A stretch of DNA of 64,000 nt. Source: Symmachiella macrocystis. Its GTDB lineage: Bacteria; Planctomycetota; Planctomycetia; Planctomycetales; Planctomycetaceae. The stretch covers positions 930,001 through 994,000 of the forward strand of contig NZ_SJPP01000001.1 of assembly GCF_007860075.1 (NCBI RefSeq), written 5' to 3'. This document shows positions 1-64,000 of the stretch, in pieces; the stretch's first letter is position 1; each line of letters begins with the position of its first letter. The translations under genes were made by a program, and so were the position numbers. The notes beneath the pieces are model-generated. The model did no database searches, was not told the origin of the DNA, and saw only the letters and a program-made list of their open reading frames with translations.

Positions 1-1
1 G

Positions 2-1426
2 TATCTGGCGAGGTTGGCTGTTTATGCGCGCGAGCGAGCCTATATGAAAGACATGCCGGCGGCGCTGCTGCTCGCGTTGTCGAATCGTGATACGGAGTTG
101 ATGCACCGCGTTTTCAATCGCGTTGTCGATAACGGACGCGTACTGCGGACGATGTTTCAGATGATTCGTTCGGGACAGTTCGGCCGCAACAGCTTGTCGT
201 CTTCATTGCAACGCGCATTTGCGCGATGGTTGAACGAGGCTTCCGTAGGTAAGTTGTTGTCGGCTTCGATCGGTCACGATCCCAGCTTGCGCGACGTATT
301 GCGGTTGGCGCGACCGAAGCCGCTGGACAATCAGCGGCGCGCGTTGTTCGGGTGGTTGACGGACAAGGAGCTCGACAAGTGGGCTCCGGCCTCCGCAGAC
401 GACCTGCCGGAGACGGTGCGGAAGTTAATCGCCTATCGCGCAGCAGATTCGGTTGAGGCGCAGATTGAACTGCTCGACGGAGACGGTCTGTCGGTGCGGT
501 GGGATCTGTTGGCTGATGCGGCTCTCGGTCCAGCCGTCTGGAAGGCAATTGCCCGTCAGATGGGACCGCAGGCGCTGCGAATGAACCTCAACACGTTGTT
601 GCGTCATCACGTTTTCGGCAAAGGTTGGCGGAACAACGAGATGGTGGATTACGTAGCCAATCGCTTGAGCGACGTGGACGAAATTCGCCGCTCGCGTCAG
701 TTTCCGTACCAATACTTGGCGGCCTACTTGAACGCCTCGGAAGAGGTTCCGCACAAGATCAAAGCAGCACTACACCAAGCAGCAGAGATCTCTTGCGGAA
801 ACGTGCCGGAATTGCCGGGACCGGTTGTGATCGGATTGGATACGTCCGGTTCGATGTCGATGGCCGTTACGGGACGCCGCGGACGGGGTGCGATAAGTAC
901 GATGCGCTGTGTCGATGTGGCGGCCTTGTTCGCCGCAGCGATGCTGCGTCGCAACCCGGACAGTGTGTTGATTCCATTTGACACGCAGGCGTATAGCGCA
1001 CAGTTCGATCCGGCCGACTCGATTTTGAGTCTGTCGAAGCGGCTGGCGAAGTTTGGTGGGGGCGGAACGGATTGTTCGATTCCGCTCTATTTTGCAAACA
1101 CCATGTATCGCGACCGGCGTTTTGCTGGAGCGATTCTGGTAAGCGACAATGAGAGTTGGGTGGGCACGGGCCGATATGGTTCGACGGGTGTGATCACCGA
1201 GTGGCAGGCGTTCATCAAGAACCAAATGCGACTGGGGGGTCACGACATCGCCACACCAAAATTGGTGTGTGTCGACATTCAACCTTATGGAACGACGCAG
1301 GCTCCGGAACGGGGCGACATTTTGAACATCGGTGGTTTTTCGGACGCCGTGTTCAACGTTGTTGCCGCGTTTATCAGCGACGATACCCAACGGTTCGTTG
1401 CCGAAGTGGAGTCGATCGTGTTGTGA
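2..1426 (+). CDS. Ro60/Rsr-like TROVE-domain RNA-binding protein, 5' end cut by window
   Basis: Bacterial Ro60 (Rsr) is a ring-shaped protein of HEAT-like repeats plus a von Willebrand A domain. In studied bacteria it binds Y RNAs and acts in RNA quality control with exoribonucleases. The reading frame is already open at base 2 and starts inside the helical TROVE repeats ([15 protein letters not shown]), so the true start lies left of the window; a TTG at 14 is only an apparent start. The C-terminal vWA domain carries a MIDAS-type metal site: DTSGSMS near residue 275 of the visible frame, GGGTDCS, and a later VSDNES. The gene ends 5 bases before a strong terminator, so it is the last gene of its transcript. 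No Y RNA is visible in the window; it would have to lie upstream. Family assignment is secure, the N-terminus is not visible. Confidence 0.9.
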
Positions 1427-1431
1427 TTCCG

Positions 1432-1470
1432 CACCCCCGGTTCTAGCAATAGGACCGGGGGTGTTTTTTT
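1432..1470 (+). terminator. Rho-independent terminator of the Ro60 gene
   Basis: A perfect 10-bp stem (1432-1441 with 1454-1463, arm CACCCCCGGT) has a 12-nt loop and is followed directly by seven T (1464-1470). It begins 5 bases after the Ro60 stop codon. Confidence 0.93.
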
Positions 1471-1583
1471 CCGCATGCGTTCGTCGTCCCATGTAAATTG
1501 CTCGGTCCCCCTGACTGGCGTACAATGGCCCTTCAACTCATCGATGGTCGCTAGTGCTGTTCAGGGGAGTGGGGACGTCTCGT

Positions 1584-2999
1584 ATGTTACGTTTGTTGAT
1601 AGCTGTCGGGGCCATTCTCGTTGTGGGATCGCCGTTATCTGCAGCCCAGCGGCCGAATATCATTATGATCGTTGCCGACGACCACGCGCCATGGGCGTTT
1701 GGAGCAGCGGGACATCCTGATGCGCGGACGCCGAATATGGACCGGCTCAGTCGTGAAGGCGCCCGGTTGACGAATTGCTTTGTCGCCACGCCGGTCTGCA
1801 GTGCCTCGCGGGCAGCACTCATGACGAGTCGTTATCCGACCGAGACCGGCATCACCGATTATCTCAGCCCCGAGAGAATGCCCGACCTGGGACTCGATCC
1901 GGCGCTGCCCGTTTGGCCGCGGCTGTTGTCGGCGGCGGGGTATCGGACGGCTCTGATTGGCAAGTGGCATTTGGGGGAGACCGACCGCTGTCATCCTACA
2001 AAATTCGGCTATGATCTCTTCACCGGTTTTCGGCACGGCGGAATGACGTCGCAAAATCCGCTGGTGGAGATCGACGGAACCGAGCGACGCGTCACAGGTT
2101 GGACACCCGATATTCTGACCGACCATGCACTCCAATTCCTCAAAGAAAATGGCGACGGCAAGCCGTTTTGTCTTTCACTGCACTTCTGGGCGCCGCACGC
2201 CAACGCGCACAAGATCGACAAAGACCGCACATGGCTCCCCTTGTCCGCAGCCGACTTTGGACCGTTTCGCGATCTCGATCCCCAGGTTCCCCAGCCCGAT
2301 TTCCCGGACCTCGACATCCCCCGCGTCAAACGCATGACCCGCGAGTATTTAGGCTCGATCGCCAGCGTCGACCGTAATGTAGGCCGCGTCCTCCAAGCTT
2401 TAGAGGATTTAAAATTGGCCGAGAATACTGTGGTCATTTATACCTCGGACCACGGCTACAACCTGGGGCACCACGGTATCTGGCACAAGGGAAACGGCCG
2501 CTGGATCTTAAAGAATAATCGCGGCGCCCGTCCCAACTTGTGGGACCACTCATTACGCACGCCAACCATCATCCGCTGGCCCGGCCAGATTCCACCCGGC
2601 ACCGTGATCGACCGTTGCGTCACCTTTCTGGATTGGTTCCCCACAATCCTCGACATGGCCGGCATGGCCCGCCCAAAAGATATTACGCTTCGGGGCCGTA
2701 GTTTTTTGCCGCTACTGCAAGGCGAGAAGATCAATTGGGACGACAACGTCTTCGTGCAATACCGCATGTGGGACTGGAACCAAACCGCCGCCGATCTGCG
2801 CGCTTATCGCACGCCACGCTGGAAATTGATCCGTGATTTTCACAACACCGGGCAGGACGAACTCTACTATTTGGCGAATGATCCCAAAGAATTAAACAAT
2901 TTGACCGACTCGGTGGATCCCCAAGTAGTGGCGGTCAAAGCCAAACTCAACCACCGCCTGCAAAAAGCGATGCAAAAGATCGGCGACCAGCCCAATTGA
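1584..2999 (+). CDS. Secreted sulfatase (type I, formylglycine-dependent)
   Basis: Arylsulfatase-type hydrolase predicted to cleave sulfate esters, probably from polysaccharides, outside the cytoplasm. Residues 1-21 look like a signal peptide (MLRLLIAVGAILVVGSPLSA). The metal-binding Asp pair sits at D32-D33 (VADDH). The signature is C72-S-A-S-R followed by AALMTSRYP, so Cys72 would be the residue converted to formylglycine. GKWHLGE and TSDHGYNLG supply further active-site residues. About 471 residues is normal for the family. I chose ATG 1584 over the upstream GTG 1554 because a GGGGA-type ribosome site (about 1571-1576) lies at good distance and the signal peptide then starts cleanly. The next gene starts 38 bases downstream on the same strand. 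Substrate specificity cannot be read from sequence. Confidence 0.93.
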   Translation: MLRLLIAVGAILVVGSPLSAAQRPNIIMIVADDHAPWAFGAAGHPDARTPNMDRLSREGARLTNCFVATPVCSASRAALMTSRYPTETGITDYLSPERMPDLGLDPALPVWPRLLSAAGYRTALIGKWHLGETDRCHPTKFGYDLFTGFRHGGMTSQNPLVEIDGTERRVTGWTPDILTDHALQFLKENGDGKPFCLSLHFWAPHANAHKIDKDRTWLPLSAADFGPFRDLDPQVPQPDFPDLDIPRVKRMTREYLGSIASVDRNVGRVLQALEDLKLAENTVVIYTSDHGYNLGHHGIWHKGNGRWILKNNRGARPNLWDHSLRTPTIIRWPGQIPPGTVIDRCVTFLDWFPTILDMAGMARPKDITLRGRSFLPLLQGEKINWDDNVFVQYRMWDWNQTAADLRAYRTPRWKLIRDFHNTGQDELYYLANDPKELNNLTDSVDPQVVAVKAKLNHRLQKAMQKIGDQPN

Positions 3000-3037
3000 T
3001 ATGGCGCGCCCTACATTTATGTTGTGGGAGTTTCAAT

Positions 3038-4447
3038 ATGATGCGTTTTGTTCTTGCCGGGCTGTTGCTCATCAATTGTCAAACATGCTGGGCTGACGAT
3101 GAGCCGCCGCAGGCGATTTCAAAACGTGATCCGCTGAGTTTTACGCCACAGCGGGCGGAAACGCCGGCCCTGCAATATGTTTTGATGCCGCCTTACTTGG
3201 ATAAAACCGAAGGAAACGCGGCGACGATGTATTACCGGGCACTGTTGGAGCTCAGTGAACTTGAACGACTTAAAAAGGGCGCAAACCTTTTCGATGAAGT
3301 ACTTGCCTGGACTGCGGCGCCGGACGATGTCTTTAACGTGGATAAAGTGCGAGACACGCTCAAACCGTTTCGGGCAGTTCTAGAAAACACGGAAATCGCC
3401 GCTCGTCGAACCTATTGTCGCTGGGATCTGCCGCAAGCAGAAAACAAGGAAGATCTGTATTACATCACGCTGAATGAGAGTCAGGAGATGCGTGAAATCG
3501 CTCGACTATTGGTCCTCAAAGCGCGACTGGAGATCACCGAAGGAGACTACGATCAAGCGGTGCGGACATTTCAAACGACTTATGCCATGGCTCGGCATGT
3601 TTCCGAACCGCCTATCATCATTTGTGATCTCATCGGCGTGGCCATCGTCTCGATGATCAACGATCAGGTCGCCGCGTTCGTCCGTGCTCCCGATACTCCG
3701 AATCTGTACTGGCCGCTGACAGCGCTGCCGCGACCGATTATTGATGTTCGTCCGTCGATGGGACTGGAAGGGAACGGCCTGTACTTTGTATTCCCGCAAT
3801 TATTGGCAGCCAAAACCAAAACGCTGACGCCCGAGCAATGGCAGGCGGAGTTGGAGGCGTTTTTGAAGAAATTCGAAAAGGTCGCCGCCGCTACAGGGGG
3901 CATGGACGCTGACGAACTGGCCGAAATCAAAAAGAAAACGGACTTTAAAACCATCATGGCTCGTGCGGTGGAAGCGAAGACCGGCCTAATCAAAATGGGG
4001 CAGCCTTCACAAGCCGCAAAGGACATGGCAGCCGGTCAAGCAATTTTGCTGTATACCGCATTGGTCTTCGATCATTTCCGGGATGACCTATTTAAGTGGG
4101 CCTACGTTCCTTTGGCAGAGGCAGGTGAGGAATTTAGAAACGCCCGCAAATCGATTAAAGAAAATAGCGATACGATCGAACTCGTGCCAGTTGCGGCACT
4201 GTTGTTACCGGCTTTGGATGGGGTCGTCCGCGCCGTCCAACGTCAGGAAGGCGTTATTGCACAACTGCGCGGGTTCGAGGCGATCCGCATGTATGCCGCC
4301 GAGCATGACGGAGAATTGCCGGACAAACTTTCGGATATCAAAGCAGTCCCGATTCCGGATGACCCGCTGACCGGCAAACCGTTTTTCTATCACCGTGACG
4401 GAGAGACAGGGGCGCTGGGAACGATGCCGTTGAGGATCGCTAAGTAG
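3038..4447 (+). CDS. Exported protein of unknown function, planctomycete type
   Basis: I do not recognise a characterised family. The 469-residue protein starts with a signal peptide (MMRFVLAGLLLINC, cleavage probably near ADDEPP). It is largely helical and charged. The C-terminal 60 residues read IRMYAAEHDGELP, then PIPDDPLTGKPFFYHRDG; this 'aged/heavy helix - DPLTGKP - Y' layout recurs in exported planctomycete proteins whose other members resemble pseudopilin C-termini. ATG 3038 (or 3041) is preceded by GTGGGAG at 3024-3030. It lies 38 bases after the sulfatase stop and is probably co-transcribed. It ends 12 bases from the convergent glycosyltransferase gene, with no obvious terminator between them. 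Confidence 0.75.
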   Translation: MMRFVLAGLLLINCQTCWADDEPPQAISKRDPLSFTPQRAETPALQYVLMPPYLDKTEGNAATMYYRALLELSELERLKKGANLFDEVLAWTAAPDDVFNVDKVRDTLKPFRAVLENTEIAARRTYCRWDLPQAENKEDLYYITLNESQEMREIARLLVLKARLEITEGDYDQAVRTFQTTYAMARHVSEPPIIICDLIGVAIVSMINDQVAAFVRAPDTPNLYWPLTALPRPIIDVRPSMGLEGNGLYFVFPQLLAAKTKTLTPEQWQAELEAFLKKFEKVAAATGGMDADELAEIKKKTDFKTIMARAVEAKTGLIKMGQPSQAAKDMAAGQAILLYTALVFDHFRDDLFKWAYVPLAEAGEEFRNARKSIKENSDTIELVPVAALLLPALDGVVRAVQRQEGVIAQLRGFEAIRMYAAEHDGELPDKLSDIKAVPIPDDPLTGKPFFYHRDGETGALGTMPLRIAK

Positions 4448-4459
4448 CCCTCTGGGCTG

Positions 4460-6181
4460 CTATTGCTTTCGGCGACCGGGCTGGGCTTCGTTGGCGACTT
4501 GATCCGCTGGTTTGGCCACGCGATAGATCCACATTTTGTGAAACCGCGGATCATTCTCAAACAGCAGTTGCAGTTCGCTGGATGGCGCTAATTTCCGGTT
4601 GCGGACACCGGCAAAAAAGGTGTAGTCGCGCTCCAGCAACAAGAATTCTACGTTGTTCCTACGCAGCCAACCGATGTTGTCTTTGAGCCAAATATTCAGA
4701 TCCGCACGAGGAGGGACAACCAGCTTTGTGTATTCCGACTTCGCGTAAAAAGGAACGCGGCGCCATTTCTGTGTGCAAGCGATGTTCGTTTTTTTGCCGC
4801 TCGTCTTGCGAACCAACTCACCCAATTCTCGTTCCAATGCCTTTCCGTCCCGCAGGTAATGGAACGAACGGCCGATCGATGCTACCGCCAAGCAGCACAC
4901 AATCGTGCAGGTCGCAGTGCGGACCAAGGCCCCGCGGTTGATCTGCTCCAACTGCACGCCCAGCCAATCGGTGAATTGAAAGAATCCCAAACAGGTCCAC
5001 GGTAACACAAAGGGAATCAAGGCAAAGGCGTAACGTGACGAGATCACGTGTTCGGTAGCCAAATGGTGCAACAAAATCCCCAACACCAGCAGCGATTGCA
5101 GCACCAACGGCCAATCTCGTTCGTTGCGCCAAAACCGGGACCGTCCCCAATACAACCCAATGAACAGACAGATCAACGTCGGAAATTCAAAAGCCTTGGT
5201 CACATGGTAGGACAGGTCGGCGATGTAGACCCACCAGAGATGATCCTTCGCCAAGTCCACAAGCCGCGTCTGTTTATTCTGATAGGCGGGCAAACTTTCC
5301 GCCAGATGTTTTAAGCTCCGCCGCGGGCTCATCAAATTCCAGGCTTCCGGACCGTCGGCCGGCGTCAAACCCGCATACGCCGATTGGTGCTTTTCAGAAT
5401 AATCTCGGGCCATAGCAACCAGTTGCCATTTCCCCCAATCTTCGGCCGGAATCACCGTAACCGCTGTGGTGACAACAGCAGCGAACAACAACGACACAGT
5501 CAGCGCTGGTTTCCATAGTTTCATAAACAACCGCCGCCGCTCCGGCCAGACATGGGCCGTCCACCACATCCCTGCCAACACGAATAGAATAATGCCTTCC
5601 ACGCGGGTCATCGTCGCGATCATGCACAGCACGCCGCCCAGCAGAAAGCGCCACCAACTATTGTGCTGCACCGCTGACCAAAAGACAGCGATCGCTGAAA
5701 ATCCAAACAGCCAATACAAACCTTCGCGCAGAACTTCACTACTCACGTGCGCCATTGTGGGATGCACCGTATAGATCAGCGCCGCCATTTCCGCGACGCG
5801 CCGCCCAAACGCTGACCGGCAGAACCAATACAACGGCAGTAAGGCCAATGTCGCCGCAACGGCGCTAATCAGTTGGCCCGCCAAGACATGATTGATTCCC
5901 GTGCGCGCAACGAGCAAGATCAACAGTGGATAGGGGTTGAGCAGATATTTATCGGGAATTTTTTCGACGTTGCCCGATTCAATCATATGCGCCCAGCCGA
6001 CGTAATTCAGGCCATCGCGGCTGATCACATCGTTTGCATTGACCAACACCAATCGAAGCCCCAAGGCGACGATCATCAACAACGGCAATAACCAACGCGA
6101 ATCACCCAACCAAGGTAATCGCCAACCTTCATTTTGGGTTACTGAGGGGTGATCAGTGGTAGTGTCGCGTGGTTGCTTCAT
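4460..6181 (-). CDS. Multi-pass membrane glycosyltransferase, GT39/ArnT-like
   Basis: Polytopic inner-membrane protein of about 573 residues resembling the dolichyl-phosphate-mannose protein mannosyltransferase / ArnT superfamily, which moves a sugar from a polyprenyl-phosphate donor to an acceptor on the outer face of the membrane. A first helix (LLPLLMIVALGLRLVLV) is followed by a loop with DVISRDGLNYVGWA, the position of the catalytic acidic residue in this superfamily, then about ten more helices and a soluble C-terminal domain. The motif VHPTMAHVSSEVLREGLYW matches the second membrane glycosyltransferase of this window at 44620-46299 (MHPELVKLSVEPIRESTYW), so the two are paralogues. The start is uncertain: ATG 6181 is chosen, GTG 6232 is possible, and neither has a clear ribosome site. 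Confidence 0.8.
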   Translation of the reverse strand: MKQPRDTTTDHPSVTQNEGWRLPWLGDSRWLLPLLMIVALGLRLVLVNANDVISRDGLNYVGWAHMIESGNVEKIPDKYLLNPYPLLILLVARTGINHVLAGQLISAVAATLALLPLYWFCRSAFGRRVAEMAALIYTVHPTMAHVSSEVLREGLYWLFGFSAIAVFWSAVQHNSWWRFLLGGVLCMIATMTRVEGIILFVLAGMWWTAHVWPERRRLFMKLWKPALTVSLLFAAVVTTAVTVIPAEDWGKWQLVAMARDYSEKHQSAYAGLTPADGPEAWNLMSPRRSLKHLAESLPAYQNKQTRLVDLAKDHLWWVYIADLSYHVTKAFEFPTLICLFIGLYWGRSRFWRNERDWPLVLQSLLVLGILLHHLATEHVISSRYAFALIPFVLPWTCLGFFQFTDWLGVQLEQINRGALVRTATCTIVCCLAVASIGRSFHYLRDGKALERELGELVRKTSGKKTNIACTQKWRRVPFYAKSEYTKLVVPPRADLNIWLKDNIGWLRRNNVEFLLLERDYTFFAGVRNRKLAPSSELQLLFENDPRFHKMWIYRVAKPADQVANEAQPGRRKQ

Positions 6182-6620
6182 GCGGAGGTTGCAGAGTCGT
6201 CCTTGAGCGGGCGGCCGTGTTATACGTTTCACCCGAATTCGATCGGCGAAAATTGCATCGTGTTCGGAAATTCACTCGACAGTTGAAATCGGAGTTCGCG
6301 CCCCTGCAGCATCGGGCCTGCTTCCCACCGATCTCAAAGCGCGGCGGATTCTAAGAGGCATTCCACAGACTGGCAAGGGCAATCACCGGCAACACCCTCC
6401 GGCCTGCAAACTCCAGACGATCGCAATTAGCGCTGGCTGTATTGAGATAGCCAATTCCTGCAGAAAAAACCTCTATCTCAATACTGGCCCGCACCCAACT
6501 GAGCTGCCAAATCGGTTAAGCGTCAGGCTTCTCGCAAGTCGTTTCCAAACCTCTGAGGCTTCCTGTTGACGGTACTGTGCCAGTTTTCGGTACTTGCGCA
6601 ATCGACTTTTGAAACGGGTT
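6182..6620. other. Intergenic stretch with one perfect inverted repeat
   Basis: About 440 bases between two minus-strand genes. I see no supportable gene. It holds the inverted repeat described at 6439-6484 and otherwise unstructured sequence. Confidence 0.6.
6439..6484. repeat. Perfect 12-bp inverted repeat, 22-nt spacer
   Basis: Arms GTATTGAGATAG (6439-6450) and CTATCTCAATAC (6473-6484) are exact reverse complements. No T-run follows on either strand, so it is not a standard terminator. It lies about 140 bases past the end of the CPBP protease gene and could be an mRNA 3' structure or a protein-binding site. Confidence 0.7.
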
Positions 6621-7325
6621 TTAGGGGTCCCCATCCAGAATTTGCGGCGGATATTCCGGCGTCGACGCGCGGAAATCGCGGGCAATTTTCACAAATGCCA
6701 AATAATCATAGACCGCGTGCGAAATGATCGGCGCCATCAAATTCCCCGTATAATGCCATTGCAAACCGAAAAACAGTCCGGCCAGCGCCGCTAAAATCAC
6801 ATAGGTCGTGGTGACCGCGTGCGCCAATCCAAACAACAAGCTGCTAATCAGCAAACCGACCACAAACGACCCGCCCCCGGTCAATGGCAGCAGCAGGCCG
6901 CGAAACAACACCTCTTCTCCCACTCCGGCCAATATCGCAACCACAGCCAAATCGGCTTTGCTGCAGCGGGCAAAGATCGGTCCCAGCAAGTCGTTCAGCG
7001 TCTCCTTAATCGTGCGCAGCGGCCCGACGGGATAGCGGTCAAAAATCACAAATCCCGCGTACAGCGGCACCACACCCGCCAAACCCCACAAGACCGCCCA
7101 GGGATCCCAGTCCAAACTCTCCAGTGGCGGCACACCAAACACCCATCCCAATGCCAGCGCAACGACAACTAACCCTCCTTCGAAGAGGGCCGCCATCGCG
7201 AGAAACGAGTTGCGATCCGAATCCTGCTCCATGGTCGTTAATAATTCCGCAAAATGGTCAGTGAGCTCTGTGTCGTCAAATAGCAGTGTCGTAAAATCAG
7301 TGATCGAGGCTCTACGGTAATGCAT
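6621..7325 (-). CDS. CPBP (Abi/CAAX-type) intramembrane metalloprotease
   Basis: Membrane protease of the Rce1/CPBP family; bacterial members cleave or modify membrane-associated proteins, and some take part in bacteriocin immunity. The conserved motifs are present: EEVLFRG at residues 137-143, FGLAHA with His169, and SHAVYD with His203, which together would form the zinc site. Hydrophobic segments near 47-65, 77-97, 127-145, 155-170 and 177-192 fit a multi-pass topology. ATG 7325 has GGAG just upstream and gives 234 residues; a TTG at 7343 is less likely. Substrate is unknown. The gene follows the glycosyltransferase at 7383 on the same strand after about 57 bases. Confidence 0.88.
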   Translation of the reverse strand: MHYRRASITDFTTLLFDDTELTDHFAELLTTMEQDSDRNSFLAMAALFEGGLVVVALALGWVFGVPPLESLDWDPWAVLWGLAGVVPLYAGFVIFDRYPVGPLRTIKETLNDLLGPIFARCSKADLAVVAILAGVGEEVLFRGLLLPLTGGGSFVVGLLISSLLFGLAHAVTTTYVILAALAGLFFGLQWHYTGNLMAPIISHAVYDYLAFVKIARDFRASTPEYPPQILDGDP

Positions 7326-7382
7326 TTCTCCGCGGAATAACAACTATCAACCTCGCACCGAAATTCAAGCTCCGCAAATGTG

Positions 7383-8351
7383 TCACGCCGTTTCCCCGAC
7401 AGCTAACGCTCTCAGTCGCCCCAATAACTCTTCCCGAAATCGCTGCAACGAAAACTCCCGATCACCATGCGCGCGGCAACTGCGTGATTGACGTAACTTT
7501 TCGCCCGGATCGAATAACGTCGCGATCGCGTTGCTGAATTCTCCAACACTCGTACACAGATGTCCGCAGCCATCGACAAGCTGTTCCTGAAATCCCCCCC
7601 GACGATCAACAATCGGAATGCAACCGGCCCGCAGCGCTTCGGCTGCCGTCCGTCCAAACGACTCCGTGAGAGTCGGATGGTGGTACAACAACGCATCCCA
7701 ATGCAACAAACGTTCACGAGCCGACCACGCCGCTTCAAAAAACTGGGCCTGCCCCGCGCAAGCGGTGCGCAGCGGATCTTTTAGCTTGGCTGGACACCCC
7801 ACGAACTCCCAGGCGACCTCCGGATGTCGCTGCGCCAGTTCCGCATAAAACTCCACCAGCATCTCCGGCCATTTCCGCGGCGCCGGCGTACACAATCGCC
7901 CCACCACCGGTCTGCCCCGCAACGCGCGTGTGTCGAATCGCCGCTCCCGCCCAATGGGTGTCGGCACCGCTTGGTGCAACACGGTGTCCGCCTCAGCGCC
8001 ACAGCACTCCGCCAGCAACCGCGAACAATAAACACGCAAGTCACTCGCCGCCGGCGTGATGCGCGAATGCTGATACAGCAACGTCGCCACGGGCAAAGGA
8101 CCTTCCGCGCGACGGGCGGAGGTATTGTGCAACAAGACCACATCCGCGCCGCTACTACGCACGCGCGCTGCCGTTACTTTGTCCCATTGTTCGATTTCAC
8201 AATCATCAAACACCACCCGCGTGTCCGCAGCTACGCGGCTGAGAAATACAACCGTGTGTTGAAACTCCGGCAAACTGCGAACCACCGTCCACGCGCACGC
8301 CGCCGTCCCCCCCATGATCCGCCCCACATTACACACCTGCAACATGCGCAC
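7383..8351 (-). CDS. Glycosyltransferase, GT-B fold (GT4-like)
   Basis: Soluble glycosyltransferase of 322 residues. The N-terminus MLQVCNVGRIMGGTAAC has the Gly-rich loop of GT-B enzymes. The C-terminal half has LLYHHPTLTESFGRTAAEAL followed by AGCIPIVDRRGGFQE, the GT4 donor-nucleotide region with the E-x7-E type element. It is the last of three minus-strand genes (DUF115-like, GT2, GT4) that follow the phage-derived tail genes with short gaps, so it may act on a particle component or a surface glycan. The start is GTG 8351, which has GGGAG at a good distance; ATG 8345 is the alternative. Donor and acceptor cannot be inferred. Confidence 0.82.
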   Translation of the reverse strand: MRMLQVCNVGRIMGGTAACAWTVVRSLPEFQHTVVFLSRVAADTRVVFDDCEIEQWDKVTAARVRSSGADVVLLHNTSARRAEGPLPVATLLYQHSRITPAASDLRVYCSRLLAECCGAEADTVLHQAVPTPIGRERRFDTRALRGRPVVGRLCTPAPRKWPEMLVEFYAELAQRHPEVAWEFVGCPAKLKDPLRTACAGQAQFFEAAWSARERLLHWDALLYHHPTLTESFGRTAAEALRAGCIPIVDRRGGFQEQLVDGCGHLCTSVGEFSNAIATLFDPGEKLRQSRSCRAHGDREFSLQRFREELLGRLRALAVGETA

Positions 8352-8398
8352 AGCTTTGCTCCCGGCCCAACAGAGAGGATCTCAAACCAAACGAAAAA

Positions 8399-9100
8399 TC
8401 AGTCAAGCCCGGACAGACCACCCGCAAGAAGCTGCTGCCACTTCGCAATAAACACCTGACGGTCCGCGCACCATTGCTCGCGCTGCCGCGGCAAAAGGCA
8501 GCCGTCATGCGCCGTGCGATGCCCCAAATGCACCAACGGTAACCCGGCAACATCCCGCAGCACTTCTCGGGAATCATCCGCCGCCGATGCCGCGCGCAAC
8601 TGCAAATCGGTGTCCGACCAATACACGCGCAGCGACTCATCGAATCCCCCCAGCTCGTGAAATACAGAAGCTGCGATCGCAAAACACCACCCTGCCAGAT
8701 AGTTCCGCATCGCCAACCGGTCCAACAGCGATGCGGGCAACGCCCGCTCAATGCGCATGGCAACACCGGTCAGGACGCACTCCTTCTGCCGCAACGGTCG
8801 CACCAATTCGTCGACCCACGGCCCCGTGGAAATCGTGTCGTTATTCAAAAACACCAAAAACGGTGTCCTGGCCGCGGCCGCACCACGGTTCCAAGCCGCC
8901 GAGACCCCGCGGTGCGGTTGTAAAATCAATCGCCCGGGAGAAAGATCCCCCACGCTTAACCCTGCCGCTGTCTGCGGACTCCCGTCATCCACAATGACAA
9001 CCGGCCAAGCCGCAGGGTCCTGTTCGCGAAAACTGGTCAAACAGTGCCGTGTCAAATCCGCATGTCCCCGCTGCGGGATGATGATGGTCGTATCGAGCAT
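8399..9100 (-). CDS. Glycosyltransferase family 2 protein
   Basis: GT-A fold glycosyltransferase of about 233 residues. The start reads MLDTTIIIPQRGHADLTRHC, followed by VVIVDDGSP (nucleotide-binding Asp pair) and VFLNNDT, the DxD-equivalent that binds the metal and sugar nucleotide. FHELGGFDESL and VYWSDTDLQLR match the acceptor-side motifs of GT2 rhamnosyl-type enzymes. ATG 9100 has AGGA about 7 bases upstream and starts 13 bases after the stop of the preceding DUF115-like gene, suggesting one operon. The longer frame reaching 9421 overlaps that gene and is not credible. Confidence 0.88.
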   Translation of the reverse strand: MLDTTIIIPQRGHADLTRHCLTSFREQDPAAWPVVIVDDGSPQTAAGLSVGDLSPGRLILQPHRGVSAAWNRGAAAARTPFLVFLNNDTISTGPWVDELVRPLRQKECVLTGVAMRIERALPASLLDRLAMRNYLAGWCFAIAASVFHELGGFDESLRVYWSDTDLQLRAASAADDSREVLRDVAGLPLVHLGHRTAHDGCLLPRQREQWCADRQVFIAKWQQLLAGGLSGLD

Positions 9101-9113
9101 CGTGAATCCTGTG

Positions 9114-10250
9114 TTATCCCATTTCCTGCAGAGCCGGTTCTGCATCCCCCACGTCCTCCAGCGCGCCGCGCAATCGTTGCCGGACAGCTTGACGACCGTT
9201 ACCTTCCACTTGTTGATAACCTTCCGCCTCCACCACCAATTCCCCGTCTGCGGGAACCGGCTTCTCAACCTGCGCCACGCGCGGAGCCTTCCAATTGTGG
9301 GGCTTGAAGTCCCGCATCGGTCCCACCTCGGCCGGTTGTCGTGCCTCCATCTGTCGATACAACCCGCGCACCGGTTCGATTCGTGGATCCCCCACCACCT
9401 GTGCGATCTGCCCGCAGGCATCCTCGACTGTGCGGTACGGAAAATAGTCGTTCAAGCGACTACCGGGCGTCACGGATATCAACTGCAGTCCCGCCAATCC
9501 CAACGACCGTCGCGATAATCGCAGATACTGCGCAATACGAAAATAATGAGCATCGGTATTCGCCGCCGCCCGCACATGCTTCTGCTCGTCAAAGTGATAG
9601 TGCGGCCCCGGCGGCAAGGCATCGAACGTGTGGCAATCAACACCCGCTTGTTCTGCTCGCCTCAGAAAATCTCGCAGCAATTTCCCCGGAACCGCTTCGA
9701 TCCCCGCCGCTGCCGCACATTGCATCTGTGCATCCGACAAGCGCACGCGCATCTCGCAACCGGCCAGATAGATCGTCCGAAATCCCAAGCGATACAAAAT
9801 GTCGATCGCCTGCACCATCGAATCAGCCCAATCAACGATGCCGGTGAACCTCGGCGACAAAAATTGATGAAACCCCCGTTGGGCATCCCGCTCGAAAAAA
9901 TAGGTCCCCGGACATTCGCAAACTTTATAGGTCGTCTCCGGCACCAGATCCATGGCCCGCCGCCGATGCACGAACTTCAGAATTCCCGGATCAAGATACA
10001 CCGACCGATGAAATCGGGCCGACGGATCGTACGAAGTCCAAAAATTTGGCCGTAGTATCCGTGTCCCCGACAGATTCACCGACATCTTGGGCACGGGAGA
10101 CTCATCGATCAAACGGTGCGGCAACTCCGCCAACGACGGCCCGCCCCCAATTAACCAACACGCCGACGCCACCGGTCCAGCGAACGCATCATCCAACGCC
10201 GCTGGGATTTGCTGGCCGTCGGTCGTCAGTCGATAGAACAACGTCGTCAT
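9114..10250 (-). CDS. DUF115/MptE-like protein next to tail genes
   Basis: Resembles the DUF115 (MptE-like, Maf-related) family, whose members include a pterin diphosphokinase and motility-associated glycosyl- or nonulosonate-transfer proteins, and which also occurs in phage-structural neighbourhoods. Visible marks are WLIGGGPSLAELP near residue 33 (Rossmann-like Gly loop), SVNLSGTRILRPNFWTSYDP, and DSMVQAIDILYRLGFRTIYLAGCEM, a DUF115-type core. The last 70 residues are charged and look unlike the core. ATG 10250 has AGGGGA upstream. The gene begins 77 bases after the big tail gene on the same strand and is followed by two glycosyltransferases, so a role in glycan addition is plausible but inferred. 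Confidence 0.6.
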   Translation of the reverse strand: MTTLFYRLTTDGQQIPAALDDAFAGPVASACWLIGGGPSLAELPHRLIDESPVPKMSVNLSGTRILRPNFWTSYDPSARFHRSVYLDPGILKFVHRRRAMDLVPETTYKVCECPGTYFFERDAQRGFHQFLSPRFTGIVDWADSMVQAIDILYRLGFRTIYLAGCEMRVRLSDAQMQCAAAAGIEAVPGKLLRDFLRRAEQAGVDCHTFDALPPGPHYHFDEQKHVRAAANTDAHYFRIAQYLRLSRRSLGLAGLQLISVTPGSRLNDYFPYRTVEDACGQIAQVVGDPRIEPVRGLYRQMEARQPAEVGPMRDFKPHNWKAPRVAQVEKPVPADGELVVEAEGYQQVEGNGRQAVRQRLRGALEDVGDAEPALQEMG

Positions 10251-10327
10251 TGGTTATCCATCCCCTGATTGAATAATCCACTGCGAGTTAGTGAATAAAA
10301 CTCCGCGCCGACAACTTGCAATCACGG

Positions 10328-12337
10328 TCACTCTTCGTAACACACCTTGAGCTTGACCGAATTGACCTCCGCCGTACGATTAGTCGCATTGCTCAAATGT
10401 TCGACTGAGGATAAATCGACCTGCAATCCAAACGCATTGAAATCATCCGTCGTCCAGGATTCGCCCCACGTATCCCCTTCGCCGCCCACGATCTCATCCG
10501 TTTCGCTGTCCGGCCACACGCCGCTACCCACGAACAAGCTCTTCGTCCCCGACTTGCTGCCACTGGTCACCGTGACCTCGCCACCTACGACATCGTCGGC
10601 TCCGTTGTTCGAGCACTCAAGGTTGTACGTCACCGTGATTCCAACGACTGTTTTGCCCGACGGCAACGAGAAATTGAAATCAAAGCATCGCAGGATTTGG
10701 GCAGATTGGGACTGGCCCAAGGTCACCTCTCCCTGACCACCACCAAGTCTTTCCCATGCGACATCGCCGCCGTCATTAACTTTGTCTGAGTCCGTCGCCG
10801 TTTTTTCGACACACGTGTCATTCGCACTGCTGGTACTGCTCTCGCCGCCAGTACCACTTTCCCCCCCGCCACTGCTCTCCCCACTCTCCGACGCTCCGCT
10901 CGATTCCTCTCCACTGGACACACCCGAATCCGACGAACCGCTTTCCCCGCCGCTCGATTCGCTCTCACCACTACTGCCGCCTCCTTCCGATTCAACACCT
11001 GATTCGCCACCAGACAGTTCGCTGGAATTCAAACTGCTCGACAACCCGGAACTGGAACTATCCGATACAGACGACGAACTCGCATCGGTCGAATCAGGAC
11101 CGACGTCGCTGTTGTCAAACGAAAGTTCGCTCCCCCCATGCCCGCCATTTTGATTTTGGTTTCCCGGAATCTCCCACCGCTCATCGTGCGGCGGTTCCGG
11201 CCAATGCGTGTGTGGATCTTCCGGCCCGATCTCCAACCGAAAACGGGGCGCATGATCAAATTGCACCCGGATGGTCTCCACCATCGCCGAGATCAACTCC
11301 GCCCCGCTTTGATCCTTGATCTGTATTCGTCCGCCCCACGGCACCGGCAGCGCAGCCTGATCGGCAACCTCAACGAAATACCGACTCGTCGGTTGGGCGT
11401 AAACGCGAAAAAACTCTTTCACAAACTGACGCGAATCCGATTCCGTCCGTATCCAAGGAATCCAAATCCGAATCCGCCGCTCTCCATGTTGATCCCGGCT
11501 CGCCGGCTGAATGTAATTGCCCCGCCAACGATAATAACCCCGCATGAAAATGTCCGACCCCAACTGCTCGTCATAGATATACCCGCCGGTCAGCATCACG
11601 CGGTTGTACAGCAAATCCCGATCGCGGGACTCCTCCAGCGAAACAACATCCAGGCCCTCTTGAAACGTGGCAATCACCGACGTCCGTTTTTGAAAAAAGA
11701 AAAAACGCCCCCAGGCATCCACGCCCCACGACGCATTGAACGCCCGAACGGCCTCTTCTTTGAGAATCGAACGCACAGTCTCCTCGCCCCGAAATTTGGC
11801 TGTCGTCACTCCCTCGGCCAAATTCACAGCATCGATCATCGCAGCATCGAGTGTAATATGCGTCCGCGAAACCACATATTGTTGCAGTAACAACGTCACA
11901 AATTCATCCGGCTGACTCACCGCATCGACCGTCTCTAGCGAATGGTCCGGGTCGTGGGGAAACAGATCAGTCCGGGCATAGCGATGCGGAGGCGCGCCAT
12001 CAGCGCGGTCCGGAGAAAACCCACCGGGAAACACCTCTCCCAATTCCACACTCATTCCCTGCAAGCGAAACGAGATCTCCGCCGGACTCGTCGCCACGCG
12101 TTCCTCAACGCGCCCCAAGTACCAGCGATCACCCGTCTGATACGCCATCGAGATCCAATCCCCGATCTCGATCTCCGCACGATCCACGAATCGATCCTTC
12201 AGCCGCAATTCCCCCGCCCCGCAGCCACCTTGCCGATGCAGTTCAAACCAACACCCAGCAATCGCACGATCAGAAATCACCGCCTGAAAATCACCCGGCC
12301 CCGGACGATAATGCACAATCCGTCGTTGATAACCCAT
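10328..12337 (-). CDS. Large phage-type tail protein with Ser/Gly-rich linker
   Basis: About 669 residues in three parts. Residues 1-400 look like a phage baseplate/tail-hub protein (MGYQRRIVHYRPGPGDFQ; many beta strands; FVKEFFRVYAQPTSRYFVEV). Residues about 402-512 are almost only Ser, Gly, Glu and Asp. Residues 513-669 form a separate beta-rich domain (GKTVVGITVTYNLEC, KLKVCYEE) that resembles a carbohydrate-binding or jelly-roll module. This is the layout of a receptor-binding tail tip. ATG 12337 has AAGGAA 8 bases upstream; the longer open frame to 12487 runs into repeat DNA. It is the last structural gene of the particle locus. The Ser-rich linker is a possible O-glycosylation target of the adjacent transferases. 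Confidence 0.72.
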   Translation of the reverse strand: MGYQRRIVHYRPGPGDFQAVISDRAIAGCWFELHRQGGCGAGELRLKDRFVDRAEIEIGDWISMAYQTGDRWYLGRVEERVATSPAEISFRLQGMSVELGEVFPGGFSPDRADGAPPHRYARTDLFPHDPDHSLETVDAVSQPDEFVTLLLQQYVVSRTHITLDAAMIDAVNLAEGVTTAKFRGEETVRSILKEEAVRAFNASWGVDAWGRFFFFQKRTSVIATFQEGLDVVSLEESRDRDLLYNRVMLTGGYIYDEQLGSDIFMRGYYRWRGNYIQPASRDQHGERRIRIWIPWIRTESDSRQFVKEFFRVYAQPTSRYFVEVADQAALPVPWGGRIQIKDQSGAELISAMVETIRVQFDHAPRFRLEIGPEDPHTHWPEPPHDERWEIPGNQNQNGGHGGSELSFDNSDVGPDSTDASSSSVSDSSSSGLSSSLNSSELSGGESGVESEGGGSSGESESSGGESGSSDSGVSSGEESSGASESGESSGGGESGTGGESSTSSANDTCVEKTATDSDKVNDGGDVAWERLGGGQGEVTLGQSQSAQILRCFDFNFSLPSGKTVVGITVTYNLECSNNGADDVVGGEVTVTSGSKSGTKSLFVGSGVWPDSETDEIVGGEGDTWGESWTTDDFNAFGLQVDLSSVEHLSNATNRTAEVNSVKLKVCYEE

Positions 12338-12349
12338 GAACCATTCCTT

Positions 12350-12535
12350 TGTAAGAGGCGTGAGGCGTGAGGGGACAGGCCTGAGAATTGCAAGCAAAAA
12401 ACCAAACGCGCCCTCGTGCGCGGGTCTCCCGACCCCGCACATCCCCCGACCGAAGGTCTCCCCCCGCCCCTCCCAACCACTACTCACTACCTACTCTTAC
12501 TCGCCACCGACCACTTCTCCCCCGCCTACAACAAC
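12350..12535 (+). repeat. Composite intergenic repeat, copy 1
   Basis: Modules seen in plus-strand order: GAGGCGTGAGGGGACAGGC, CAAGCAAAAAACCAAACGC, the double hairpin element at about 12415-12462 (GTGCGCGGGTC / GACCCCGCAC, then GACC-GAA-GGTC), degenerate CTACT units, and a CCACCGACCAC block. It fills the spacer between two tail genes. Confidence 0.85.
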
Positions 12536-12988
12536 TCACCCCCCAGGCGCCGTCGTAAACAACACCGGATTCTCCGCATGTACCACCAACGAATAGGTGA
12601 ACAAATTCTGATTCGACAAATCCATTTCAAACTGCACCGTCGAACACAATTCGAATTTGCGATACGTCCCGCTCGTTGCGTCGTGATAGAGAAAGAACTC
12701 AAACTTCTCTGACGCCGACGAAACATCCAACGTGCTTCGCAACGCCTCCAATTCCTCAAGCATGGCCCCTTCGGAAGTCTTCAGCGAACCGCTCTGCGAA
12801 CCGATCTGTCCTTCCAGGGAAATATCCACCCCCTGCCGCGAATGCCCCACCAATGCATCCCCATCGGCTAACGGCACTTTAAACCGACTCGCATCCCAAG
12901 CATCCCGCACCCGCAACACCGGAACCGGCCGCGGCAATTCATACAACACAGAACTCTTATAAACCGCCGGCTTAAACACAAACGACAT
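12536..12988 (-). CDS. Phage distal-tail/minor tail-like protein
   Basis: A 150-residue beta-rich protein starting MSFVFKPAVYKSSVLYELPRP. The phrase LVGHSRQGVDISLEGQIGS and the closing LFTYSLVVHAENPVLF suggest a tail-tube or distal-tail (Dit) fold, but I do not recognise a specific family and the call rests mainly on position between the tape measure and the large tail protein. ATG 12988 has TGGAGAA upstream at good distance; the longer frame to 13087 runs through repeat DNA. Composite repeats flank it on both sides. Confidence 0.55.
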   Translation of the reverse strand: MSFVFKPAVYKSSVLYELPRPVPVLRVRDAWDASRFKVPLADGDALVGHSRQGVDISLEGQIGSQSGSLKTSEGAMLEELEALRSTLDVSSASEKFEFFLYHDATSGTYRKFELCSTVQFEMDLSNQNLFTYSLVVHAENPVLFTTAPGG

Positions 12989-13004
12989 CGCAATTCTCCA
13001 AGCG

Positions 13005-13182
13005 TCATTAGACTGTAGGCTTGAGACCTTAGGCTGTAGGAAGGAAGGGGTGAGGCGTGAGGGAACAGGCGTGAGACTCGCAAGCAAAAACCAAACGCAA
13101 ATCCCCCACCACTGCCTACTGCCTACTGCCTACCTTTCTGGCCACCGGCCACTAGCCACCGGCCACTTCGCCCCTGCCAACA
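13005..13182 (+). repeat. Composite intergenic repeat, copy 2
   Basis: Contains the TAGACTGTAGGCTTGAG block, GTGAGGCGTGAGGGAACAGG, CAAGCAAAAACCAAACGC, three CTGCCTA units and a CCACCGGCCACTAGCCACC block. The double hairpin element is missing in this copy. Confidence 0.85.
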
Positions 13183-13185
13183 GCA

Positions 13186-13884
13186 TCACCCCCGCCGCGC
13201 CCGCAGCGACGAATCACGAAACTGCAAGTCACGCACCACCCCGGCGACTTCACCCACCTGCGAAACATTCACCGTCACGCCGCCCAGATTGTTGGTGATC
13301 GAAGTCGACTGCCCCGCCGGGGATCCCGGCAATTGCATGGTCCGTGGATTCGTCGGCGAAGACTGATTCAGCGCCGATAAAAACGCTGCCCCCAATTGCT
13401 GGACCGCTGGACGACGAATCACAAACTCGCCGGCCGTCAACATCGCCGGTACACGATCCACCCCGCCCGGCCCCGTCACCATTCCGCCACTGGCATACGC
13501 ACGAATCGGTCCCGTCGCACCTCCTGCGCCCCCGACAGTACCTACGGCGGACAACCGCGCCAGCCGCGCAGCGGTCGCATCAATCAACCGCCCCAAAATC
13601 AACAGTGATTGCACTGCCGGACGAATGTCCAACACAATCGGCGTCCGTGATAACAAACGAATCTGACTCGTAATCCGCTCCAACAACGTACTGATCGTTT
13701 GCAGCGGCCCAATCGCCAAACCAATCCGCTCAAACGACCGCCCCATCTCCGATGCCGCCCGATTGAACCGCCCCAACCGATCACTGAGCGAAGAAATCCG
13801 CTCACCCACCCGATCCAATTCCCGCGACAAATGCGAACTATCCCCCCGAATCGCAATCGTCAATGACTCCCGAAACGCCACCAT
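13186..13884 (-). CDS. Very short phage-type tail tape-measure protein
   Basis: The N-terminal half is a predicted coiled coil (HLSRELDRVGERISSLSDRL, residues about 18-37). The C-terminal part carries the tape-measure hallmark YASGGMVTGPGGVDRVPAML followed by TAGEFVIRRPAVQQLG. At 232 residues it is far shorter than phage tape measures of 600-1500 residues, so the tail would be very short, or this is a reduced remnant. The gene lies directly after the tail-tube gene in transcription order. ATG 13884 has GGAGG 7-8 bases upstream. Repeats flank it on both sides. Confidence 0.72.
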   Translation of the reverse strand: MVAFRESLTIAIRGDSSHLSRELDRVGERISSLSDRLGRFNRAASEMGRSFERIGLAIGPLQTISTLLERITSQIRLLSRTPIVLDIRPAVQSLLILGRLIDATAARLARLSAVGTVGGAGGATGPIRAYASGGMVTGPGGVDRVPAMLTAGEFVIRRPAVQQLGAAFLSALNQSSPTNPRTMQLPGSPAGQSTSITNNLGGVTVNVSQVGEVAGVVRDLQFRDSSLRARRG

Positions 13885-13897
13885 CGCTATGCCTCCG

Positions 13898-14102
13898 TTG
13901 TTAGACTGTAGGAAAGTAGGCTTGAGGCGTGAGGGGACAGGCTTGAGGGGAAAAGGCGGTAGGCCTTAGTCCGTAGACTGTAGGGTTGGCATTCAATTGC
14001 CGTTTGGTTTCCCCCCATCTCTGGCCACTGGCCACCGACAACTGGCCACTCTTTTCTGCCTACTGCCTACTGCCTACTCTTTCTGGCCACCGGCCACTGT
14101 TT
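13898..14102 (+). repeat. Composite intergenic repeat, copy 3
   Basis: Contains TAGACTGTAGG, GAGGCGTGAGGGGACAGGC, a CCGTAGACTGTAGG block, CTGGCCACTGGCCACC, three CTGCCTA units and a second GGCCACCGGCCACTG block. No double hairpin element. Confidence 0.85.
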
Positions 14103-14612
14103 TCACTGCCTACTAATCACCGGCGCCACCTCAAAGTCGCGACCGGAAAACGAAATCAAGTTCGCCTCATCCCCTTCGTTCATCGTCAGCGACTCACGAT
14201 ACACCTTGGCAAACACGATCTTCTCACCGGCAACCCCCGCCGGATCGGTTACCGTGAACTCCAACTGCAACGTCTCCTGCTCCCCACTCTGGGACGTGCT
14301 GACAATATTCAGCCCCGACATGAAGTTCAGAAACTCATACAACTGCAAGGGATCGCCGCTGTCGTTGTACTTCCCAATCAACTGCGTCCACTTCGCCGTA
14401 AACGACAGTGCAATCGATTCCTCATCCCCCGGCCGCGTATGCCCCGCTGCGACCGATCCCCGATCCTTTACTTCAATCGTGTTCGACCGCTGCGTCCAGG
14501 ACAAATCCCCCTCGTCCAACAGCACCGTCAACGACTGCGGAGTCTCCGACGTCCCATCCTTAATCACCAATTCCCCATCGCGCAAATTACGCGTCACATT
14601 CGTAACCGCCAT
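14103..14612 (-). CDS. Phage-type tail tube protein
   Basis: A 169-residue beta-rich protein starting MAVTNVTRNLRDGELVIKDG. The text DGTSETPQSLTVLLDEGDLSW and the later LQLYEFLNFMSG and VFAKVYRESLTMNEGDEANL fit the tail-tube (gpV/gpFII-like) proteins of siphoviruses and gene transfer agents. It lies just before the tape measure in transcription order, as usual for a tube gene. ATG 14612 has AAGGAG at an ideal 8 bases; the longer frame to 14756 extends into repeat DNA. Confidence 0.7.
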   Translation of the reverse strand: MAVTNVTRNLRDGELVIKDGTSETPQSLTVLLDEGDLSWTQRSNTIEVKDRGSVAAGHTRPGDEESIALSFTAKWTQLIGKYNDSGDPLQLYEFLNFMSGLNIVSTSQSGEQETLQLEFTVTDPAGVAGEKIVFAKVYRESLTMNEGDEANLISFSGRDFEVAPVISRQ

Positions 14613-14635
14613 CGCTGCCACTCCTTCGTATTTAT

Positions 14636-14846
<211 letters not shown>

Positions 14847-14847
14847 A

Positions 14848-15300
14848 TCAAACCTCCGTAGCCACCCCCGACGTCACCAGCACCACATGCTGCAATCCAT
14901 GCCGCCTCGCATCGCGATCCACTCGCGTCATCGTCCGTGTTTGCGTCTCGAACAATTGCAAATGCCCCACCACCGGCGGATCGCTCAACGATTGATCCGT
15001 CACCGGAACTTGCTGATGCTCCAACGTCGACTTCGCCGCATCGGCCAATTCCAAAATCCGACCTTTGTCCAAAGTTCGCTCCACAAAACAATGCACGGTC
15101 ACCGACACATCCACTTGCTCCTGCCCCGCCGCTCGCCGCGGATTCCGCTGCCAGGCATTGACCCATATCTCCAACCACTCGCTTTGCTCGGTCGCATCGA
15201 TCTGTGTCCCCGGATACACCGTCGTCACCCCCAACGGGAAGTTGTCACTCCAATGCGCAAACAGACTCCCCGCCAATGCTTCTTGTCCAAATCCGCTCAC
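14848..15300 (-). CDS. Tail-completion/terminator-like protein
   Basis: A 150-residue protein (MSGFGQEALAGSLFAHW) with YPGTQIDATEQSEWLEIWVN and VSVTVHCFVERTLDKGRILEL, a pattern typical of tail-terminator or minor-tail proteins that cap the tail tube. It starts with GTG at 15300, and GTGA overlaps the stop of the preceding HK97 gp10-like gene by four bases, indicating translational coupling. This is one of the few gene junctions in the locus without a repeat. Family identity is inferred from position and pattern. Confidence 0.55.
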   Translation of the reverse strand: MSGFGQEALAGSLFAHWSDNFPLGVTTVYPGTQIDATEQSEWLEIWVNAWQRNPRRAAGQEQVDVSVTVHCFVERTLDKGRILELADAAKSTLEHQQVPVTDQSLSDPPVVGHLQLFETQTRTMTRVDRDARRHGLQHVVLVTSGVATEV

Positions 15301-15776
15301 ACCATGCTCCCCATTTCATCCTCAGCAGCAGCAAAAAACGGTTGCAGCGGAACCGCCGGGCGCAGACTCTGCAAACTGCGGGCCACCATTTGAAACGGCG
15401 ACATCCGCTGCGTACCGAACTCCAAATAGTTGATGTAATCCACCCCACTCGTCGCCACGACTTTCGTCACCTCTGACTCACTCGACTCAACAAAACCGCT
15501 CCGACTCCGCCCCTCAGAAATCGCCGCACCCTTCGGATGCGATCCTGCCCAACCGGCCGGAGCAGAACCACCCAATTGTTCCAAAGCCGCCACCCAAGAC
15601 GCGCGCGAACGCGCCGTATCCACCGGATTATTCTCAATCGTCCGCACCAGCGCCGACCGAGAAACCCGTCGCACCAACCGCCTACGAGCAGCCGGCACCT
15701 CACGCCGTTGAATCCCCCCCAACCATTGCCGCACCGCTGGCTCGTTGTTCAATTCAAGCGAAATTGACACACCCAT
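15297..15776 (-). CDS. HK97 gp10-like head-tail/tail-completion protein
   Basis: A 159-residue, very basic N-terminal region (EVPAARRRLVRRVSRS) is followed by NPVDTARSRASWVAAL and INYLEFGTQRMSPFQMVARS. The 'Y-LEFGT...PF' motif is the hallmark of HK97 gp10-like putative tail-component proteins. ATG 15776 has AAGAGGTGA upstream. The stop overlaps the next gene's GTG start, so the two are coupled. It follows the head-joining gene by about 220 bases, a spacer without the composite repeat. Confidence 0.75.
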   Translation of the reverse strand: MGVSISLELNNEPAVRQWLGGIQRREVPAARRRLVRRVSRSALVRTIENNPVDTARSRASWVAALEQLGGSAPAGWAGSHPKGAAISEGRSRSGFVESSESEVTKVVATSGVDYINYLEFGTQRMSPFQMVARSLQSLRPAVPLQPFFAAAEDEMGSMV

Positions 15777-15789
15777 CAGCACTCACCTC

Positions 15790-15864
15790 TTAGCTCTTCA
15801 CACAACGCAAAGGGTGGCAGCGATTACAACGCAATCGGTGTTCCGCAGGCACAAGAAACCGCAA
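15790..15864 (-). CDS. Possible 24-residue zinc-knuckle peptide
   Basis: Low-confidence small gene. A GGAGG (15874-15878) lies 9 bases before a TTG at 15864, and the frame reads LRFLVPAEHRLRCNRCHPL then RC, ending VKS-stop at 15790. Three Cys in CNRCHPLRC resemble a zinc knuckle; Mu-like phages encode a small zinc-ribbon protein (Com). The frame is also open upstream to an ATG at 15891. Against it: very short, non-ATG start, and the locus is generally open in this frame. It occupies a spacer that lacks the composite repeat. Confidence 0.28.
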   Translation of the reverse strand: MRFLVPAEHRLRCNRCHPLRCVKS

Positions 15865-15998
15865 TTCCCGCGTCCTCCGCCCACCAACCATCCCGCCCAC
15901 AATTGACCTAAAATCAAGCCCCCACAAATCAACCACCCCCAAGCGACCAACGGGAGCGCCCCAACCCCCTCGTGCGGCAGCACGAACCGCCCGCCCGG

Positions 15999-16361
15999 CT
16001 AGGGCCGGCAAAGGAGTTGGTAGGTGGTGCCGTCTTCGCTGTTGGCGTAGCCTACGATTTCGTATTCGCGTTCTTGATGCACGATGCGGCTGGTTAGTTT
16101 CGGAGTCCCGGCCGGCAGGTCCGCTTGTTTGACGAAGAACTCAATCATGTCGGTCGTATGCTGCCCCGCCGTCCCCAGCGTCGGTTCCCCCGCATCGCCG
16201 CTGACGAGTGCCGTGATTTCGGTGTCGGTGTATTCTTCACTCACCTGCTGAGTCGCCGGCACATACGACTGACTCACCTCACGATAAGTCACCCCCACCC
16301 CCCAATCCGAAAACACAACATCCAAATCCGCCCCCAACACCCCCGCTGCCACAGAAACCAT
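15999..16361 (-). CDS. Head-closure/head-tail joining-like protein
   Basis: A 120-residue beta-rich protein (LGADLDVVFSDWGVGVTYRE, later IEFFVKQADLPAGTPKLTSR and REYEIVGYANS). The size and the pattern of a small barrel with a long loop fit head-closure proteins that connect capsid and tail, but I cannot name the family with certainty. ATG 16361 has AAAGGAG 7 bases upstream. A composite repeat separates it from the preceding small gene. Confidence 0.55.
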   Translation of the reverse strand: MVSVAAGVLGADLDVVFSDWGVGVTYREVSQSYVPATQQVSEEYTDTEITALVSGDAGEPTLGTAGQHTTDMIEFFVKQADLPAGTPKLTSRIVHQEREYEIVGYANSEDGTTYQLLCRP

Positions 16362-16379
16362 TTCGCGCTCCTTTGTGTG

Positions 16380-16585
16380 AATAGACTATAGGCTTTAGAC
16401 TGTAGACCGTAGGTAGCAGGCGTGAGGCGTGAGTGAACAGGCTTGAGGCAGTCCCGTCGTGCGCGGGTCTCTCGACCCCGCCCCCAGTTAGGTTGTGCGC
16501 GGGTCTCCTGACCCCGCACCCCCCTCGACCGAAGGTCTCCCACCAACACAATTCTGGCCACCGGCCACTCCTTCACTGCCGACTA
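16380..16585 (+). repeat. Composite intergenic repeat, copy 5
   Basis: Contains TAGACTATAGGCTTTAGAC, GGCGTGAGGCGTGAGTGAAC, two hairpin elements (about 16457-16540) with the GACC-GAA-GGTC companion, and a CTGGCCACCGGCCACTCC block directly before the next stop codon. CTGCCTA units are nearly lost. Confidence 0.85.
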
Positions 16586-16837
16586 TTACTCCCCCACAGA
16601 AACTTCCCAACTCGGCCGCGACGTCAACAGCGTCTGGTAATACGACCGCGCTTCCAACAACGCCCGCAAGTTCCCCGCCCGATCCGCTGCTCCCGGGATC
16701 GCATACTTCAATGCCGACAACTTCCCATCCCGCAACAGATTCGTAATGTCCAAATCAATCTGCGCCAAAATACCCCGTATCTGCGTCTCAGTCAGCGAAG
16801 CCCCGCTCACCGAAGAAAGCCCCGATAAATCCGCCAT
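16586..16837 (-). CDS. Small head-tail joining-like protein (gpW-sized)
   Basis: An 83-residue, largely helical protein (MADLSGLSSVSGASLTETQI) with LARALLEARSYYQTLL-like C-terminal helices (visible as NLRALLEARSYYQTLL). Size, helicity and location between capsid and head-closure genes suit a gpW-like head-tail connector, but no diagnostic motif is visible. ATG 16837 has AGAGG about 9 bases upstream; the GTG at 16846 is too close to it. Repeats flank the gene on both sides. Confidence 0.5.
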   Translation of the reverse strand: MADLSGLSSVSGASLTETQIRGILAQIDLDITNLLRDGKLSALKYAIPGAADRAGNLRALLEARSYYQTLLTSRPSWEVSVGE

Positions 16838-16857
16838 GCGTTTCACACCTCTTTTCT

Positions 16858-17160
16858 AACTAGGCTGTAGGCTTTAGACCGGAGGCTGTAGGAAGGGAGG
16901 CTTGAGGCGTGAGGGAACAGGCGCGAGGATACGATACGCTGTGCACAGGTCTCCCGACATCGTTGTGCGCCGGTCTCTCGATATGGTTGTGCGCGGGTCT
17001 CCAGACCCCGCACCAGCCCCGACCGCAGGTCTCCCAACTTAAACAAGACGCCTACAAGCAAAACCAAACGCCCCCACACCCTCTTCACTGCCTACTGCCT
17101 ACTGTCTAATATTTCCGGCCACCAGCCACTAACCACCGGCCACTCTTGTCCACCGACCAC
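16858..17160 (+). repeat. Composite intergenic repeat, copy 6 (triplicated hairpin)
   Basis: Fills the 326-base spacer. Modules: GGCTGTAGGCTTTAGACC, GGCTTGAGGCGTGAGGGAAC, three successive hairpin elements of decreasing decay (about 16939-17037, the last complete), CAAGCAAAACCAAACGC, two CTGCCTA units, and a CCACCAGCCACTAACCACC block. Confidence 0.85.
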
Positions 17161-17163
17161 CCA

Positions 17164-17343
17164 CTACCCATCCCCATCCCCATCCCGCAGCATCACATAC
17201 GCCAACCACCGCACCTGATCCACATACTCCGCTGCGACAAACTCCGCTTCCCGCAGCCCCAACTGCTCACAACAACGCAGGATCCAATAATCGACGGACC
17301 GCGGACCGGCGACGGCATCGTTTAAGTCGCCGCCGCCGGCGAA
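17164..17343 (-). CDS. -1 frame extension (59 residues) made by frameshifting
   Basis: This frame is open from just after the slippery site to a TAG at 17164. It has no ATG until near its end and no ribosome site, yet its sequence is protein-like: DYWILRCCEQLGLREAEFVA, EYVDQVRWLAYVML, ending in a DGDGDG tail. It is exactly the -1 frame of the preceding gene at its A AAT TTT heptamer. It is therefore best read as the C-terminal extension of a 226-residue fusion product, in the manner of the G/GT tail-assembly chaperones of lambda and many other tailed phages. The W-x-L...LG helical text is compatible with a 'T'-type domain. Not a free-standing gene. Confidence 0.7.
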   Translation of the reverse strand, partial: FAGGGDLNDAVAGPRSVDYWILRCCEQLGLREAEFVAAEYVDQVRWLAYVMLRDGDGDG

Positions 17344-17349
17344 AAATTT
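17307..17349 (-). promoter_or_regulatory. Programmed -1 ribosomal frameshift signal
   Basis: The slippery heptamer A AAT TTT occupies 17349 down to 17343, in the correct phase of the upstream frame (GGA AAT TTT TCG). Ten bases downstream a 7-bp stem CGGCGAC / GTCGCCG (17332-17326 with 17313-17307, 12-nt loop) could stimulate slipping. The zero-frame stop TAA lies at 17324-17322, 18 bases past the heptamer. After a -1 slip the next codon is TTC at 17343-17341, entering the 59-codon open frame. Confidence 0.72.
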
Positions 17350-17843
17350 CCCGCCGATTCCCGCACATGATCATCCAACAAGTTGCTCACGCGAAACACA
17401 TATTCGCACACCAACCCCACATCTCCCGCCGACCAACCCGCCCGTTCCAACTCCTCGCAAATTCCATCCGCATAGCCGAGCCAATCACCATCCACGTGCG
17501 GCAACGCTGTTTCAAACTGCAAGGACTCATCCGCTCGCAATCCTTCTACCAGCACCAAAGCCGCCACGCGCTGGTTATAAAGATCCAGCGCCGTCAAATA
17601 CTCGCCACTCTCCGCATCAGGCACCAACACAGCTAACCCCTGATGATCCCGCAGCGGTTTGCCCGATGAATCCCGCGCCACACGCGTCGGCCGCCGCGGA
17701 GCCACAATCCCCCGCTCCCGCAATCGCCGATGAAACGCCAAAGGCAACGGACTAACCGTCAACCCCCACACCGCCCCATCCCCCCGCGGCAACTCCACCC
17801 GCCGGCAATACCCCCCACTACAATCCACACCGCCATATTTCAT
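17322..17843 (-). CDS. Phage-locus protein with frameshift site, G/GT chaperone-like
   Basis: A 173-residue zero-frame product (MKYGGVDCSGGYCRRVELPR). The central part reads LYNQRVAALVLVEGLRADES and the end WSAGDVGLVCEYVFRVSNLL, then ESAGNF at the slippery site. I do not recognise the family by sequence. The combination of a modest protein, a heptamer a few codons before its stop, and a startless downstream frame is the signature of tail-assembly chaperones. Its place, directly after the capsid gene rather than between tail tube and tape measure, is unusual. ATG 17843 has GGGAG about 6 bases upstream; the longer frame to 17945 runs through repeat DNA. Confidence 0.65.
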   Translation of the reverse strand: MKYGGVDCSGGYCRRVELPRGDGAVWGLTVSPLPLAFHRRLRERGIVAPRRPTRVARDSSGKPLRDHQGLAVLVPDAESGEYLTALDLYNQRVAALVLVEGLRADESLQFETALPHVDGDWLGYADGICEELERAGWSAGDVGLVCEYVFRVSNLLDDHVRESAGNFSPAAAT

Positions 17844-17867
17844 AACCGCTCCCAAGAAAAAGAGGCT

Positions 17868-18064
17868 GTAGGCTTGAGACTGTAGACCGTAGGCAAGAAG
17901 GCGTGAGGATTTGACAAGTTGTGCGCGGGTCTCCAGACCCCGCACCCACCCGACCGAAGGTCTCCCGCCTACCCTTCACCGACCACCAGCCACTCTTCTC
18001 TGCCTACTGCCCTCTGCCTACTGCCTACTATTTCTGGCCGGTGGCCAGTGGCCACTCCCCCCCC
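17868..18064 (+). repeat. Composite intergenic repeat, copy 7
   Basis: Contains CTGTAGGCTTGAGACTGTAG, a complete double hairpin element (about 17918-17966), a CCACCAGCCACTC block, CTGCCTACTGCC units and GGCCGGTGGCCAGTGGCCAC. Confidence 0.85.
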
Positions 18065-18071
18065 GCGCGCA

Positions 18072-19268
18072 TCAAGCACCATCCACCTTCGTCACAAACG
18101 ACGTATCCACCGCCGAAACGCCGCCGTAGTACCGCACCTTGACCCGCAACACCACGTCGCGATCAAACGCCGATTCGCTGTCCGCTCGCTGCAGGAACGT
18201 CTGCACCGGCCAAATCTCCGTCCAGACAAACTGCCGCGCAAAATCACCCAGGTACCAGTCGTTGACCGCCTGGCCCCCTTGCTCGTCAATAAACGGCGAA
18301 CTGAGCACCTCGGCCAAACCGTGAATCGGATTCGCAAACGTTGTCTCATTATCGCCGCTCGTGACGGTGACCTGCGTTGAGTTCGCGACGCTCATCGCCG
18401 TCCCCCGCAAGGCTTCGGGCACCAACATGTGCTTGACCGGCATCACTATCGGTCGAGCCGTCCCGTCGATCCGATCGTCCGTAACTTCCGTCGCCCGGTA
18501 CTGCAACACCGTGTCGACATCGGTCCAATCCGCCAGCGGCACCGCACTGTTAAACGCCGTCGACGTCGTATTCCCGCTGCCCACCCAGTTCCGATTCGAA
18601 CCATCGGTCTTATACAACGCCTGACCGGCCCCGTTCGGCCGATAGACAAACTTCGAGCTCGCCGCATCGGCGTCGGTCACGCCCCGCACGATCGTCCGCT
18701 CGCGCTCCTGCCGCAGATAAAACCCCAGCGCCATCGCACGGCGATTGATTTCACCCGTCTGGTCAAAGGCAATCAACTCTTCGTTGATCGTCAGAATCCG
18801 CCCCTGCTTCGATTCCTCCGAGGTGACGTACTTCTCCTCAAACGTCGACTCCTCATACGGATGCCCTTCAGAAACCTCCGTCGGCCCCGCCAACGCCTTA
18901 AAGCCGGCGATCTTCTGATTCCGCAATCGGCTCGGCATCACCGAGACCAATTTGTCGCCGATGAATCCCGAGTCGTCTTCGTAACCCTCAATCACCTTCC
19001 GCCCGATCAGCTCCCCCGTCACAACCTGAAACAGATTCGTACTCACCCCCGGCGACGATTCCCGCAACACATGTAGCGGACTCGAAACCGGCGAAGCCAT
19101 CTCATTCAACCGCCGCAAATCAGGCAGCACCCCGCAAGCGTCCGCCAGCTCGTAATAGCTAAAATCATCAACCGAAATCTTTCGCTCATTGAGCAGCCCA
19201 CACACCTTCTGATAAAACCCCTCCGCCCCCAAGGATTCCACCAACCCCCTCAAACTCTGCCCCTGCAT
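18072..19268 (-). CDS. Major capsid protein, Mu gpT-like
   Basis: A 398-residue HK97-fold major head subunit resembling Mu gpT. An N-terminal helical region (VESLGAEGFYQKVCGLLNER) is followed by NLFQVVTGELIGRKVIEGYE, PYEESTFEEKYVTSEESKQG and RRAMALGFYLRQERERTIVRG, the typical gpT run in which the extended arm and the spine helix lie. The C-terminal part has VKHMLVPEALRGTAMS and DWYLGDFARQFVWTEIWPVQ, characteristic of gpT homologues. Full-length and intact with no internal stop. Order protease - decoration - capsid is that of tailed phages and GTAs. ATG 19268 is used. Confidence 0.85.
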   Translation of the reverse strand: MQGQSLRGLVESLGAEGFYQKVCGLLNERKISVDDFSYYELADACGVLPDLRRLNEMASPVSSPLHVLRESSPGVSTNLFQVVTGELIGRKVIEGYEDDSGFIGDKLVSVMPSRLRNQKIAGFKALAGPTEVSEGHPYEESTFEEKYVTSEESKQGRILTINEELIAFDQTGEINRRAMALGFYLRQERERTIVRGVTDADAASSKFVYRPNGAGQALYKTDGSNRNWVGSGNTTSTAFNSAVPLADWTDVDTVLQYRATEVTDDRIDGTARPIVMPVKHMLVPEALRGTAMSVANSTQVTVTSGDNETTFANPIHGLAEVLSSPFIDEQGGQAVNDWYLGDFARQFVWTEIWPVQTFLQRADSESAFDRDVVLRVKVRYYGGVSAVDTSFVTKVDGA

Positions 19269-19289
19269 ATCTCACCGTCCCTTATTAAA

Positions 19290-19595
<306 letters not shown>

Positions 19596-19596
19596 C

Positions 19597-20079
19597 CTAC
19601 CCCACAGCCGCATTCACATTCGCCGACCCGGTATGAAACGCCGAAGCAAATGTCACCCGCAGCTTCGTCGCCGCGGCCGCCTTATATTCCGCGGCCCGCG
19701 CAATCGCCAACGTCCCGGTCCCCACAGCTTCCAACTGTTGATCCATCAGCGACGACGACAACTCGTCCGGCCCCAACTCATCGCCCACTTCATAGGTCGC
19801 CGCAGCGACGTCGAACTCATAGATCGCCGACGGACTCATATCGACCGACACATCGTCCGTGTCGCCATCAGCGGATTGATGATGCACCACCCCAAGAAAC
19901 GAAGCGGCAAACGCCGATTGCGTTGTTGCCAGATCACTCGTCCAAGAAAAACTGCTGGCCGGCTTCACGTCATCGGTGTCCAAATACACCAAGTCCCCCG
20001 CCTCCAACACCGTCCCACTATCCACACGCAATTTATGCAACTGCACTTCACCGCTACGAAACCGCAACTGATTTCCCAT
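19597..20079 (-). CDS. Capsid decoration/head-stabilising-like protein
   Basis: A 160-residue protein starting [20 protein letters not shown], with [20 protein letters not shown] and a long beta-rich body ([20 protein letters not shown]). 'Acts on the property: generates, is set as level' type text (AGDLVY...V.PAS) is typical of head-decoration and DUF2190-like capsid accessory proteins, which sit between protease and capsid genes, as here. ATG 20079 has GGAGGG 7 bases upstream. Exact family uncertain. Confidence 0.6.
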
Positions 20080-20097
20080 ATCATTCCCTCCGGGAAA

Positions 20098-20318
20098 AAG
20101 GCCTTAGGCTGTAGACCATAGGCCATAGAAAAAACAAATCGTTATGCGCGGGTCTCCCGACCCCGCACCAGCCCCGACCGCAGGTCTCCCAACATAGGCA
20201 TAAGGCTCGAGGTAACAGGCGTGAGGCCGGCGCGGTAAAACCAAACGCACCTCCACCCAGCCTACTGCCCACTGCCCACTGCCCACTGCCTACTCTTCTC
20301 AGGCCACCGGCCACTCCC
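20098..20318 (+). repeat. Composite intergenic repeat, copy 9
   Basis: Contains a GGCTGTAGACCATAGGCC block, a complete double hairpin element (about 20142-20191), the stretch shared nearly identically with copy 8, CTGCCCA units and a GGCCACCGGCCACTCCC block. Confidence 0.88.
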
Positions 20319-20319
20319 A

Positions 20320-21495
20320 TCACCGCCGACAAGCAAGCAGCCGCACCAACGCCGCATCTGTACCTGCGCCACTATCGTCATCAGCACGCAAACAACTCGT
20401 CGGCCTGCAAGACCGCAAACGCTCAAACAACTCCACGCGATCCTCCAACAACACCGCGCGCTGCTCATCGTCGCTCGCATCCAACAATTGCTCGCGAAAC
20501 GTCTCCGTAATCGCCTCCTCCGGCAATTCCGCTTCCGCCAACAACCGCCCCACCGCCTCCACCCGCTGAGCCATGTCCCGCTCAGCCGTCAGATCCGAGA
20601 CCTCAACCAACAACAACTGTTTTTCTGCTTCCAACACGCGCAACCGCTCGGCGTATGTCTCCAAGGAATCCGCGTCGTCGGCCTCCGACGCAGCCTGGGC
20701 ACGACTCAAATCCTGCCACGACTCAGCACTCAGGTCGAGATCCCCCACCGGTTCCCACTCGCCCGACAGCCAAACCCGCCCGTCGCGTACCCGCCAGCCC
20801 ATGCGGTATTGCTCGCAATCGTCCGCCGCCCCCAATCTCACGACCACGCTCCGCGGAAACAACGCCACCCGCTCGCAGACCACGTCCGCATCACCGGTCC
20901 AATCGCGGGCGTGCCCCGGTAATTGCCCATCAACCTGCCGCAAGACCGATTCCAGCGATCCAAACAGTGGCGGAGCGCCAGGCAATTCATTGGTTTGCTC
21001 GGACAGTGATGACGTCGTTGCCGGAAACATCACCGCATCCACGCTCACCACTTCGTGGATTTCCTCAACCAATGTCCGTTCGCGGTTTTGCGTGACCAGC
21101 ACCACATGACTCATCCCCACCGATCCGCTGCCGCTGCCCGCCAACGCCAAAAAGGTACGCCCGGCCTCCGTGCCAAGCGTCTGAATGTCACCTCGAATCC
21201 GCCCATCAACAAAGCGAGGATTCACAATCTGTCCCGCCAAGTCCCGCGTGCTGCGTTCCTGCGGTTTGGACAAGTCCCGCCCATGATCCAAAAACACCGG
21301 CTTGTCCGCATACAACACCGCCGCCCGTCGCAGCGACTCCTCCGTATAGCGATAACCATTCTTCGATTCCGGCCCAGCCAACGCCACATTGCGAACGATC
21401 CCCGTCTCTAAATCGATCACAACCTCAGCAGCACGCCAATCCCCGATCCGTTCCACCACCCGTACCGGCAAGTTCGTCGCGGTTTCCGTCGTCAT
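20320..21495 (-). CDS. Phage prohead protease (head maturation protease)
   Basis: Serine-type prohead protease that would process the capsid shell. Marks are GPESKNGYRYTEESLRRAAV and YADKPVFLDHG, the strongly conserved opening of this family with its catalytic His, followed by STRDLAGQIVNPRFVDGRIR and GSVGMSHVVL with the candidate nucleophile Ser in the GSVGMS turn. The C-terminal third (residues about 270-370) is a charged coiled coil (TYAERLRVLEAEKQLLLVEV), consistent with a fused scaffold. 391 residues from ATG 21495; a GTG at 21498 is equally possible. It is the first gene of the particle locus: upstream lies a metabolic gene, not portal or terminase. Confidence 0.8.
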   Translation of the reverse strand: MTTETATNLPVRVVERIGDWRAAEVVIDLETGIVRNVALAGPESKNGYRYTEESLRRAAVLYADKPVFLDHGRDLSKPQERSTRDLAGQIVNPRFVDGRIRGDIQTLGTEAGRTFLALAGSGSGSVGMSHVVLVTQNRERTLVEEIHEVVSVDAVMFPATTSSLSEQTNELPGAPPLFGSLESVLRQVDGQLPGHARDWTGDADVVCERVALFPRSVVVRLGAADDCEQYRMGWRVRDGRVWLSGEWEPVGDLDLSAESWQDLSRAQAASEADDADSLETYAERLRVLEAEKQLLLVEVSDLTAERDMAQRVEAVGRLLAEAELPEEAITETFREQLLDASDDEQRAVLLEDRVELFERLRSCRPTSCLRADDDSGAGTDAALVRLLACRR

Positions 21496-21597
21496 CACCT
21501 CAACAAGCCCCCTGCTAAGAACCACAAGCAACCAACACCTCTCAACCTACCCGGCCAAGGTTGCGCAGCAATTCCACAAAAAGCGATTCGGATGAAA

Positions 21598-21714
21598 CAG
21601 CCCATAGGCGATAGACCCCAAGGCCAAAGAAAGTGAGGCACGAGGCCACAGGCCAAAAGACCGCATGCCCCCCTCTTTCTCTGGCCACTGACCACTAGCC
21701 ACCGGCCACTCCCC
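21598..21714 (+). repeat. Composite intergenic repeat, copy 10 (short)
   Basis: Contains CCATAGGCGATAGACC, GTGAGGCACGAGGCCACAGGC and a TGGCCACTGACCACTAGCC block. Hairpin element and CTGCCTA units are absent. Confidence 0.8.
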
Positions 21715-21715
21715 C

Positions 21716-22783
21716 CTACCTCCCAACAACAAGCGCAGCCACCCGATCCCCCACCACCTCCGTCCGCGCCGTCCCTCCCAAATCGGGCGGTAACAATTCC
21801 CCTTCAGCCAGCAACATTTTCACCGCCGCATGCACCGACGCAGCTGCACGCGGCAATTCCAGATGCTCCAACATCATCGCTGCCGACAAAATCGCCGCCA
21901 ACGGATTGGCAATCCCCTGCCCCGCAATATCCGGCGCTGACCCGTGCACCGGTTCAAACATGCTCAAGTTTTGCCGCTCGATCGCAATATTCGCACTCGC
22001 CGCCAAGCCCATACTGCCCACCACAATCGCCGCCAAGTCGGTCAAAATATCCCCAAACAAATTACTGGCGACCACCACATCAAACGACTCTGGCCGACGC
22101 ACAAATTCCATGGCTGCACGATCGATCAATAACGATTCGGTTTCAATCGACGGATACTCCGCAGCCACCTCAGCAAACGTCTCGTCCCACAGCACCATCC
22201 CGTACCCTTGCGCATTACTCTTCGTAATCGAAGCCACCCGCTTGCGGGGACGCGTCATGGCCTTCTCAAACGCCGCGCGAATAATCCGCTCGCACCCCCG
22301 CCGCGTAAACACCGACGTCTGCACCGCCACATCGTGATCCGAATGCTGATACAGCCGACCACCAATATTCGCATACTCCCCTTCGGTGTTCTCCCGAAAG
22401 ACCAACATGTCGATCGACTCCGCCGGTTTATCCCGCAGCGGACTGGGCACGCCTTCGTACAAAAATGCCGGCCGCAAACAAATCGCCTGATCAAACCGTC
22501 GTCGGATCGGCAATAACAACCCGTTGAGCGTGATGTGATCCTGTACCTCAGGATGCCCCACTGCCCCTAACAACAACGCATCGTGCGGAGCCAATTGATC
22601 CAAATAATCCTCCGCCGCCATCCGCCCATGCTCAAAGTAATAATCCGTGCCCCAGGGAAAATAGTTCCAAGAAAACGCCGCTTCATCCACCCCCCCAGCC
22701 GCTTCCAACACCTTGATCGCTTCCCGCGTCACATCGACACCGATCCCATCCCCTTCAATCACCGCAATCTCAAATGTTCGCAC
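21716..22783 (-). CDS. Tartrate/D-malate dehydrogenase family (beta-decarboxylating)
   Basis: NAD-dependent beta-decarboxylating dehydrogenase of the isopropylmalate/isocitrate superfamily, closest in motif pattern to tartrate dehydrogenase (TtuC) and D-malate dehydrogenase (DmlA). Visible: IEGDGIGVDVTREA at the start; FGAVG-equivalent LLLGAVGHPEVQDHITL; RRRFDQAICLRP; VFRENTEGEYANIGGRLYQ; TKSNAQGYGMVLWDE; VVASNLFGDILTDL with the metal-binding Asp residues; and EPVHGSAPDIAGQGIANP, the NAD-binding loop. Length 355 is normal. The GTG start at 22783 has GGGAG 6 bases upstream. It lies 220 bases upstream of the prohead protease on the same strand and marks the edge of the phage-derived locus. Confidence 0.85.
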   Translation of the reverse strand: MRTFEIAVIEGDGIGVDVTREAIKVLEAAGGVDEAAFSWNYFPWGTDYYFEHGRMAAEDYLDQLAPHDALLLGAVGHPEVQDHITLNGLLLPIRRRFDQAICLRPAFLYEGVPSPLRDKPAESIDMLVFRENTEGEYANIGGRLYQHSDHDVAVQTSVFTRRGCERIIRAAFEKAMTRPRKRVASITKSNAQGYGMVLWDETFAEVAAEYPSIETESLLIDRAAMEFVRRPESFDVVVASNLFGDILTDLAAIVVGSMGLAASANIAIERQNLSMFEPVHGSAPDIAGQGIANPLAAILSAAMMLEHLELPRAAASVHAAVKMLLAEGELLPPDLGGTARTEVVGDRVAALVVGR

Positions 22784-22802
22784 AACAACTCCCGTTTGAT
22801 AA

Positions 22803-23050
22803 TAGGCTGTAGGCTATAGACCGTAGAAAGATAGGCTTGAGGCACGAGGCAACAGGCTTGAGGCAATACACTCGACGACGGCACCGCTAAAAATCCCCCC
22901 TCTCCCTCTGGGAGAAAGGCCGGGGGAGAGGGTCGCGCGACGTTGTGCGCGGGTCTCCCGACCCCGCACATCCCCGACCGAAGGTCTCCCCCCACCCGTC
23001 CTGCCTACCGCTTACTTATGCTGGACACTGGCCACTGACCACCGGCCACT
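22803..23050 (+). repeat. Composite intergenic repeat, copy 11
   Basis: Contains GGCTGTAGGCTATAGACCG, GGCTTGAGGCACGAGGCAAC, a CTCTCCCTCTGGGAGAAAGG palindrome-like block unique to this copy, a complete double hairpin element (about 22942-22990) and a GGCCACTGACCACCGGCC block. Confidence 0.85.
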
Positions 23051-23239
23051 AAGTCATACCGATCCTACCAAAACTCTTCCCACCGGTCATGCGATGGCAA
23101 TTCAGCAAAATTTAATCCCGCACAACAAACCCCTCTGTGGCCTCGGTGTGCTCTGCGGATAATTGATTCCAAAAAATTCATCCCCAGAAAAAATCGCCGA
23201 CACGCAACAAACAATCATAAGTATTCTTCAGTTTCCCGC
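23051..23239. other. Spacer before the MerR promoter
   Basis: With copy 11 and the operator this makes a 524-base gap between the dehydrogenase start (22783) and merR (23308). I see no gene in it, only AT-richer sequence leading into the promoter. Confidence 0.6.
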
Positions 23240-23270
23240 TTGACCCTCCAGTTACTGGAGGCTGTAAACT
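23240..23270 (+). promoter_or_regulatory. MerR-type promoter with 19-bp spacer and operator palindrome
   Basis: -35 TTGACC (23240-23245) and -10 TAAACT (23265-23270) are separated by 19 bases, the over-long spacer typical of promoters activated by MerR-family proteins through DNA distortion. The perfect palindrome CCTCCAGT-T-ACTGGAGG (23245-23261) fills the spacer. It lies 37 bases upstream of the MerR gene, so the regulator most likely controls its own transcription. Confidence 0.9.
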
Positions 23271-23307
23271 GTGGACCTCACAAGTCACATTTCCACGGAT
23301 TCCCAGC

Positions 23308-24132
23308 ATGTTCACCATCGGCCAATTTTCCAAAATCACTGCTCTACCAGTCAAAACTTTACGGTTCTATCACGAAAAGAATCTGCTCATTCCCGCCCGC
23401 GTCGAAGCCGGCACGGGATATCGTTATTACGACGACCGCAACACCCAAACCGCTCGCGTCATCACAGCACTCCGCGCACTCGAATTTTCACTCGAAGAAA
23501 TCGCTGAAATCCTCGCCCAGCACGACGATGACTCCGACATTCTGCATTTTCTCAAGCACCGCAAACAGTCGCTACAAGATCGTATCGAACGCGACCGAGA
23601 TATCGTTGCCACTATCGAACGCATTGTCCACAATGAACAGGAGGCCCGACGCACAATGTCTCAAGCGCAATTCGAAATCGAAGAGAAAACGCTCCCGCCC
23701 CAACTCGTCGCCGGGATCCGCATGCAGTGCCGCTACGACGAAATCGGCACCGGATTCTCCCAAATCGGCCGCAAACTAGGACGTCATATTTCCGGCAAAC
23801 CACTCTGCCTCTACTATGACAACGAGTATCGCGAAGAGGACGCTGACCTCGAACCTTGTATGCCGCTTCGCAAACACGTTCCCGTCGATGGCATCTCTGT
23901 TCGCGAACTCCCCGGCGGCCGCTGCGTCACGCTCGTCCATCGCGGCCCCTATCAACAACTCGGCCGCTCCTATGAACGGGTGCTCAAACATTGCGCCGAC
24001 CATGGCTACGAAATACAAACCCCGACCCGTGAAGTCTACCTCAAAGGACCCGGCATGATTTTCCGCGGCAACCCCAAAAACTACCTCACAGAAATCCAGT
24101 TCCTGATCCAGGAACCCAACCCTGCCCCGTAA
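23308..24132 (+). CDS. MerR-family regulator with GyrI-like ligand domain (BmrR type)
   Basis: Transcription activator of 274 residues. Residues 1-70 are the MerR DNA-binding domain (MFTIGQFSKITALPVKTLRF and GYRYYDDRN). Residues about 78-125 form the antiparallel dimer coiled coil. Residues about 125-270 are a GyrI-like/BmrR C-terminal domain (VSVRELPGGRCVTLVHRGPY as visible text ISVRELPGG...VHRGPYQQL, and YLKGPGMIF), which in relatives binds lipophilic cations or other drugs. No metal-binding Cys pair is seen, so a drug or metabolite ligand is more likely than a metal. The operator at 23240-23270 supports autoregulation; no separate transporter gene adjoins. It is convergent with the GrpB gene, 12 bases away. 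Confidence 0.9.
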   Translation: MFTIGQFSKITALPVKTLRFYHEKNLLIPARVEAGTGYRYYDDRNTQTARVITALRALEFSLEEIAEILAQHDDDSDILHFLKHRKQSLQDRIERDRDIVATIERIVHNEQEARRTMSQAQFEIEEKTLPPQLVAGIRMQCRYDEIGTGFSQIGRKLGRHISGKPLCLYYDNEYREEDADLEPCMPLRKHVPVDGISVRELPGGRCVTLVHRGPYQQLGRSYERVLKHCADHGYEIQTPTREVYLKGPGMIFRGNPKNYLTEIQFLIQEPNPAP

Positions 24133-24144
24133 CAAAACCACCCG

Positions 24145-24678
24145 TCAAACAGCCCGCGATTCCCGCTCATACCACGCCACCGCCAACGGCTCCACCCGTT
24201 TGATCCACGCATCTTTGAAGGCGCAATAACCCTTGATGTCCGCCGGATGCGCGGCATACGCAGCACGCTTCAGCGATTCGTAATCTCGCAGCTCATCGGC
24301 ATGGCTCCGCAGATACGCGCAAAACGCCACATGCCGCACGATCTCAACATTCCCCGTCTCGTAGACGTGAATATTATGCGAGCGAAACTCCCCCGCATCC
24401 TTCGTAAAAAATTGCCGCCCCGGCAATCCATATTCCCCCCAAGCGCGATACCCGAACTCCACAATTTTTCCAGCGCGCTCTTCAACTTCTGCAATATCAC
24501 GCACCTCCGGCAGCAAATCAATCACCGGTTTCGCCGACAACCCCGGCACCGACGTGCTTCCCACATGATGCACCTTCACCAGTAGCTCACCCAACATCTC
24601 CCGCCACCGCGCCGCCTCCTCTTCAAACATACGTGGCCAATCCGACGAATATTCAGCAAACAGATATCGGCTCGCCAC
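24145..24678 (-). CDS. GrpB-family (UPF0157) nucleotidyltransferase-fold protein
   Basis: GrpB/UPF0157 proteins have a nucleotidyltransferase-like fold; some are fused to kinases such as CoaE, and the function is unclear. Visible signatures are VHHVGSTSVPGLSAKPVIDL, the family's strand-turn with the GS and Asp of the NTase core, FRSHNIHVYETG and RHVAFCAYLRSHADELRDYE. I chose GTG 24678 because AGGAGG (24687-24694 on the complementary strand) lies 9 bases upstream; the frame also runs to 24741 but without a ribosome site. 177 residues is normal for the family. Confidence 0.87.
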   Translation of the reverse strand: MASRYLFAEYSSDWPRMFEEEAARWREMLGELLVKVHHVGSTSVPGLSAKPVIDLLPEVRDIAEVEERAGKIVEFGYRAWGEYGLPGRQFFTKDAGEFRSHNIHVYETGNVEIVRHVAFCAYLRSHADELRDYESLKRAAYAAHPADIKGYCAFKDAWIKRVEPLAVAWYERESRAV

Positions 24679-24817
24679 GCTTCCGTTCCTCCTAACAATC
24701 GACCTCAGCCTCCCGTATGGGGAGACAATTCGCTTCCTCACCTTGTATACTCACCTACTCCGCACAAGGTCAAACACCCACAACAAAAACGTGCTGCTCG
24801 TTTCAAGGAGAGACACC

Positions 24818-25897
24818 ATGCAACGCCTCACGCAATTCACAATACTCCTGTCATTCGCCTTCAGTTCGCCTGCACTGGCCGAGGATTCTTCCAATTCCGA
24901 GGACCCGTCACCCGAGCTCTCCCCGCTCGAATCCAAACATCTGACCAATCTCCGCCAAGTCACCTCCGGCCTCCCCCGCGCCGGCGAAGGTTACTTCTCG
25001 ACAGACGGCAAACAGATCATCTACCAAGCCTACCCTGTCGGCTATCCCTTCTACCAAATTTATCTCCAAGACCTCGATAAAAATGACCCCCGCCGCATCA
25101 GTACCGGTCGCGGACGAACCACGTGTAGCTACTTCAATCCCGACGGCAAATCACTTCTGTTTGCCTCGGCCCACACCAACCCCAATCTCCCCACCATCGA
25201 ACGCGACGCCCGTGCCATCACCGGCCGCCGCCGTTACCAGTGGGATTTCGATGATTTCATGGACATCTACACCTGCGACCTCGACGGCACCAACCTCAAA
25301 CAACTGACCGATGCCCCTGGTTACGATGCCGAAGGCAGCTACTCCTCCGACGGCAAACAAATCGTCTTCACCTCCAACCGCGATGGCGATCCTGACATTT
25401 TCATCATGGATGCTGACGGCAGCAACGTTCGCCAAATCACCAACGTCGACGGCTACGATGGCGGCCCCTTCTTCTCGCCCGACGATCAATGGATCATCTT
25501 CCGTAGCGACCGTGACGAAGAACACATGCTGCAAATCTTCATGATCTCCGTCGACGGCAAACACGAAGTCCAACTGACCCACAACCTCAAAGAGGTCAAT
25601 TGGTGCCCCTATTTCCACCCCAGCGGCAAATACTTCGTCTGGTCCGGCGCCGACTATTCCCGCGGACCAACGTTCGCCAAATTTCAACTCCACGTCATGG
25701 ACATCGATTTCAAAGACGGCCAACCGACCGCCGGTACTGTCACCCAGATCACCGACAGCCCCGCCGCCGATGTGCTGCCCGTCTTCAGTCCCGACGGAAG
25801 CAAACTGATGTGGACCTCCACCCGCGGCCCCAAAGGTACTAGCCAACTCTGGATCGCCGACTGGAAACGCAACGACGATCCCCCCAAATCACCGTGA
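24818..25897 (+). CDS. Exported TolB-like beta-propeller protein
   Basis: A 359-residue secreted protein with signal peptide (MQRLTQFTILLSFAFSSPALA). It then contains at least five WD40-like TolB (PD40) blades, recognisable as YFSTDGKQI, YFNPDGKSL, SYSSDGKQIVFTSNRDG, FFSPDDQWIIFRSDRD and YFHPSGKYFVWSG, each followed by a Tyr/Phe-rich strand, and a last blade ending VFSPDGSKLMWTSTRG. Such propellers bind partner proteins or glycans in the envelope. ATG 24818 has AAGGAG (24805-24810) at good distance; the longer frame to 24743 is upstream sequence. A hairpin repeat (25944-25975) follows. Confidence 0.88.
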   Translation: MQRLTQFTILLSFAFSSPALAEDSSNSEDPSPELSPLESKHLTNLRQVTSGLPRAGEGYFSTDGKQIIYQAYPVGYPFYQIYLQDLDKNDPRRISTGRGRTTCSYFNPDGKSLLFASAHTNPNLPTIERDARAITGRRRYQWDFDDFMDIYTCDLDGTNLKQLTDAPGYDAEGSYSSDGKQIVFTSNRDGDPDIFIMDADGSNVRQITNVDGYDGGPFFSPDDQWIIFRSDRDEEHMLQIFMISVDGKHEVQLTHNLKEVNWCPYFHPSGKYFVWSGADYSRGPTFAKFQLHVMDIDFKDGQPTAGTVTQITDSPAADVLPVFSPDGSKLMWTSTRGPKGTSQLWIADWKRNDDPPKSP

Positions 25898-25943
25898 CAA
25901 TTCCGCAACATCCTCTATGATGCCCAAACAATAATTCACATAT

Positions 25944-25975
25944 CGGGTGCCACTGTTGGCTTGTCCGCCAGTGCT
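25944..25975 (+). repeat. GGGTGCCACTGGC hairpin repeat, copy 1 (degenerate)
   Basis: CGGGTGCCACTGTTGGCTTG then TCCGCCAGTGC matches the copies at 46800 and 61625. The arms CACTG...CAGTG form a short hairpin between the TolB-like gene and the binding-protein gene. Confidence 0.7.
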
Positions 25976-26016
25976 GCCAAACCCCAAAACGTTCCACTCT
26001 CGATACCCGTCAACGA

Positions 26017-27855
26017 ATGAACATCGCTCAACAACACACCCAACGCGCCGCATGGTTCACTCGCACGCTGCACATCGCCGCAGTGTTGGCACTCCTCGCT
26101 TGCTCCTCCTGTTCGCGCATCGATGAAGAAGGCAAGGTCTTACGTTTGCCATTGCGCGCCGACGACCCCAAATCGCTCGACCCGGTCCAAGGTTCAACGG
26201 TCTACGACAATAAAGCCACCTGCCAAGTCTACGAAACCTTAGTCCAATACAAGTACCTCATCCGTCCCCCGGAATTAGAACCGCTGTTGCTCAGCGAGAT
26301 GCCCACAATTTCCGAGGACCGACTCACCTACCATTTCAAACTCAAACCGGGCGTCCTCTTCCACGATGACCCCTGTTTCCCCGAAGGCAAAGGTCGCGAA
26401 CTAGTGACCGACGACGTCTTCTACTCTTGGAAACGGATGGCCGACAATGGCAACAACCCCAAGAGTTGGTGGCTGCTCAAAGACACCATCAAAGGTTTCG
26501 ACGAATACCGCGAAAAACAAAACGCAGCCGTCGAAGCCAAACAGGCCTCCTTCGATTACGACGCACCAGTCGCCGGCATGCAAAAAATCAACGATCACGA
26601 ATTTCGCGTGATTCTCAAGCAGCCCGTCCAGCGGTTCATGTGGGTGCTCGCCATGTTCCAAACCGCGATCGTCCCCCGCGAGGCGGTCGAGGAGTACGGG
26701 GATCGCTTTGGCCGGCATCCCGTGGGAACCGGTGCGTTTACCCTCGCCGAAGAAGACTGGCGGCCCGGACAGCGGATGGTCTTTTACAAAAACCCCAGCT
26801 ACCACCCCTGCTATTACCCCACTGAACACATGCCGAGCGATGTCGCCGCCGGCTGGACCAAAGACGCAGGCAAACGCTTGCCGCTCGTCGACCGCCTGGA
26901 GTTCCAATTCTTTGTCCAAGACCAACCGATGTGGCTATCGTTTCGCACCGGAAAAATCGACTACACACAAGTCCCCGATGAATACTTTGACGAAGCCTTT
27001 CTCAAACGCACCAAAACATTGCGGCCCAAATTAGTCCGCGAAGGCATCACCACACAGAACGTGGAATTGCTCGACTTCATCTTCCGCGGATTCAACATGG
27101 AAGACGAATTGTTGGGTGGCTATGGCGAGAAACAAAAAAAACTCCGCCAGGCCATTTCGCTGGCCATCGATCTGGACGAATTCAACGAAGCCTTTTACAG
27201 CGGCATCAACTCCGTCTACGACGGCCCCATCCCCCCCGGACTAGAAGGCTTTCCCCCCAACGGCAAAGCCGACATCAGCTATCGCGGCCCCAACTTGGAA
27301 CGCGCCCGGCAACTGCTCGCCGAAGCGGGATATCCAGAAGGCAAAGGCTTACCCAGAATCGAATTCTATACAAGTAGCGGAAGAAACAACGTTGAGCAGA
27401 CCGAATTACTGAAACGTCAACTCTCCAAAATCAATGTGGAAATCAACGCTCAGATCGTCGAATTCTCCACCCTGATCGAAAAAGTACACAACAAGAAGGC
27501 CCCCTTCTTCGGATTCGCCTGGGGTTCCGACTACCCCGATGCAGAAAACAACCTCGCCCTGTTTTACAGCCCCAACGCCGCCCCCGGTTCCAACAGCTTT
27601 AATTACAGCCGCCCGGAATACGACCGCCTGTACGAACAGATCCGCAGCATGCCCCCCTCTCCCGAACGGACGGAACTCTACATCAAAATGCGGGACATGG
27701 TCATCGAAGACACCCCTTACACTGGCTCCATGGGTCGCACGCGGTTTTATCTGATCAACCCCTGGCTGAAAAACTTCAAAGTCACCGAAGACTTCTACAA
27801 CTGGCCCAAATACCTAGACGTCAGCCAGCGCGGTGTGTATCCCTCAGAGAACTAA
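26017..27855 (+). CDS. Peptide ABC transporter substrate-binding lipoprotein (SBP_bac_5)
   Basis: Oligopeptide/dipeptide-binding protein (family 5) that delivers ligand to the two permeases encoded directly downstream. Residues about 18-32 form a hydrophobic signal ending LLACSSCSR, with a lipobox-type Cys, so it is probably anchored as a lipoprotein. The mature part has the family's opening LPLRADDPKSLDPVQGSTVY, then LVTDDVFYSWKRMAD, HEFRVILKQPVQRFMWVLAM, GTGAFTLAEEDWRPGQRMVF and a C-terminal DYPDAENNLALFY. 612 residues is long but usual for planctomycete members. ATG 26017 is used. Together with 27918-30106 it forms an importer operon. Confidence 0.92.
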   Translation: MNIAQQHTQRAAWFTRTLHIAAVLALLACSSCSRIDEEGKVLRLPLRADDPKSLDPVQGSTVYDNKATCQVYETLVQYKYLIRPPELEPLLLSEMPTISEDRLTYHFKLKPGVLFHDDPCFPEGKGRELVTDDVFYSWKRMADNGNNPKSWWLLKDTIKGFDEYREKQNAAVEAKQASFDYDAPVAGMQKINDHEFRVILKQPVQRFMWVLAMFQTAIVPREAVEEYGDRFGRHPVGTGAFTLAEEDWRPGQRMVFYKNPSYHPCYYPTEHMPSDVAAGWTKDAGKRLPLVDRLEFQFFVQDQPMWLSFRTGKIDYTQVPDEYFDEAFLKRTKTLRPKLVREGITTQNVELLDFIFRGFNMEDELLGGYGEKQKKLRQAISLAIDLDEFNEAFYSGINSVYDGPIPPGLEGFPPNGKADISYRGPNLERARQLLAEAGYPEGKGLPRIEFYTSSGRNNVEQTELLKRQLSKINVEINAQIVEFSTLIEKVHNKKAPFFGFAWGSDYPDAENNLALFYSPNAAPGSNSFNYSRPEYDRLYEQIRSMPPSPERTELYIKMRDMVIEDTPYTGSMGRTRFYLINPWLKNFKVTEDFYNWPKYLDVSQRGVYPSEN

Positions 27856-27917
27856 TGCGGTTTCCCTTCGAAGCCACTGATTCGCTATCCCTGCAACCTG
27901 ACTAAAGTGACCGAGCT

Positions 27918-28871
27918 ATGTGGTCCTACATCATTCGCCGTTTGATCTATTACATCCCCGTCTATCTGGGTGTCATCCTGATGGTCATGGCCATCCTCCG
28001 TATCCAGGATCCGGTGGCGATCCATCTGGGCAAAAACGCCACGCCGGAAAAAATCGCAGTCACGCAAAAAGCCTTCGGTTTAGACAAGCCGTTCATGACG
28101 CAATATGCCACGTTTCTGAAAAAACTCGTCACATTCGACTTCACCGAACAAAGCTGGGATTTCCCCGGCGTCACTGTCGGCAGCATGATCCGCCGCTCGA
28201 TCGTTCCCAGCCTCTCCATCACCGTTCCGGCGCTCATCCTGACCACGATCCTCTCCATTTGCGTCGGCATGATCTCCGCCTATTACCGCGGGCGGACCGT
28301 CGACAAAACATTGGTCTTTTTCGCTGTCTTGGGCATGTGCATCAGCGTGTTAGTCTACATCATTTTAGGACAATACTTCGGAGCCTATTTGATCTACAAA
28401 AAGACCGGACATGAACTCTTCGCCATTCAAGGCTACGAGCCGGGACTCCAGTACTGGGCGCATTACTGCCTGCTTCCCGTGTTGATCTCGGTCATCGTCG
28501 CCATGGGCTACGACACACGCTTCTACCGCGCAGTGATGGTCGAGGAAACCGGCCGCGATTACATCAAAACCGCCCGCGCCAAAGGGGTCACCAAACGCAA
28601 AGTCATGTTCGTGCACATGCTCAAAAACGCCATGATCCCCATCGTCACCCAGGTGATGATCACCCTCCCCTTTTTAATCACCGGCTCAATCGTACTCGAA
28701 ATGTACTTCGGGATTCCCGGCATGGGGCGGGCGCTGATCATGGCCGTCAATGCCAAAGACTTCCCGGTGATCCAAGCCTTCACCGCTGTCTTCGCCGCTC
28801 TATTCATCTTCACCATCATTCTCACCGATGTGCTCTACGCCCTGGTTGATCCGAGGATTCGCCTCTCATGA
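27918..28871 (+). CDS. Peptide ABC transporter permease, DppB/OppB-like
   Basis: Inner-membrane permease of 317 residues with about six helices, first MWSYIIRRLIYYIPVYLGVI. The EAA loop that contacts the ATPase is visible as DYIKTARAKGVTKRKVMFVH (residues about 215-234). The DppB-type large periplasmic segment lies between helices 1 and 2. ATG 27918 follows the binding-protein stop by 62 bases. Its stop overlaps the start of the second permease (ATGA-type junction at 28868-28871), so the two are coupled. Confidence 0.93.
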   Translation: MWSYIIRRLIYYIPVYLGVILMVMAILRIQDPVAIHLGKNATPEKIAVTQKAFGLDKPFMTQYATFLKKLVTFDFTEQSWDFPGVTVGSMIRRSIVPSLSITVPALILTTILSICVGMISAYYRGRTVDKTLVFFAVLGMCISVLVYIILGQYFGAYLIYKKTGHELFAIQGYEPGLQYWAHYCLLPVLISVIVAMGYDTRFYRAVMVEETGRDYIKTARAKGVTKRKVMFVHMLKNAMIPIVTQVMITLPFLITGSIVLEMYFGIPGMGRALIMAVNAKDFPVIQAFTAVFAALFIFTIILTDVLYALVDPRIRLS

Positions 28872-30106
28872 TTTTGAATTGGAAAGAATCCCGGGCCGCC
28901 CGAAAATTCTTCCGCAGCCGGTCATCGATCCTGGCGCTGCTCGTCATTTCCGCTTATCTGGCAATCGCGGTCGTGATCCTGGTACCGGAAATGTATTTCG
29001 ATTTCCGCAGCTGGCAGGATAAAGACTACACACCTCCGAAAAATTACGGGTTCATCAATTTGGAGCAAACCGAAGGCCGGGTCGGCACCAAAAACATGCC
29101 CGGATTCTTTCTCCAGCCGGAACCGGAAAAACGCTTGCAACACTGCGAGCAACTGTTAGAAATCGTCGACCGCGCGCTCAAGAACCCCGATCCACAAACT
29201 GCCCTTGCTGAAATCGATTTCGGCACCCTCAAAGTCGCCGACCTGCCCCAGCCGGAATTGAAAACCCTGGTCGATCAAGGTTGGAAGACCTTCGACACTT
29301 TGGCCACCAGTGCTAACCTCAACGAAGCGCCCGAGCAGTTATCTAAACTGGCCGAATTAGAGCAAATCGTCAATCAACTCTACCCGCCACCCACTGGCTG
29401 GCAGGGGGCTTGGCGCAGCTTTGAAATGCTTTTGGGAACCGACCGCCAAGGACGCTCCATCATGTTGCGGGCGATCTACTCCATCAAAGTCGCCATGCAA
29501 ATCGGCATCGTCACCGCTCTGTTCGCCGTCTTATTTGGCGGTTTCCTGGGAGTCGCTGCCGGATTTTTCGGCGGCTGGGTCGACCATCTGGTGATCTGGC
29601 TTTACACCACCTTTTCCTCGATCCCCAACCTCGTCCTCTTGGTGCTGTTGGCCTATATGTTCACCGGCACCACCTGGGACGGCACGCTGATTCCCGTCTA
29701 TGTCGCCTTCGGACTCACCTTTTGGATCGGTCCCTGCCGCGTATTACGAGGCGAGACGCTAAAGATCAAAGAGCTGGAATACGTCCAGGCGGCCACAGCC
29801 ATGGGTTGCGGGCGAGTCTACATCATGCTGCGGCACATCATCCCCAACACAGCTCACTTACTTCTGATCAACTTTTCACTGCTCTTCATCGGCGCGATCA
29901 AGTCCGAAGTCATCCTCAGTTTTCTAGGACTGGGCGTCAAACGCGGACCAAGCTGGGGCATCATGATCAGTCAGTCCGGATCGGAAGTCATCAACAGCTT
30001 CTTCTGGCAAATCGGCGCAGCCACCGCCTTCATGTTCGGCCTAGTCCTCGCCTTCAACATAGTCTCCGACGCCCTACAAGACGCCTTCGACCCCCGACAC
30101 CAGTGA
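28868..30106 (+). CDS. Peptide ABC transporter permease, DppC/OppC-like, with insert
   Basis: Second permease of the importer. Its EAA loop is visible as EYVQAATAMGCGRVYIMLRH. Its hallmark LLGTDRQGRS entry to the transmembrane domain lies only at residue about 190, because about 130 charged residues (from RVGTKNMPGFFLQ through ALKNPDPQTALAE to PPTGW) are inserted between helix 1 and helix 2. A typical DppC is about 300 residues; this one is 412. No DppD/DppF ATPase gene follows: the next gene is convergent. The ATPase would have to be encoded elsewhere. Confidence 0.9.
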   Translation: MILNWKESRAARKFFRSRSSILALLVISAYLAIAVVILVPEMYFDFRSWQDKDYTPPKNYGFINLEQTEGRVGTKNMPGFFLQPEPEKRLQHCEQLLEIVDRALKNPDPQTALAEIDFGTLKVADLPQPELKTLVDQGWKTFDTLATSANLNEAPEQLSKLAELEQIVNQLYPPPTGWQGAWRSFEMLLGTDRQGRSIMLRAIYSIKVAMQIGIVTALFAVLFGGFLGVAAGFFGGWVDHLVIWLYTTFSSIPNLVLLVLLAYMFTGTTWDGTLIPVYVAFGLTFWIGPCRVLRGETLKIKELEYVQAATAMGCGRVYIMLRHIIPNTAHLLLINFSLLFIGAIKSEVILSFLGLGVKRGPSWGIMISQSGSEVINSFFWQIGAATAFMFGLVLAFNIVSDALQDAFDPRHQ

Positions 30107-30116
30107 GGCCAGACTG

Positions 30117-30250
30117 TCGGTTATAGACCGTAGGCGGTAGGAAGCGAGGCGTGAGGCCACAGGCCCGAGAAAAGTTAGTTGTGCGCGGGTCTCCCGACCC
30201 CGCACTCCCCCCGACCGAAGGTCTCCCCACCCCCAGCCACCAACCAAACC
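30117..30250 (+). repeat. Composite intergenic repeat, copy 12
   Basis: Contains TATAGACCGTAGGCGGTAGG, GAGGCGTGAGGCCACAGGCC and a complete double hairpin element (about 30177-30227). It lies between convergent genes and runs up to the stop of the prepilin peptidase gene. Confidence 0.85.
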
Positions 30251-30251
30251 A

Positions 30252-31475
30252 CTACCACCCCCCGCCACCACCCCACCGCCGAGACTGCAACCGCCCCCGC
30301 CCCGCATCTCCACCCGGCCACGCATTGCGCCGCCATTGCCCCTGATCCGGATCAATCACTTCGCTCGCCAGAAAAGACAACTGGTCCCCCGAGGTCCATT
30401 CCTCAAAGAACTCTTCCTCCGCTTCAAAGCCGAACAGACGTTTGATCCCCAGCCACATCCCTAACAGCGATGCCAACGCGCACAGCATCACCAAACCAAC
30501 AACCGGTAAAAAGACGCCCAAGGAAAAGATCTGGTCCGTGTTCGCCCAGATCTGCTGCCAAAACAGCACGACCACCACAGCGGCCAGACTCAAATACGGT
30601 CCAAATGGAATTTCGCGATTCCGCAAAAAAATCCACGACGGCACCACTGTGATCAATGCAAACAAAGGCGCCAGAAAAAACACGATCGCAGCCGCCTGCC
30701 ACCCCAAAAAGCTGCCGATCATCGCCAATAAAATCACATCGCCAAACCCGATCGCCTCCCGGCCCAACACCCGCTCACCCAAGATACGCACCGACCACAC
30801 AATCCCGCCGCCCACCACCAACCCAAACAAACTGACAACCAAGCCATGTAAATGCGGCCAACGTTCAATCCACTCCGGTCGCCCCTGAAAAGCGGCCAAC
30901 CACGACCATTCCCCCTGCGCCAACTGTTCAAAGAACGCCAAATGCGGTTGCTGATACCACACTTCCGTTAGAAACACATAAGGCAACAACCACCCGCCCA
31001 GTACCCCCACCGCCATCGCCGGCAACGTCGATCCATCGGGGATGATCTTCAAATCAAAATCAATAAACGTCGCCACAATCAAGGCACAGATCATCACCGC
31101 ATGATACAGAAACCGCAGATGCAACTGCGTCTCGGACAATCCCACCTGAGGTTGGACCTCGAAAGCGTACAGCACCGCCAACAACCCACCCGTCAATAAC
31201 TCGACAACCGCAAATCGCCGCGGAATCCGTCGCCGGCAACCTCCACAGCGCGCCGTTTTCGAGAAGAGACTCGTCAAAGGCAAGCATTGCCACCAACGGC
31301 GCGGTAGCCCGCAGCCATCGCAGGCACGCGGACGCCGGAACAACAGTTTCAATTGCCCAACAAAACTGTCATCGCACGGAAAGCGGACGATACACAGATT
31401 GAGAAACCGCCCAATCAACACCCCCACGGCAAACACGAGGACTAGGCGCAGTGCAAGATCGAAAAGGTGGTCCAT
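30252..31475 (-). CDS. Prepilin peptidase (A24 aspartic protease, PilD/PulO-like)
   Basis: Membrane aspartic protease that cleaves leader peptides of type IV pilins and type II secretion pseudopilins. The N-terminal part has the zinc-binding Cys pairs CDGCGLPRRW and CGGCRRR. Two catalytic Asp stand in FIDFDLKIIPD and in the GFGDVILLAM motif (the G-x-GD element). Several helices follow (VLGGWLLPYVFL; LSLAAVVVVLFW; LVMLCALASLLGM). At 407 residues it is longer than PilD because of an extra cytoplasmic C-terminal tail ending in Arg/Gly/Trp-rich WRRN...RRWGGGGGW that abuts repeat copy 12. ATG 31475 is chosen; GTG 31478 is adjacent. It starts 4 bases after the aroK stop. Confidence 0.88.
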   Translation of the reverse strand: MDHLFDLALRLVLVFAVGVLIGRFLNLCIVRFPCDDSFVGQLKLLFRRPRACDGCGLPRRWWQCLPLTSLFSKTARCGGCRRRIPRRFAVVELLTGGLLAVLYAFEVQPQVGLSETQLHLRFLYHAVMICALIVATFIDFDLKIIPDGSTLPAMAVGVLGGWLLPYVFLTEVWYQQPHLAFFEQLAQGEWSWLAAFQGRPEWIERWPHLHGLVVSLFGLVVGGGIVWSVRILGERVLGREAIGFGDVILLAMIGSFLGWQAAAIVFFLAPLFALITVVPSWIFLRNREIPFGPYLSLAAVVVVLFWQQIWANTDQIFSLGVFLPVVGLVMLCALASLLGMWLGIKRLFGFEAEEEFFEEWTSGDQLSFLASEVIDPDQGQWRRNAWPGGDAGRGRLQSRRWGGGGGW

Positions 31476-31479
31476 CACG

Positions 31480-32013
31480 CTATTGATCCCTCGTTACTTC
31501 ATCGGGCAAAGCGAAGTAAACAGCCGCAGCCACTTCCGCAACTGTCCGCCCTGCCGTATCGATCACAATCGTCGCCGCATCGCGATACAACGGTTCACGA
31601 GCAGTCAATACGCTTTCAACCTCAGCCGTCACCCCCGCATCGGTCAACTGCGGACGGCGCAGTGCCGTGCTGCCATCATCGGAAATCCGTCGACTCAAAT
31701 CCGCAACCGGCGCCTGCAACCAAACCACGGGACCTGCGTCGCGCATCCCGACACGCGTTGCTTCCGCCAAAATCGCCCCGCCCCCCGCCGCTAGTATCAA
31801 TTGCTCCCTGCCAAGCAATTCCGCAATGACCGTCCGTTCCAACTCACGAAACACCGGCTCACCCTGCTCCGCAAAAATTTCGCTGATCGAGCATCCCGCG
31901 CGGCTTTCAATCGCATCATCCGCATCAACGCACGCCCAACCCAGCCGCGCCGACAACAACGCCGCCACAGTCGATTTCCCGCAACCGCGATATCCAATAA
32001 AGGTGATCACCAT
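31480..32013 (-). CDS. aroK: Shikimate kinase
   Basis: Phosphorylates shikimate with ATP in the aromatic amino acid pathway. Walker A GYRGCGKST at residues 7-15; shikimate-binding Asp in DADDAIE and the Arg/Glu pair FRELERTVI; LAAGGGAIL in the family's Gly loop; the Arg-rich lid LTAREPLYRDAA. 177 residues is the normal size. It precedes the prepilin peptidase gene by only a few bases and follows the AroD-AroE gene on the same strand, so two shikimate-pathway genes are neighbours. Upstream (32065-32089) lies a short dispersed motif shared with 46756-46779. Confidence 0.94.
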   Translation of the reverse strand: MVITFIGYRGCGKSTVAALLSARLGWACVDADDAIESRAGCSISEIFAEQGEPVFRELERTVIAELLGREQLILAAGGGAILAEATRVGMRDAGPVVWLQAPVADLSRRISDDGSTALRRPQLTDAGVTAEVESVLTAREPLYRDAATIVIDTAGRTVAEVAAAVYFALPDEVTRDQ

Positions 32014-32064
32014 AGAAACAGCGTCTTACCCGACTACACCGTCGCGGAGAACTCCGCGGAGCTA

Positions 32065-32089
32065 GAACCAGTTTAAAAACCCGGCTGCG
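32065..32089. repeat. GAACCAGTTT-AAAA-CCGG-TGCG dispersed motif, copy 1
   Basis: GAACCAGTTTAAAAACCCGG then CTGCG is nearly identical to 46756-46779 and related to the minus-strand 49796-49813 and to 54232-54250. It lies in the spacer between aroK and the aroD-aroE gene. Confidence 0.55.
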
Positions 32090-32205
32090 ACGATTCTGGA
32101 ACTTGCGTATCAGAAGTAGCGGGACGCGCCGGTGGGGATTGAAACGACTTGTCAGTTCGCGAATCAGCATCGCGAATCAAAATCCGTGCCGCGAACGACA
32201 CACAA

Positions 32206-33720
32206 TCACTCGCCGTCGTATTGGGCGGGAGAGATTTTGTGCCGCAATGTTTCCCGCATCAACTCCAATGGAGCCGCCGTATTGGTGAAGCGTTCATACT
32301 GCGCCGCTGCTTGCCGCACAAACATTTCCACCCCCGTCACTGTTTTGCACAAATGCTCGCGCGCCTCTTTTATTAACATCGTCCGCTCAGGCGTATAAAT
32401 CGTATCAAAAACCAGCATGCCGTCCCGCAGCCAACTTTGTTGAAACGGCGACTTATCCACATCGGGATGCATACCGACCGCCGTACAGTTCACCAAGATG
32501 TCAATAAAGCCACTGCCACGGTTTTCCCATTGGACTTCGCGGCAACCGAATTCCGCTGCCAATTCAACCGCCCGTTGTTGCGTACGATTGGTAATCGTCA
32601 CGTCTGCCTTCGCCTCGCTCAATCCCGCGGCAATCGCCCGCGCCACGCCACCGGCCCCCAGGATCAAAATCCGTCGGCCCGACATCAGTTTTTCGTAACT
32701 GTCGGTCGCTGGATCGAATTTGGGATCCAATCCCAAACAAATCGTCGTCAACGCTGCATCGTAATCCGTATTCGCCGCCACCCATCCCGATTCCGGATCC
32801 TGATACAACGTATTGGCCGCCCCGATCTCCTCGACCGATTGTTCACAAGCGTCCGACACGTCAATCGCCGCCACCTTGTGCGGCAAGGTCACGCTATAAC
32901 CTTTGATGTCCAACCATTGGAAATCTTCCAAGGTTTGCTTAAACACCGAGGGCAGCACATGAAACGGCAAATACGCCTTGTTCAGACCCGCTGTGCGAAA
33001 TGCCCGATTGTGAATCAACGGACTCAAACTATGCGCAATCGGATCCCCCAAGACACCGTAAATCTCCGTCGCCTCGTCGATCTCGTCGTAATGATAAACC
33101 TTCTTCATATCTGAAAACGACAATTGACCCGGCGCCATAGCACGGCCGCTATTGAATGTCGCATACGTAAACGGGGCGCCATATTTCCCAGTCAAAATCC
33201 GGCTGGTCAGCCCCAATTCCCCCATGCAAAAACCAATCGTAGGAACCTTGGCGGCCTGCACGACCTGCAACATTCGGATATTATCCTGCTGCGAATTCGC
33301 CATCGTGACTAACTTCACGACATCCGGATCGTGGCTGCAGAGCCGACGATGGATATCCCACAGATCCTGTGGCGTTTCCTCAAAATCGTGGTGGCTGACG
33401 ATCCGCTTGGTCGAACCATATCGCGGGATGCTCCCCGCAATATCCTCTTCCAGATCGACGTAATCCACTCCGTCGGCGATGGCGTTTCGCAGTATCGTCC
33501 GCCGCTGCTCTTCCGTTCCCCGCCAGCGCCCCTGGTCTTCGCTGCGGCGGCAAGTGATTACCACCGGGCAAGGACGATCCTGCAACAGCCGATTCAAATC
33601 TGGCAGTCGCCCTAGCCAATCCAGCCGCAACTCCACCAACTCCGCCCCACGCTCCGCCAGGGTGCGGTACTCGGCCTGCATCATCTTGTGACGGGTTCTG
33701 CCAATACTAACGCAAATCAT
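32206..33720 (-). CDS. Bifunctional 3-dehydroquinate dehydratase / shikimate dehydrogenase
   Basis: A fusion of two consecutive shikimate-pathway steps (AroD type I plus AroE), as found in plants, chlamydiae and planctomycetes. Residues 1-215: type I dehydroquinase with ELRLDWLG, VITCRR, the active-site His in SHHDFE and the Schiff-base Lys in DVVKLVTMA. Residues about 233-500: shikimate dehydrogenase with YGVLGDPIAHSLSPLIHN (substrate loop), KGYSVTLPHK (catalytic Lys), NTDYDAAL, and the Rossmann loop ILGAGGVARAIA with TNRTQQRA for NADP. 504 residues, ATG 33720, intact. Confidence 0.95.
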   Translation of the reverse strand: MICVSIGRTRHKMMQAEYRTLAERGAELVELRLDWLGRLPDLNRLLQDRPCPVVITCRRSEDQGRWRGTEEQRRTILRNAIADGVDYVDLEEDIAGSIPRYGSTKRIVSHHDFEETPQDLWDIHRRLCSHDPDVVKLVTMANSQQDNIRMLQVVQAAKVPTIGFCMGELGLTSRILTGKYGAPFTYATFNSGRAMAPGQLSFSDMKKVYHYDEIDEATEIYGVLGDPIAHSLSPLIHNRAFRTAGLNKAYLPFHVLPSVFKQTLEDFQWLDIKGYSVTLPHKVAAIDVSDACEQSVEEIGAANTLYQDPESGWVAANTDYDAALTTICLGLDPKFDPATDSYEKLMSGRRILILGAGGVARAIAAGLSEAKADVTITNRTQQRAVELAAEFGCREVQWENRGSGFIDILVNCTAVGMHPDVDKSPFQQSWLRDGMLVFDTIYTPERTMLIKEAREHLCKTVTGVEMFVRQAAAQYERFTNTAAPLELMRETLRHKISPAQYDGE

Positions 33721-33955
33721 AAGTCGTTAATTTACAGGGTGTTTATCGTCGCGAGCGTAGATCCCCATGCCGTGCACACCATGGCACCGAACCAACGTTA
33801 CGCCCAATTCAGATTCCGAATCGGCAGCAATTCACCAAAACCGGTAGGCCGCCAAATCATCGTCTCCAACATTCGAGTGTAACCCATTTTCGCAGCCGCC
33901 GCACTATGACCGCGGGCTGATCATCAACATTTGATACGGTTTACCCCGCACGCGA

Positions 33956-35818
33956 CTAGCCCAAACGGCCAAATTGCCGATCCAGCTGTGCACGCGACAA
34001 AACCAAGGCCGTCGGCCGACCGTGCGGACAATGATGCGCATCATCCACCAGATGCCGCTGCTCCAACAGACTGTCGATTTCCTCGGGACTCAACCGATGC
34101 CCCGCTTTGATCGCTGCCTTGCAGGACATCATATGCAACAACTCGTCAATCAAATCCCGCCGCGTCGGTTTTTCACCCGATCCCGACAGTTGATCGACCA
34201 CATCCAAAATCAATTGTCGCAAATTCGCCCGCGATAGCATGACCGGATACCGCGTTAACAACACCGTCCCGCCGCCGAATCCCTCAATCCCCAGCCCGAA
34301 TTGCCCCAACAACTCTGCATTTTCCAACAACAACCCCGCCTCTCCCGCACTCAATTCGATGGTTTCCGGGAGCAACAATCGCTGTGATTCCACATCATCG
34401 GCCAACACCCGCCCCCGCAAATGCTCATACATGATCCGCTCATGCAGCGCATGCTGATCGATCACCGCAATCCCCTCCTCGGTTTCGACCACCAGATAAC
34501 AATCGTGCACCTGCATCGCCCGCGGGCGCTCACCCGCATGGAAATCGTTATGCGCCGCATCCCGCCGCGTCTGCATCTCCCCCGCCGGAAAATCCGCAGT
34601 TGGCGTTTCGGATGCACCCGTCTCCCGTCCCTCAATCTCAGCCGCCGACAGCGGAATCGAACGCGGCGCCAGCTCCCAAGTCCCTTCTGACTTTGTCGGC
34701 TTCCACGCAGCAACCTGTTCCCCCGCCCAAGCTACAAGGTCCCGCTGCGCCTCCGCCCGAATTTCCGGTGTCGGCGCCGGTGCCTCCTCGCGCGGCCCCT
34801 CACCCTCCACATTCAAGCGACCGTCGAGATCAACGCTCAAAAACTTCTTCCGCAGCGTCGACAACAACTGCCGATACAGAATTTGACTGTCACGAAAACG
34901 AACTTCCGATTTCGTCGGATGCACGTTTACATCCACCGACTCCGCCGGAACTTCCATGAATAAAAACGTAATTGGATATCGCCCCACCATCAACAACCCG
35001 CGATACGCTTCCCGCAACGCATGATTGAGCGAACGGTCCTGAATCCAACGGCCGTTGAGAAACAAATACTGCCCCTTAGCGGTCGATTTGTTTTGGCTGG
35101 GATGCGCCACATAACCCCACAGTCGCACTCCCTCCTGCTCCGATTCAACCCAAATCAACTTCTCGGCCAACTCCGCCCCATAGAACAATTCCAACCGGTC
35201 GATCATCTTTTCCGTCGCCGGCAAGTCATAAATTACTTTGCGATTGTGTCGTAGCGACAAATGCAACCGCGAATTCGCCAGCGCGATCCGCGTGAATTGT
35301 TCAGTGATATGCCCCATTTCCGTCGCCGGCGTTTTTAAGAATTTGCGACGAACCGGTGTATTACAAAACAGATTGCGAACTTCAATCGTCGTTCCCACCG
35401 GGCAGCCGCACGGTTTCGGTTCGCTCAATTGCCCCCCGTTCACCTCCAATTCAAAGCCCCGCGGATTTTCCGCCTGTCGGCTTCGCAATGAAAATTGGCT
35501 CACTTCGGCAATCGACGCCAGTGCCTCCCCTCGAAAGCCCATCGTATGCACGCTGAAGAGATCTTCAGCGGAGCGAATCTTGCTCGTCGCATGGCTGCTA
35601 ATCGTCAGCAACGCATCGTCGGGATGAATCCCTTCGCCATCATCGGTAATCCGAATCAGCTCACTGCCGCCGGCAGCCACTTCCACTTCGATCCGCGTCG
35701 CCAACGCATCGACGGAATTCTCCAGCATTTCCTTGACCACGCTCGCCGGCCGCTCGATTACCTCACCAGCGGCAATTTTGTTCACCACCGCCGGAGTCAA
35801 TTGTTGAATGCGAGACAT
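33956..35818 (-). CDS. mutL: DNA mismatch repair protein MutL with endonuclease motif
   Basis: Mismatch repair ATPase and nicking endonuclease. The N-terminal GHKL ATPase shows MSRIQQLTPAVVNKIAAGEV, ENSVDA, DDGEGI and TMGFRGEALASI. The C-terminal part, near residue 452, carries DQHALHERIMYE, which fits the DQHA-x2-E-x4-E metal-binding nuclease motif, and then CPHGRPT and QFGRLG, the other endonuclease motifs. This is the MutL type of bacteria that lack MutH. 620 residues from ATG 35818. The same frame stays open upstream to 36160, but family members start at this Met. The middle (residues about 340-430) is a variable Glu/Ala/Pro-rich linker. Confidence 0.95.
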   Translation of the reverse strand: MSRIQQLTPAVVNKIAAGEVIERPASVVKEMLENSVDALATRIEVEVAAGGSELIRITDDGEGIHPDDALLTISSHATSKIRSAEDLFSVHTMGFRGEALASIAEVSQFSLRSRQAENPRGFELEVNGGQLSEPKPCGCPVGTTIEVRNLFCNTPVRRKFLKTPATEMGHITEQFTRIALANSRLHLSLRHNRKVIYDLPATEKMIDRLELFYGAELAEKLIWVESEQEGVRLWGYVAHPSQNKSTAKGQYLFLNGRWIQDRSLNHALREAYRGLLMVGRYPITFLFMEVPAESVDVNVHPTKSEVRFRDSQILYRQLLSTLRKKFLSVDLDGRLNVEGEGPREEAPAPTPEIRAEAQRDLVAWAGEQVAAWKPTKSEGTWELAPRSIPLSAAEIEGRETGASETPTADFPAGEMQTRRDAAHNDFHAGERPRAMQVHDCYLVVETEEGIAVIDQHALHERIMYEHLRGRVLADDVESQRLLLPETIELSAGEAGLLLENAELLGQFGLGIEGFGGGTVLLTRYPVMLSRANLRQLILDVVDQLSGSGEKPTRRDLIDELLHMMSCKAAIKAGHRLSPEEIDSLLEQRHLVDDAHHCPHGRPTALVLSRAQLDRQFGRLG

Positions 35819-36246
35819 GAAATCAGAATTCGGTAAGCAAAATTCAATCGGTAAGAAAAAAGCAGTGCCGCAACGAATCCCCAAGACTGTCGCCTCAAGC
35901 TTCGTTAAGCACCAACGCACGCGACGCGATCTTACCGACTTCGCCCCCCCGTTACCATCGAAACCTCCCACGCTCACCACCACATCACCAGGATCAACGT
36001 CACCAATCGCTAGCCGAACAGTGACTCCTGAATCGCCCCGTGTGATCGGACAACAATCTGCAGCCGGGACGCGGTAAGCATCAACTTCCCCACCGTTATG
36101 GTGTAGGAGTTCTCCTAAAAAAATGGCGACCTGTAAATACGAACAGGCGGCCCTCGGCAAAATGCCCAGAGCCGCCTGCGTTCGACCCGTTTCCTAATGA
36201 ACGGAGATGAGTCGCTTAATCACTTCGTCGTAACCAAACCCATCGC
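35819..36246. other. Spacer between mutL and the Cys-rich gene, with a hairpin
   Basis: 428 bases. The stretch next to mutL is an open but non-homologous extension of the mutL frame and I do not call it coding. At 36144-36178 CAGGCGGC / GCCGCCTG form a strong 8-bp stem with further inner pairing (GGC / GCC), which on the minus strand lies downstream of the cysteine-rich gene and could be its terminator; a run of seven T follows only about 25 bases later. Confidence 0.5.
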
Positions 36247-37545
36247 TTACTTCAGGCCAAACAAGTTGCCCAAACCGCGATGCGATTTTTGCGACTGACG
36301 CTGAGGAATCCGCGAGGGGAAGTACGCTTCCGGTTCGGCCGGAGGAGCCGGAGCCGGAGCGGCTTCTTCATTCGCGTCGGCCGGAGCCGGAGCGGCGGGG
36401 GCAGCACCAGCGGCACCACAGGCAGCCGGAGCACAGCTGTTGCAGCACGTTTGGCCACAGCTGGTTCCGCAGTTGCAGCAATCGTCAACTTCGTAGCCAC
36501 ATTCTTCCAAGGCTTTTTCCGCAGCGCGGCGAACACGCCGGTCGCAGTCGCCCAGGGCACTGGCCAAGGCACAAACCACGTTCTTGCAGCAGCAGCAAGG
36601 GAACTTCTTCACTTGATGGCGGATGCCATCGGCGGAAGCTCTCCGGACGCGTTCGTCACAGTCATTCAGACCGACAACCAAAGCACACATGATTTCCGGA
36701 TTGCAGACGCACTTAAACTTCCTCAGCTTCTTGATCGCACGGGCACGCTTTCTGGCGTAGCATTCCGTTTGCGACTCGTAGATGTAGTGTGCGATTTCGC
36801 ACGGATCATCGTCGCAGCAGATTTGCTCGCAGCAGCATCCACCACCGCAACCGGTGTCGCAGCAGGAGGAAGGAGCACAGCAGCTATTTCCGGCCGGAGC
36901 ACAGCATGCGTTGCCAGCCGGAGCACAGCAGGCGTTGCCAGCGGGGGCACAACCAGCATTGTCGCAGCAAGCGTTGTCACAGCATTTGTTGTCGCACAGT
37001 TGCTCGCAGCATTTGCAAGGATTCCAGCACGGCTTGGGGCAGCACTTGGGAACGCAAACAACGCGAGGTTGGCAGCACGGCATCGGGGCACAGCAGGACG
37101 CCGGGCCACAGCAGCTGTTCGCAGCCGGAGCACAGCAGCTATTGCCGGCCGGGGCACAGCAAGCGTTGCCAGCCGGAGCGCAGCACGCGTTGCCGGCGGG
37201 GGCACAACCATTGCCAGCCGGAGCGCAGCACGCGTCGGCAGCGGGGGCACAGCCGTTACCGGCAGGAGCACAGCACGCCTTGGGGGCGCAACAATCAGTG
37301 GGAGCACAAGTGTCGCAGCAAGTCGGCTTGCAGCACGAACGTTGGTAATTGTAGACCTTGTGACAGGTCGGACGACAGATAACGGGTTTACAACAAATGC
37401 GCGGACAGGCCAACGCACAATCACAGCTCTTCGCGGCGCCGCAACAATCGCTGCTACCATGGTGTCCGCCGAACAAACCAGCCTGAGCCGTTCCGTTCAT
37501 GCCCAGCGCTAACACCAATGCGCCTATAAGATTCAGCCATTTCAT
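36247..37545 (-). CDS. Exported cysteine-rich repeat protein with HEAT-like units
   Basis: A 432-residue exported protein with about 82 cysteines (19%). Signal peptide: MKWLNLIGALVLALGMNGTA. The middle is built from tandem repeats of CCAPAGN type (units NACCAPAG, NGCAPAG, NSCCAPA, roughly 12 copies in two blocks). The C-terminal third holds two HEAT-like units, MCALVVGLNDCDERVRRAS and VCALASALGDCDRRVRRAAE, again with Cys, and then an Ala/Pro-rich tail. Planctomycete cell walls are known for cysteine-rich proteins, so a disulfide-linked envelope or stalk component is plausible; the precise function is unknown. ATG 37545 has AGGAAG upstream. The internal DNA repeats could vary in number between strains. 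Confidence 0.82.
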   Translation of the reverse strand: MKWLNLIGALVLALGMNGTAQAGLFGGHHGSSDCCGAAKSCDCALACPRICCKPVICRPTCHKVYNYQRSCCKPTCCDTCAPTDCCAPKACCAPAGNGCAPAADACCAPAGNGCAPAGNACCAPAGNACCAPAGNSCCAPAANSCCGPASCCAPMPCCQPRVVCVPKCCPKPCWNPCKCCEQLCDNKCCDNACCDNAGCAPAGNACCAPAGNACCAPAGNSCCAPSSCCDTGCGGGCCCEQICCDDDPCEIAHYIYESQTECYARKRARAIKKLRKFKCVCNPEIMCALVVGLNDCDERVRRASADGIRHQVKKFPCCCCKNVVCALASALGDCDRRVRRAAEKALEECGYEVDDCCNCGTSCGQTCCNSCAPAACGAAGAAPAAPAPADANEEAAPAPAPPAEPEAYFPSRIPQRQSQKSHRGLGNLFGLK

Positions 37546-38344
37546 GAGGTTTAGCTTCCTTTCGATCTCTCAAAAAAATCGTAGCTCGTTGTCGATATCC
37601 GCGTGGTCTGCGGATCGTTTGGATTTCGTGGGTCGATGCACGTCCGGGAAGGAGTAATGCGAGATATCAGATGCAAAATGGAGGTATTCCACCCGCAGTC
37701 AAATCTCGACGCGCAAGTTCCCCCTTCGGAGAACAGTTGGTACAGACTGTTCTATCCGCTCAGAATCCTTTCACCGCGTCCTGGTTTCATGGATCTCCCA
37801 TGACCATCAACGCAATTGCTGTCGCCCCAATTCGGCGGACGGCATGCCAGATTCCTTTACGGCTTCACCCATTGTATCGGTGCGCGGCGGATAATCGCTG
37901 TAACGCGATTTGCGTGACTCTCCGGCACAGCAGACCGACTCGAGACCCGCCGATTGTTCCGGTTATTCCGAACACGAAACCCACCCCGACCTGAGCGCCG
38001 AGAAGATCAGTCTCGGACCCCCGTTTGCGATAACTTGGGGAAATTGCCTTCACCGCTGCCGGACTTGCCACATTGTCCGGCTAGGTATGCACTCCCGGTT
38101 CTACGGCACAATTTCGTTGCGATATTTACCGAGTTTTTTTCGCAATTCCTACCGCAATAGCCGGAACCAACAAACCCGTGTCGCCCCATTCGGCGATATA
38201 ACCGGACCAACCGGCGCAGCTTCACGCCGACAACCAACGGGGCGCACCTGTCACGTCGGAAATGGGGGCACAAAAACTAAATCCGCCCGCCCCAAAGCGC
38301 CAAGACGGGGATCAGCTCACGAAAACGACCGCTTAAAGGCCCGG
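37546..38344. other. Large intergenic region, no gene supported
   Basis: About 800 bases between two minus-strand genes. Several open frames exist (e.g. plus 37910-38887) but they lie partly antisense to the oxidoreductase gene and have no recognisable protein pattern or ribosome site. The part next to 37546 must hold the promoter of the cysteine-rich gene; I cannot point to a convincing one. An RNA gene cannot be excluded. Confidence 0.5.
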
Positions 38345-39634
38345 TCAGAAAACCGGCAATTCAAAGCCCTGCCGGTAATCGCGCGTCAAATACCGATTCG
38401 CCTCCTCATCGTCGACAAATCGCTCAGCTTCGCCGTCAAATTGCAATCGACGTCCTGTGCGAAACGAAGCATTCCCCAAATGGCAGAGCAACGCCGAATA
38501 GTGCCCTTCTTCAATATCCGCAATCAATTCGTTCCGGTCTCGGCTTTTCACGCAATCGATGAAGTTCTGAAAATGCCGCGGCGAATCAACCCACTTCTCT
38601 CCCCCGACCGGTCCCCGCTCCCCTCTCTTATGAAACACGCGATAACCGTCGCGGTCGATCATCAAGTACCCTTGGTCGCCGAAAAAGATGTTGTCGTTGT
38701 CCAATCGATGTCCTTGCATGCGATACGGTGTGAAGTCCCGCTGTTCATACACAAACAACAGGTCATCATATTCCCACGTCACCACCATCGTGTCGGGCGT
38801 CTCCTGCGCATCCCCTTTCGAACCCAGCTTGGCCCCCATCGCCGAAACGGACTTCGGAGCCTTCAAACCCAAAGCCCAGCGTCCTAAGTCGATTTGGTGC
38901 ACGCCATCGTTACCAATATCTCCCGTGCCGTACTCCCAATTCCAATGCCAACTGCTGTGAAAGCGATTGCGATTGAACGCCCGCTTCTCAGCCGGCCCCA
39001 ACCACATGTTGTAATCCACCCCCGCCGGCGTTGCTTCGTCCTGCCGCTGCGCCAATCGTCCCCGCCGTTGATTATTGATCGCCTTGACCATCAAGACCTT
39101 GCCGATCACCCCTTGTCTTAATAGCTCCCAAGCTTCTTCATAGTGCGGAGCCGCGCGTAAATTTGTACCGTGCTGCACGATCCGATCAAACTTGCGAGCC
39201 GCGTTCACAGCCATCCGTCCTTCAGCGACGTTATGAGATGCCGGTTTCTCGACATACACATCTTTTCCCGCCGCACACCCCAGGATCGTTGCCGGCGCAT
39301 GCCAATGATCGGGTGTCGCCACGGCCAACGCATCCACATCCTTCTGGTCGAGCAAAGTGCGAAAATCAGCCACCACCGGCGGACGCTTCCCGGAAATCGC
39401 CTGCACCCGCTCCGCCAATTTCTGCCCCCGCGCTGCATCCACTTCGCAAATCGCCACCACCTGGCTGTCGGGCAACGCGGCAAAATGCGCCGCCAAGTTC
39501 GCTCCCCGGCCCGCTCCCAACACCGCCACGCCCACCGTATCATTCGCCGCTGCCTTGACCGGTGCGGCAGACGCGAACGTCCCCGCCGCCACCAATGTCG
39601 TTCCCAAAAAACCGCGTCGATTCATCGCAGACAT
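38345..39634 (-). CDS. Gfo/Idh/MocA-family oxidoreductase, Tat-exported
   Basis: NAD(P)-dependent sugar or inositol-type oxidoreductase. Residues 1-30 are a twin-arginine signal (MNRRGFLGTTLVAAG), so it is probably exported folded with its cofactor. Rossmann motif VAVLGAGRGANLAAH near residues 37-51; the family's EKP motif in DVYVEKPASHN; HWHAPATI earlier. The C-terminal part fits the GFO/IDH/MocA C domain (GTGDIGNDGVHQIDLGRWAL). 429 residues, ATG 39634 with GGAGG 7 bases upstream. Planctomycetes encode many such Tat-exported oxidoreductases; the substrate is not deducible. Confidence 0.92.
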   Translation of the reverse strand: MSAMNRRGFLGTTLVAAGTFASAAPVKAAANDTVGVAVLGAGRGANLAAHFAALPDSQVVAICEVDAARGQKLAERVQAISGKRPPVVADFRTLLDQKDVDALAVATPDHWHAPATILGCAAGKDVYVEKPASHNVAEGRMAVNAARKFDRIVQHGTNLRAAPHYEEAWELLRQGVIGKVLMVKAINNQRRGRLAQRQDEATPAGVDYNMWLGPAEKRAFNRNRFHSSWHWNWEYGTGDIGNDGVHQIDLGRWALGLKAPKSVSAMGAKLGSKGDAQETPDTMVVTWEYDDLLFVYEQRDFTPYRMQGHRLDNDNIFFGDQGYLMIDRDGYRVFHKRGERGPVGGEKWVDSPRHFQNFIDCVKSRDRNELIADIEEGHYSALLCHLGNASFRTGRRLQFDGEAERFVDDEEANRYLTRDYRQGFELPVF

Positions 39635-39723
39635 GACGGACCTCCATTGACGGACGGAAATACACCGGATACCAACAACGCTCGTCTCTGCATCCTACCC
39701 GACCACTACAACGGATACAAATC

Positions 39724-40311
39724 TTGTCCGCACCAACACCAATCACCAAACCACAGATTCGCCAGCAAGCCCGCGATGCGCGCCAAGCACTCGACAACCG
39801 CCACGCACGCAGCCAACAGATCACCGATCACCTCCATACCCTCCCCGAATACCAATCCGCCCACACCGTGATGCTGTATGTCAGTGTCCGCGAAGAAGTC
39901 GCTACCGCCGACCTCATCAACGCTGCATTAGAGACCGACAAACAAGTCGTCATCCCCTATTGCCACGACGGTGAACTGCAATTGTTTCACCTAAAAAACC
40001 GTGACGAGCTCACCCCCGGAGCCTACGGCATCCCCGAACCGCACAGCGAACTCCGCACACAGCCCGACCGCAGCGCCGCGACCGATCAACTCGACATCAT
40101 TCTCGTGCCCGGAGTCGCATTCGATATTCACGGCGCCCGCTGCGGCCACGGCAAGGGGTATTATGATAAACTGCTGCAAACCGCAAAAAGCAAAACGCCA
40201 CTGATTGCACTAGCGTTCGACTGCCAAATTTTCCGAAAAATCCCCACCGAATCGCACGACGTCTTCATGGACAAGATCATCACCGAGTCTAGGATTTATC
40301 CAGAAGCCTAA
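39724..40311 (+). CDS. 5-formyltetrahydrofolate cyclo-ligase
   Basis: ATP-dependent MTHFS-family enzyme that turns 5-formyl-THF into methenyl-THF. The diagnostic GHGKGYYDKL stands at residues 141-150; IILVPGVAFD precedes it, and VMLYVSVREEVAT gives the N-terminal substrate region. 195 residues is normal. The only in-frame start giving a complete protein is TTG 39724; there is no ATG before residue 50. It is divergent from the oxidoreductase (90 bases apart). Confidence 0.9.
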   Translation: MSAPTPITKPQIRQQARDARQALDNRHARSQQITDHLHTLPEYQSAHTVMLYVSVREEVATADLINAALETDKQVVIPYCHDGELQLFHLKNRDELTPGAYGIPEPHSELRTQPDRSAATDQLDIILVPGVAFDIHGARCGHGKGYYDKLLQTAKSKTPLIALAFDCQIFRKIPTESHDVFMDKIITESRIYPEA

Positions 40312-40375
40312 CCAAAATCTCTGCCTCGCCATCAACACCAACAAATTATCACGCAAAGACACCAAGCCTTCGAAC

Positions 40376-42202
<1,827 letters not shown>

Positions 42203-42706
42203 CTGCCCAGCGCAACCACGCGACAATAGGAAAACGGCGGTTGCAGACTTGCATGTAACTACGATACCGGCCTATTTGCTTCTGAGATAACACAACCAGT
42301 CAGACGGATTGATGACGTTTGCAAGTCACCAATCACGGCCACAAATAATCTCCGCAGATTTGTCTTTTCCTGTTTCGGCAGTTGTGATAGAAATCGCGCT
42401 TTCACACTTCGGTTACCAGTTCTCCCCCAAAAATCTGAGTTTAGTTGAACCAGCATACGCTGGCCATTTTCCTGCGCATGGCAGGAACGGCCCGCTGGGA
42501 ATTCCATTCTCGGACTGAACACGATACTATCGTGTTGCGGGTTCAGTTGCCCCAAGCGGGTAATTGTTTCCGTGCCAGCAAAACGGATCAGCTGGTTTCC
42601 GTCGTGGTTGGAGGTCAAACGCGTGTTTGTGTTTCGAAAACGATCGCAACGAAGCGGTTCGCAGATACGCCGGATTTGAAGCCTCAGTAAAGGCAAGGAG
42701 GCCGCC
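42203..42706. other. Intergenic region with nested palindromes
   Basis: 504 bases. I see no gene; an antisense open frame (42259-42762) lacks protein-like features. It contains AACACGATA-C-TATCGTGTT, a 19-bp perfect palindrome at 42518-42536, and ACTGAAC ... GTTCAGT (42514-42520 with 42541-42547), which is mutually exclusive with it. Confidence 0.6.
42514..42547. repeat. Nested, mutually exclusive palindromes
   Basis: Palindrome A: 9-bp arms AACACGATA / TATCGTGTT around one base (42518-42536). Palindrome B: ACTGAAC / GTTCAGT (42514-42520 / 42541-42547). Distance to the rimI-like start is about 160 bases. Suggests an operator or an RNA switch; no further evidence. Confidence 0.55.
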
Positions 42707-43285
42707 GTGAATTCCGATTCCGGACAATACCACAGACAAGGCATTAAAAGCGTCAGCGTCAAAGTCCAAATCCGTTGGATGATTCGGCGAGATATGGCCG
42801 AAGTCCTGCGAATCGAACGCGAAAGCTTCGAGTATCATTGGACCGAAGAAGATTTCCTCTGCTGCTTACGTCAGAGGAATTGCATTGGTATGGTCGCCGA
42901 AGTCGACGGGCAAGTCGTCGGTTTCATGATCTACGAATTGCACAAAACGCGATTGCACATTCTCAACTTCGCTGTCGCTGAAGATTTTCGCCGCCAAGCC
43001 ATCGGCGGACAGATGATCGAAAAGCTCGTCAGCAAGCTGTCGCAACAACGACGCAAGGAAATCACTCTGGAAGTCCGCGAGACAAATTTGCCCGCGCAGC
43101 TCTTCTTCCAAAACAGCGATTTCGTCGCCGTGGGTGTGCTCCGCGACCACTACGAAGACTCTGCCGAAGATGCCTACGTGATGAAGTACCGCCTCGACCC
43201 CGAGGACGCCATGTACAACTTCGCACCGCACAATCGCATCGCCAAATACGAAAAACTCGCCGACGGACTCCACGAAGAATCCTAA
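42707..43285 (+). CDS. GNAT N-acetyltransferase, RimI-like
   Basis: GNAT-fold protein of 192 residues close to RimI, which acetylates the N-terminal Ala of ribosomal protein S18. Visible are RRDMAEVLRIERESFEYHWT (N-terminal helices with the Glu-rich substrate side), VGFMIYELHKTRLHILNFAV, the acetyl-CoA loop RRQAIGGQMIEKL (R/Q-x-x-G-x-G/A type) and LEVRETNLPAQLFFQNSDFVA. About 50 residues longer than RimI, mostly at the two ends. GTG start at 42707 with a strong AAGGAGG (42695-42701). Followed by a terminator (43398-43429). A protein acetylation target other than S18 cannot be excluded. Confidence 0.88.
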   Translation: MNSDSGQYHRQGIKSVSVKVQIRWMIRRDMAEVLRIERESFEYHWTEEDFLCCLRQRNCIGMVAEVDGQVVGFMIYELHKTRLHILNFAVAEDFRRQAIGGQMIEKLVSKLSQQRRKEITLEVRETNLPAQLFFQNSDFVAVGVLRDHYEDSAEDAYVMKYRLDPEDAMYNFAPHNRIAKYEKLADGLHEES

Positions 43286-43316
43286 CGCAGGTTTCACGAT
43301 GTGATCACGGGGTTTA

Positions 43317-43338
43317 AAAACGCACTTACAAGCGTTTT
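43317..43338 (+). terminator. Weak hairpin after the rimI-like gene
   Basis: AAAACGC (43317-43323) and GCGTTTT (43332-43338) pair around an 8-base loop, about 30 bases after the stop codon. Weak alone; it precedes the stronger terminator at 43398. Confidence 0.45.
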
Positions 43339-43397
43339 CACGCCCCCATGCCGATACGCAATCGTGCCCTCGGCATTCATCACAATGACGTTACGTT

Positions 43398-43429
43398 AAA
43401 ACACGCCTCTCACCAGGCGTGTTTTTTTT
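43398..43429 (+). terminator. Rho-independent terminator downstream of the rimI-like gene
   Basis: A perfect 11-bp stem AAAACACGCCT (43398-43408) / AGGCGTGTTTT (43415-43425) with a 6-base loop ends in eight T (43422-43429). Confidence 0.9.
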
Positions 43430-43547
43430 GCGCCTCACCATTCAAAGGCACCGAACTCTCTCGACCATCCCCTGGTTCTTGAGATTCTGGTTGCTACACT
43501 GGTTATTTCACCGCCGGCAACCAACTCAACCCGCTGCCCACGAACTC

Positions 43548-44345
43548 ATGGAAATACGCGACTTTGCCGAAAGAATTCTGCAGTCCGACAGCCTGGCCGA
43601 AAAACTCCGGCCGCTGGACGGCCCTGCGACGGATCGGATCCCCGGCCCTCCGCAGCGTTTTCCGTTGCCCGCCCGCCCGGCCAACCTGAAATTCGCCGGC
43701 CGTAAAGAAGCGCCCGCCATGCCCGCGCCGACCGCGTTTCGAGATCCCGCCAAACGCGCCGTCGCCCACCATATCATGGCTAACCACGAACTCCAGGCAC
43801 TGGAGGTCATGGCATTTACGTTATGCGCCTTTCCCGATGCCCCGACCGAATTTCGCCACGGCATGCTGCCCATCATGGCAGATGAACAACGCCACACCCG
43901 CATGCATGCCCAGCGACTCGAAGAATTCGGCATGACGTTCGGAGACCTCCCGGTGAACGGATATTTCTGGCTCAAAGCTCAGGATTTCCAAAGCCCACTC
44001 GACTACCTCGCCGGTTTGCCCCTCACCTTCGAGGCGGGTAATCTCGATCACACCATCGAATTCGAGCAAGCCTACGATTCCGCCGGCGATAAAAAAGGCG
44101 CCGGAATCATGCGCGCGATTCACCAAGACGAAATCGGCCATGTCGCCTTTGGCATCCATTGGCTACGCGCCATGAAACCAGCCGACCAAACCGACTGGGA
44201 CGCCTATATTGACCACCTTCACTGGCCGCTCCGCCCCGAAAAAGCCAAAGGCAAAGCCTTCCAACGCCAACCCCGACTCGACGCCGGCCTGACGGACGAA
44301 TTCATCGACCAGATCCAACACGCCGGTCGTGATGACTTGCGCTAG
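43548..44345 (+). CDS. DUF455 (ferritin-like superfamily) protein
   Basis: DUF455 proteins have a ferritin-like four-helix fold; their function is unknown and a redox role is possible. Visible are MEIRDFAERILQSDSLAEKL at the start, VAHHIMANHELQALEVMA (helix with E/H), ADEQRHTRMHAQRLEEFGM and DEIGHVAFGIHWL, three His/Glu-rich helices suited to a di-iron site. ATG 43548 is the family's usual start and gives 265 residues; the frame is open upstream to 43419 inside the terminator. A second start is unlikely. A short piece of the composite repeat lies just after the stop, in reverse orientation. Confidence 0.87.
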   Translation: MEIRDFAERILQSDSLAEKLRPLDGPATDRIPGPPQRFPLPARPANLKFAGRKEAPAMPAPTAFRDPAKRAVAHHIMANHELQALEVMAFTLCAFPDAPTEFRHGMLPIMADEQRHTRMHAQRLEEFGMTFGDLPVNGYFWLKAQDFQSPLDYLAGLPLTFEAGNLDHTIEFEQAYDSAGDKKGAGIMRAIHQDEIGHVAFGIHWLRAMKPADQTDWDAYIDHLHWPLRPEKAKGKAFQRQPRLDAGLTDEFIDQIQHAGRDDLR

Positions 44346-44355
44346 TCGCTCTACG

Positions 44356-44392
44356 ATAGTAGGCAGTAGGCGGTAGGCAGTAAAAAATGGCA
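44356..44392 (-). repeat. Composite repeat fragment, copy 13, reverse orientation
   Basis: GTAGGCAGTAGGCGGTAGGC then AGTAAA is the CTGCCTA module read on the opposite strand, directly after the DUF455 stop. It is the only reversed copy in the window. Confidence 0.8.
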
Positions 44393-44619
44393 GGTGCAGG
44401 AACTGTTCCTCTCCTTCCACCAAAATCTTCGCCTTCCTCCTTCCCCCTGCCTTTGCTATAAACTCGCCGAACCAACTGCGACGTCCATTTGCCGAACCGC
44501 GTCGGTTCAACTCTTCGGAATCGAGATCCGAGTTCGCCCGATTGCCGTTGGAGAATTCTTTGCAAATCGCCTCGTGGAATCAAACAGGCAAAGAGCCTTT
44601 CCTCCGAAATCTCGAAGGT

Positions 44620-46299
44620 ATGCCCGAATTCTTCATAGGGAAGCCCTTCACGCAAAGAAAGCTGGGGCTGATCCTGGCCCTCTTGGTGCTGCTGACCGTC
44701 ATTCCCCGTCTATTGCTGGCCTGGCAAATCTCGTCAATCTGTGACGATGGATACTTTTATCTGTCGGTCGTCGAGATGTGGAAACAAGGTCAGACGGATG
44801 CAGCTCTGAACTATCTGAACCTCAATATCTTCCCGTTTATCTTATGGGGACTAGAAAGTACGGGGCTCGCATTTCCCTGGAACTTCAAGATCTGGGGCAT
44901 TTTGATCTCCGGTCTCACCGTGTTTCCACTGTTTGGGTTGGTCCGCCGACTATTCAATGACCGTTGGGCCACCATAGCCGTCCTGCTGTTCGCCATGCAT
45001 CCGGAGTTAGTCAAACTCTCCGTCGAACCGATTCGCGAATCGACCTACTGGTTTTGCTTTATATTGGCGAGTTATTTACTGCTGCGCTGCGCGACATCCC
45101 GCGACAACATTGCGACTCCCATCGCCGCCGGCCTCGCCACGGCTGGCGCCATCCTCACGCGTACCGAAGGTTGGACCTTGATCCCGTTGGCCTGCTTCTG
45201 GTTGCTCAGCCTAGCTCCTGCAACTGTTTCCCGACTGCGCCAAACCCAACGCATCGTGATCGTTTTGGTCATGATCCCCCTTTGCATGTTCGCCATGAAC
45301 CTCACACTGCTCGCCGGATACCCCCACTGGCAATGGGGACGATTTGATCGGGTCCCAAAAATTGTCGCATGGATGCAATCACAAGCGTCGCCTGCGAACA
45401 GTCCCCAAGCCAAAACAATGACGGCCGCAACGCAGTCCCGCCCACTACCGTCCCACTCCACCGCTGGAAACGACAACTCGTCTAGTACCCCGAGAAAAAT
45501 CGACAACCGCGACGATGAAAAGGCGATTTGGTTTGAATTCCTCAACCAGTTCAGCGAAAGTTTTGAATATTTCAATCTGGTCTTGTTCATTGTGGGCCTG
45601 ACGCAATGCCACCGCATGTTGCTGTCGCGCACCTATGCGCCGTTGCTCATGATCGCAGCGGCCATCCTGATCGCCGTGTTTGTCATGCTCGTTCAACACC
45701 AGAACATCAATGGACGGTATTTCCTGTCCGTGTTAATCATTACATTGCCCATTCAGGCGTCGGGAGCCATTTTTTTAATTCTGTTCATCCAGTCCATCGC
45801 CCTGCCGACGACGATCAGTCACAATCAAAAGCTCGTCGTCACCGCGGGATTCGTGCTCACGGTGTCTCTGTTATTTTGGTTCGAAGCACTCACCAGCCGC
45901 CACAAAGGGCGCGTGGCAGAAGCGACTTTGGGAAAACACCTATGCACGACCTTCGGCCCATTTGAAAAAGTCGAAACCGATCGCAAGTCTGGACGCGTCG
46001 GATTTCACACAATCGGAAAAATGCCCAACATTCTCTACAATACGATTCAGAAAAAATTCACCCACCCGGATCTGCTCATTTTGGTACGCCCCGTCCGCCC
46101 AGCTCACCGCGCACGCGCGCACCGCTGCGGATTAACGGAGATCCCACTGCAGGATTTACGCCAGTCTGAATTCACCGCGTTCGTCCACCCCTCACGAATC
46201 GATCAGAGTTCTGAACCGAAAGCACAGCCGCAGATCGGCGGCGAAAACGGCACCCCACCCGATCCATCAATCACCAGTCGGCCGGAGGTCTTGCGCTAG
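44620..46299 (+). CDS. Multi-pass membrane glycosyltransferase, GT39-like paralogue
   Basis: Second polytopic glycosyltransferase of the window. Near the N-terminus KLGLILALLVLLTVIPRLLL is the first helix, followed by SICDDGYFYLSVVEMW with the acidic DD of the catalytic loop, then about ten further helices (FPLFGLVRRLF; MHPELVKLSVEPIRESTYW; LIPLACFWLLSLAP). A central insert (SQASPANSPQAKTMTAATQS region) and a soluble C-terminal region of about 130 residues ending in Pro/Gln-rich text are distinctive. It shares the E-P-I-R-E-S-x-Y-W block with 4460-6181. Start: ATG 44620; TTG 44542 would add 26 residues. Neither has a strong ribosome site. About 560 residues. Confidence 0.78.
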   Translation: MPEFFIGKPFTQRKLGLILALLVLLTVIPRLLLAWQISSICDDGYFYLSVVEMWKQGQTDAALNYLNLNIFPFILWGLESTGLAFPWNFKIWGILISGLTVFPLFGLVRRLFNDRWATIAVLLFAMHPELVKLSVEPIRESTYWFCFILASYLLLRCATSRDNIATPIAAGLATAGAILTRTEGWTLIPLACFWLLSLAPATVSRLRQTQRIVIVLVMIPLCMFAMNLTLLAGYPHWQWGRFDRVPKIVAWMQSQASPANSPQAKTMTAATQSRPLPSHSTAGNDNSSSTPRKIDNRDDEKAIWFEFLNQFSESFEYFNLVLFIVGLTQCHRMLLSRTYAPLLMIAAAILIAVFVMLVQHQNINGRYFLSVLIITLPIQASGAIFLILFIQSIALPTTISHNQKLVVTAGFVLTVSLLFWFEALTSRHKGRVAEATLGKHLCTTFGPFEKVETDRKSGRVGFHTIGKMPNILYNTIQKKFTHPDLLILVRPVRPAHRARAHRCGLTEIPLQDLRQSEFTAFVHPSRIDQSSEPKAQPQIGGENGTPPDPSITSRPEVLR

Positions 46300-46303
46300 C
46301 ATC

Positions 46304-46738
46304 ATGCCAGATCCCTCCGCAGATTCACAAATGGACAACACCGACAAATCGACTGTTGATTCCCGTGGCAGCCGCTCAATCCTCGGCCTGCACCGTAGCG
46401 ATCAAGTCTTCGTCGCCGTCATGCTCGCCGCGCTAGCGCTCTTGTCCTTTGTCTATTGGACCAAGCTCAGCGGCTGGGGGCAAAAACCGGTTGAAATCAA
46501 ACGTTTGCAGGCACGAGAATATGACTTCCGCCTCGATATCAACAACGCCCCCTGGGTGCAATGGGCACAACTGGAAGGCATCGGCGAAGTGCTGGCGCGG
46601 CGAATCGTCGCCGACCGCAACCAACACGGCCCCTTCGCCACCGTCGACGACATCCGTCGCGTCAACGGGATCGGCGCTAAGAAACTCGACGCGATCCGAG
46701 AATGGCTATACATCACCCCCGCAGCCAACGACAAATAA
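46304..46738 (+). CDS. Membrane-anchored ComEA-like helix-hairpin-helix protein
   Basis: A 144-residue protein with one membrane helix (VFVAVMLAALALLSFVYW, residues about 36-53) and a ComEA-type helix-hairpin-helix region (LDINNAPWVQWAQLEGIGEV and VDDIRRVNGIGAKKLDAIRE, residues about 78-135). Such proteins bind DNA non-specifically at the cell surface; ComEA takes part in natural transformation. Starts 5 bases after the preceding glycosyltransferase stop, so probably co-transcribed. ATG 46304 is used, with an alternative ATG at 46334. Confidence 0.86.
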   Translation: MPDPSADSQMDNTDKSTVDSRGSRSILGLHRSDQVFVAVMLAALALLSFVYWTKLSGWGQKPVEIKRLQAREYDFRLDINNAPWVQWAQLEGIGEVLARRIVADRNQHGPFATVDDIRRVNGIGAKKLDAIREWLYITPAANDK

Positions 46739-46755
46739 GCACCGAAGCCGCTTTG

Positions 46756-46779
46756 AACCAGTTTCAAAAGCCGGTTGCG
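46756..46779. repeat. GAACCAGTTT-AAAA-CCGG-TGCG dispersed motif, copy 2
   Basis: GAACCAGTTTCAAAAGCCGG then TTGCG, nearly identical to 32065-32089. It follows the ComEA-like gene and is followed about 20 bases later by a hairpin repeat. Confidence 0.55.
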
Positions 46780-46799
46780 CAAAGTCAAACTGGCAAATT

Positions 46800-46826
46800 C
46801 GGGTGCCACTGGCTTCGCCAGTGCCT
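46800..46826 (+). repeat. GGGTGCCACTGGC hairpin repeat, copy 2
   Basis: CGGGTGCCACTGGCTTCGCC then AGTGCC. CACTGGC / GCCAGTG is a perfect 7-bp stem with loop TTC. Confidence 0.8.
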
Positions 46827-46973
46827 AGGAACTCATTCAAGTATTTGAGCTGCCCCGCGCAATGCCTTAACGCCGCCCAGGCACTCTGCTAAGATCCGGA
46901 TTATCAGCATTATCACCCAGACGCTCAACGGGCGTCAGTTATCATCTGAAACTCTTCCATGAAGGTTCATCCC

Positions 46974-47600
46974 ATGAATCCAACCCTCACTCGCCGCGCG
47001 ATGCTGCTTTCCACGTTATTTCTCACAAGCGTCGGATGTGGAGCGACTGCGACTGAGGGAGAACCGATTATTGAACCCACTAAAGTCGACAAACCGGTCA
47101 TCGCCGAAATCGTGACCAATCGCGGTACCATTCGCTTGTGGCTTGATGGCGACAAAGTTCCGATGACCGTCGGAAATTTTGTAACGCTCGCCGAAGACAA
47201 ATTCTATGACGGACTGAAATTCCACCGCGTGATCCCCAATTTCATGATCCAAGGGGGAGATCCCAAAGGCGACGGAAGCGGCGGGCCGGGATACCGCTTC
47301 AAAGATGAATTCCACCCCGACTTAAAACATGACAGCGCCGGCATTATCTCCATGGCCAACGCCGGCCCCACCACCAACGGCTCCCAATTCTTCATCACCC
47401 ACAACGCCACCCCGCATCTCGACGGCAAACACTCCGTTTTTGGACACGTGATCGAAGGCCAGGTCATCGTCAACTCCATCCGCAATGGGGATATCATCGA
47501 ATCAATCACGATCGATCGAAACCCCTCTGAGGAACCGGCGGCCCCGGAAACCGCGGCCCCTGAAACCGAAACAGAGACAGAGAAACCGGCTGAGCAATAA
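46974..47600 (+). CDS. Exported cyclophilin-type peptidyl-prolyl isomerase (lipoprotein)
   Basis: PPIase of about 208 residues that would speed proline isomerisation of exported proteins in the envelope. Signal of lipoprotein type: [19 protein letters not shown] with the lipobox Cys. Core: [20 protein letters not shown] (FHR and the catalytic region), [32 protein letters not shown], all well conserved. A Glu/Pro/Thr-rich tail ([16 protein letters not shown]) follows. ATG 46974 has AAGG 8 bases upstream; a nearby upstream ATG (46959) is less well placed. A second, similar cyclophilin follows at 47764. Confidence 0.92.
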
Positions 47601-47763
47601 TCCGCCTCACCTGCAGTTTTCCCGTAAAAACACGCGATTTCGGCCCGTTTCAAGACGTCTTAACCCATTTCGCCGCTTGTGCTAAACTCCGCCCTCCCAG
47701 GAGAGACCGACGGCGCATGGTGGGCCGTCGGCACAGGCAAAAAACCCTGAAAGGACTCGGGTT

Positions 47764-48375
47764 ATGATGCGGACGATCAAGGTACACACGCGCTTAGTGG
47801 GCGCACTGCTGGTTTGCGCAGGGATCATCAACTGCACTGGCTGTTCGTCAGCAACGCGAGACGCTTCGCTCGAATCTGCCGATCTCGGACCGGCCAGTGA
47901 AATGCGACAAGCAGCCGCTCCCATCGGGACACATACGGCCGTCATGGAAACCACCCGAGGAACGATCAAACTCGCGCTACACGCCGACAAGACTCCCAAC
48001 ACCGTCGATAACTTCACACGACTTTCCCAGGACGGTTTTTATAACGGACTGGTGTTTCACCGCGTGATCCCCAACTTCATGATTCAAGGGGGCTGTCCCG
48101 ACGGCAAAGGCACAGGCGGACCGGGCTACGAGTTCGACGACGAATTCCATCCCGCCCTGACTCATGACGGACCGGGCATCCTCGCCATGGCCAATTCCGG
48201 CCCCAACACAAACGGATCACAGTTCTACATCACGCACACATCAACCCCCCACCTGAATGGCAAACACACCGTTTTCGGAAGCGTCATCAAAGGCCAAGAC
48301 GTCGTCAATTCCATTAAAAAAGGTGACAAAATCAAACGCATCACAGTCACCGAAAACCCCAGCAACGCCCAATAG
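47764..48375 (+). CDS. Second exported cyclophilin-type peptidyl-prolyl isomerase (lipoprotein)
   Basis: A 203-residue paralogue of the preceding gene. Lipoprotein-type signal: VGALLVCAGIINCTGCSSA. Conserved core: [57 protein letters not shown]. Together the two are a tandem pair separated by 163 bases, best explained by duplication; sequence divergence between them is large. ATG 47764 (with ATG 47767 next to it) has AAAGGA upstream. A CCCCCC / GGGGGG hairpin (48394-48412) follows the stop. Confidence 0.92.
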   Translation: MMRTIKVHTRLVGALLVCAGIINCTGCSSATRDASLESADLGPASEMRQAAAPIGTHTAVMETTRGTIKLALHADKTPNTVDNFTRLSQDGFYNGLVFHRVIPNFMIQGGCPDGKGTGGPGYEFDDEFHPALTHDGPGILAMANSGPNTNGSQFYITHTSTPHLNGKHTVFGSVIKGQDVVNSIKKGDKIKRITVTENPSNAQ

Positions 48376-48581
48376 CCCATCTGAGACATCGAGCCCCCCT
48401 TAAAACGGGGGGGAATAGCGGGGCCGCCTAGCGGACACCCGCTGCAAAGACGGGCCTAATACCGCTGCGCGAGACGCCCGATCAACCGGGCGAAGTGCTC
48501 CCAACAATCCCCGGAGTGATCATCCGGATTGAGATTGTATACCGGAATAGCCAGATCAACGCCACAAGCAAACCCGATTCT

Positions 48582-49696
<1,115 letters not shown>

Positions 49697-49969
49697 GTGT
49701 CCTGAGTAATGTCGTTGTGGAAAATTTTCTAACAAGTAGTTTCAAAACCCTCTGACGCGTCTCACTGATACTGTTCTGAACGTTTCCAGAACAAGCGCAA
49801 CCGGGTTTTGAAATATAAGTCAAACATACACTTCGATCCGCTCACAATACTCAACCGCACCACAAACGGCAATTCCGCTCCACTTGACGCATCGACTGTC
49901 GGGAAACGAAAATCAAAGACTTCCGGCGACGTCCCTGTTCACAAACACAATTCACTGAAGTTCAACAAC
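49697..49969. other. Divergent spacer with an inverted repeat
   Basis: 273 bases between the WD40 gene and the peptidase gene. TTTCAAAACCC (49740-49750) and GGGTTTTGAAA (49803-49813) are an exact 11-bp inverted repeat 52 bases apart, with GTTCTG / CAGAAC nested between them. The reverse arm is part of the dispersed CGCAACCGGGTTTTGAAA motif. Confidence 0.6.
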
Positions 49970-52189
49970 ATGCGCCGATCTCGTCTCCTCTGGATCTTTA
50001 TAGCCTGCGTGGCAATACACCAGGGGACCGCTGCGGACGAAACCCCCGCCAAGAAACCGATCACCTTCGACACCGCTTACGGTCCGCACGCGACACTGCA
50101 TCCATTCCGCCATCCCGCCCCCCGCTTTCAATGGCTCCCCAACGGCGCGCACCTGCTACAAACGCACAAAGGACAATACACCAAAGTCCACGCAAAGACC
50201 GGCGACACCTCCCCGTTGTTCGACCCCACACAACTGGCGCAAGGATTGCAATCACTCTCCGATATTGATGAACCAACTGCCCGCAAATTGGCGAATAAAG
50301 CGCACCTGCAATTCAACCCCGCCTACGATGCTGTATTGATCCCGCATGCGGACCGTCTCTACTTCGCCAAACTGGACGGTAGCTTCGCCTGCCGATTGAC
50401 AGACGCAGCCGGAACCGCTGAGTTAGCACAGTTCGGCCCCCAAGGAGAATCCGTCGCATTTGTCCGTGACAACGATCTCTACACCGTCGATCTGGCTACA
50501 CAGGCGGAGCAGCGATTGACGACCGACGGCAGCGAACTCATCCGTAACGGGAAAGCCGATTGGGTCTATTGGGAAGAGGTATTTAACCGGCAGTTACGAA
50601 CCTTTTGGTATAGCGGCGACGGCACACAGATTGTGTTCCTGCAGTTCAACGACACACCGGTGGCGCCCTTCAGCATTCCCAACAACGTTCCGGATACCCA
50701 ACGCATTCATGAAATGCGCTATCCTAAAGCCGGTACGGCAAACCCCCTTGTGCAAGTCGGCATCGCTTCCCTGACTGACGCAGTCGTCCGATGGGTCGAC
50801 CTCAGTGCATACCCACCCGAAGATCGATTGGTCGTCCGCGCCGGTTGGCTGCCCGACCACCAAACCGTTTATCTCTATCTGCAAAACCGCGCGCAAACCT
50901 GGTTGGATCTGCTCGTCGTCGATCCCGGCAGCTCAACGCCCCGTCGATTGCTTCGGGAAACCACCGCAGCATGGGTGAATAACCTTGCGCCGCCCCATTT
51001 CCTCGAGGACGGTTCATTCCTCTGGGAAAGCGAACGCTCAGGGTGGCGGCATCTCTATCACTACGCCGCGAACGGCCAACTCCGCCGCGCCGTCACCGCC
51101 GGACCGTGGGAGGTCAGCAAAGTCCACTTCATCAACGAACCTGCCGGAGACGTTTATTTCTCAGCTGCAAAAAAATCACATCTCGAAGACCACCTCTATC
51201 GAGTTTCCCTCAATAGCGGTGAACCGGTGCAACTGACGAGCACTGAGGGTTCCCACCGCATTCGTTTTTCTCCAAGCGGCAACGGTTATCTCGATACGCA
51301 TAGCTCTCTCGAACGTCCCCCGACGACCGAAATTTCTGGCGGCGACGGCCATCGAATCCGCGAGTTGCACAAGACCGACACCACCGACCTCAACGAATAT
51401 CAATGGAGCACACACAAAACGGTCTCCATCGAGACCGGCGATGGCGGCACGCTCGATGGCAGTCTCATGCTGCCGGCGGATTTCGATTCTTCGCGGCAAT
51501 ACCCTGTCTGGATCAAGATCTACGGCGGCCCCCATTATCCCACCATCCGCAACCGCTGGACAAAGACACACCGTCTATTCGATGAAGTCCTGGCGACTTC
51601 GGGCGTTGTGATTCTTCGCGTCGATCCCCGCTCCGCTTCCGGCTCAAGCGCGCAAAGCGCCTGGACCGCCTACCGCCGACTCGGCGTGAACGAACTCCGC
51701 GATTTGGAGCACGCCGTCACGTGGTTGAAATCGAAATCCTGGGTCGACTCAAAGCGGATCGGCCTGGGCGGCCATAGTTACGGCGGGTTTTTGACCGCCT
51801 TTGCCCTGACCCACAGCCAGTCCTTTGCCGCCGGTATCGCCGGTGCGCCGGTGACCGACTGGCGAAACTACGATACGATCTACACCGAACGCTACATGGA
51901 CACCCCCGCCTCCAACCCCGCAGGATACGACGAAACGTCGGTTGTCAAAGCCGCGAAAAACCTACATGGCCGGTTATTGTTGTTGCACGGCATGCTCGAC
52001 GACAATGTCCACCTGCAAAACACGACGCAACTGGTCAACGCGCTGCAACGAGCGGACAAAGATTTCGAGCTGATGCTCTATCCCCGCGCTAAACACGGGA
52101 TTCATGGTGCACACTATACGCGAACAACGTATAATTTCATCATCAAGACCATGCTCCCCGAACAGACTCCCTCCCAACATCAAGATTAA
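49970..52189 (+). CDS. Exported S9 family peptidase (DPP-IV/prolyl oligopeptidase type)
   Basis: A 739-residue secreted serine peptidase with signal peptide (RRSRLLWIFIACVAIHQGTA). Residues about 60-470 form the DPP-IV type beta-propeller (LVDLSAYPPEDRLVVRAGWL text, WVYWEEVFNRQ). The C-terminal alpha/beta-hydrolase domain has the catalytic triad: Ser603 in GLGGHSYGGF, Asp677 in HGMLDDNVH and His709 in AKHGIHG. It would cleave peptides, probably after Pro or Ala, in the periplasm. ATG 49970 gives a clean signal peptide; the frame is open upstream to 49808. Ends 7 bases before the RraA-like gene. Confidence 0.93.
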   Translation: MRRSRLLWIFIACVAIHQGTAADETPAKKPITFDTAYGPHATLHPFRHPAPRFQWLPNGAHLLQTHKGQYTKVHAKTGDTSPLFDPTQLAQGLQSLSDIDEPTARKLANKAHLQFNPAYDAVLIPHADRLYFAKLDGSFACRLTDAAGTAELAQFGPQGESVAFVRDNDLYTVDLATQAEQRLTTDGSELIRNGKADWVYWEEVFNRQLRTFWYSGDGTQIVFLQFNDTPVAPFSIPNNVPDTQRIHEMRYPKAGTANPLVQVGIASLTDAVVRWVDLSAYPPEDRLVVRAGWLPDHQTVYLYLQNRAQTWLDLLVVDPGSSTPRRLLRETTAAWVNNLAPPHFLEDGSFLWESERSGWRHLYHYAANGQLRRAVTAGPWEVSKVHFINEPAGDVYFSAAKKSHLEDHLYRVSLNSGEPVQLTSTEGSHRIRFSPSGNGYLDTHSSLERPPTTEISGGDGHRIRELHKTDTTDLNEYQWSTHKTVSIETGDGGTLDGSLMLPADFDSSRQYPVWIKIYGGPHYPTIRNRWTKTHRLFDEVLATSGVVILRVDPRSASGSSAQSAWTAYRRLGVNELRDLEHAVTWLKSKSWVDSKRIGLGGHSYGGFLTAFALTHSQSFAAGIAGAPVTDWRNYDTIYTERYMDTPASNPAGYDETSVVKAAKNLHGRLLLLHGMLDDNVHLQNTTQLVNALQRADKDFELMLYPRAKHGIHGAHYTRTTYNFIIKTMLPEQTPSQHQD

Positions 52190-52196
52190 CATCTCC

Positions 52197-52913
52197 ATGC
52201 CGGAACAAATCACGATCAGCGCCGAGACTTGGGACCTGTTGAATACTCCCAGTACCGCCACACTCACCACCGTGCTTGCTAAAAAAGGGCTGTGGAACAC
52301 CTTTTTGACAGGGGTCCAACCACTCGCGGCCGGACAACGCATGGCCGGTCGCGCGTTTACTTTGCGCTATATTCCATCCCGCGAGGATTTGGATACGTCG
52401 CTCAAATTCGACAACCTGACCGATCCTCAACGACTGGCCATCGAAAAAGTTGGCCCGGGAGAAATCCTCGTCATCGATGCCCGTGGTGATGAACGGGGTG
52501 GAACCATGGGAGCCATTCTGGCAACGCGTATGCAGGTCCGCGGCGCAGCGGGGGTGGTCACCGACGGCGCCTTTCGCGACTCTCCCGTCATCGCCCAATG
52601 TGGTATGCCCGCCTACGCCCGCTCCGCTCACGCCGCCACCAACAAAACAATCCACCATCCCTGCGATTTCCAATTGCCGATCGCCTGCGCCGGTGTCGCC
52701 GTCTACCCCGGCGATGTGCTGATTGGCGATGACGAAGGGGTCGTCGTCATTCCCCCGCATCTGGCCGAAGAGGTCGCACGCGAAGCGGCTGCCCAGGAAC
52801 ATCGCGAGGATTTCATCATCGACAAAATCCGCGGCGGCGCATCACTGGTTGGGACATACCCGATGGACGAACGAACACAAGCCGAGTATGAACAAACTTT
52901 GCGTGATCAGTGA
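52197..52913 (+). CDS. RraA-like family protein
   Basis: A 238-residue protein of the RraA/HMG-aldolase-like superfamily, whose members inhibit RNase E (RraA), act as oxaloacetate decarboxylase or 4-hydroxy-4-methyl-2-oxoglutarate aldolase. Visible: DLLNTPSTATLTTVL, LRYIPSREDLDTS, GEILVIDARGDERGGTMGAI (the conserved G-x-E/R-x-D metal site) and VVVTDGAFRDS-type text (GVVTDGAFRDSPVIAQ), then CAGVAVYPGDVLIGDDEGVV. The metal-binding residue pattern R-D suggests an aldolase/decarboxylase rather than an RNase regulator. Short spacer to the preceding peptidase (7 bases) and to the PDZ gene. A second paralogue is at 57554. Confidence 0.87.
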   Translation: MPEQITISAETWDLLNTPSTATLTTVLAKKGLWNTFLTGVQPLAAGQRMAGRAFTLRYIPSREDLDTSLKFDNLTDPQRLAIEKVGPGEILVIDARGDERGGTMGAILATRMQVRGAAGVVTDGAFRDSPVIAQCGMPAYARSAHAATNKTIHHPCDFQLPIACAGVAVYPGDVLIGDDEGVVVIPPHLAEEVAREAAAQEHREDFIIDKIRGGASLVGTYPMDERTQAEYEQTLRDQ

Positions 52914-52951
52914 CGCGTCGCGACGTTTCATTTCAAAAGGTATCCCCGAAC

Positions 52952-54019
52952 ATGACGTTTCGAGATCAACTGCTACTGCTGACAGCCTTCATTCTGTTGT
53001 TTCCGTTGCCCCTACTGGGCGACGATTCGGCTCAGCAGTCCGCCATGATTCAACAAGATATCGCAGCGCTGAGCAGTGATAACTTCGCCGAGCGTGAAGC
53101 TGCCACAAAACGGCTAAAAACCCTGGGCCGTCCAGCAATTGCCCCGCTAGCCAAAGCCGCATCGAACGCGGAACTGGAAACCACGAATCGCGTCCTACTA
53201 GTTCTCGCATCGTTTTACGACAACAACGATGATGCGACTCTCGACGAATTGGATGCCGCTTTAGAGGAACTCGTCGAATCCGCAGCCCCCTCAGCCGCGC
53301 GACGCGCCGCAGCAGCCATCGCGGTCCATGCCGACGACCGTGACCGCCGCGCCATTAAAAAACTCAAAGAATTGAAGGCGATGGTTCTACCAGTGGGGAT
53401 TAGCGGCCCCAGCGTAGATATCGGCGGTCCGCTGCAAATTTGGATCGACGATCAATGGCAAGGTGGCGACAAGGAACTGCGGCAGTTTCGGCGTCTCCGC
53501 CCGGGTCGGCTACAGGCTGTATACCGTGTCCAAGACTGCCCCGCCTCCCTGGATGCCGTCCGAAAACTTGAGCAACAAATCCCCAACTCAAGCGTGCAAG
53601 AACGTGGCGTGGCTTGCTTGGGCCTCCAAGCAGGTCTCCCGAAAGCACGCGGGTTTGAAATTCAAAAAGCCACACCTGAAGGCTCCATCGCCGCCGCCGG
53701 AATACGGGACCGCGACGTGATCGTCGAATACGCGGGTCAAGTCGTTGATAATTTTGAACAATTGGTCGAGATGATCAAAAAAAATAAAGTCGGCGACACG
53801 GTCAAGGTCGGGTTTCTTCGCAATGGCAAGGAAATCTCCGTCGATGTCCGTCTGAAAAGTTGGCGGGAATTCTTCCACGACAAGGAACACAATAAACGGA
53901 AAAAAGCCGAGGCTGCAAACAATCCCTCGAAACCCATCCCCACTCCTTTCCCCACCCCCAAGGCAAATTCCAAACCTAAACCGTCTCCAAAAAATGGCGA
54001 GTCTCTCGATAAAAAATAA
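52952..54019 (+). CDS. Exported PDZ-domain protein with HEAT-like region
   Basis: 355 residues. Signal peptide (LLLLTAFILLFPLPLLG). Residues about 25-150 are helical and HEAT-like (DNFAEREAATKRLKTLGRPA). Residues about 230-315 hold a PDZ domain (GLQAGLPKARGFEIQKATPE, then AAAGIRDRDVIVEYAGQVVD and GDTVKVGFLRNGKEISVDVR). It ends in a Lys/Pro-rich tail (PSKPIPTPFPTPKANSKPKP). No protease domain is present, so it is an adaptor, not an HtrA protease. ATG 52952 has AAAAGG 11 bases upstream. It follows the RraA-like gene after 38 bases. Confidence 0.87.
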   Translation: MTFRDQLLLLTAFILLFPLPLLGDDSAQQSAMIQQDIAALSSDNFAEREAATKRLKTLGRPAIAPLAKAASNAELETTNRVLLVLASFYDNNDDATLDELDAALEELVESAAPSAARRAAAAIAVHADDRDRRAIKKLKELKAMVLPVGISGPSVDIGGPLQIWIDDQWQGGDKELRQFRRLRPGRLQAVYRVQDCPASLDAVRKLEQQIPNSSVQERGVACLGLQAGLPKARGFEIQKATPEGSIAAAGIRDRDVIVEYAGQVVDNFEQLVEMIKKNKVGDTVKVGFLRNGKEISVDVRLKSWREFFHDKEHNKRKKAEAANNPSKPIPTPFPTPKANSKPKPSPKNGESLDKK

Positions 54020-54265
54020 GGGACGTGCGTGAACTTCATTCGCATCGGGTATTTTAGATCGGTACTGTTTGCCAAAACCGATGTTGACCCGCCCGAGCGG
54101 ATTTTGTTATTCCCCATCCCCCGCCGCACGGCAGAAAAAAAACTCAACGACAAACGGCGGAGATGTCGATGAAGTCAGTTATCGACGACGGCTTCGGACG
54201 GGCAAACGAAAGTTTGATCGATGACGACCGGGTTTCAAAAAGCCGTCGCGATTTTTATACTATTA

Positions 54266-54456
54266 GGTTCAAGTCATTCGTCTCGCATTCCGGCGGAGGG
54301 ACCAAATTTTTTGCGTTGGCCGGGGTCACTGATCGGTGTTCGCCTAGCGGAGCCGGACCCTCGTCATTCTCGCAGCGACTCGACCGTCGCCATCGACCTA
54401 TGACCTGAACCATGGCCGCGGCCTTCCAAATTTGAGAAGGCCGCGGTCCTTTTTTT
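54266..54456 (+). ncRNA. Candidate structured small RNA, 191 nt with terminator
   Basis: A -10-like TATACT (54256-54261) is placed 17 bases from a weak TTTCAA (54233-54238). The predicted transcript begins GGTTCAAGTC (54266-54275), and its near-complement GACCTGAACC (54402-54411) would close a long stem with a single mismatch. Inside are hairpins such as GCGAC / GTCGC (54375-54379 / 54386-54390) and TTCGC / GCGGA, and GAGGG / CCCTC. A strong terminator follows (54414-54456). I do not recognise an Rfam family; a 6S-like layout was considered but no diagnostic bubble was seen. It could also be the long 3' UTR of the PDZ gene. Confidence 0.38.
54414..54456 (+). terminator. Rho-independent terminator before the second sulfatase
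   Basis: GGCCGCGGCCTTC (54414-54426) pairs with GAAGGCCGCGGTC (54436-54448) over 13 bp with one G-T pair, loop CAAATTTGA, followed by seven T (54450-54456). Confidence 0.9.
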
Positions 54457-54571
54457 GCGCCTCTGTAAGTCGCCTCACCCGGTAGACAACCGCTACCATT
54501 TCCGGCTCTAATAGCACTGCAACGTTTTCCTTCCTTGCAGACTATTACTATTCTCGGAACTGAGGCCGTTC

Positions 54572-55927
54572 ATGTCTTTCATCAAACCGTCGTGTACAAT
54601 CGCGGCCATCTTGCTGGCCTTCCCCCTGTTCACGTCGACATGCTCGGCTGCTGAAACAGACCGGCCGCTGAATGTGATTCTCTTCTTCGCCGATGATCTC
54701 GGTTCAATCGATCTAAACTGTTACGGCTCGACCGATTTAAACACGCCTCACATAGATGATCTCGCAGAGCGCGGCGTGCGGTTCACGCAATTCTACGTCG
54801 CCAGCCCCGTCTGTTCACCATCGCGAGCCGCGCTGATCACCGGCCGCTATCCACAACGCGCGGGCGTACCCGGCAACGTCCCTTCCCAACGCGGCCACCG
54901 CGGGATGCCCCCCGAACAGGTCACTCTCGGCGAGATCCTCAGCGGCGCCGGTTACAAGACCGCACTCATGGGAAAATGGCATCTGGGAACGCTGCCCGAT
55001 TACCATCCCAACAGCCAAGGCTTCCAAGAATTCTTCGGCCACAAAGCGGGCTGCATCGACAACTATTCACACTTCTTCTACTGGGCCGGCCCCCATTTTC
55101 ACGACATGTGGCGTAACCGCCAGGAACATTGGGAGCAAGGCACGCACTTCAGCGATCTAATCGTGCGTGAATCGAAGCAGTTTCTCGAAGATAATCAAGA
55201 CAAACCATTTTTGCTATACGTCCCGTTCAACATTCCACACTACCCCATGCAAGCCGCCGACCGGTTTCGTGAAATGTACGCCGATCTCCCCGAACCGCGC
55301 CGATCCTATGCCGCCATCACTTCCCACATGGACGATGCCATCGGCCAGATTATGGCCAAGGTGGATGAACTCAAATTGCGCGAGCGGACGTTGGTCATTT
55401 TCCTGAGCGACCACGGGCATTCCACCGAAGAACGCGCCAACTTCGGCGGCGGCAATGCCGGTCCCTATCGCGGTGCGAAATTCAGCGTGCTGGAGGGGGG
55501 CATCCGTGTCCCCGCCATCGTCAGCCTGCCGGGAATCATCCCCGCAGGCCAAACCCGCGACCAAGTCGCGGTCAGCATCGATTGGCTCCCCACGATCGCC
55601 GACTATTGCGATGTCAACCTGCCCGATCAAACATTCGACGGCCGCAGCATAAAAGCCGTGATCCACGACCCGGACGCTGCGACACCCCATCCGACTTTTC
55701 ACTGGCAACTCGGCCACCAATGGGCTGTGCGTGACGGCGATTGGAAACTGGTCGTCAACGGTAACGACACCAAACACAAAACCCGCCTCGAAGGGGACGA
55801 CCGTATTTTCTTGAGCAACATGGCTGTCGACGTCACCGAAACCAAAAACATCGCCGCCCAACACCGAGACATCGTCACCCGCTTAACCAACCTACACAAA
55901 CAATGGGCCGCCGAAGTACAACCGTAG
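54572..55927 (+). CDS. Second secreted sulfatase (formylglycine-dependent)
   Basis: 451-residue type I sulfatase. Signal peptide (MSFIKPSCTIAAILLAFPLF, cleavage near CSAAETD). Metal ligands D41-D42 in FADDLGS. Signature C81-S-P-S-R with AALITGRYPQRAG, in which Cys81 would be converted to formylglycine. GKWHLGT and FLSDHGHSTEE provide other active-site residues. It differs from the 1584 sulfatase in its Pro at the third signature position, so the two are not recent duplicates. ATG 54572. The maturation enzyme (FGE or anSME) is not in the window. Confidence 0.94.
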   Translation: MSFIKPSCTIAAILLAFPLFTSTCSAAETDRPLNVILFFADDLGSIDLNCYGSTDLNTPHIDDLAERGVRFTQFYVASPVCSPSRAALITGRYPQRAGVPGNVPSQRGHRGMPPEQVTLGEILSGAGYKTALMGKWHLGTLPDYHPNSQGFQEFFGHKAGCIDNYSHFFYWAGPHFHDMWRNRQEHWEQGTHFSDLIVRESKQFLEDNQDKPFLLYVPFNIPHYPMQAADRFREMYADLPEPRRSYAAITSHMDDAIGQIMAKVDELKLRERTLVIFLSDHGHSTEERANFGGGNAGPYRGAKFSVLEGGIRVPAIVSLPGIIPAGQTRDQVAVSIDWLPTIADYCDVNLPDQTFDGRSIKAVIHDPDAATPHPTFHWQLGHQWAVRDGDWKLVVNGNDTKHKTRLEGDDRIFLSNMAVDVTETKNIAAQHRDIVTRLTNLHKQWAAEVQP

Positions 55928-56156
55928 GGTACGTCGCGACGCACCTTTCGATGTAAGACAAACGATCTGCCTCTCAAAAAAGCCTCACGCAGTGACGCCC
56001 AGCCGCAGTGGAAGTCCGTTGCAACGTGAAGAGTTGAAGAGCACAAACCCCCAAGTTTTTATCTCTTTTTCTTCTTTGCGGCTCTGCGTCTTTGCGCGCG
56101 GCCTTTTTGCATTTCCAATGAGTAAGTCGCAAATCTAAACCGAGTGCAAACAGAAA
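55928..56156. repeat. Spacer with GGTGCGTCGCGACGCACC-type and 'CTTTGCGGCTCTGCGTC' repeats
   Basis: GGTACGTCGCGACGCACC (55928-55945) is one base off the perfect palindrome found at 61736-61753. Further on, TTTGCGGCTCTGCGTCTTTG then CGCG (56078-56101) is a copy of a dispersed repeat seen again at 61902-61926 and, reversed, at 61775-61798. Confidence 0.7.
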
Positions 56157-57488
56157 TCACCCCGCTCCACTCGATGCGGATACGTCGACCACACGATCAT
56201 GTGATTGCTCCACTGACCCCGTATCGGTCTGCGCTAACCGATACATATAAATGCTCCCCGCCAGCGACAGCACAACACAAACCGCGAACATCCACGGCCC
56301 CAATCCATAATAGGAGAGCAGCAACCACCCACACAGCGGCGCGATCATTCCGCGGATTCCCGTCAATCCTACGTGCCAACTGTTGTACAGCGAAACGTTT
56401 TCCGGCTTCGCAAAATACAAACTGCCCGTCGACCAATTGATTGTTCCGCCGCCATTGCTGATCGAATGAAATGCCGCTCCCACATACATGGGCCAGATCT
56501 GCCGCGACACCCCGCCATAGCAATACATGCCATAGCCGAACGTCTGCAACAAATTGAACAGCGAGCGGCCCGACATGGGATCAATCTTGTCTAAAAACCG
56601 TCCCCAAAACGGCGACGAAGCCATGATCAACATCGCTGGCATCACTGCGGATATCACGAATACCTGACGATCGGTGGCGGCGATGTAATCCGCGTTTCGC
56701 AAAATTTCCGGGATAAAGGCCATCCCCATGTGATTGGCAAATCCGGCCAACGCAAAACCCTTTTGGTAGCGCACAAACCGTTGGTCGGCGGTGAATACTT
56801 TCCAACCATTCCGCATGGCGACCCAGGGCGAGACACGATCGCCGTTGCCAAACGCGCCGTTTTCGCGCTTGCGAATTCGCGAATAACAAAACGAACCCAT
56901 CACCAGCATGCAAGCGGCATAGGCGTAGACCGCCCAATACTGTGTGCCGTGATTGTCGAACCACCATGTTCCGGCGACCGTCAAAAACAGCGCCGAAATC
57001 GCGGCAATCGCCTTCAGCCAACCCACCGCCAGACCGCGATGCGTCGCCGGGTACAACACGCGGTACATGTTCATCTCTCCCACGCGGGGAAATACGCGCA
57101 AGATAAAACAGCTACCCACCACGCAAGTAAAATACATCGGCCCGGCCACCGGCAATGCAATCGCCAGCAAGAGGACGGCTGTCACCAAATTCGGCACGAT
57201 CACCAACAACCGCATCGGCACCCTGCCCGCCATGTAGCCCACCAGCGGGCTGAGCAGACTGCTGCCACCGAACATCGCGCCCAGCATCATCAGGTGCACC
57301 GCTTGCCCATGCAGCACCGTCTTGAGCGCGGCCAGCGAAAGCAAAAACAAGGCGACGAACGTGCCGCTGCCCACGCTGTAAAACGTCTCGAAGTACAACG
57401 CGCGGCGGCAACTCGCCGGCACACGCTCCAAGACAGCACGCATCAGCGGAAGACGGGTCGGCATCGCATCATCGCGGCTACTGCTCAT
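56157..57488 (-). CDS. MFS-superfamily transporter of unknown substrate
   Basis: A 443-residue membrane protein with about 12 hydrophobic helices in two halves (FVALFLLSLAALKTVL; YMAGRVPMRLLVIVPNLVTA; then GYGMYCYGGVSRQIW and SLYNSWHVGLTGIRGMIAPL). GYMAGRVPMR is a weakened version of the MFS loop 2-3 motif (G-x3-D/R-R-x-G-R). The substrate is not deducible. ATG 57488 is chosen over the upstream in-frame GTG/ATG; no strong ribosome site. It is convergent with the sulfatase and follows the RraA-like gene on the same strand by about 65 bases. Confidence 0.8.
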   Translation of the reverse strand: MSSSRDDAMPTRLPLMRAVLERVPASCRRALYFETFYSVGSGTFVALFLLSLAALKTVLHGQAVHLMMLGAMFGGSSLLSPLVGYMAGRVPMRLLVIVPNLVTAVLLLAIALPVAGPMYFTCVVGSCFILRVFPRVGEMNMYRVLYPATHRGLAVGWLKAIAAISALFLTVAGTWWFDNHGTQYWAVYAYAACMLVMGSFCYSRIRKRENGAFGNGDRVSPWVAMRNGWKVFTADQRFVRYQKGFALAGFANHMGMAFIPEILRNADYIAATDRQVFVISAVMPAMLIMASSPFWGRFLDKIDPMSGRSLFNLLQTFGYGMYCYGGVSRQIWPMYVGAAFHSISNGGGTINWSTGSLYFAKPENVSLYNSWHVGLTGIRGMIAPLCGWLLLSYYGLGPWMFAVCVVLSLAGSIYMYRLAQTDTGSVEQSHDRVVDVSASSGAG

Positions 57489-57553
57489 ACCGATCAACCC
57501 ACATCCCACCACGACACGTTACACCACAATCCGCGGTCGCTGACACGACGGCG

Positions 57554-58279
57554 TTACGAGTCATCCCGTAACCGAGCACCCAATTTTGCAATCCGGCTGC
57601 CGCACGCTTCCCGAGCCTCAACAAATCCCGCCACGGTGGGATTCGGTTCTTTGAGGTAGTTCATAATGATCGATTCGGCCGCCATCAATTCTTCGCACGC
57701 ATCGGGTACCTCCGAAGCGATCTCATCAGGAATCGTGGTCACGCCGTTGCAATCACCGTGCAACAAGTCGCCGGGATAAACACAAATGCCACCCACAGTG
57801 ACAGGCACGTTTACCGCCAACGTATGGCAATATCCATGCGCACAGATCGTGCCATTCGTAAATGCGGGAAAACCGATGTCGCGCACTTGATCCAAGTCGC
57901 GTCCCGCGCCCGAAGTGATCAACCCCGCTGCGCCGAATGTCTGATAGGTCGTGCACATCACCTCACCAAACGTGGCGGCCGCCGTCGGCTCATCCAAGTC
58001 CTGATACACCACAACCGCCGGCCCCGGCAACTCGCCAAACGCTTCGATTTGCTCTTTGAGCCCCGCATAGACGTCTCCTCCACGCGGAGGAGCGAAACTG
58101 CGAAACGTCGACGTCACCGCATAACCCACCATCGGTGGCATTTCCGGGAAACAGGCACGAATCGAATCGTCCATATACCCGCTGCTCCGCGGATGCAGGT
58201 CAAACAGCTCCACCACGTTGCAAACGGTCGGCGTATCATATTTCGCCAAAGCAGCGAAAAGTTTCGCGGTATCAGCCAT
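57554..58279 (-). CDS. RraA-like family protein, second paralogue
   Basis: 241 residues of the RraA/HMG-aldolase-like family. Visible: [56 protein letters not shown] (RraA metal/Arg site: GAGRDLD), and [20 protein letters not shown], which parallels the CAGVAVYPGDVLIGDDEGV of the copy at 52197. The two share the order and key residues but are divergent. ATG 58279. Role could be aldolase/decarboxylase. It starts just upstream of the MFS gene and may be co-transcribed. Confidence 0.87.
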
Positions 58280-58501
58280 GGATATCCTCGGTGATCATTC
58301 AAGAAGAGTGTCGGTAGCAGCCAGTAAAACCGGAAGGGCGAGGCCGCTACCCATCGGGGGAATAAACAACAACCCGACTATAGCGAATGCCGAGAAACCG
58401 TGAAAGCAAGCCGAACCCACCTGAATACAAGCCTATCTTGACAGATTTCACAGCGAGTCGTATGAGGACGACCAGACTATGCGTTTCACGGAGGGAATCC
58501 T

Positions 58502-59698
58502 ATGCGCTGCCTCATAATATTTGCACTCCTGCTGTCGCTATTTGTCGCCACGCCTAGCTATGGCCAGGAGCCCGACTTGGCCGAGTTGATTCAGCTCGAA
58601 AAATGGCTCACGGACCTTTCCGGCGCGTCGCAAGAACGGCGCCAGGCAAAAGAAAACCTGCAAGGAATCCTCGATAGTTATCCGCCAAGCATGACACCAG
58701 TCCTCTTCACCCCCAATATACGTTCTGTAATCCGCGAGTACCGAAGACAGGCCGAACCACTGATCCCACAACTGATCGAAATGCTCGACAGCGACGACGT
58801 GGAAGACGTGAATATTGCCCTGGGCGTTTTGACAATTACGGGCCCCGACGCCAAAGCAGCGATTCCTAAGCTCAAGGCAATGCTGTTCGACAAGAAAACA
58901 CACGATGCAGAAATTCCGCCGTTTGGCATATTCGTCACCCTGTTGTACATAACACCCGCAGACGAGGCAGTCATGCCTTTGGCGCTGCAATGGCTCGATG
59001 GCCTTCCTAAGGAAAAACGCGACCGACTTGTAGGCGATCTACAAGAAAATGAAGAACGTCCGGTCAATCTCCCTAATTTCCCGAGTCGGAACTCGATGTT
59101 AGTTTGGACTTATGGTTTCCTTTCAGAAATCATCATCCCTCACCTGCTAGCTGCCGGCCACACCCGCGTCGAAGTCCCCTCGCTTCTACAAGCCACCGAC
59201 AAAAAATACCCACTGATCGTCCGCTCTACCGCACTTTCTATCCTGATGACACTGCAGTCCGAAGCCAGCGCCGCCCTGCCCGGTCTGCGGAAACATTTGG
59301 CCGACAGCGATCCATCCATCCGTTATTTGACCGCGATCGCAATCTTGGCTATCGAACAAGATGCCGCGGCAATTCCACAAATCGCTGGCGTTCTTAATTT
59401 GCCACCGGATGAACGCAAAGAATTTGAAACCGGAGCCGCAAAGATCGTCGCCAGCGGCGCGCTGCGATTAAAAGAGGTCCTTGACGTTCATGACGTCCCG
59501 CCGGAGTTGATGGAAGGCATTTCTGGTATGCTCACCCACGGCAACGCCACCCACCGCCGCCTGGGACTGATCTACTTAGCTGAAATCGGCCCCGCGGCAA
59601 AATCGGTGATTCCCGCAATCGAAAAACTGCGCAATGATCCCGATGAAGAAACGCGGCGCCTGGTCCTCAAAGCAATGCACGCTATCAAGCCCCAATAA
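58502..59698 (+). CDS. Exported HEAT-repeat protein
   Basis: 398 residues with signal peptide (MRCLIIFALLLSLFVATPSYG) and HEAT-like helical repeats throughout: LIPQLIEMLDSDDVEDVNIAL, AIPKLKAMLFD, AALPGLRKHLADSDPSIRYL, and a final AKSVIPAIEKLRNDPDEETR then RLVLKAMHAI. No catalytic domain is visible, so it is likely a scaffold for protein-protein contacts in the envelope, a common planctomycete type. ATG 58502 follows GGAGGG about 8 bases upstream. A piece of the composite repeat begins about 50 bases after the stop. Confidence 0.85.
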   Translation: MRCLIIFALLLSLFVATPSYGQEPDLAELIQLEKWLTDLSGASQERRQAKENLQGILDSYPPSMTPVLFTPNIRSVIREYRRQAEPLIPQLIEMLDSDDVEDVNIALGVLTITGPDAKAAIPKLKAMLFDKKTHDAEIPPFGIFVTLLYITPADEAVMPLALQWLDGLPKEKRDRLVGDLQENEERPVNLPNFPSRNSMLVWTYGFLSEIIIPHLLAAGHTRVEVPSLLQATDKKYPLIVRSTALSILMTLQSEASAALPGLRKHLADSDPSIRYLTAIAILAIEQDAAAIPQIAGVLNLPPDERKEFETGAAKIVASGALRLKEVLDVHDVPPELMEGISGMLTHGNATHRRLGLIYLAEIGPAAKSVIPAIEKLRNDPDEETRRLVLKAMHAIKPQ

Positions 59699-59749
59699 TC
59701 GACTCGCACGCAAACCGGTCGCACGCACAAACTCCAACCGCTCCCCCCA

Positions 59750-59806
59750 CTCTTCTGGCCACCGGCCACTCACCACCGGCCACTCTTCCACAGCCTACTG
59801 CCCACG
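59750..59806 (+). repeat. Composite repeat fragment, copy 15
   Basis: TCTGGCCACCGGCCACTCAC then CACCGGCCACTC, and a single CAGCCTACTGCCCAC unit. Only the GGCCAC and CTGCCTA modules remain. Confidence 0.8.
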
Positions 59807-59874
59807 CCCCTCAATCTGTTACGATGAAACTCCAATAGTTGGACCTCGATTCCTCAGCATCCAGGAGCCGTCAC

Positions 59875-60075
59875 ATGGCAAAACCCTATATCTCCCTCAA
59901 ACCGACCGAGCAAACGCTGACGACCGCTGCTGCCGGGATTTTTGCCGCTTATATTACTGCCGGACGCGTCCCCAATGGCGAAGAAAAATCGTGGATGGAC
60001 CGCGCAATCCGCGAAGCCATTCGCATTGCACGCACCATTGATGAGTCGGTACAAAGCGACGGCGAATTCGATTGA
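59875..60075 (+). CDS. Small protein of unknown function (66 residues)
   Basis: I do not recognise a family. MAKPYISLKPTEQTLTTAAA opens a protein with a helical, charged C-terminal half (KSWMDRAIREAIRIARTIDE). ATG 59875 has CAGGAG 8 bases upstream, and the next gene (FetA-like) starts 48 bases after the stop on the same strand, so the two may share a transcript. Codon use is as in neighbours. No membrane segment. Confidence 0.7.
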   Translation: MAKPYISLKPTEQTLTTAAAGIFAAYITAGRVPNGEEKSWMDRAIREAIRIARTIDESVQSDGEFD

Positions 60076-60122
60076 TCCCCGCCCGGTCCGCCGTCATTTT
60101 GTATTCCGTTTGACCCGTTGGT

Positions 60123-60803
60123 ATGCCGATGTCGTCCGCCCCTCCTTTGCTCCAAGCCCGTCACCTCGGTCGCAAGATTCCCGGCGCGCAGCAGTGGCTG
60201 CTCAAAGACATCAACCTGCAAATCGCCGGCGGCGAACGCTTGGCGATCATCGGCCCCACCGGTTCCGGTAAAAGCGTACTGCTCCGCGCTCTGTCGATGC
60301 TCGATCCCATCGATGCCGGCGAAATCCTCTGGCGCGGCAATACGATCACCAACGCAGATGTCCCGAATTTTCGTCGTCAAGCGATCTACCTGCGTCAGCG
60401 CCCCGCGATTTTCGAGGGAACCGTCGCAACCAACCTCCGCATCGCCTATTCGCTTCGCATCCGCGGGAATTTAGAGTTTCAAAAAAGACGCGTGATCGAT
60501 CTTTTAATACAAGCGGGTCGCGATGAGAATTTTCTTGATAAGTCGGCCGCCGAGCTTTCCGGCGGCGAAGCCCAAATCACCGCCCTAATCCGTGCGCTGC
60601 AATGCGATCCCACATTACTGATGCTCGACGAACCGACCGCTTCGCTCGATCCCGACTCGGCAACCGCTGTCGAACAGATGGTCGTCGATTGGCAACAGGC
60701 CGATGACAGCCGCGCGCTGATTTGGGTCAGCCACGACCCCGCACAAGTCCTGCGGATCGCCACCCGCGAATTCGCACTGGACCACGGCGCGGAGAAGGAG
60801 TGA
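60123..60803 (+). CDS. ABC transporter ATPase, FetA/YbbL-like
   Basis: ATPase subunit that pairs with the permease encoded 6 bases downstream. Walker A GPTGSGKS at residues 44-51, Q-loop region with IYLRQRPAIFEGTV, signature LSGGEAQ, Walker B LLMLDEPTASLD, and the switch His in WVSHDPAQ: all intact. In E. coli FetAB is an iron exporter that lowers oxidative stress. 226 residues, normal. ATG 60123 is followed by an in-frame ATG at 60129. Gene order ATPase-permease is the fetAB order. Confidence 0.85.
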   Translation: MPMSSAPPLLQARHLGRKIPGAQQWLLKDINLQIAGGERLAIIGPTGSGKSVLLRALSMLDPIDAGEILWRGNTITNADVPNFRRQAIYLRQRPAIFEGTVATNLRIAYSLRIRGNLEFQKRRVIDLLIQAGRDENFLDKSAAELSGGEAQITALIRALQCDPTLLMLDEPTASLDPDSATAVEQMVVDWQQADDSRALIWVSHDPAQVLRIATREFALDHGAEKE

Positions 60804-60809
60804 CAGCAC

Positions 60810-61610
60810 ATGAAAGCCACTTACGTCGAACTCTCGAACTATGAAGTCGCTTTTGCGGCTGCCCTGATCATCATCAACGGTCTGATCTCACTCTCGCTAC
60901 GCCTCGGCCTGGAGCGGATGTTGTTCCTCGGAGCACTCCGTACGATCGTCCAATTGGTGCTGGTCGGTTTTGTGCTCAAATGGGTCTTCGACGTCCAACA
61001 GTGGTACATCGTCGTCGCTGTAATGCTGGTCATGACCACCATCGCCGCCATCGCTGCCGTGCGACGCACCGGCTTGGTTTATCCAGGCGTCTATCTGGAT
61101 AGCATGCTCTCCATCTGCGCCAGTTGCTGGATCGTGTCGGCCTTTGCGCTGCTCACCGTCATGCGGCAGGTCACTCCCTGGTACGACCCGCAGTATGCGA
61201 TTCCACTGTTGGGCATGATTCTGGGCAACACACTCAACGGCATCGCGCTGGGACTGAATCAGCTCGGGGAAGAACTCTCCAGCCGCCGCGACCGCGTCGA
61301 AACGCTGCTGTCACTGGGTGCGACGCGCTGGGAAGCAGGTCGCGAACCGGTCCGCCAAGCGATTCGCACCGGCATGATTCCGATCATCAATTCCATGATG
61401 GTCGTCGGCATCGTCAGCCTGCCCGGCATGATGACCGGACAACTCATCGCCGGCGTCGACCCCGGCCAAGCGGTCAAATACCAAATCGTGATCATGTTTC
61501 TCATCGCATCAGGCACCGCCATGGGAACCGTGGGCGTCGTCCTGCTGGGCTTTCGCCGCTTGTTCAATTCGCGACACCAATTTTGCTACTCAAAATTGCA
61601 GCGCCGTTGA
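60810..61610 (+). CDS. ABC transporter permease, FetB/YbbM-like (UPF0014)
   Basis: 266-residue membrane permease of the UPF0014/YbbM (FetB) family. It shows the family text LGALRTIVQLVLVGFVLKWV, LGMILGNTLNGIALGLNQL and VSLPGMMTGQLIAGVDPGQA (very conserved), with about seven helices. ATG 60810 has AAGGAG about 10 bases upstream and starts 6 bases after the fetA-like stop, so the two form one unit. Likely role: export of iron or another metal; inferred from family. Confidence 0.88.
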   Translation: MKATYVELSNYEVAFAAALIIINGLISLSLRLGLERMLFLGALRTIVQLVLVGFVLKWVFDVQQWYIVVAVMLVMTTIAAIAAVRRTGLVYPGVYLDSMLSICASCWIVSAFALLTVMRQVTPWYDPQYAIPLLGMILGNTLNGIALGLNQLGEELSSRRDRVETLLSLGATRWEAGREPVRQAIRTGMIPIINSMMVVGIVSLPGMMTGQLIAGVDPGQAVKYQIVIMFLIASGTAMGTVGVVLLGFRRLFNSRHQFCYSKLQRR

Positions 61611-61945
61611 ATCAACACCCGCAACGGGTGCCACTGGCGGCTTGCCCGCCAGTGCAAAATATGCACGGTTGGACTTGCGAGTGGAACTTTTCCTGATCTG
61701 TTTTCTTGGGGGACGTTTTTCGTCCTATGTAGAAAGGTGCGTCGCGACGCACCCTACGCATGTATGGCCTCGCGCAGAGGCGCCAAGACGCAAAGAGTTA
61801 TCTTGAGGGGGGATAATGTGGATTGGTCGCGAGCGGCTTAGTTGAAACCTGGTGCTACTAATTGATGAACACTAGTTTTCAATCGGTTCCTCTTGTTTCC
61901 CTTTGCGGCTCTGCGTCTTTGCGCGAGATTTTTTTCCCGACGCGC
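61611..61945. repeat. Repeat-rich spacer between convergent genes
   Basis: Contains the GGGTGCCACTGGC hairpin copy 3 (61625-61655; CACTGGCGG-CTTGC-CCGCCAGTG, perfect 9-bp stem), the perfect palindrome GGTGCGTCGCGACGCACC (61736-61753), and two copies of the 'CTTTGCGGCTCTGCGTCTTT' repeat in opposite orientation (61775-61798 minus; 61902-61926 plus), which could fold into one long hairpin. Confidence 0.8.
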
Positions 61946-63919
61946 CTATGTTTTCGCTTCCACTTTATGCCGAAACGTATTGAAATTGGAATACTCCCAG
62001 TGCGCATAGATCGACGAAGATTTCACGAGCGCCGCATGGTTCCCCATCGCGGCGACTTGCCCTTTGTGAAGCACGATGATTTCATCTGCGCGGCGTAGCG
62101 TCGCCATGCGGTGCGGTAAATAGATGATCGTTCGCCCCGATCGGATGCGATTGTAGGCATCGTCTAAGAGCGACTTGGCCCCCTCGTCCATCGGTTCCTC
62201 AGGCTCTTCGATGATCAACAGCGCCGGATCGCGCAGTACCGCTCGCGCCAGTCCCAAACGAAACACTTGTCCCGGATCGAGTTGTTCCCCATGCTCGCCG
62301 ATTACCGTTTCGTAACCCAGCGGCAATTTGAGAATGAAGTTGTGCGCGTGCGTCAGCTTCGCCGCATCGGTCACGTCTTGCAATGAATAATGCGTATCGC
62401 CGCAGCGGATGTTTTCTAACACGGTCCCGGTAAAAAACGGATCGCGGGCACTGACCATGATTGCTTCGGCCCGCAGGGAATCGAGCGTCACCCAGGCGAC
62501 GTCTTCGCCGTCTATGAGAATCTGCCCCGACTTGGGTTCGATGAATCGCGGCAACAAGTGCGCCACCGTCCGCGCCTCCCAGGGATCCATCGACACCACC
62601 GCCACCTGCGTCCCGGCCTTGACCTGGAAACTGCAGCCGTTCAGAAGCGACTCATGATCCGAACCTTCAAAGACGACATTGTCAAAAATCAGCGACTTCG
62701 CCATTGGCTGCAGGAATTTGGCCCCCACTGCCTGCCCCACGTGCGGAGTTCGCCCAAGGTAATTTTCAATCCGCGTCGAGACCCGCGCCCCGTCTGCGAC
62801 GTCCCGTGGTAAATTCCACAGATTGCGCAGCGGCCCATGCATGCAACCGATAGACAGAATCAGTAGTATCGCCGAGGGCAAGGAAAACGCTCTTGTTGGA
62901 TTCAGAATCTGATTCCCGACGAACATCAGCACCACGCCGCCCACAAATGCGGCCAACATCGTCAACCCCCAACGCTGCACCCAATCCTGCCGCATCCACT
63001 GTGTCGTTTCCTGTGAGAGCTGCGCCAAATGCTGCTGGAACTGTTCGTCCTCAAACGCTTCCATCTCCTTGCCATACCCCCGCACCAAACGCGTGGTGTT
63101 TAGGCTTTCAGCGAGCAACCGCAATTTCTCTTCCGCACGCGATTTGCCCAATGCCCGCAATGCGCGGCCCTGCTGCTTCTGCCAAGCGATCAACAACCAA
63201 CTTCCCAGCAACAACAACATCACGCTTCCAGCGACGATCGGCCCGGTGGCAATCGCCAGCACGGCCAACAGTATCAATTTCACCGGTTCCCGCGCCCAAC
63301 GCAGCGTCCAGTAATACAGCCCCTCCTGTAATTGATCCATGTCCGACGAGAACAGCGTCCGCAGTTCTCCATTACGATGATCCGGCAGTGCCGAAGGAGC
63401 CAATCGCAAGGTTTGCCGATGCACGGCTCGCCGCTGCGCGGTGGTGATACCCACCGCCTCGCGCATGGCACACGTCCGGCCCCGTGAATACATCATCGCA
63501 CACAGCGCGCCGGTTAGTCCGATCATGACCGCTAAGAACGTCACGGCGCTGGAGTTTCTTTGCAGTGCCTGAATTCGTCCATGCGCCGCTGCCAACACTT
63601 TTCCGCACACGCACGTCCGCGCCTGCCAAACCGCCGGCAAGATTCCGCGATCGGCTAATTCGACATTGTCGATGACCTCATCGCCTACTGGAATCTCGTA
63701 GGGGCTGGCAGTGGACTGCAACTGTTTGAATTCGGCCGCGGTCAACTCTAGCCGTCCATGATCGACCAATACGCTCGCCATCAGCCAACCGAACATCAGC
63801 ATCAGACACAGCATGATCGACCCGCCGGTCAACCACAACAAGCACCGGAGTGCCTGCCCTTGAAACAACATTTTCCGAGAAACGAGACGTTCCAAGGGAT
63901 GAGGATGCTTGGTGATCAC
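61946..63919 (-). CDS. ABC exporter (TMD-NBD fusion) with degenerate nucleotide-binding domain
   Basis: About 657 residues. The N-terminal part holds six membrane helices (CLLWLTGGSIMLCLMLMFGW; FLAVMIGLTGALCAMM; KLILLAVLAIATGP; LTMLAAFVGGVVLMFV) with a large periplasmic loop (CxC at TCVCGK). The C-terminal NBD keeps the fold, the EEP Walker B (ALLIIEEPEEPMD) and the switch His (LPHRMATL), but Walker A has become AVVSMDPWEARTVAH with neither the Gly loop nor Lys, the Q-loop is SARDPFF and the signature is LDPGQ. It is therefore unlikely to hydrolyse ATP as a homodimer. Start: GTG 63919 with AAGG at 8 bases is my choice; TTG 63934 or ATG 63871 are possible. The gene is otherwise intact. Confidence 0.82.
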   Translation of the reverse strand: MITKHPHPLERLVSRKMLFQGQALRCLLWLTGGSIMLCLMLMFGWLMASVLVDHGRLELTAAEFKQLQSTASPYEIPVGDEVIDNVELADRGILPAVWQARTCVCGKVLAAAHGRIQALQRNSSAVTFLAVMIGLTGALCAMMYSRGRTCAMREAVGITTAQRRAVHRQTLRLAPSALPDHRNGELRTLFSSDMDQLQEGLYYWTLRWAREPVKLILLAVLAIATGPIVAGSVMLLLLGSWLLIAWQKQQGRALRALGKSRAEEKLRLLAESLNTTRLVRGYGKEMEAFEDEQFQQHLAQLSQETTQWMRQDWVQRWGLTMLAAFVGGVVLMFVGNQILNPTRAFSLPSAILLILSIGCMHGPLRNLWNLPRDVADGARVSTRIENYLGRTPHVGQAVGAKFLQPMAKSLIFDNVVFEGSDHESLLNGCSFQVKAGTQVAVVSMDPWEARTVAHLLPRFIEPKSGQILIDGEDVAWVTLDSLRAEAIMVSARDPFFTGTVLENIRCGDTHYSLQDVTDAAKLTHAHNFILKLPLGYETVIGEHGEQLDPGQVFRLGLARAVLRDPALLIIEEPEEPMDEGAKSLLDDAYNRIRSGRTIIYLPHRMATLRRADEIIVLHKGQVAAMGNHAALVKSSSIYAHWEYSNFNTFRHKVEAKT

Positions 63920-64000
63920 AATCACTACCTTCAACTCAAATACGACACCGGCGACAGATCGAGATCAAGTTGCACTTAATTTACTGTAACAGCGGATTTC
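63920..64000. other. Upstream edge of the ABC gene, window end
   Basis: Short AT-richer stretch that probably carries the promoter of the minus-strand ABC gene. No clear -35/-10 can be named. Confidence 0.4.

What the first reader, a model, noticed from the sequence alone, without database searches (positions are those of the whole stretch)
7383..21495. Capsid and short-tail gene set with no terminase, portal, integrase or lysis genes
Thirteen or so minus-strand genes run from prohead protease through capsid, connectors, tail tube, tape measure and tail tip to glycosyltransferases. The set starts directly at the protease, after a housekeeping-type dehydrogenase. Mu-like phages place terminase and portal before the protease, and they are absent. 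All visible structural genes look intact. This could be a gene-transfer-agent-like or other domesticated particle with its packaging genes elsewhere, or a decayed prophage. It is the most likely place in this window for an undescribed system.
Basis: partly seen in the sequence, partly recalled or inferred. Interest (0 to 1): 0.9.

Follow-up and report, generated by a model that had tools for sequence, protein, structure and literature searches.

The report
Scattered planctomycete gene transfer agent candidate
A planctomycete chromosome carries, in two separate places, a well-preserved set of virus-derived genes for a DNA-filled particle that its bacterial family seems to have kept for its own use, probably to move bacterial genes between cells.

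Summary
Window 7383-21495 (-) encodes protease, cement, capsid, connectors, tail tube, a short tape measure, tail hub and three sugar-transferase-like genes, with no terminase or portal beside them. The missing packaging genes are in the same genome: a TerL-portal module lies about 110 kb away (C1:822255-827628) among host genes. A second species of the genus shows the same separation, so it is no assembly error. Orthologues occur across the family (capsid in 26 of 49 family genomes, own included, at 58% identity or more). In 7 of 9 single-contig genomes the genes are split over two or more places, up to megabases apart. The capsid is nearly as conserved as RpoB (mean 72% vs 77%) and under similar purifying selection (dN/dS 0.020 vs 0.019). 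The capsid+portal+TerL tree shares more splits with the RpoB tree than chance gives. This meets the testable criteria for a gene transfer agent (GTA). Packaging and delivery of host DNA are untested. My searches of an open-access library listed no planctomycete GTA. Best reading: a new, independently derived, vertically inherited GTA. A related head module recurs in other families of the class. Against a uniform function: 9 of 26 capsid-bearing genomes lack a detectable tail tube.

The parts
20320..21495 (-). prohead protease with C-terminal scaffold-like region
   Evidence: invariant His71 and Ser129-His130 across 15 aligned sequences; next to cement/capsid in relatives; inferred
19597..20079 (-). 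cement/decoration protein
   Evidence: PF09956 7e-5, 23.6 bits against a cut-off of 24; conserved before the capsid in the family
18072..19268 (-). major capsid protein, 398 aa
   Evidence: PF25209 5e-18, phrog_133 5e-14; 26 of 49 family genomes at 58% identity or more; dN/dS 0.020
17322..17840 (-). conserved protein p207 after the capsid, role unknown
   Evidence: no Pfam hit and only a chance-level PHROG hit; conserved in position in many loci
16586..16846 (-). small conserved protein c11, possible connector
   Evidence: tblastn with relatives' c11, 62-63%; no family
15999..16361 (-). head completion/stopper-like protein
   Evidence: weak PF05521 E 0.1; position
15297..15782 (-). neck / tail completion protein
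   Evidence: phrog_5 4e-7, phrog_169 2e-6
14848..15300 (-). tail terminator-like protein
   Evidence: phrog_179 0.019, PF11367 0.042, weak; position
14103..14612 (-). tail tube protein (by position)
   Evidence: no family hit; 50-75% identity to 10 homologues; 19 of 79 genomes
13186..13884 (-). short tape measure protein, 232 aa
   Evidence: TMP PHROGs; homologues 226-251 aa in 13 of 15 loci with a hit
12536..12988 (-). distal tail protein (by position)
   Evidence: no family hit; conserved before the hub
10328..12337 (-). tail hub with long Ser/Thr/Gly-rich C-terminal region
   Evidence: predicted fold matches phage hubs, best E 1e-15 (HFTV1 tail), Mu gp44 5e-14; C-terminal part 13-41% Ser in 12 aligned sequences
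9114..10250 (-). sialyltransferase-like protein p378 (GGGPSL motif)
   Evidence: predicted fold matches ST6GALNAC2/CstII, E 3e-3, weak; conserved in 10 aligned sequences
8399..9100 (-). family 2 glycosyltransferase
   Evidence: PF00535 1e-14
7383..8351 (-). group 1 glycosyltransferase
   Evidence: PF00534 2e-7

Best explanation
This is the capsid-tail part of a gene transfer agent: a tailed-phage particle taken over by planctomycetes of this family and inherited with the chromosome. Expected working. The separately encoded TerL and portal (C1:822255-827628) act in trans on proheads made from the window genes. TerL loads pieces of host chromosome until the head is full. The connectors join a short tail whose length is set by the 232-aa tape measure. 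The hub, with its Ser-rich and possibly glycosylated tail, contacts other planctomycete cells and the DNA is released into them. Shown here: gene content, the split locus, host-like inheritance, purifying selection, conserved TerL motifs. Inferred: that the two modules work together, that host DNA is packaged, that it is delivered, and that the three sugar-transferase-like genes decorate the hub.
For: TerL (489 aa, PF03354 1e-13, phrog_9 3e-28) and portal (451 aa, PF05136 2e-33, phrog_21 6e-43) are intact in the own genome. They sit between host genes: UbiA and a phosphoglucomutase on one side, a P-type ATPase and a YTV-repeat protein on the other. The stretch is syntenic with G001 at 90-96% DNA identity. 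In relatives the order is TerL-portal-protease-cement-capsid-tail where the set is in one piece. Of the 26 family genomes with the capsid, 25 have the portal and 25 have TerL at high score (G014's TerL lies in two pieces on two contigs); the exception, G004, is an 87%-complete draft. Of 9 single-contig genomes with a strong capsid match, 7 are split (G001, G006, G009, G020, G034, G041, G081) and 2 are in one piece (G003, G015). Mean pairwise identity: capsid 72%, RpoB 77%. Shared tree splits, capsid+portal+TerL vs RpoB: 7 of 18; 1000 label shuffles gave mean 0.33, maximum 3. dN/dS G000 vs G001: capsid 0.020, tube 0.034, TerL 0.035, portal 0.073, TMP 0.089, RpoB 0.019. The TerL CDE motif is kept in 28 of 28 sequences and HDDR in 27 of 28, one row not covering it. 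No capsid relative in 50,697 phage records at E 0.01.
Against: No particle, no packaged DNA and no transfer has been shown. The tube is undetected in 9 of the 26 capsid-bearing genomes, 6 of them at least 97% complete. Of 18 loci searched for the tape measure, 3 gave no hit (L033, L034, L052); L033 and L052 keep the hub without tube or tape measure hits. In some relatives (L037, L039, L040, L046, L063) other genes follow the capsid, so any tail genes are elsewhere or gone. A third species of the genus, G002, has lost most of the set: the capsid survives only as about 24 codons, portal and TerL are not detected, while p207, hub and glyco genes remain. So the system is dispensable. Capsid presence needs 8 changes on the RpoB tree, which could also be repeated gains. 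Neck (dN/dS 0.37), c14 (0.35) and GT2 (0.30) evolve fast. The trees agree only in part: 7 of 18 splits; the portal alone shares 3, no more than the best shuffle.
Confidence: 0.74

Rival explanations
1. A decaying prophage remnant whose packaging genes were separated by a chance rearrangement and whose remaining genes are drifting.
For: G002 shows real decay of the same cluster; no integrase, replication or lysis gene was recognised among the genes examined at 4460-25897.
Against: dN/dS below 0.4 in every gene tested and 0.020 for the capsid; intact frames in both modules; the family keeps TerL, portal and capsid together although scattered.
Confidence: 0.06
2. A domesticated particle with a use other than gene transfer, such as killing rivals or carrying a protein or DNA cargo for defence or storage.
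For: The hub has a long Ser-rich tail followed in most loci by sugar-transferase-like genes; the tube is undetected in 9 of 26 genomes, which does not fit simple DNA injection; p207, hub and glyco genes outlive the capsid in G002.
Against: TerL motifs and portal are conserved with the capsid in 25 of 26 genomes, which points to DNA packaging.
Confidence: 0.14
3. A family of active temperate phages or satellites that spread between planctomycetes.
For: Patchy presence, 57 of 170 family genomes, and 8 changes on the host tree; some distant homologues at about 30% identity may be real prophages.
Against: Modules scattered in 7 of 9 single-contig genomes; capsid nearly as slow as RpoB; tree congruence; a pattern-based scan of IMG/VR returned only two contigs with the capsid, of which L153 reads on into a transposase-like and a secretion-like ORF, judged by eye.
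Confidence: 0.06

Closest known systems
RcGTA of Rhodobacter capsulatus (Rhodogtaviriformidae)
   Same: Phage-derived capsid, portal, terminase and short-tail gene set, vertically inherited; genes over several loci (five in RcGTA, about 20 kb; PMC9662315 passages); short tail, 49 nm with five tube hexamers (PMC7296036 passages).
   Different: Portal and capsid profiles find no solved-structure match at E 0.01 other than a lambda-type portal, although the RcGTA paper says its coordinates are deposited in the PDB; which chains the searched copy holds was not checked. Different phylum; here a sugar-transferase module follows the hub. No RcGTA-like spikes or regulators were sought.
BhGTA (VSH-1) of Brachyspira
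   Same: TerL encoded outside the main structural cluster, single and conserved in the genus (PMC9662315 passages).
   Different: Experimentally shown GTA, one genus; sequences were not compared here.
Siphophages with lambda-family portal
   Same: Gene order TerL-portal-protease-cement-capsid-connectors-tube-TMP-distal tail-hub (the phage order is recalled); PF05136 portal; hub fold as in phage tails.
   Different: No integrase, replication or lysis genes recognised nearby; scattered; slow host-like evolution.
Planctomycete prophage of Zavarzinella formosa (Esterman et al. 2021, PMC7947584)
   Same: A planctomycete TerL placed near RcGTA-like TerLs in that paper (passage).
   Different: Described there as an intact prophage; not compared by sequence here.

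Membership tests
gene transfer agent (criteria as listed in PMC9662315) | proteins related to tailed phages, able to form a caudovirion-like particle | tested here: met
   family and fold matches; particle itself not seen
gene transfer agent (criteria as listed in PMC9662315) | genome endogenised, often across multiple loci | tested here: met
   two loci about 110 kb apart in G000; 7 of 9 single-contig genomes split
gene transfer agent (criteria as listed in PMC9662315) | vertical inheritance and co-diversification with the host | tested here: met
   7 of 18 splits shared with RpoB tree, shuffles at most 3; identities near RpoB; agreement is partial
gene transfer agent (criteria as listed in PMC9662315) | own genome cannot be fully packaged | tested here: inconclusive
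   modules megabases apart in G006 cannot fit one head, but head size is unknown
gene transfer agent (criteria as listed in PMC9662315) | packages mostly random host DNA | not testable with these tools
   needs particle DNA sequencing
gene transfer agent (criteria as listed in PMC9662315) | delivers DNA to other cells | not testable with these tools
   needs a transfer assay
RcGTA-like GTA (Rhodogtaviriformidae) | sequence relation of capsid and portal to RcGTA | tested here: inconclusive
   no such match in profile searches of PDB sequences at E 0.01; no direct comparison with RcGTA proteins
ordinary prophage | one contiguous element with integrase or transposase, att sites, replication and lysis genes | tested here: not met
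   genes split; none of these recognised among genes examined at 4460-25897; no tRNA in window; att repeats not formally searched

The most novel reading that the evidence does not exclude
Planctomycetes of this class carry an ancient, independently domesticated GTA. Its head-packaging core (portal-protease-cement-capsid) has been inherited vertically across many families, while its tail and terminase modules were scattered, replaced or lost, and in this family the tail hub is sugar-coated by dedicated transferases. Basis: portal profile hits at E 1e-30 in 97 of 397 class genomes, 58 of them outside family f1, one match per genome except two in G323 and G404 (four candidates scored per genome); portal, protease and capsid together in 16 of the 18 fetched loci from other families; capsid 73-89% identical among 8 genomes of family f11.
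Probability: 0.4. Interest if true: 0.88.

Novelty: new variant of a known kind. Interest (0 to 1): 0.76.

Why it matters
GTAs with an established genetic basis were classified in three independent groups (two alphaproteobacterial, one spirochaete; PMC9662315 passages), and a review calls finding GTAs in more distant bacteria challenging (PMC11841831 passage). Searches for GTA with Planctomycetes (26 papers, 20 listed), Planctomycetota (6) and Planctomycetaceae (1), and for phage-like particles with planctomyc (7), showed no report of one in their titles and abstract beginnings; the library is open-access only and those papers were not opened. A conserved GTA in a large environmental phylum would be an independent instance of virus domestication and a route for gene exchange there. 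It is testable in cultured relatives.

Tried and rejected
Assembly error: rejected, because an independent single-contig genome (G001) shows the same separation. Decay: rejected on dN/dS. In-frame stop in the own portal: the reported TAG is the normal terminal stop, judged from the G001 reading, and the own ORF is open over 451 aa. Terminase family PF04466: no hit in the own genome; the right TerL type was found only through relatives. Phage records: no capsid match. PDB sequence search of p378 and of the capsid: nothing; of the hub: one chance-level hit (E 0.66). NCBIfam gave no match above its cut-offs; best were a lambda portal (1e-19) and a protease/capsid fusion (0.001). Two other TerL-like genes in the own genome (C1:1076217, C6:48731) match this TerL only at 41-46 bits; no capsid-like ORF was recognised by eye next to them. 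The repeated hairpin element was tested as a family-wide signal: among the loci held it occurs only in those of G000 and G001, so it looks genus-level. RNA folding of eight copies was beyond shuffles for three (z -4.4, -2.8, -2.2) and weak or absent for five.

The congruence test used 21 genomes having all four genes; G022, G047 and G057 were left out beforehand. The identity means leave out G047 and G057. Trees are quick ones.
Full report
What is there. The window is C1:930001-994000 of a 7.57-Mb genome. The named records with close capsid matches are titled mostly Planctomycetaceae or genera of it (28 loci). Genes at 7383-21495 (-) read, in order of transcription: protease, cement, capsid, p207, c11, stopper-like, neck, tail terminator, tube, tape measure, p183, hub, p378, GT2, GT1. 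Some labels rest on position or fold only: tube and p183 have no family hit, the protease has only a weak hit to an unnamed family (phrog_29592 3e-6), and stopper and terminator hits are weak (E 0.1 and 0.02-0.04). The hub label rests on a predicted structure (mean pLDDT 62.5, good over most of the first 380 residues) that matches phage, tailocin and injection-system hubs at E down to 1e-15. p378 resembles sialyltransferases weakly (E 3e-3).

Where the missing genes are. In relatives a lambda-family portal sits directly before the protease, or with one small gene between, and a TerL before the portal. Profiles of these found one portal (C1:822884-824242) and, at high score, one TerL (C1:824495-825949) in the own genome. 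The module reads ABC-ATPase, GNAT, TerL, portal, c14 and spans C1:822255-827628, about 110 kb from GT1. Its neighbours are host genes: UbiA, phosphoglucomutase, P-type ATPase, YTV-repeat protein. The stretch is syntenic with G001, whose portal and capsid are about 128 kb apart.

Family-wide pattern. Capsid: 39 of 79 relatives matched, of which 26 of 49 family genomes at 58% identity or more. In the larger family sample 57 of 170 genomes and 35 of 58 genera matched at E 1e-10; 46 of the 57 are strong (234 bits or more) and 11 weak. Of the 26, portal and TerL are present in 25 each at high score. G029 has portal and TerL without a capsid match. Tube: 19 of 79, that is 17 of the 26 capsid-bearing genomes; G018 and G040, both fragmented drafts, have tube and TerL without capsid. 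Positions in single-contig genomes: G003 and G015 hold everything in one cluster. G006 has capsid at 0.11 Mb, TerL 3.51, portal 3.69, tube 3.71. G020 has TerL-portal at 0.42 and capsid-tail at 0.88. G081 has portal at 0.06, capsid-tail 0.18, TerL 0.29. G041 has TerL about 65 kb, and G034 TerL about 35 kb, from the rest. G009 has capsid 23 kb from TerL-portal on the other strand and no tube match. G001 is as above.

Vertical inheritance. Mean pairwise identity: RpoB 77%, capsid 72%, tube 69%, portal 57%, TerL 56%; rank correlation with RpoB 0.43-0.48 for capsid, portal and TerL, and 0.19 for tube. Concatenated capsid+portal+TerL against RpoB in 21 genomes: 7 of 18 splits shared; 1000 shuffles mean 0.33, maximum 3. 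Single genes share 5 (capsid), 3 (portal) and 5 (TerL) with RpoB, each against a shuffle maximum of 3. Capsid presence needs 8 changes on a 44-genome RpoB tree, so there were many losses or some gains.

Selection. G000 vs G001 dN/dS: capsid 0.020, tube 0.034, TerL 0.035, p207 0.044, cement 0.051, portal 0.073, TMP 0.089, hub 0.090, stopper 0.110, p183 0.114, p378 0.117, protease 0.133, c11 0.18, GT1 0.20; RpoB 0.019. Faster: terminator 0.23, GT2 0.30, c14 0.35, neck 0.37. TerL motifs: CDE in 28 of 28; HDDR in 27 of 28, with one row not covering it. That these are the ATPase (Walker B) and nuclease motifs is recalled knowledge of terminases.

How it likely works. Proheads form around the protease/scaffold, TerL and portal in trans fill them with host DNA, and a short tail delivers it. 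The tape measure was found in 15 of 18 loci searched; 13 of these are 226-251 aa, one 305, one only partly matched. The hub's C-terminal part is Ser/Thr/Gly-rich (28-62%) and variable in length (114-347 aa) in 12 aligned sequences, while the first 380 or so residues are conserved. p378 and usually a GT follow the hub in 11 genomes or loci printed (L031, L032, L052, L054, G001, G003, G015, G020, G034, G041, G002), but not in L033. Glycosylation of this region is my inference.

Beyond the family. The portal profile hit 97 of 397 class genomes at E 1e-30, 39 of them in family f1 and 58 outside it. I fetched 20 stretches, 18 from families other than f1; portal, protease and capsid lay together in 16 of these 18 by profile, the other two (L254, L262) showing the portal alone. 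Cement was found in 15 of the 16, after the capsid in two of them. In one f11 genome a TerL of another family (phrog_38 7e-76) and an ABC-GNAT gene accompany the head genes among host-like genes such as one that reads like elongation factor P, judged by eye. Eight f11 genomes average 78% capsid identity. No host tree was made there, so vertical inheritance outside family f1 is a lead, not a result. This TerL type at high score was found only in the own family (12 of 294 in a phylum sample, all f1); more distant TerLs of other families of the class matched at up to 276 bits (G051, G060, G072).

Against the reading. In G002 the capsid is a remnant and portal and TerL are not detected. Nine of 26 capsid-bearing genomes lack a detectable tube, six of them 97% complete or better. 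No experiment exists. So I claim that it is built, kept and inherited like a GTA; that it transfers DNA is inferred.

Literature. Criteria and known groups from passages of PMC9662315; RcGTA anatomy from passages of PMC7296036; Zavarzinella TerL from passages of PMC7947584; review passages from PMC11841831. Other papers were seen as search listings only.

Noticed in passing
window 12413-12472, 14683-14763, 16456-16551, 16938-17045, 17918-17977, 19336-19434, 20141-20200, 22942-23001, 30178-30237; L109 14672-14757, 16304-16392: A nearly identical two-hairpin element (84% mean identity over 12 copies) lies 62-140 bases before the starts of cement, capsid, p207, c11, stopper, tube and hub, also before the dehydrogenase gene (159), and near portal and c14, on their coding strand. 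Of 27 genome-wide matches to its 17-base core (up to 1 mismatch; reversed control 0), 7 lie in the window cluster and 3 in the packaging module. Genus-level; a repeat that spread here or a shared RNA leader.
   Followed up: partly
window about 13111-13133, 14056-14078, 17087-17103, 19494-19564, 48614-48673: Short arrays of a 7-base unit (ACTGCCT) in gaps of the cluster and elsewhere.
   Followed up: no
L075 (G002:C58:66000-85999): Same-genus species with a partly deleted cluster: about 24 capsid codons, then p207 directly next to hub, p378, GT2, GT1 and the CAAX-protease gene; other genes lie beyond.
   Followed up: partly
L033 and L052: Hub and p183 present but no tube or tape measure found between terminator and p183.
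   Followed up: no
L223 around 8942-11684; L224 around 7384-10129 (own genome): Two copies of what looks like an HNH-type, small-terminase-like and large-terminase-like trio with no capsid-like ORF recognised beside them; judged by eye from ORF starts and weak TerL hits.
   Followed up: no
L153 (IMGVR_UViG_3300023443_000190): A contig filed as viral carries a more distant copy of the set, TerL to tube, then a transposase-like and a secretion-like ORF; possibly a bacterial contig misfiled as a virus.
   Followed up: partly
G057 L076; loci L252-L266 and L269-L271: Head module portal-protease-cement-capsid conserved in other families of the class.
   Followed up: partly
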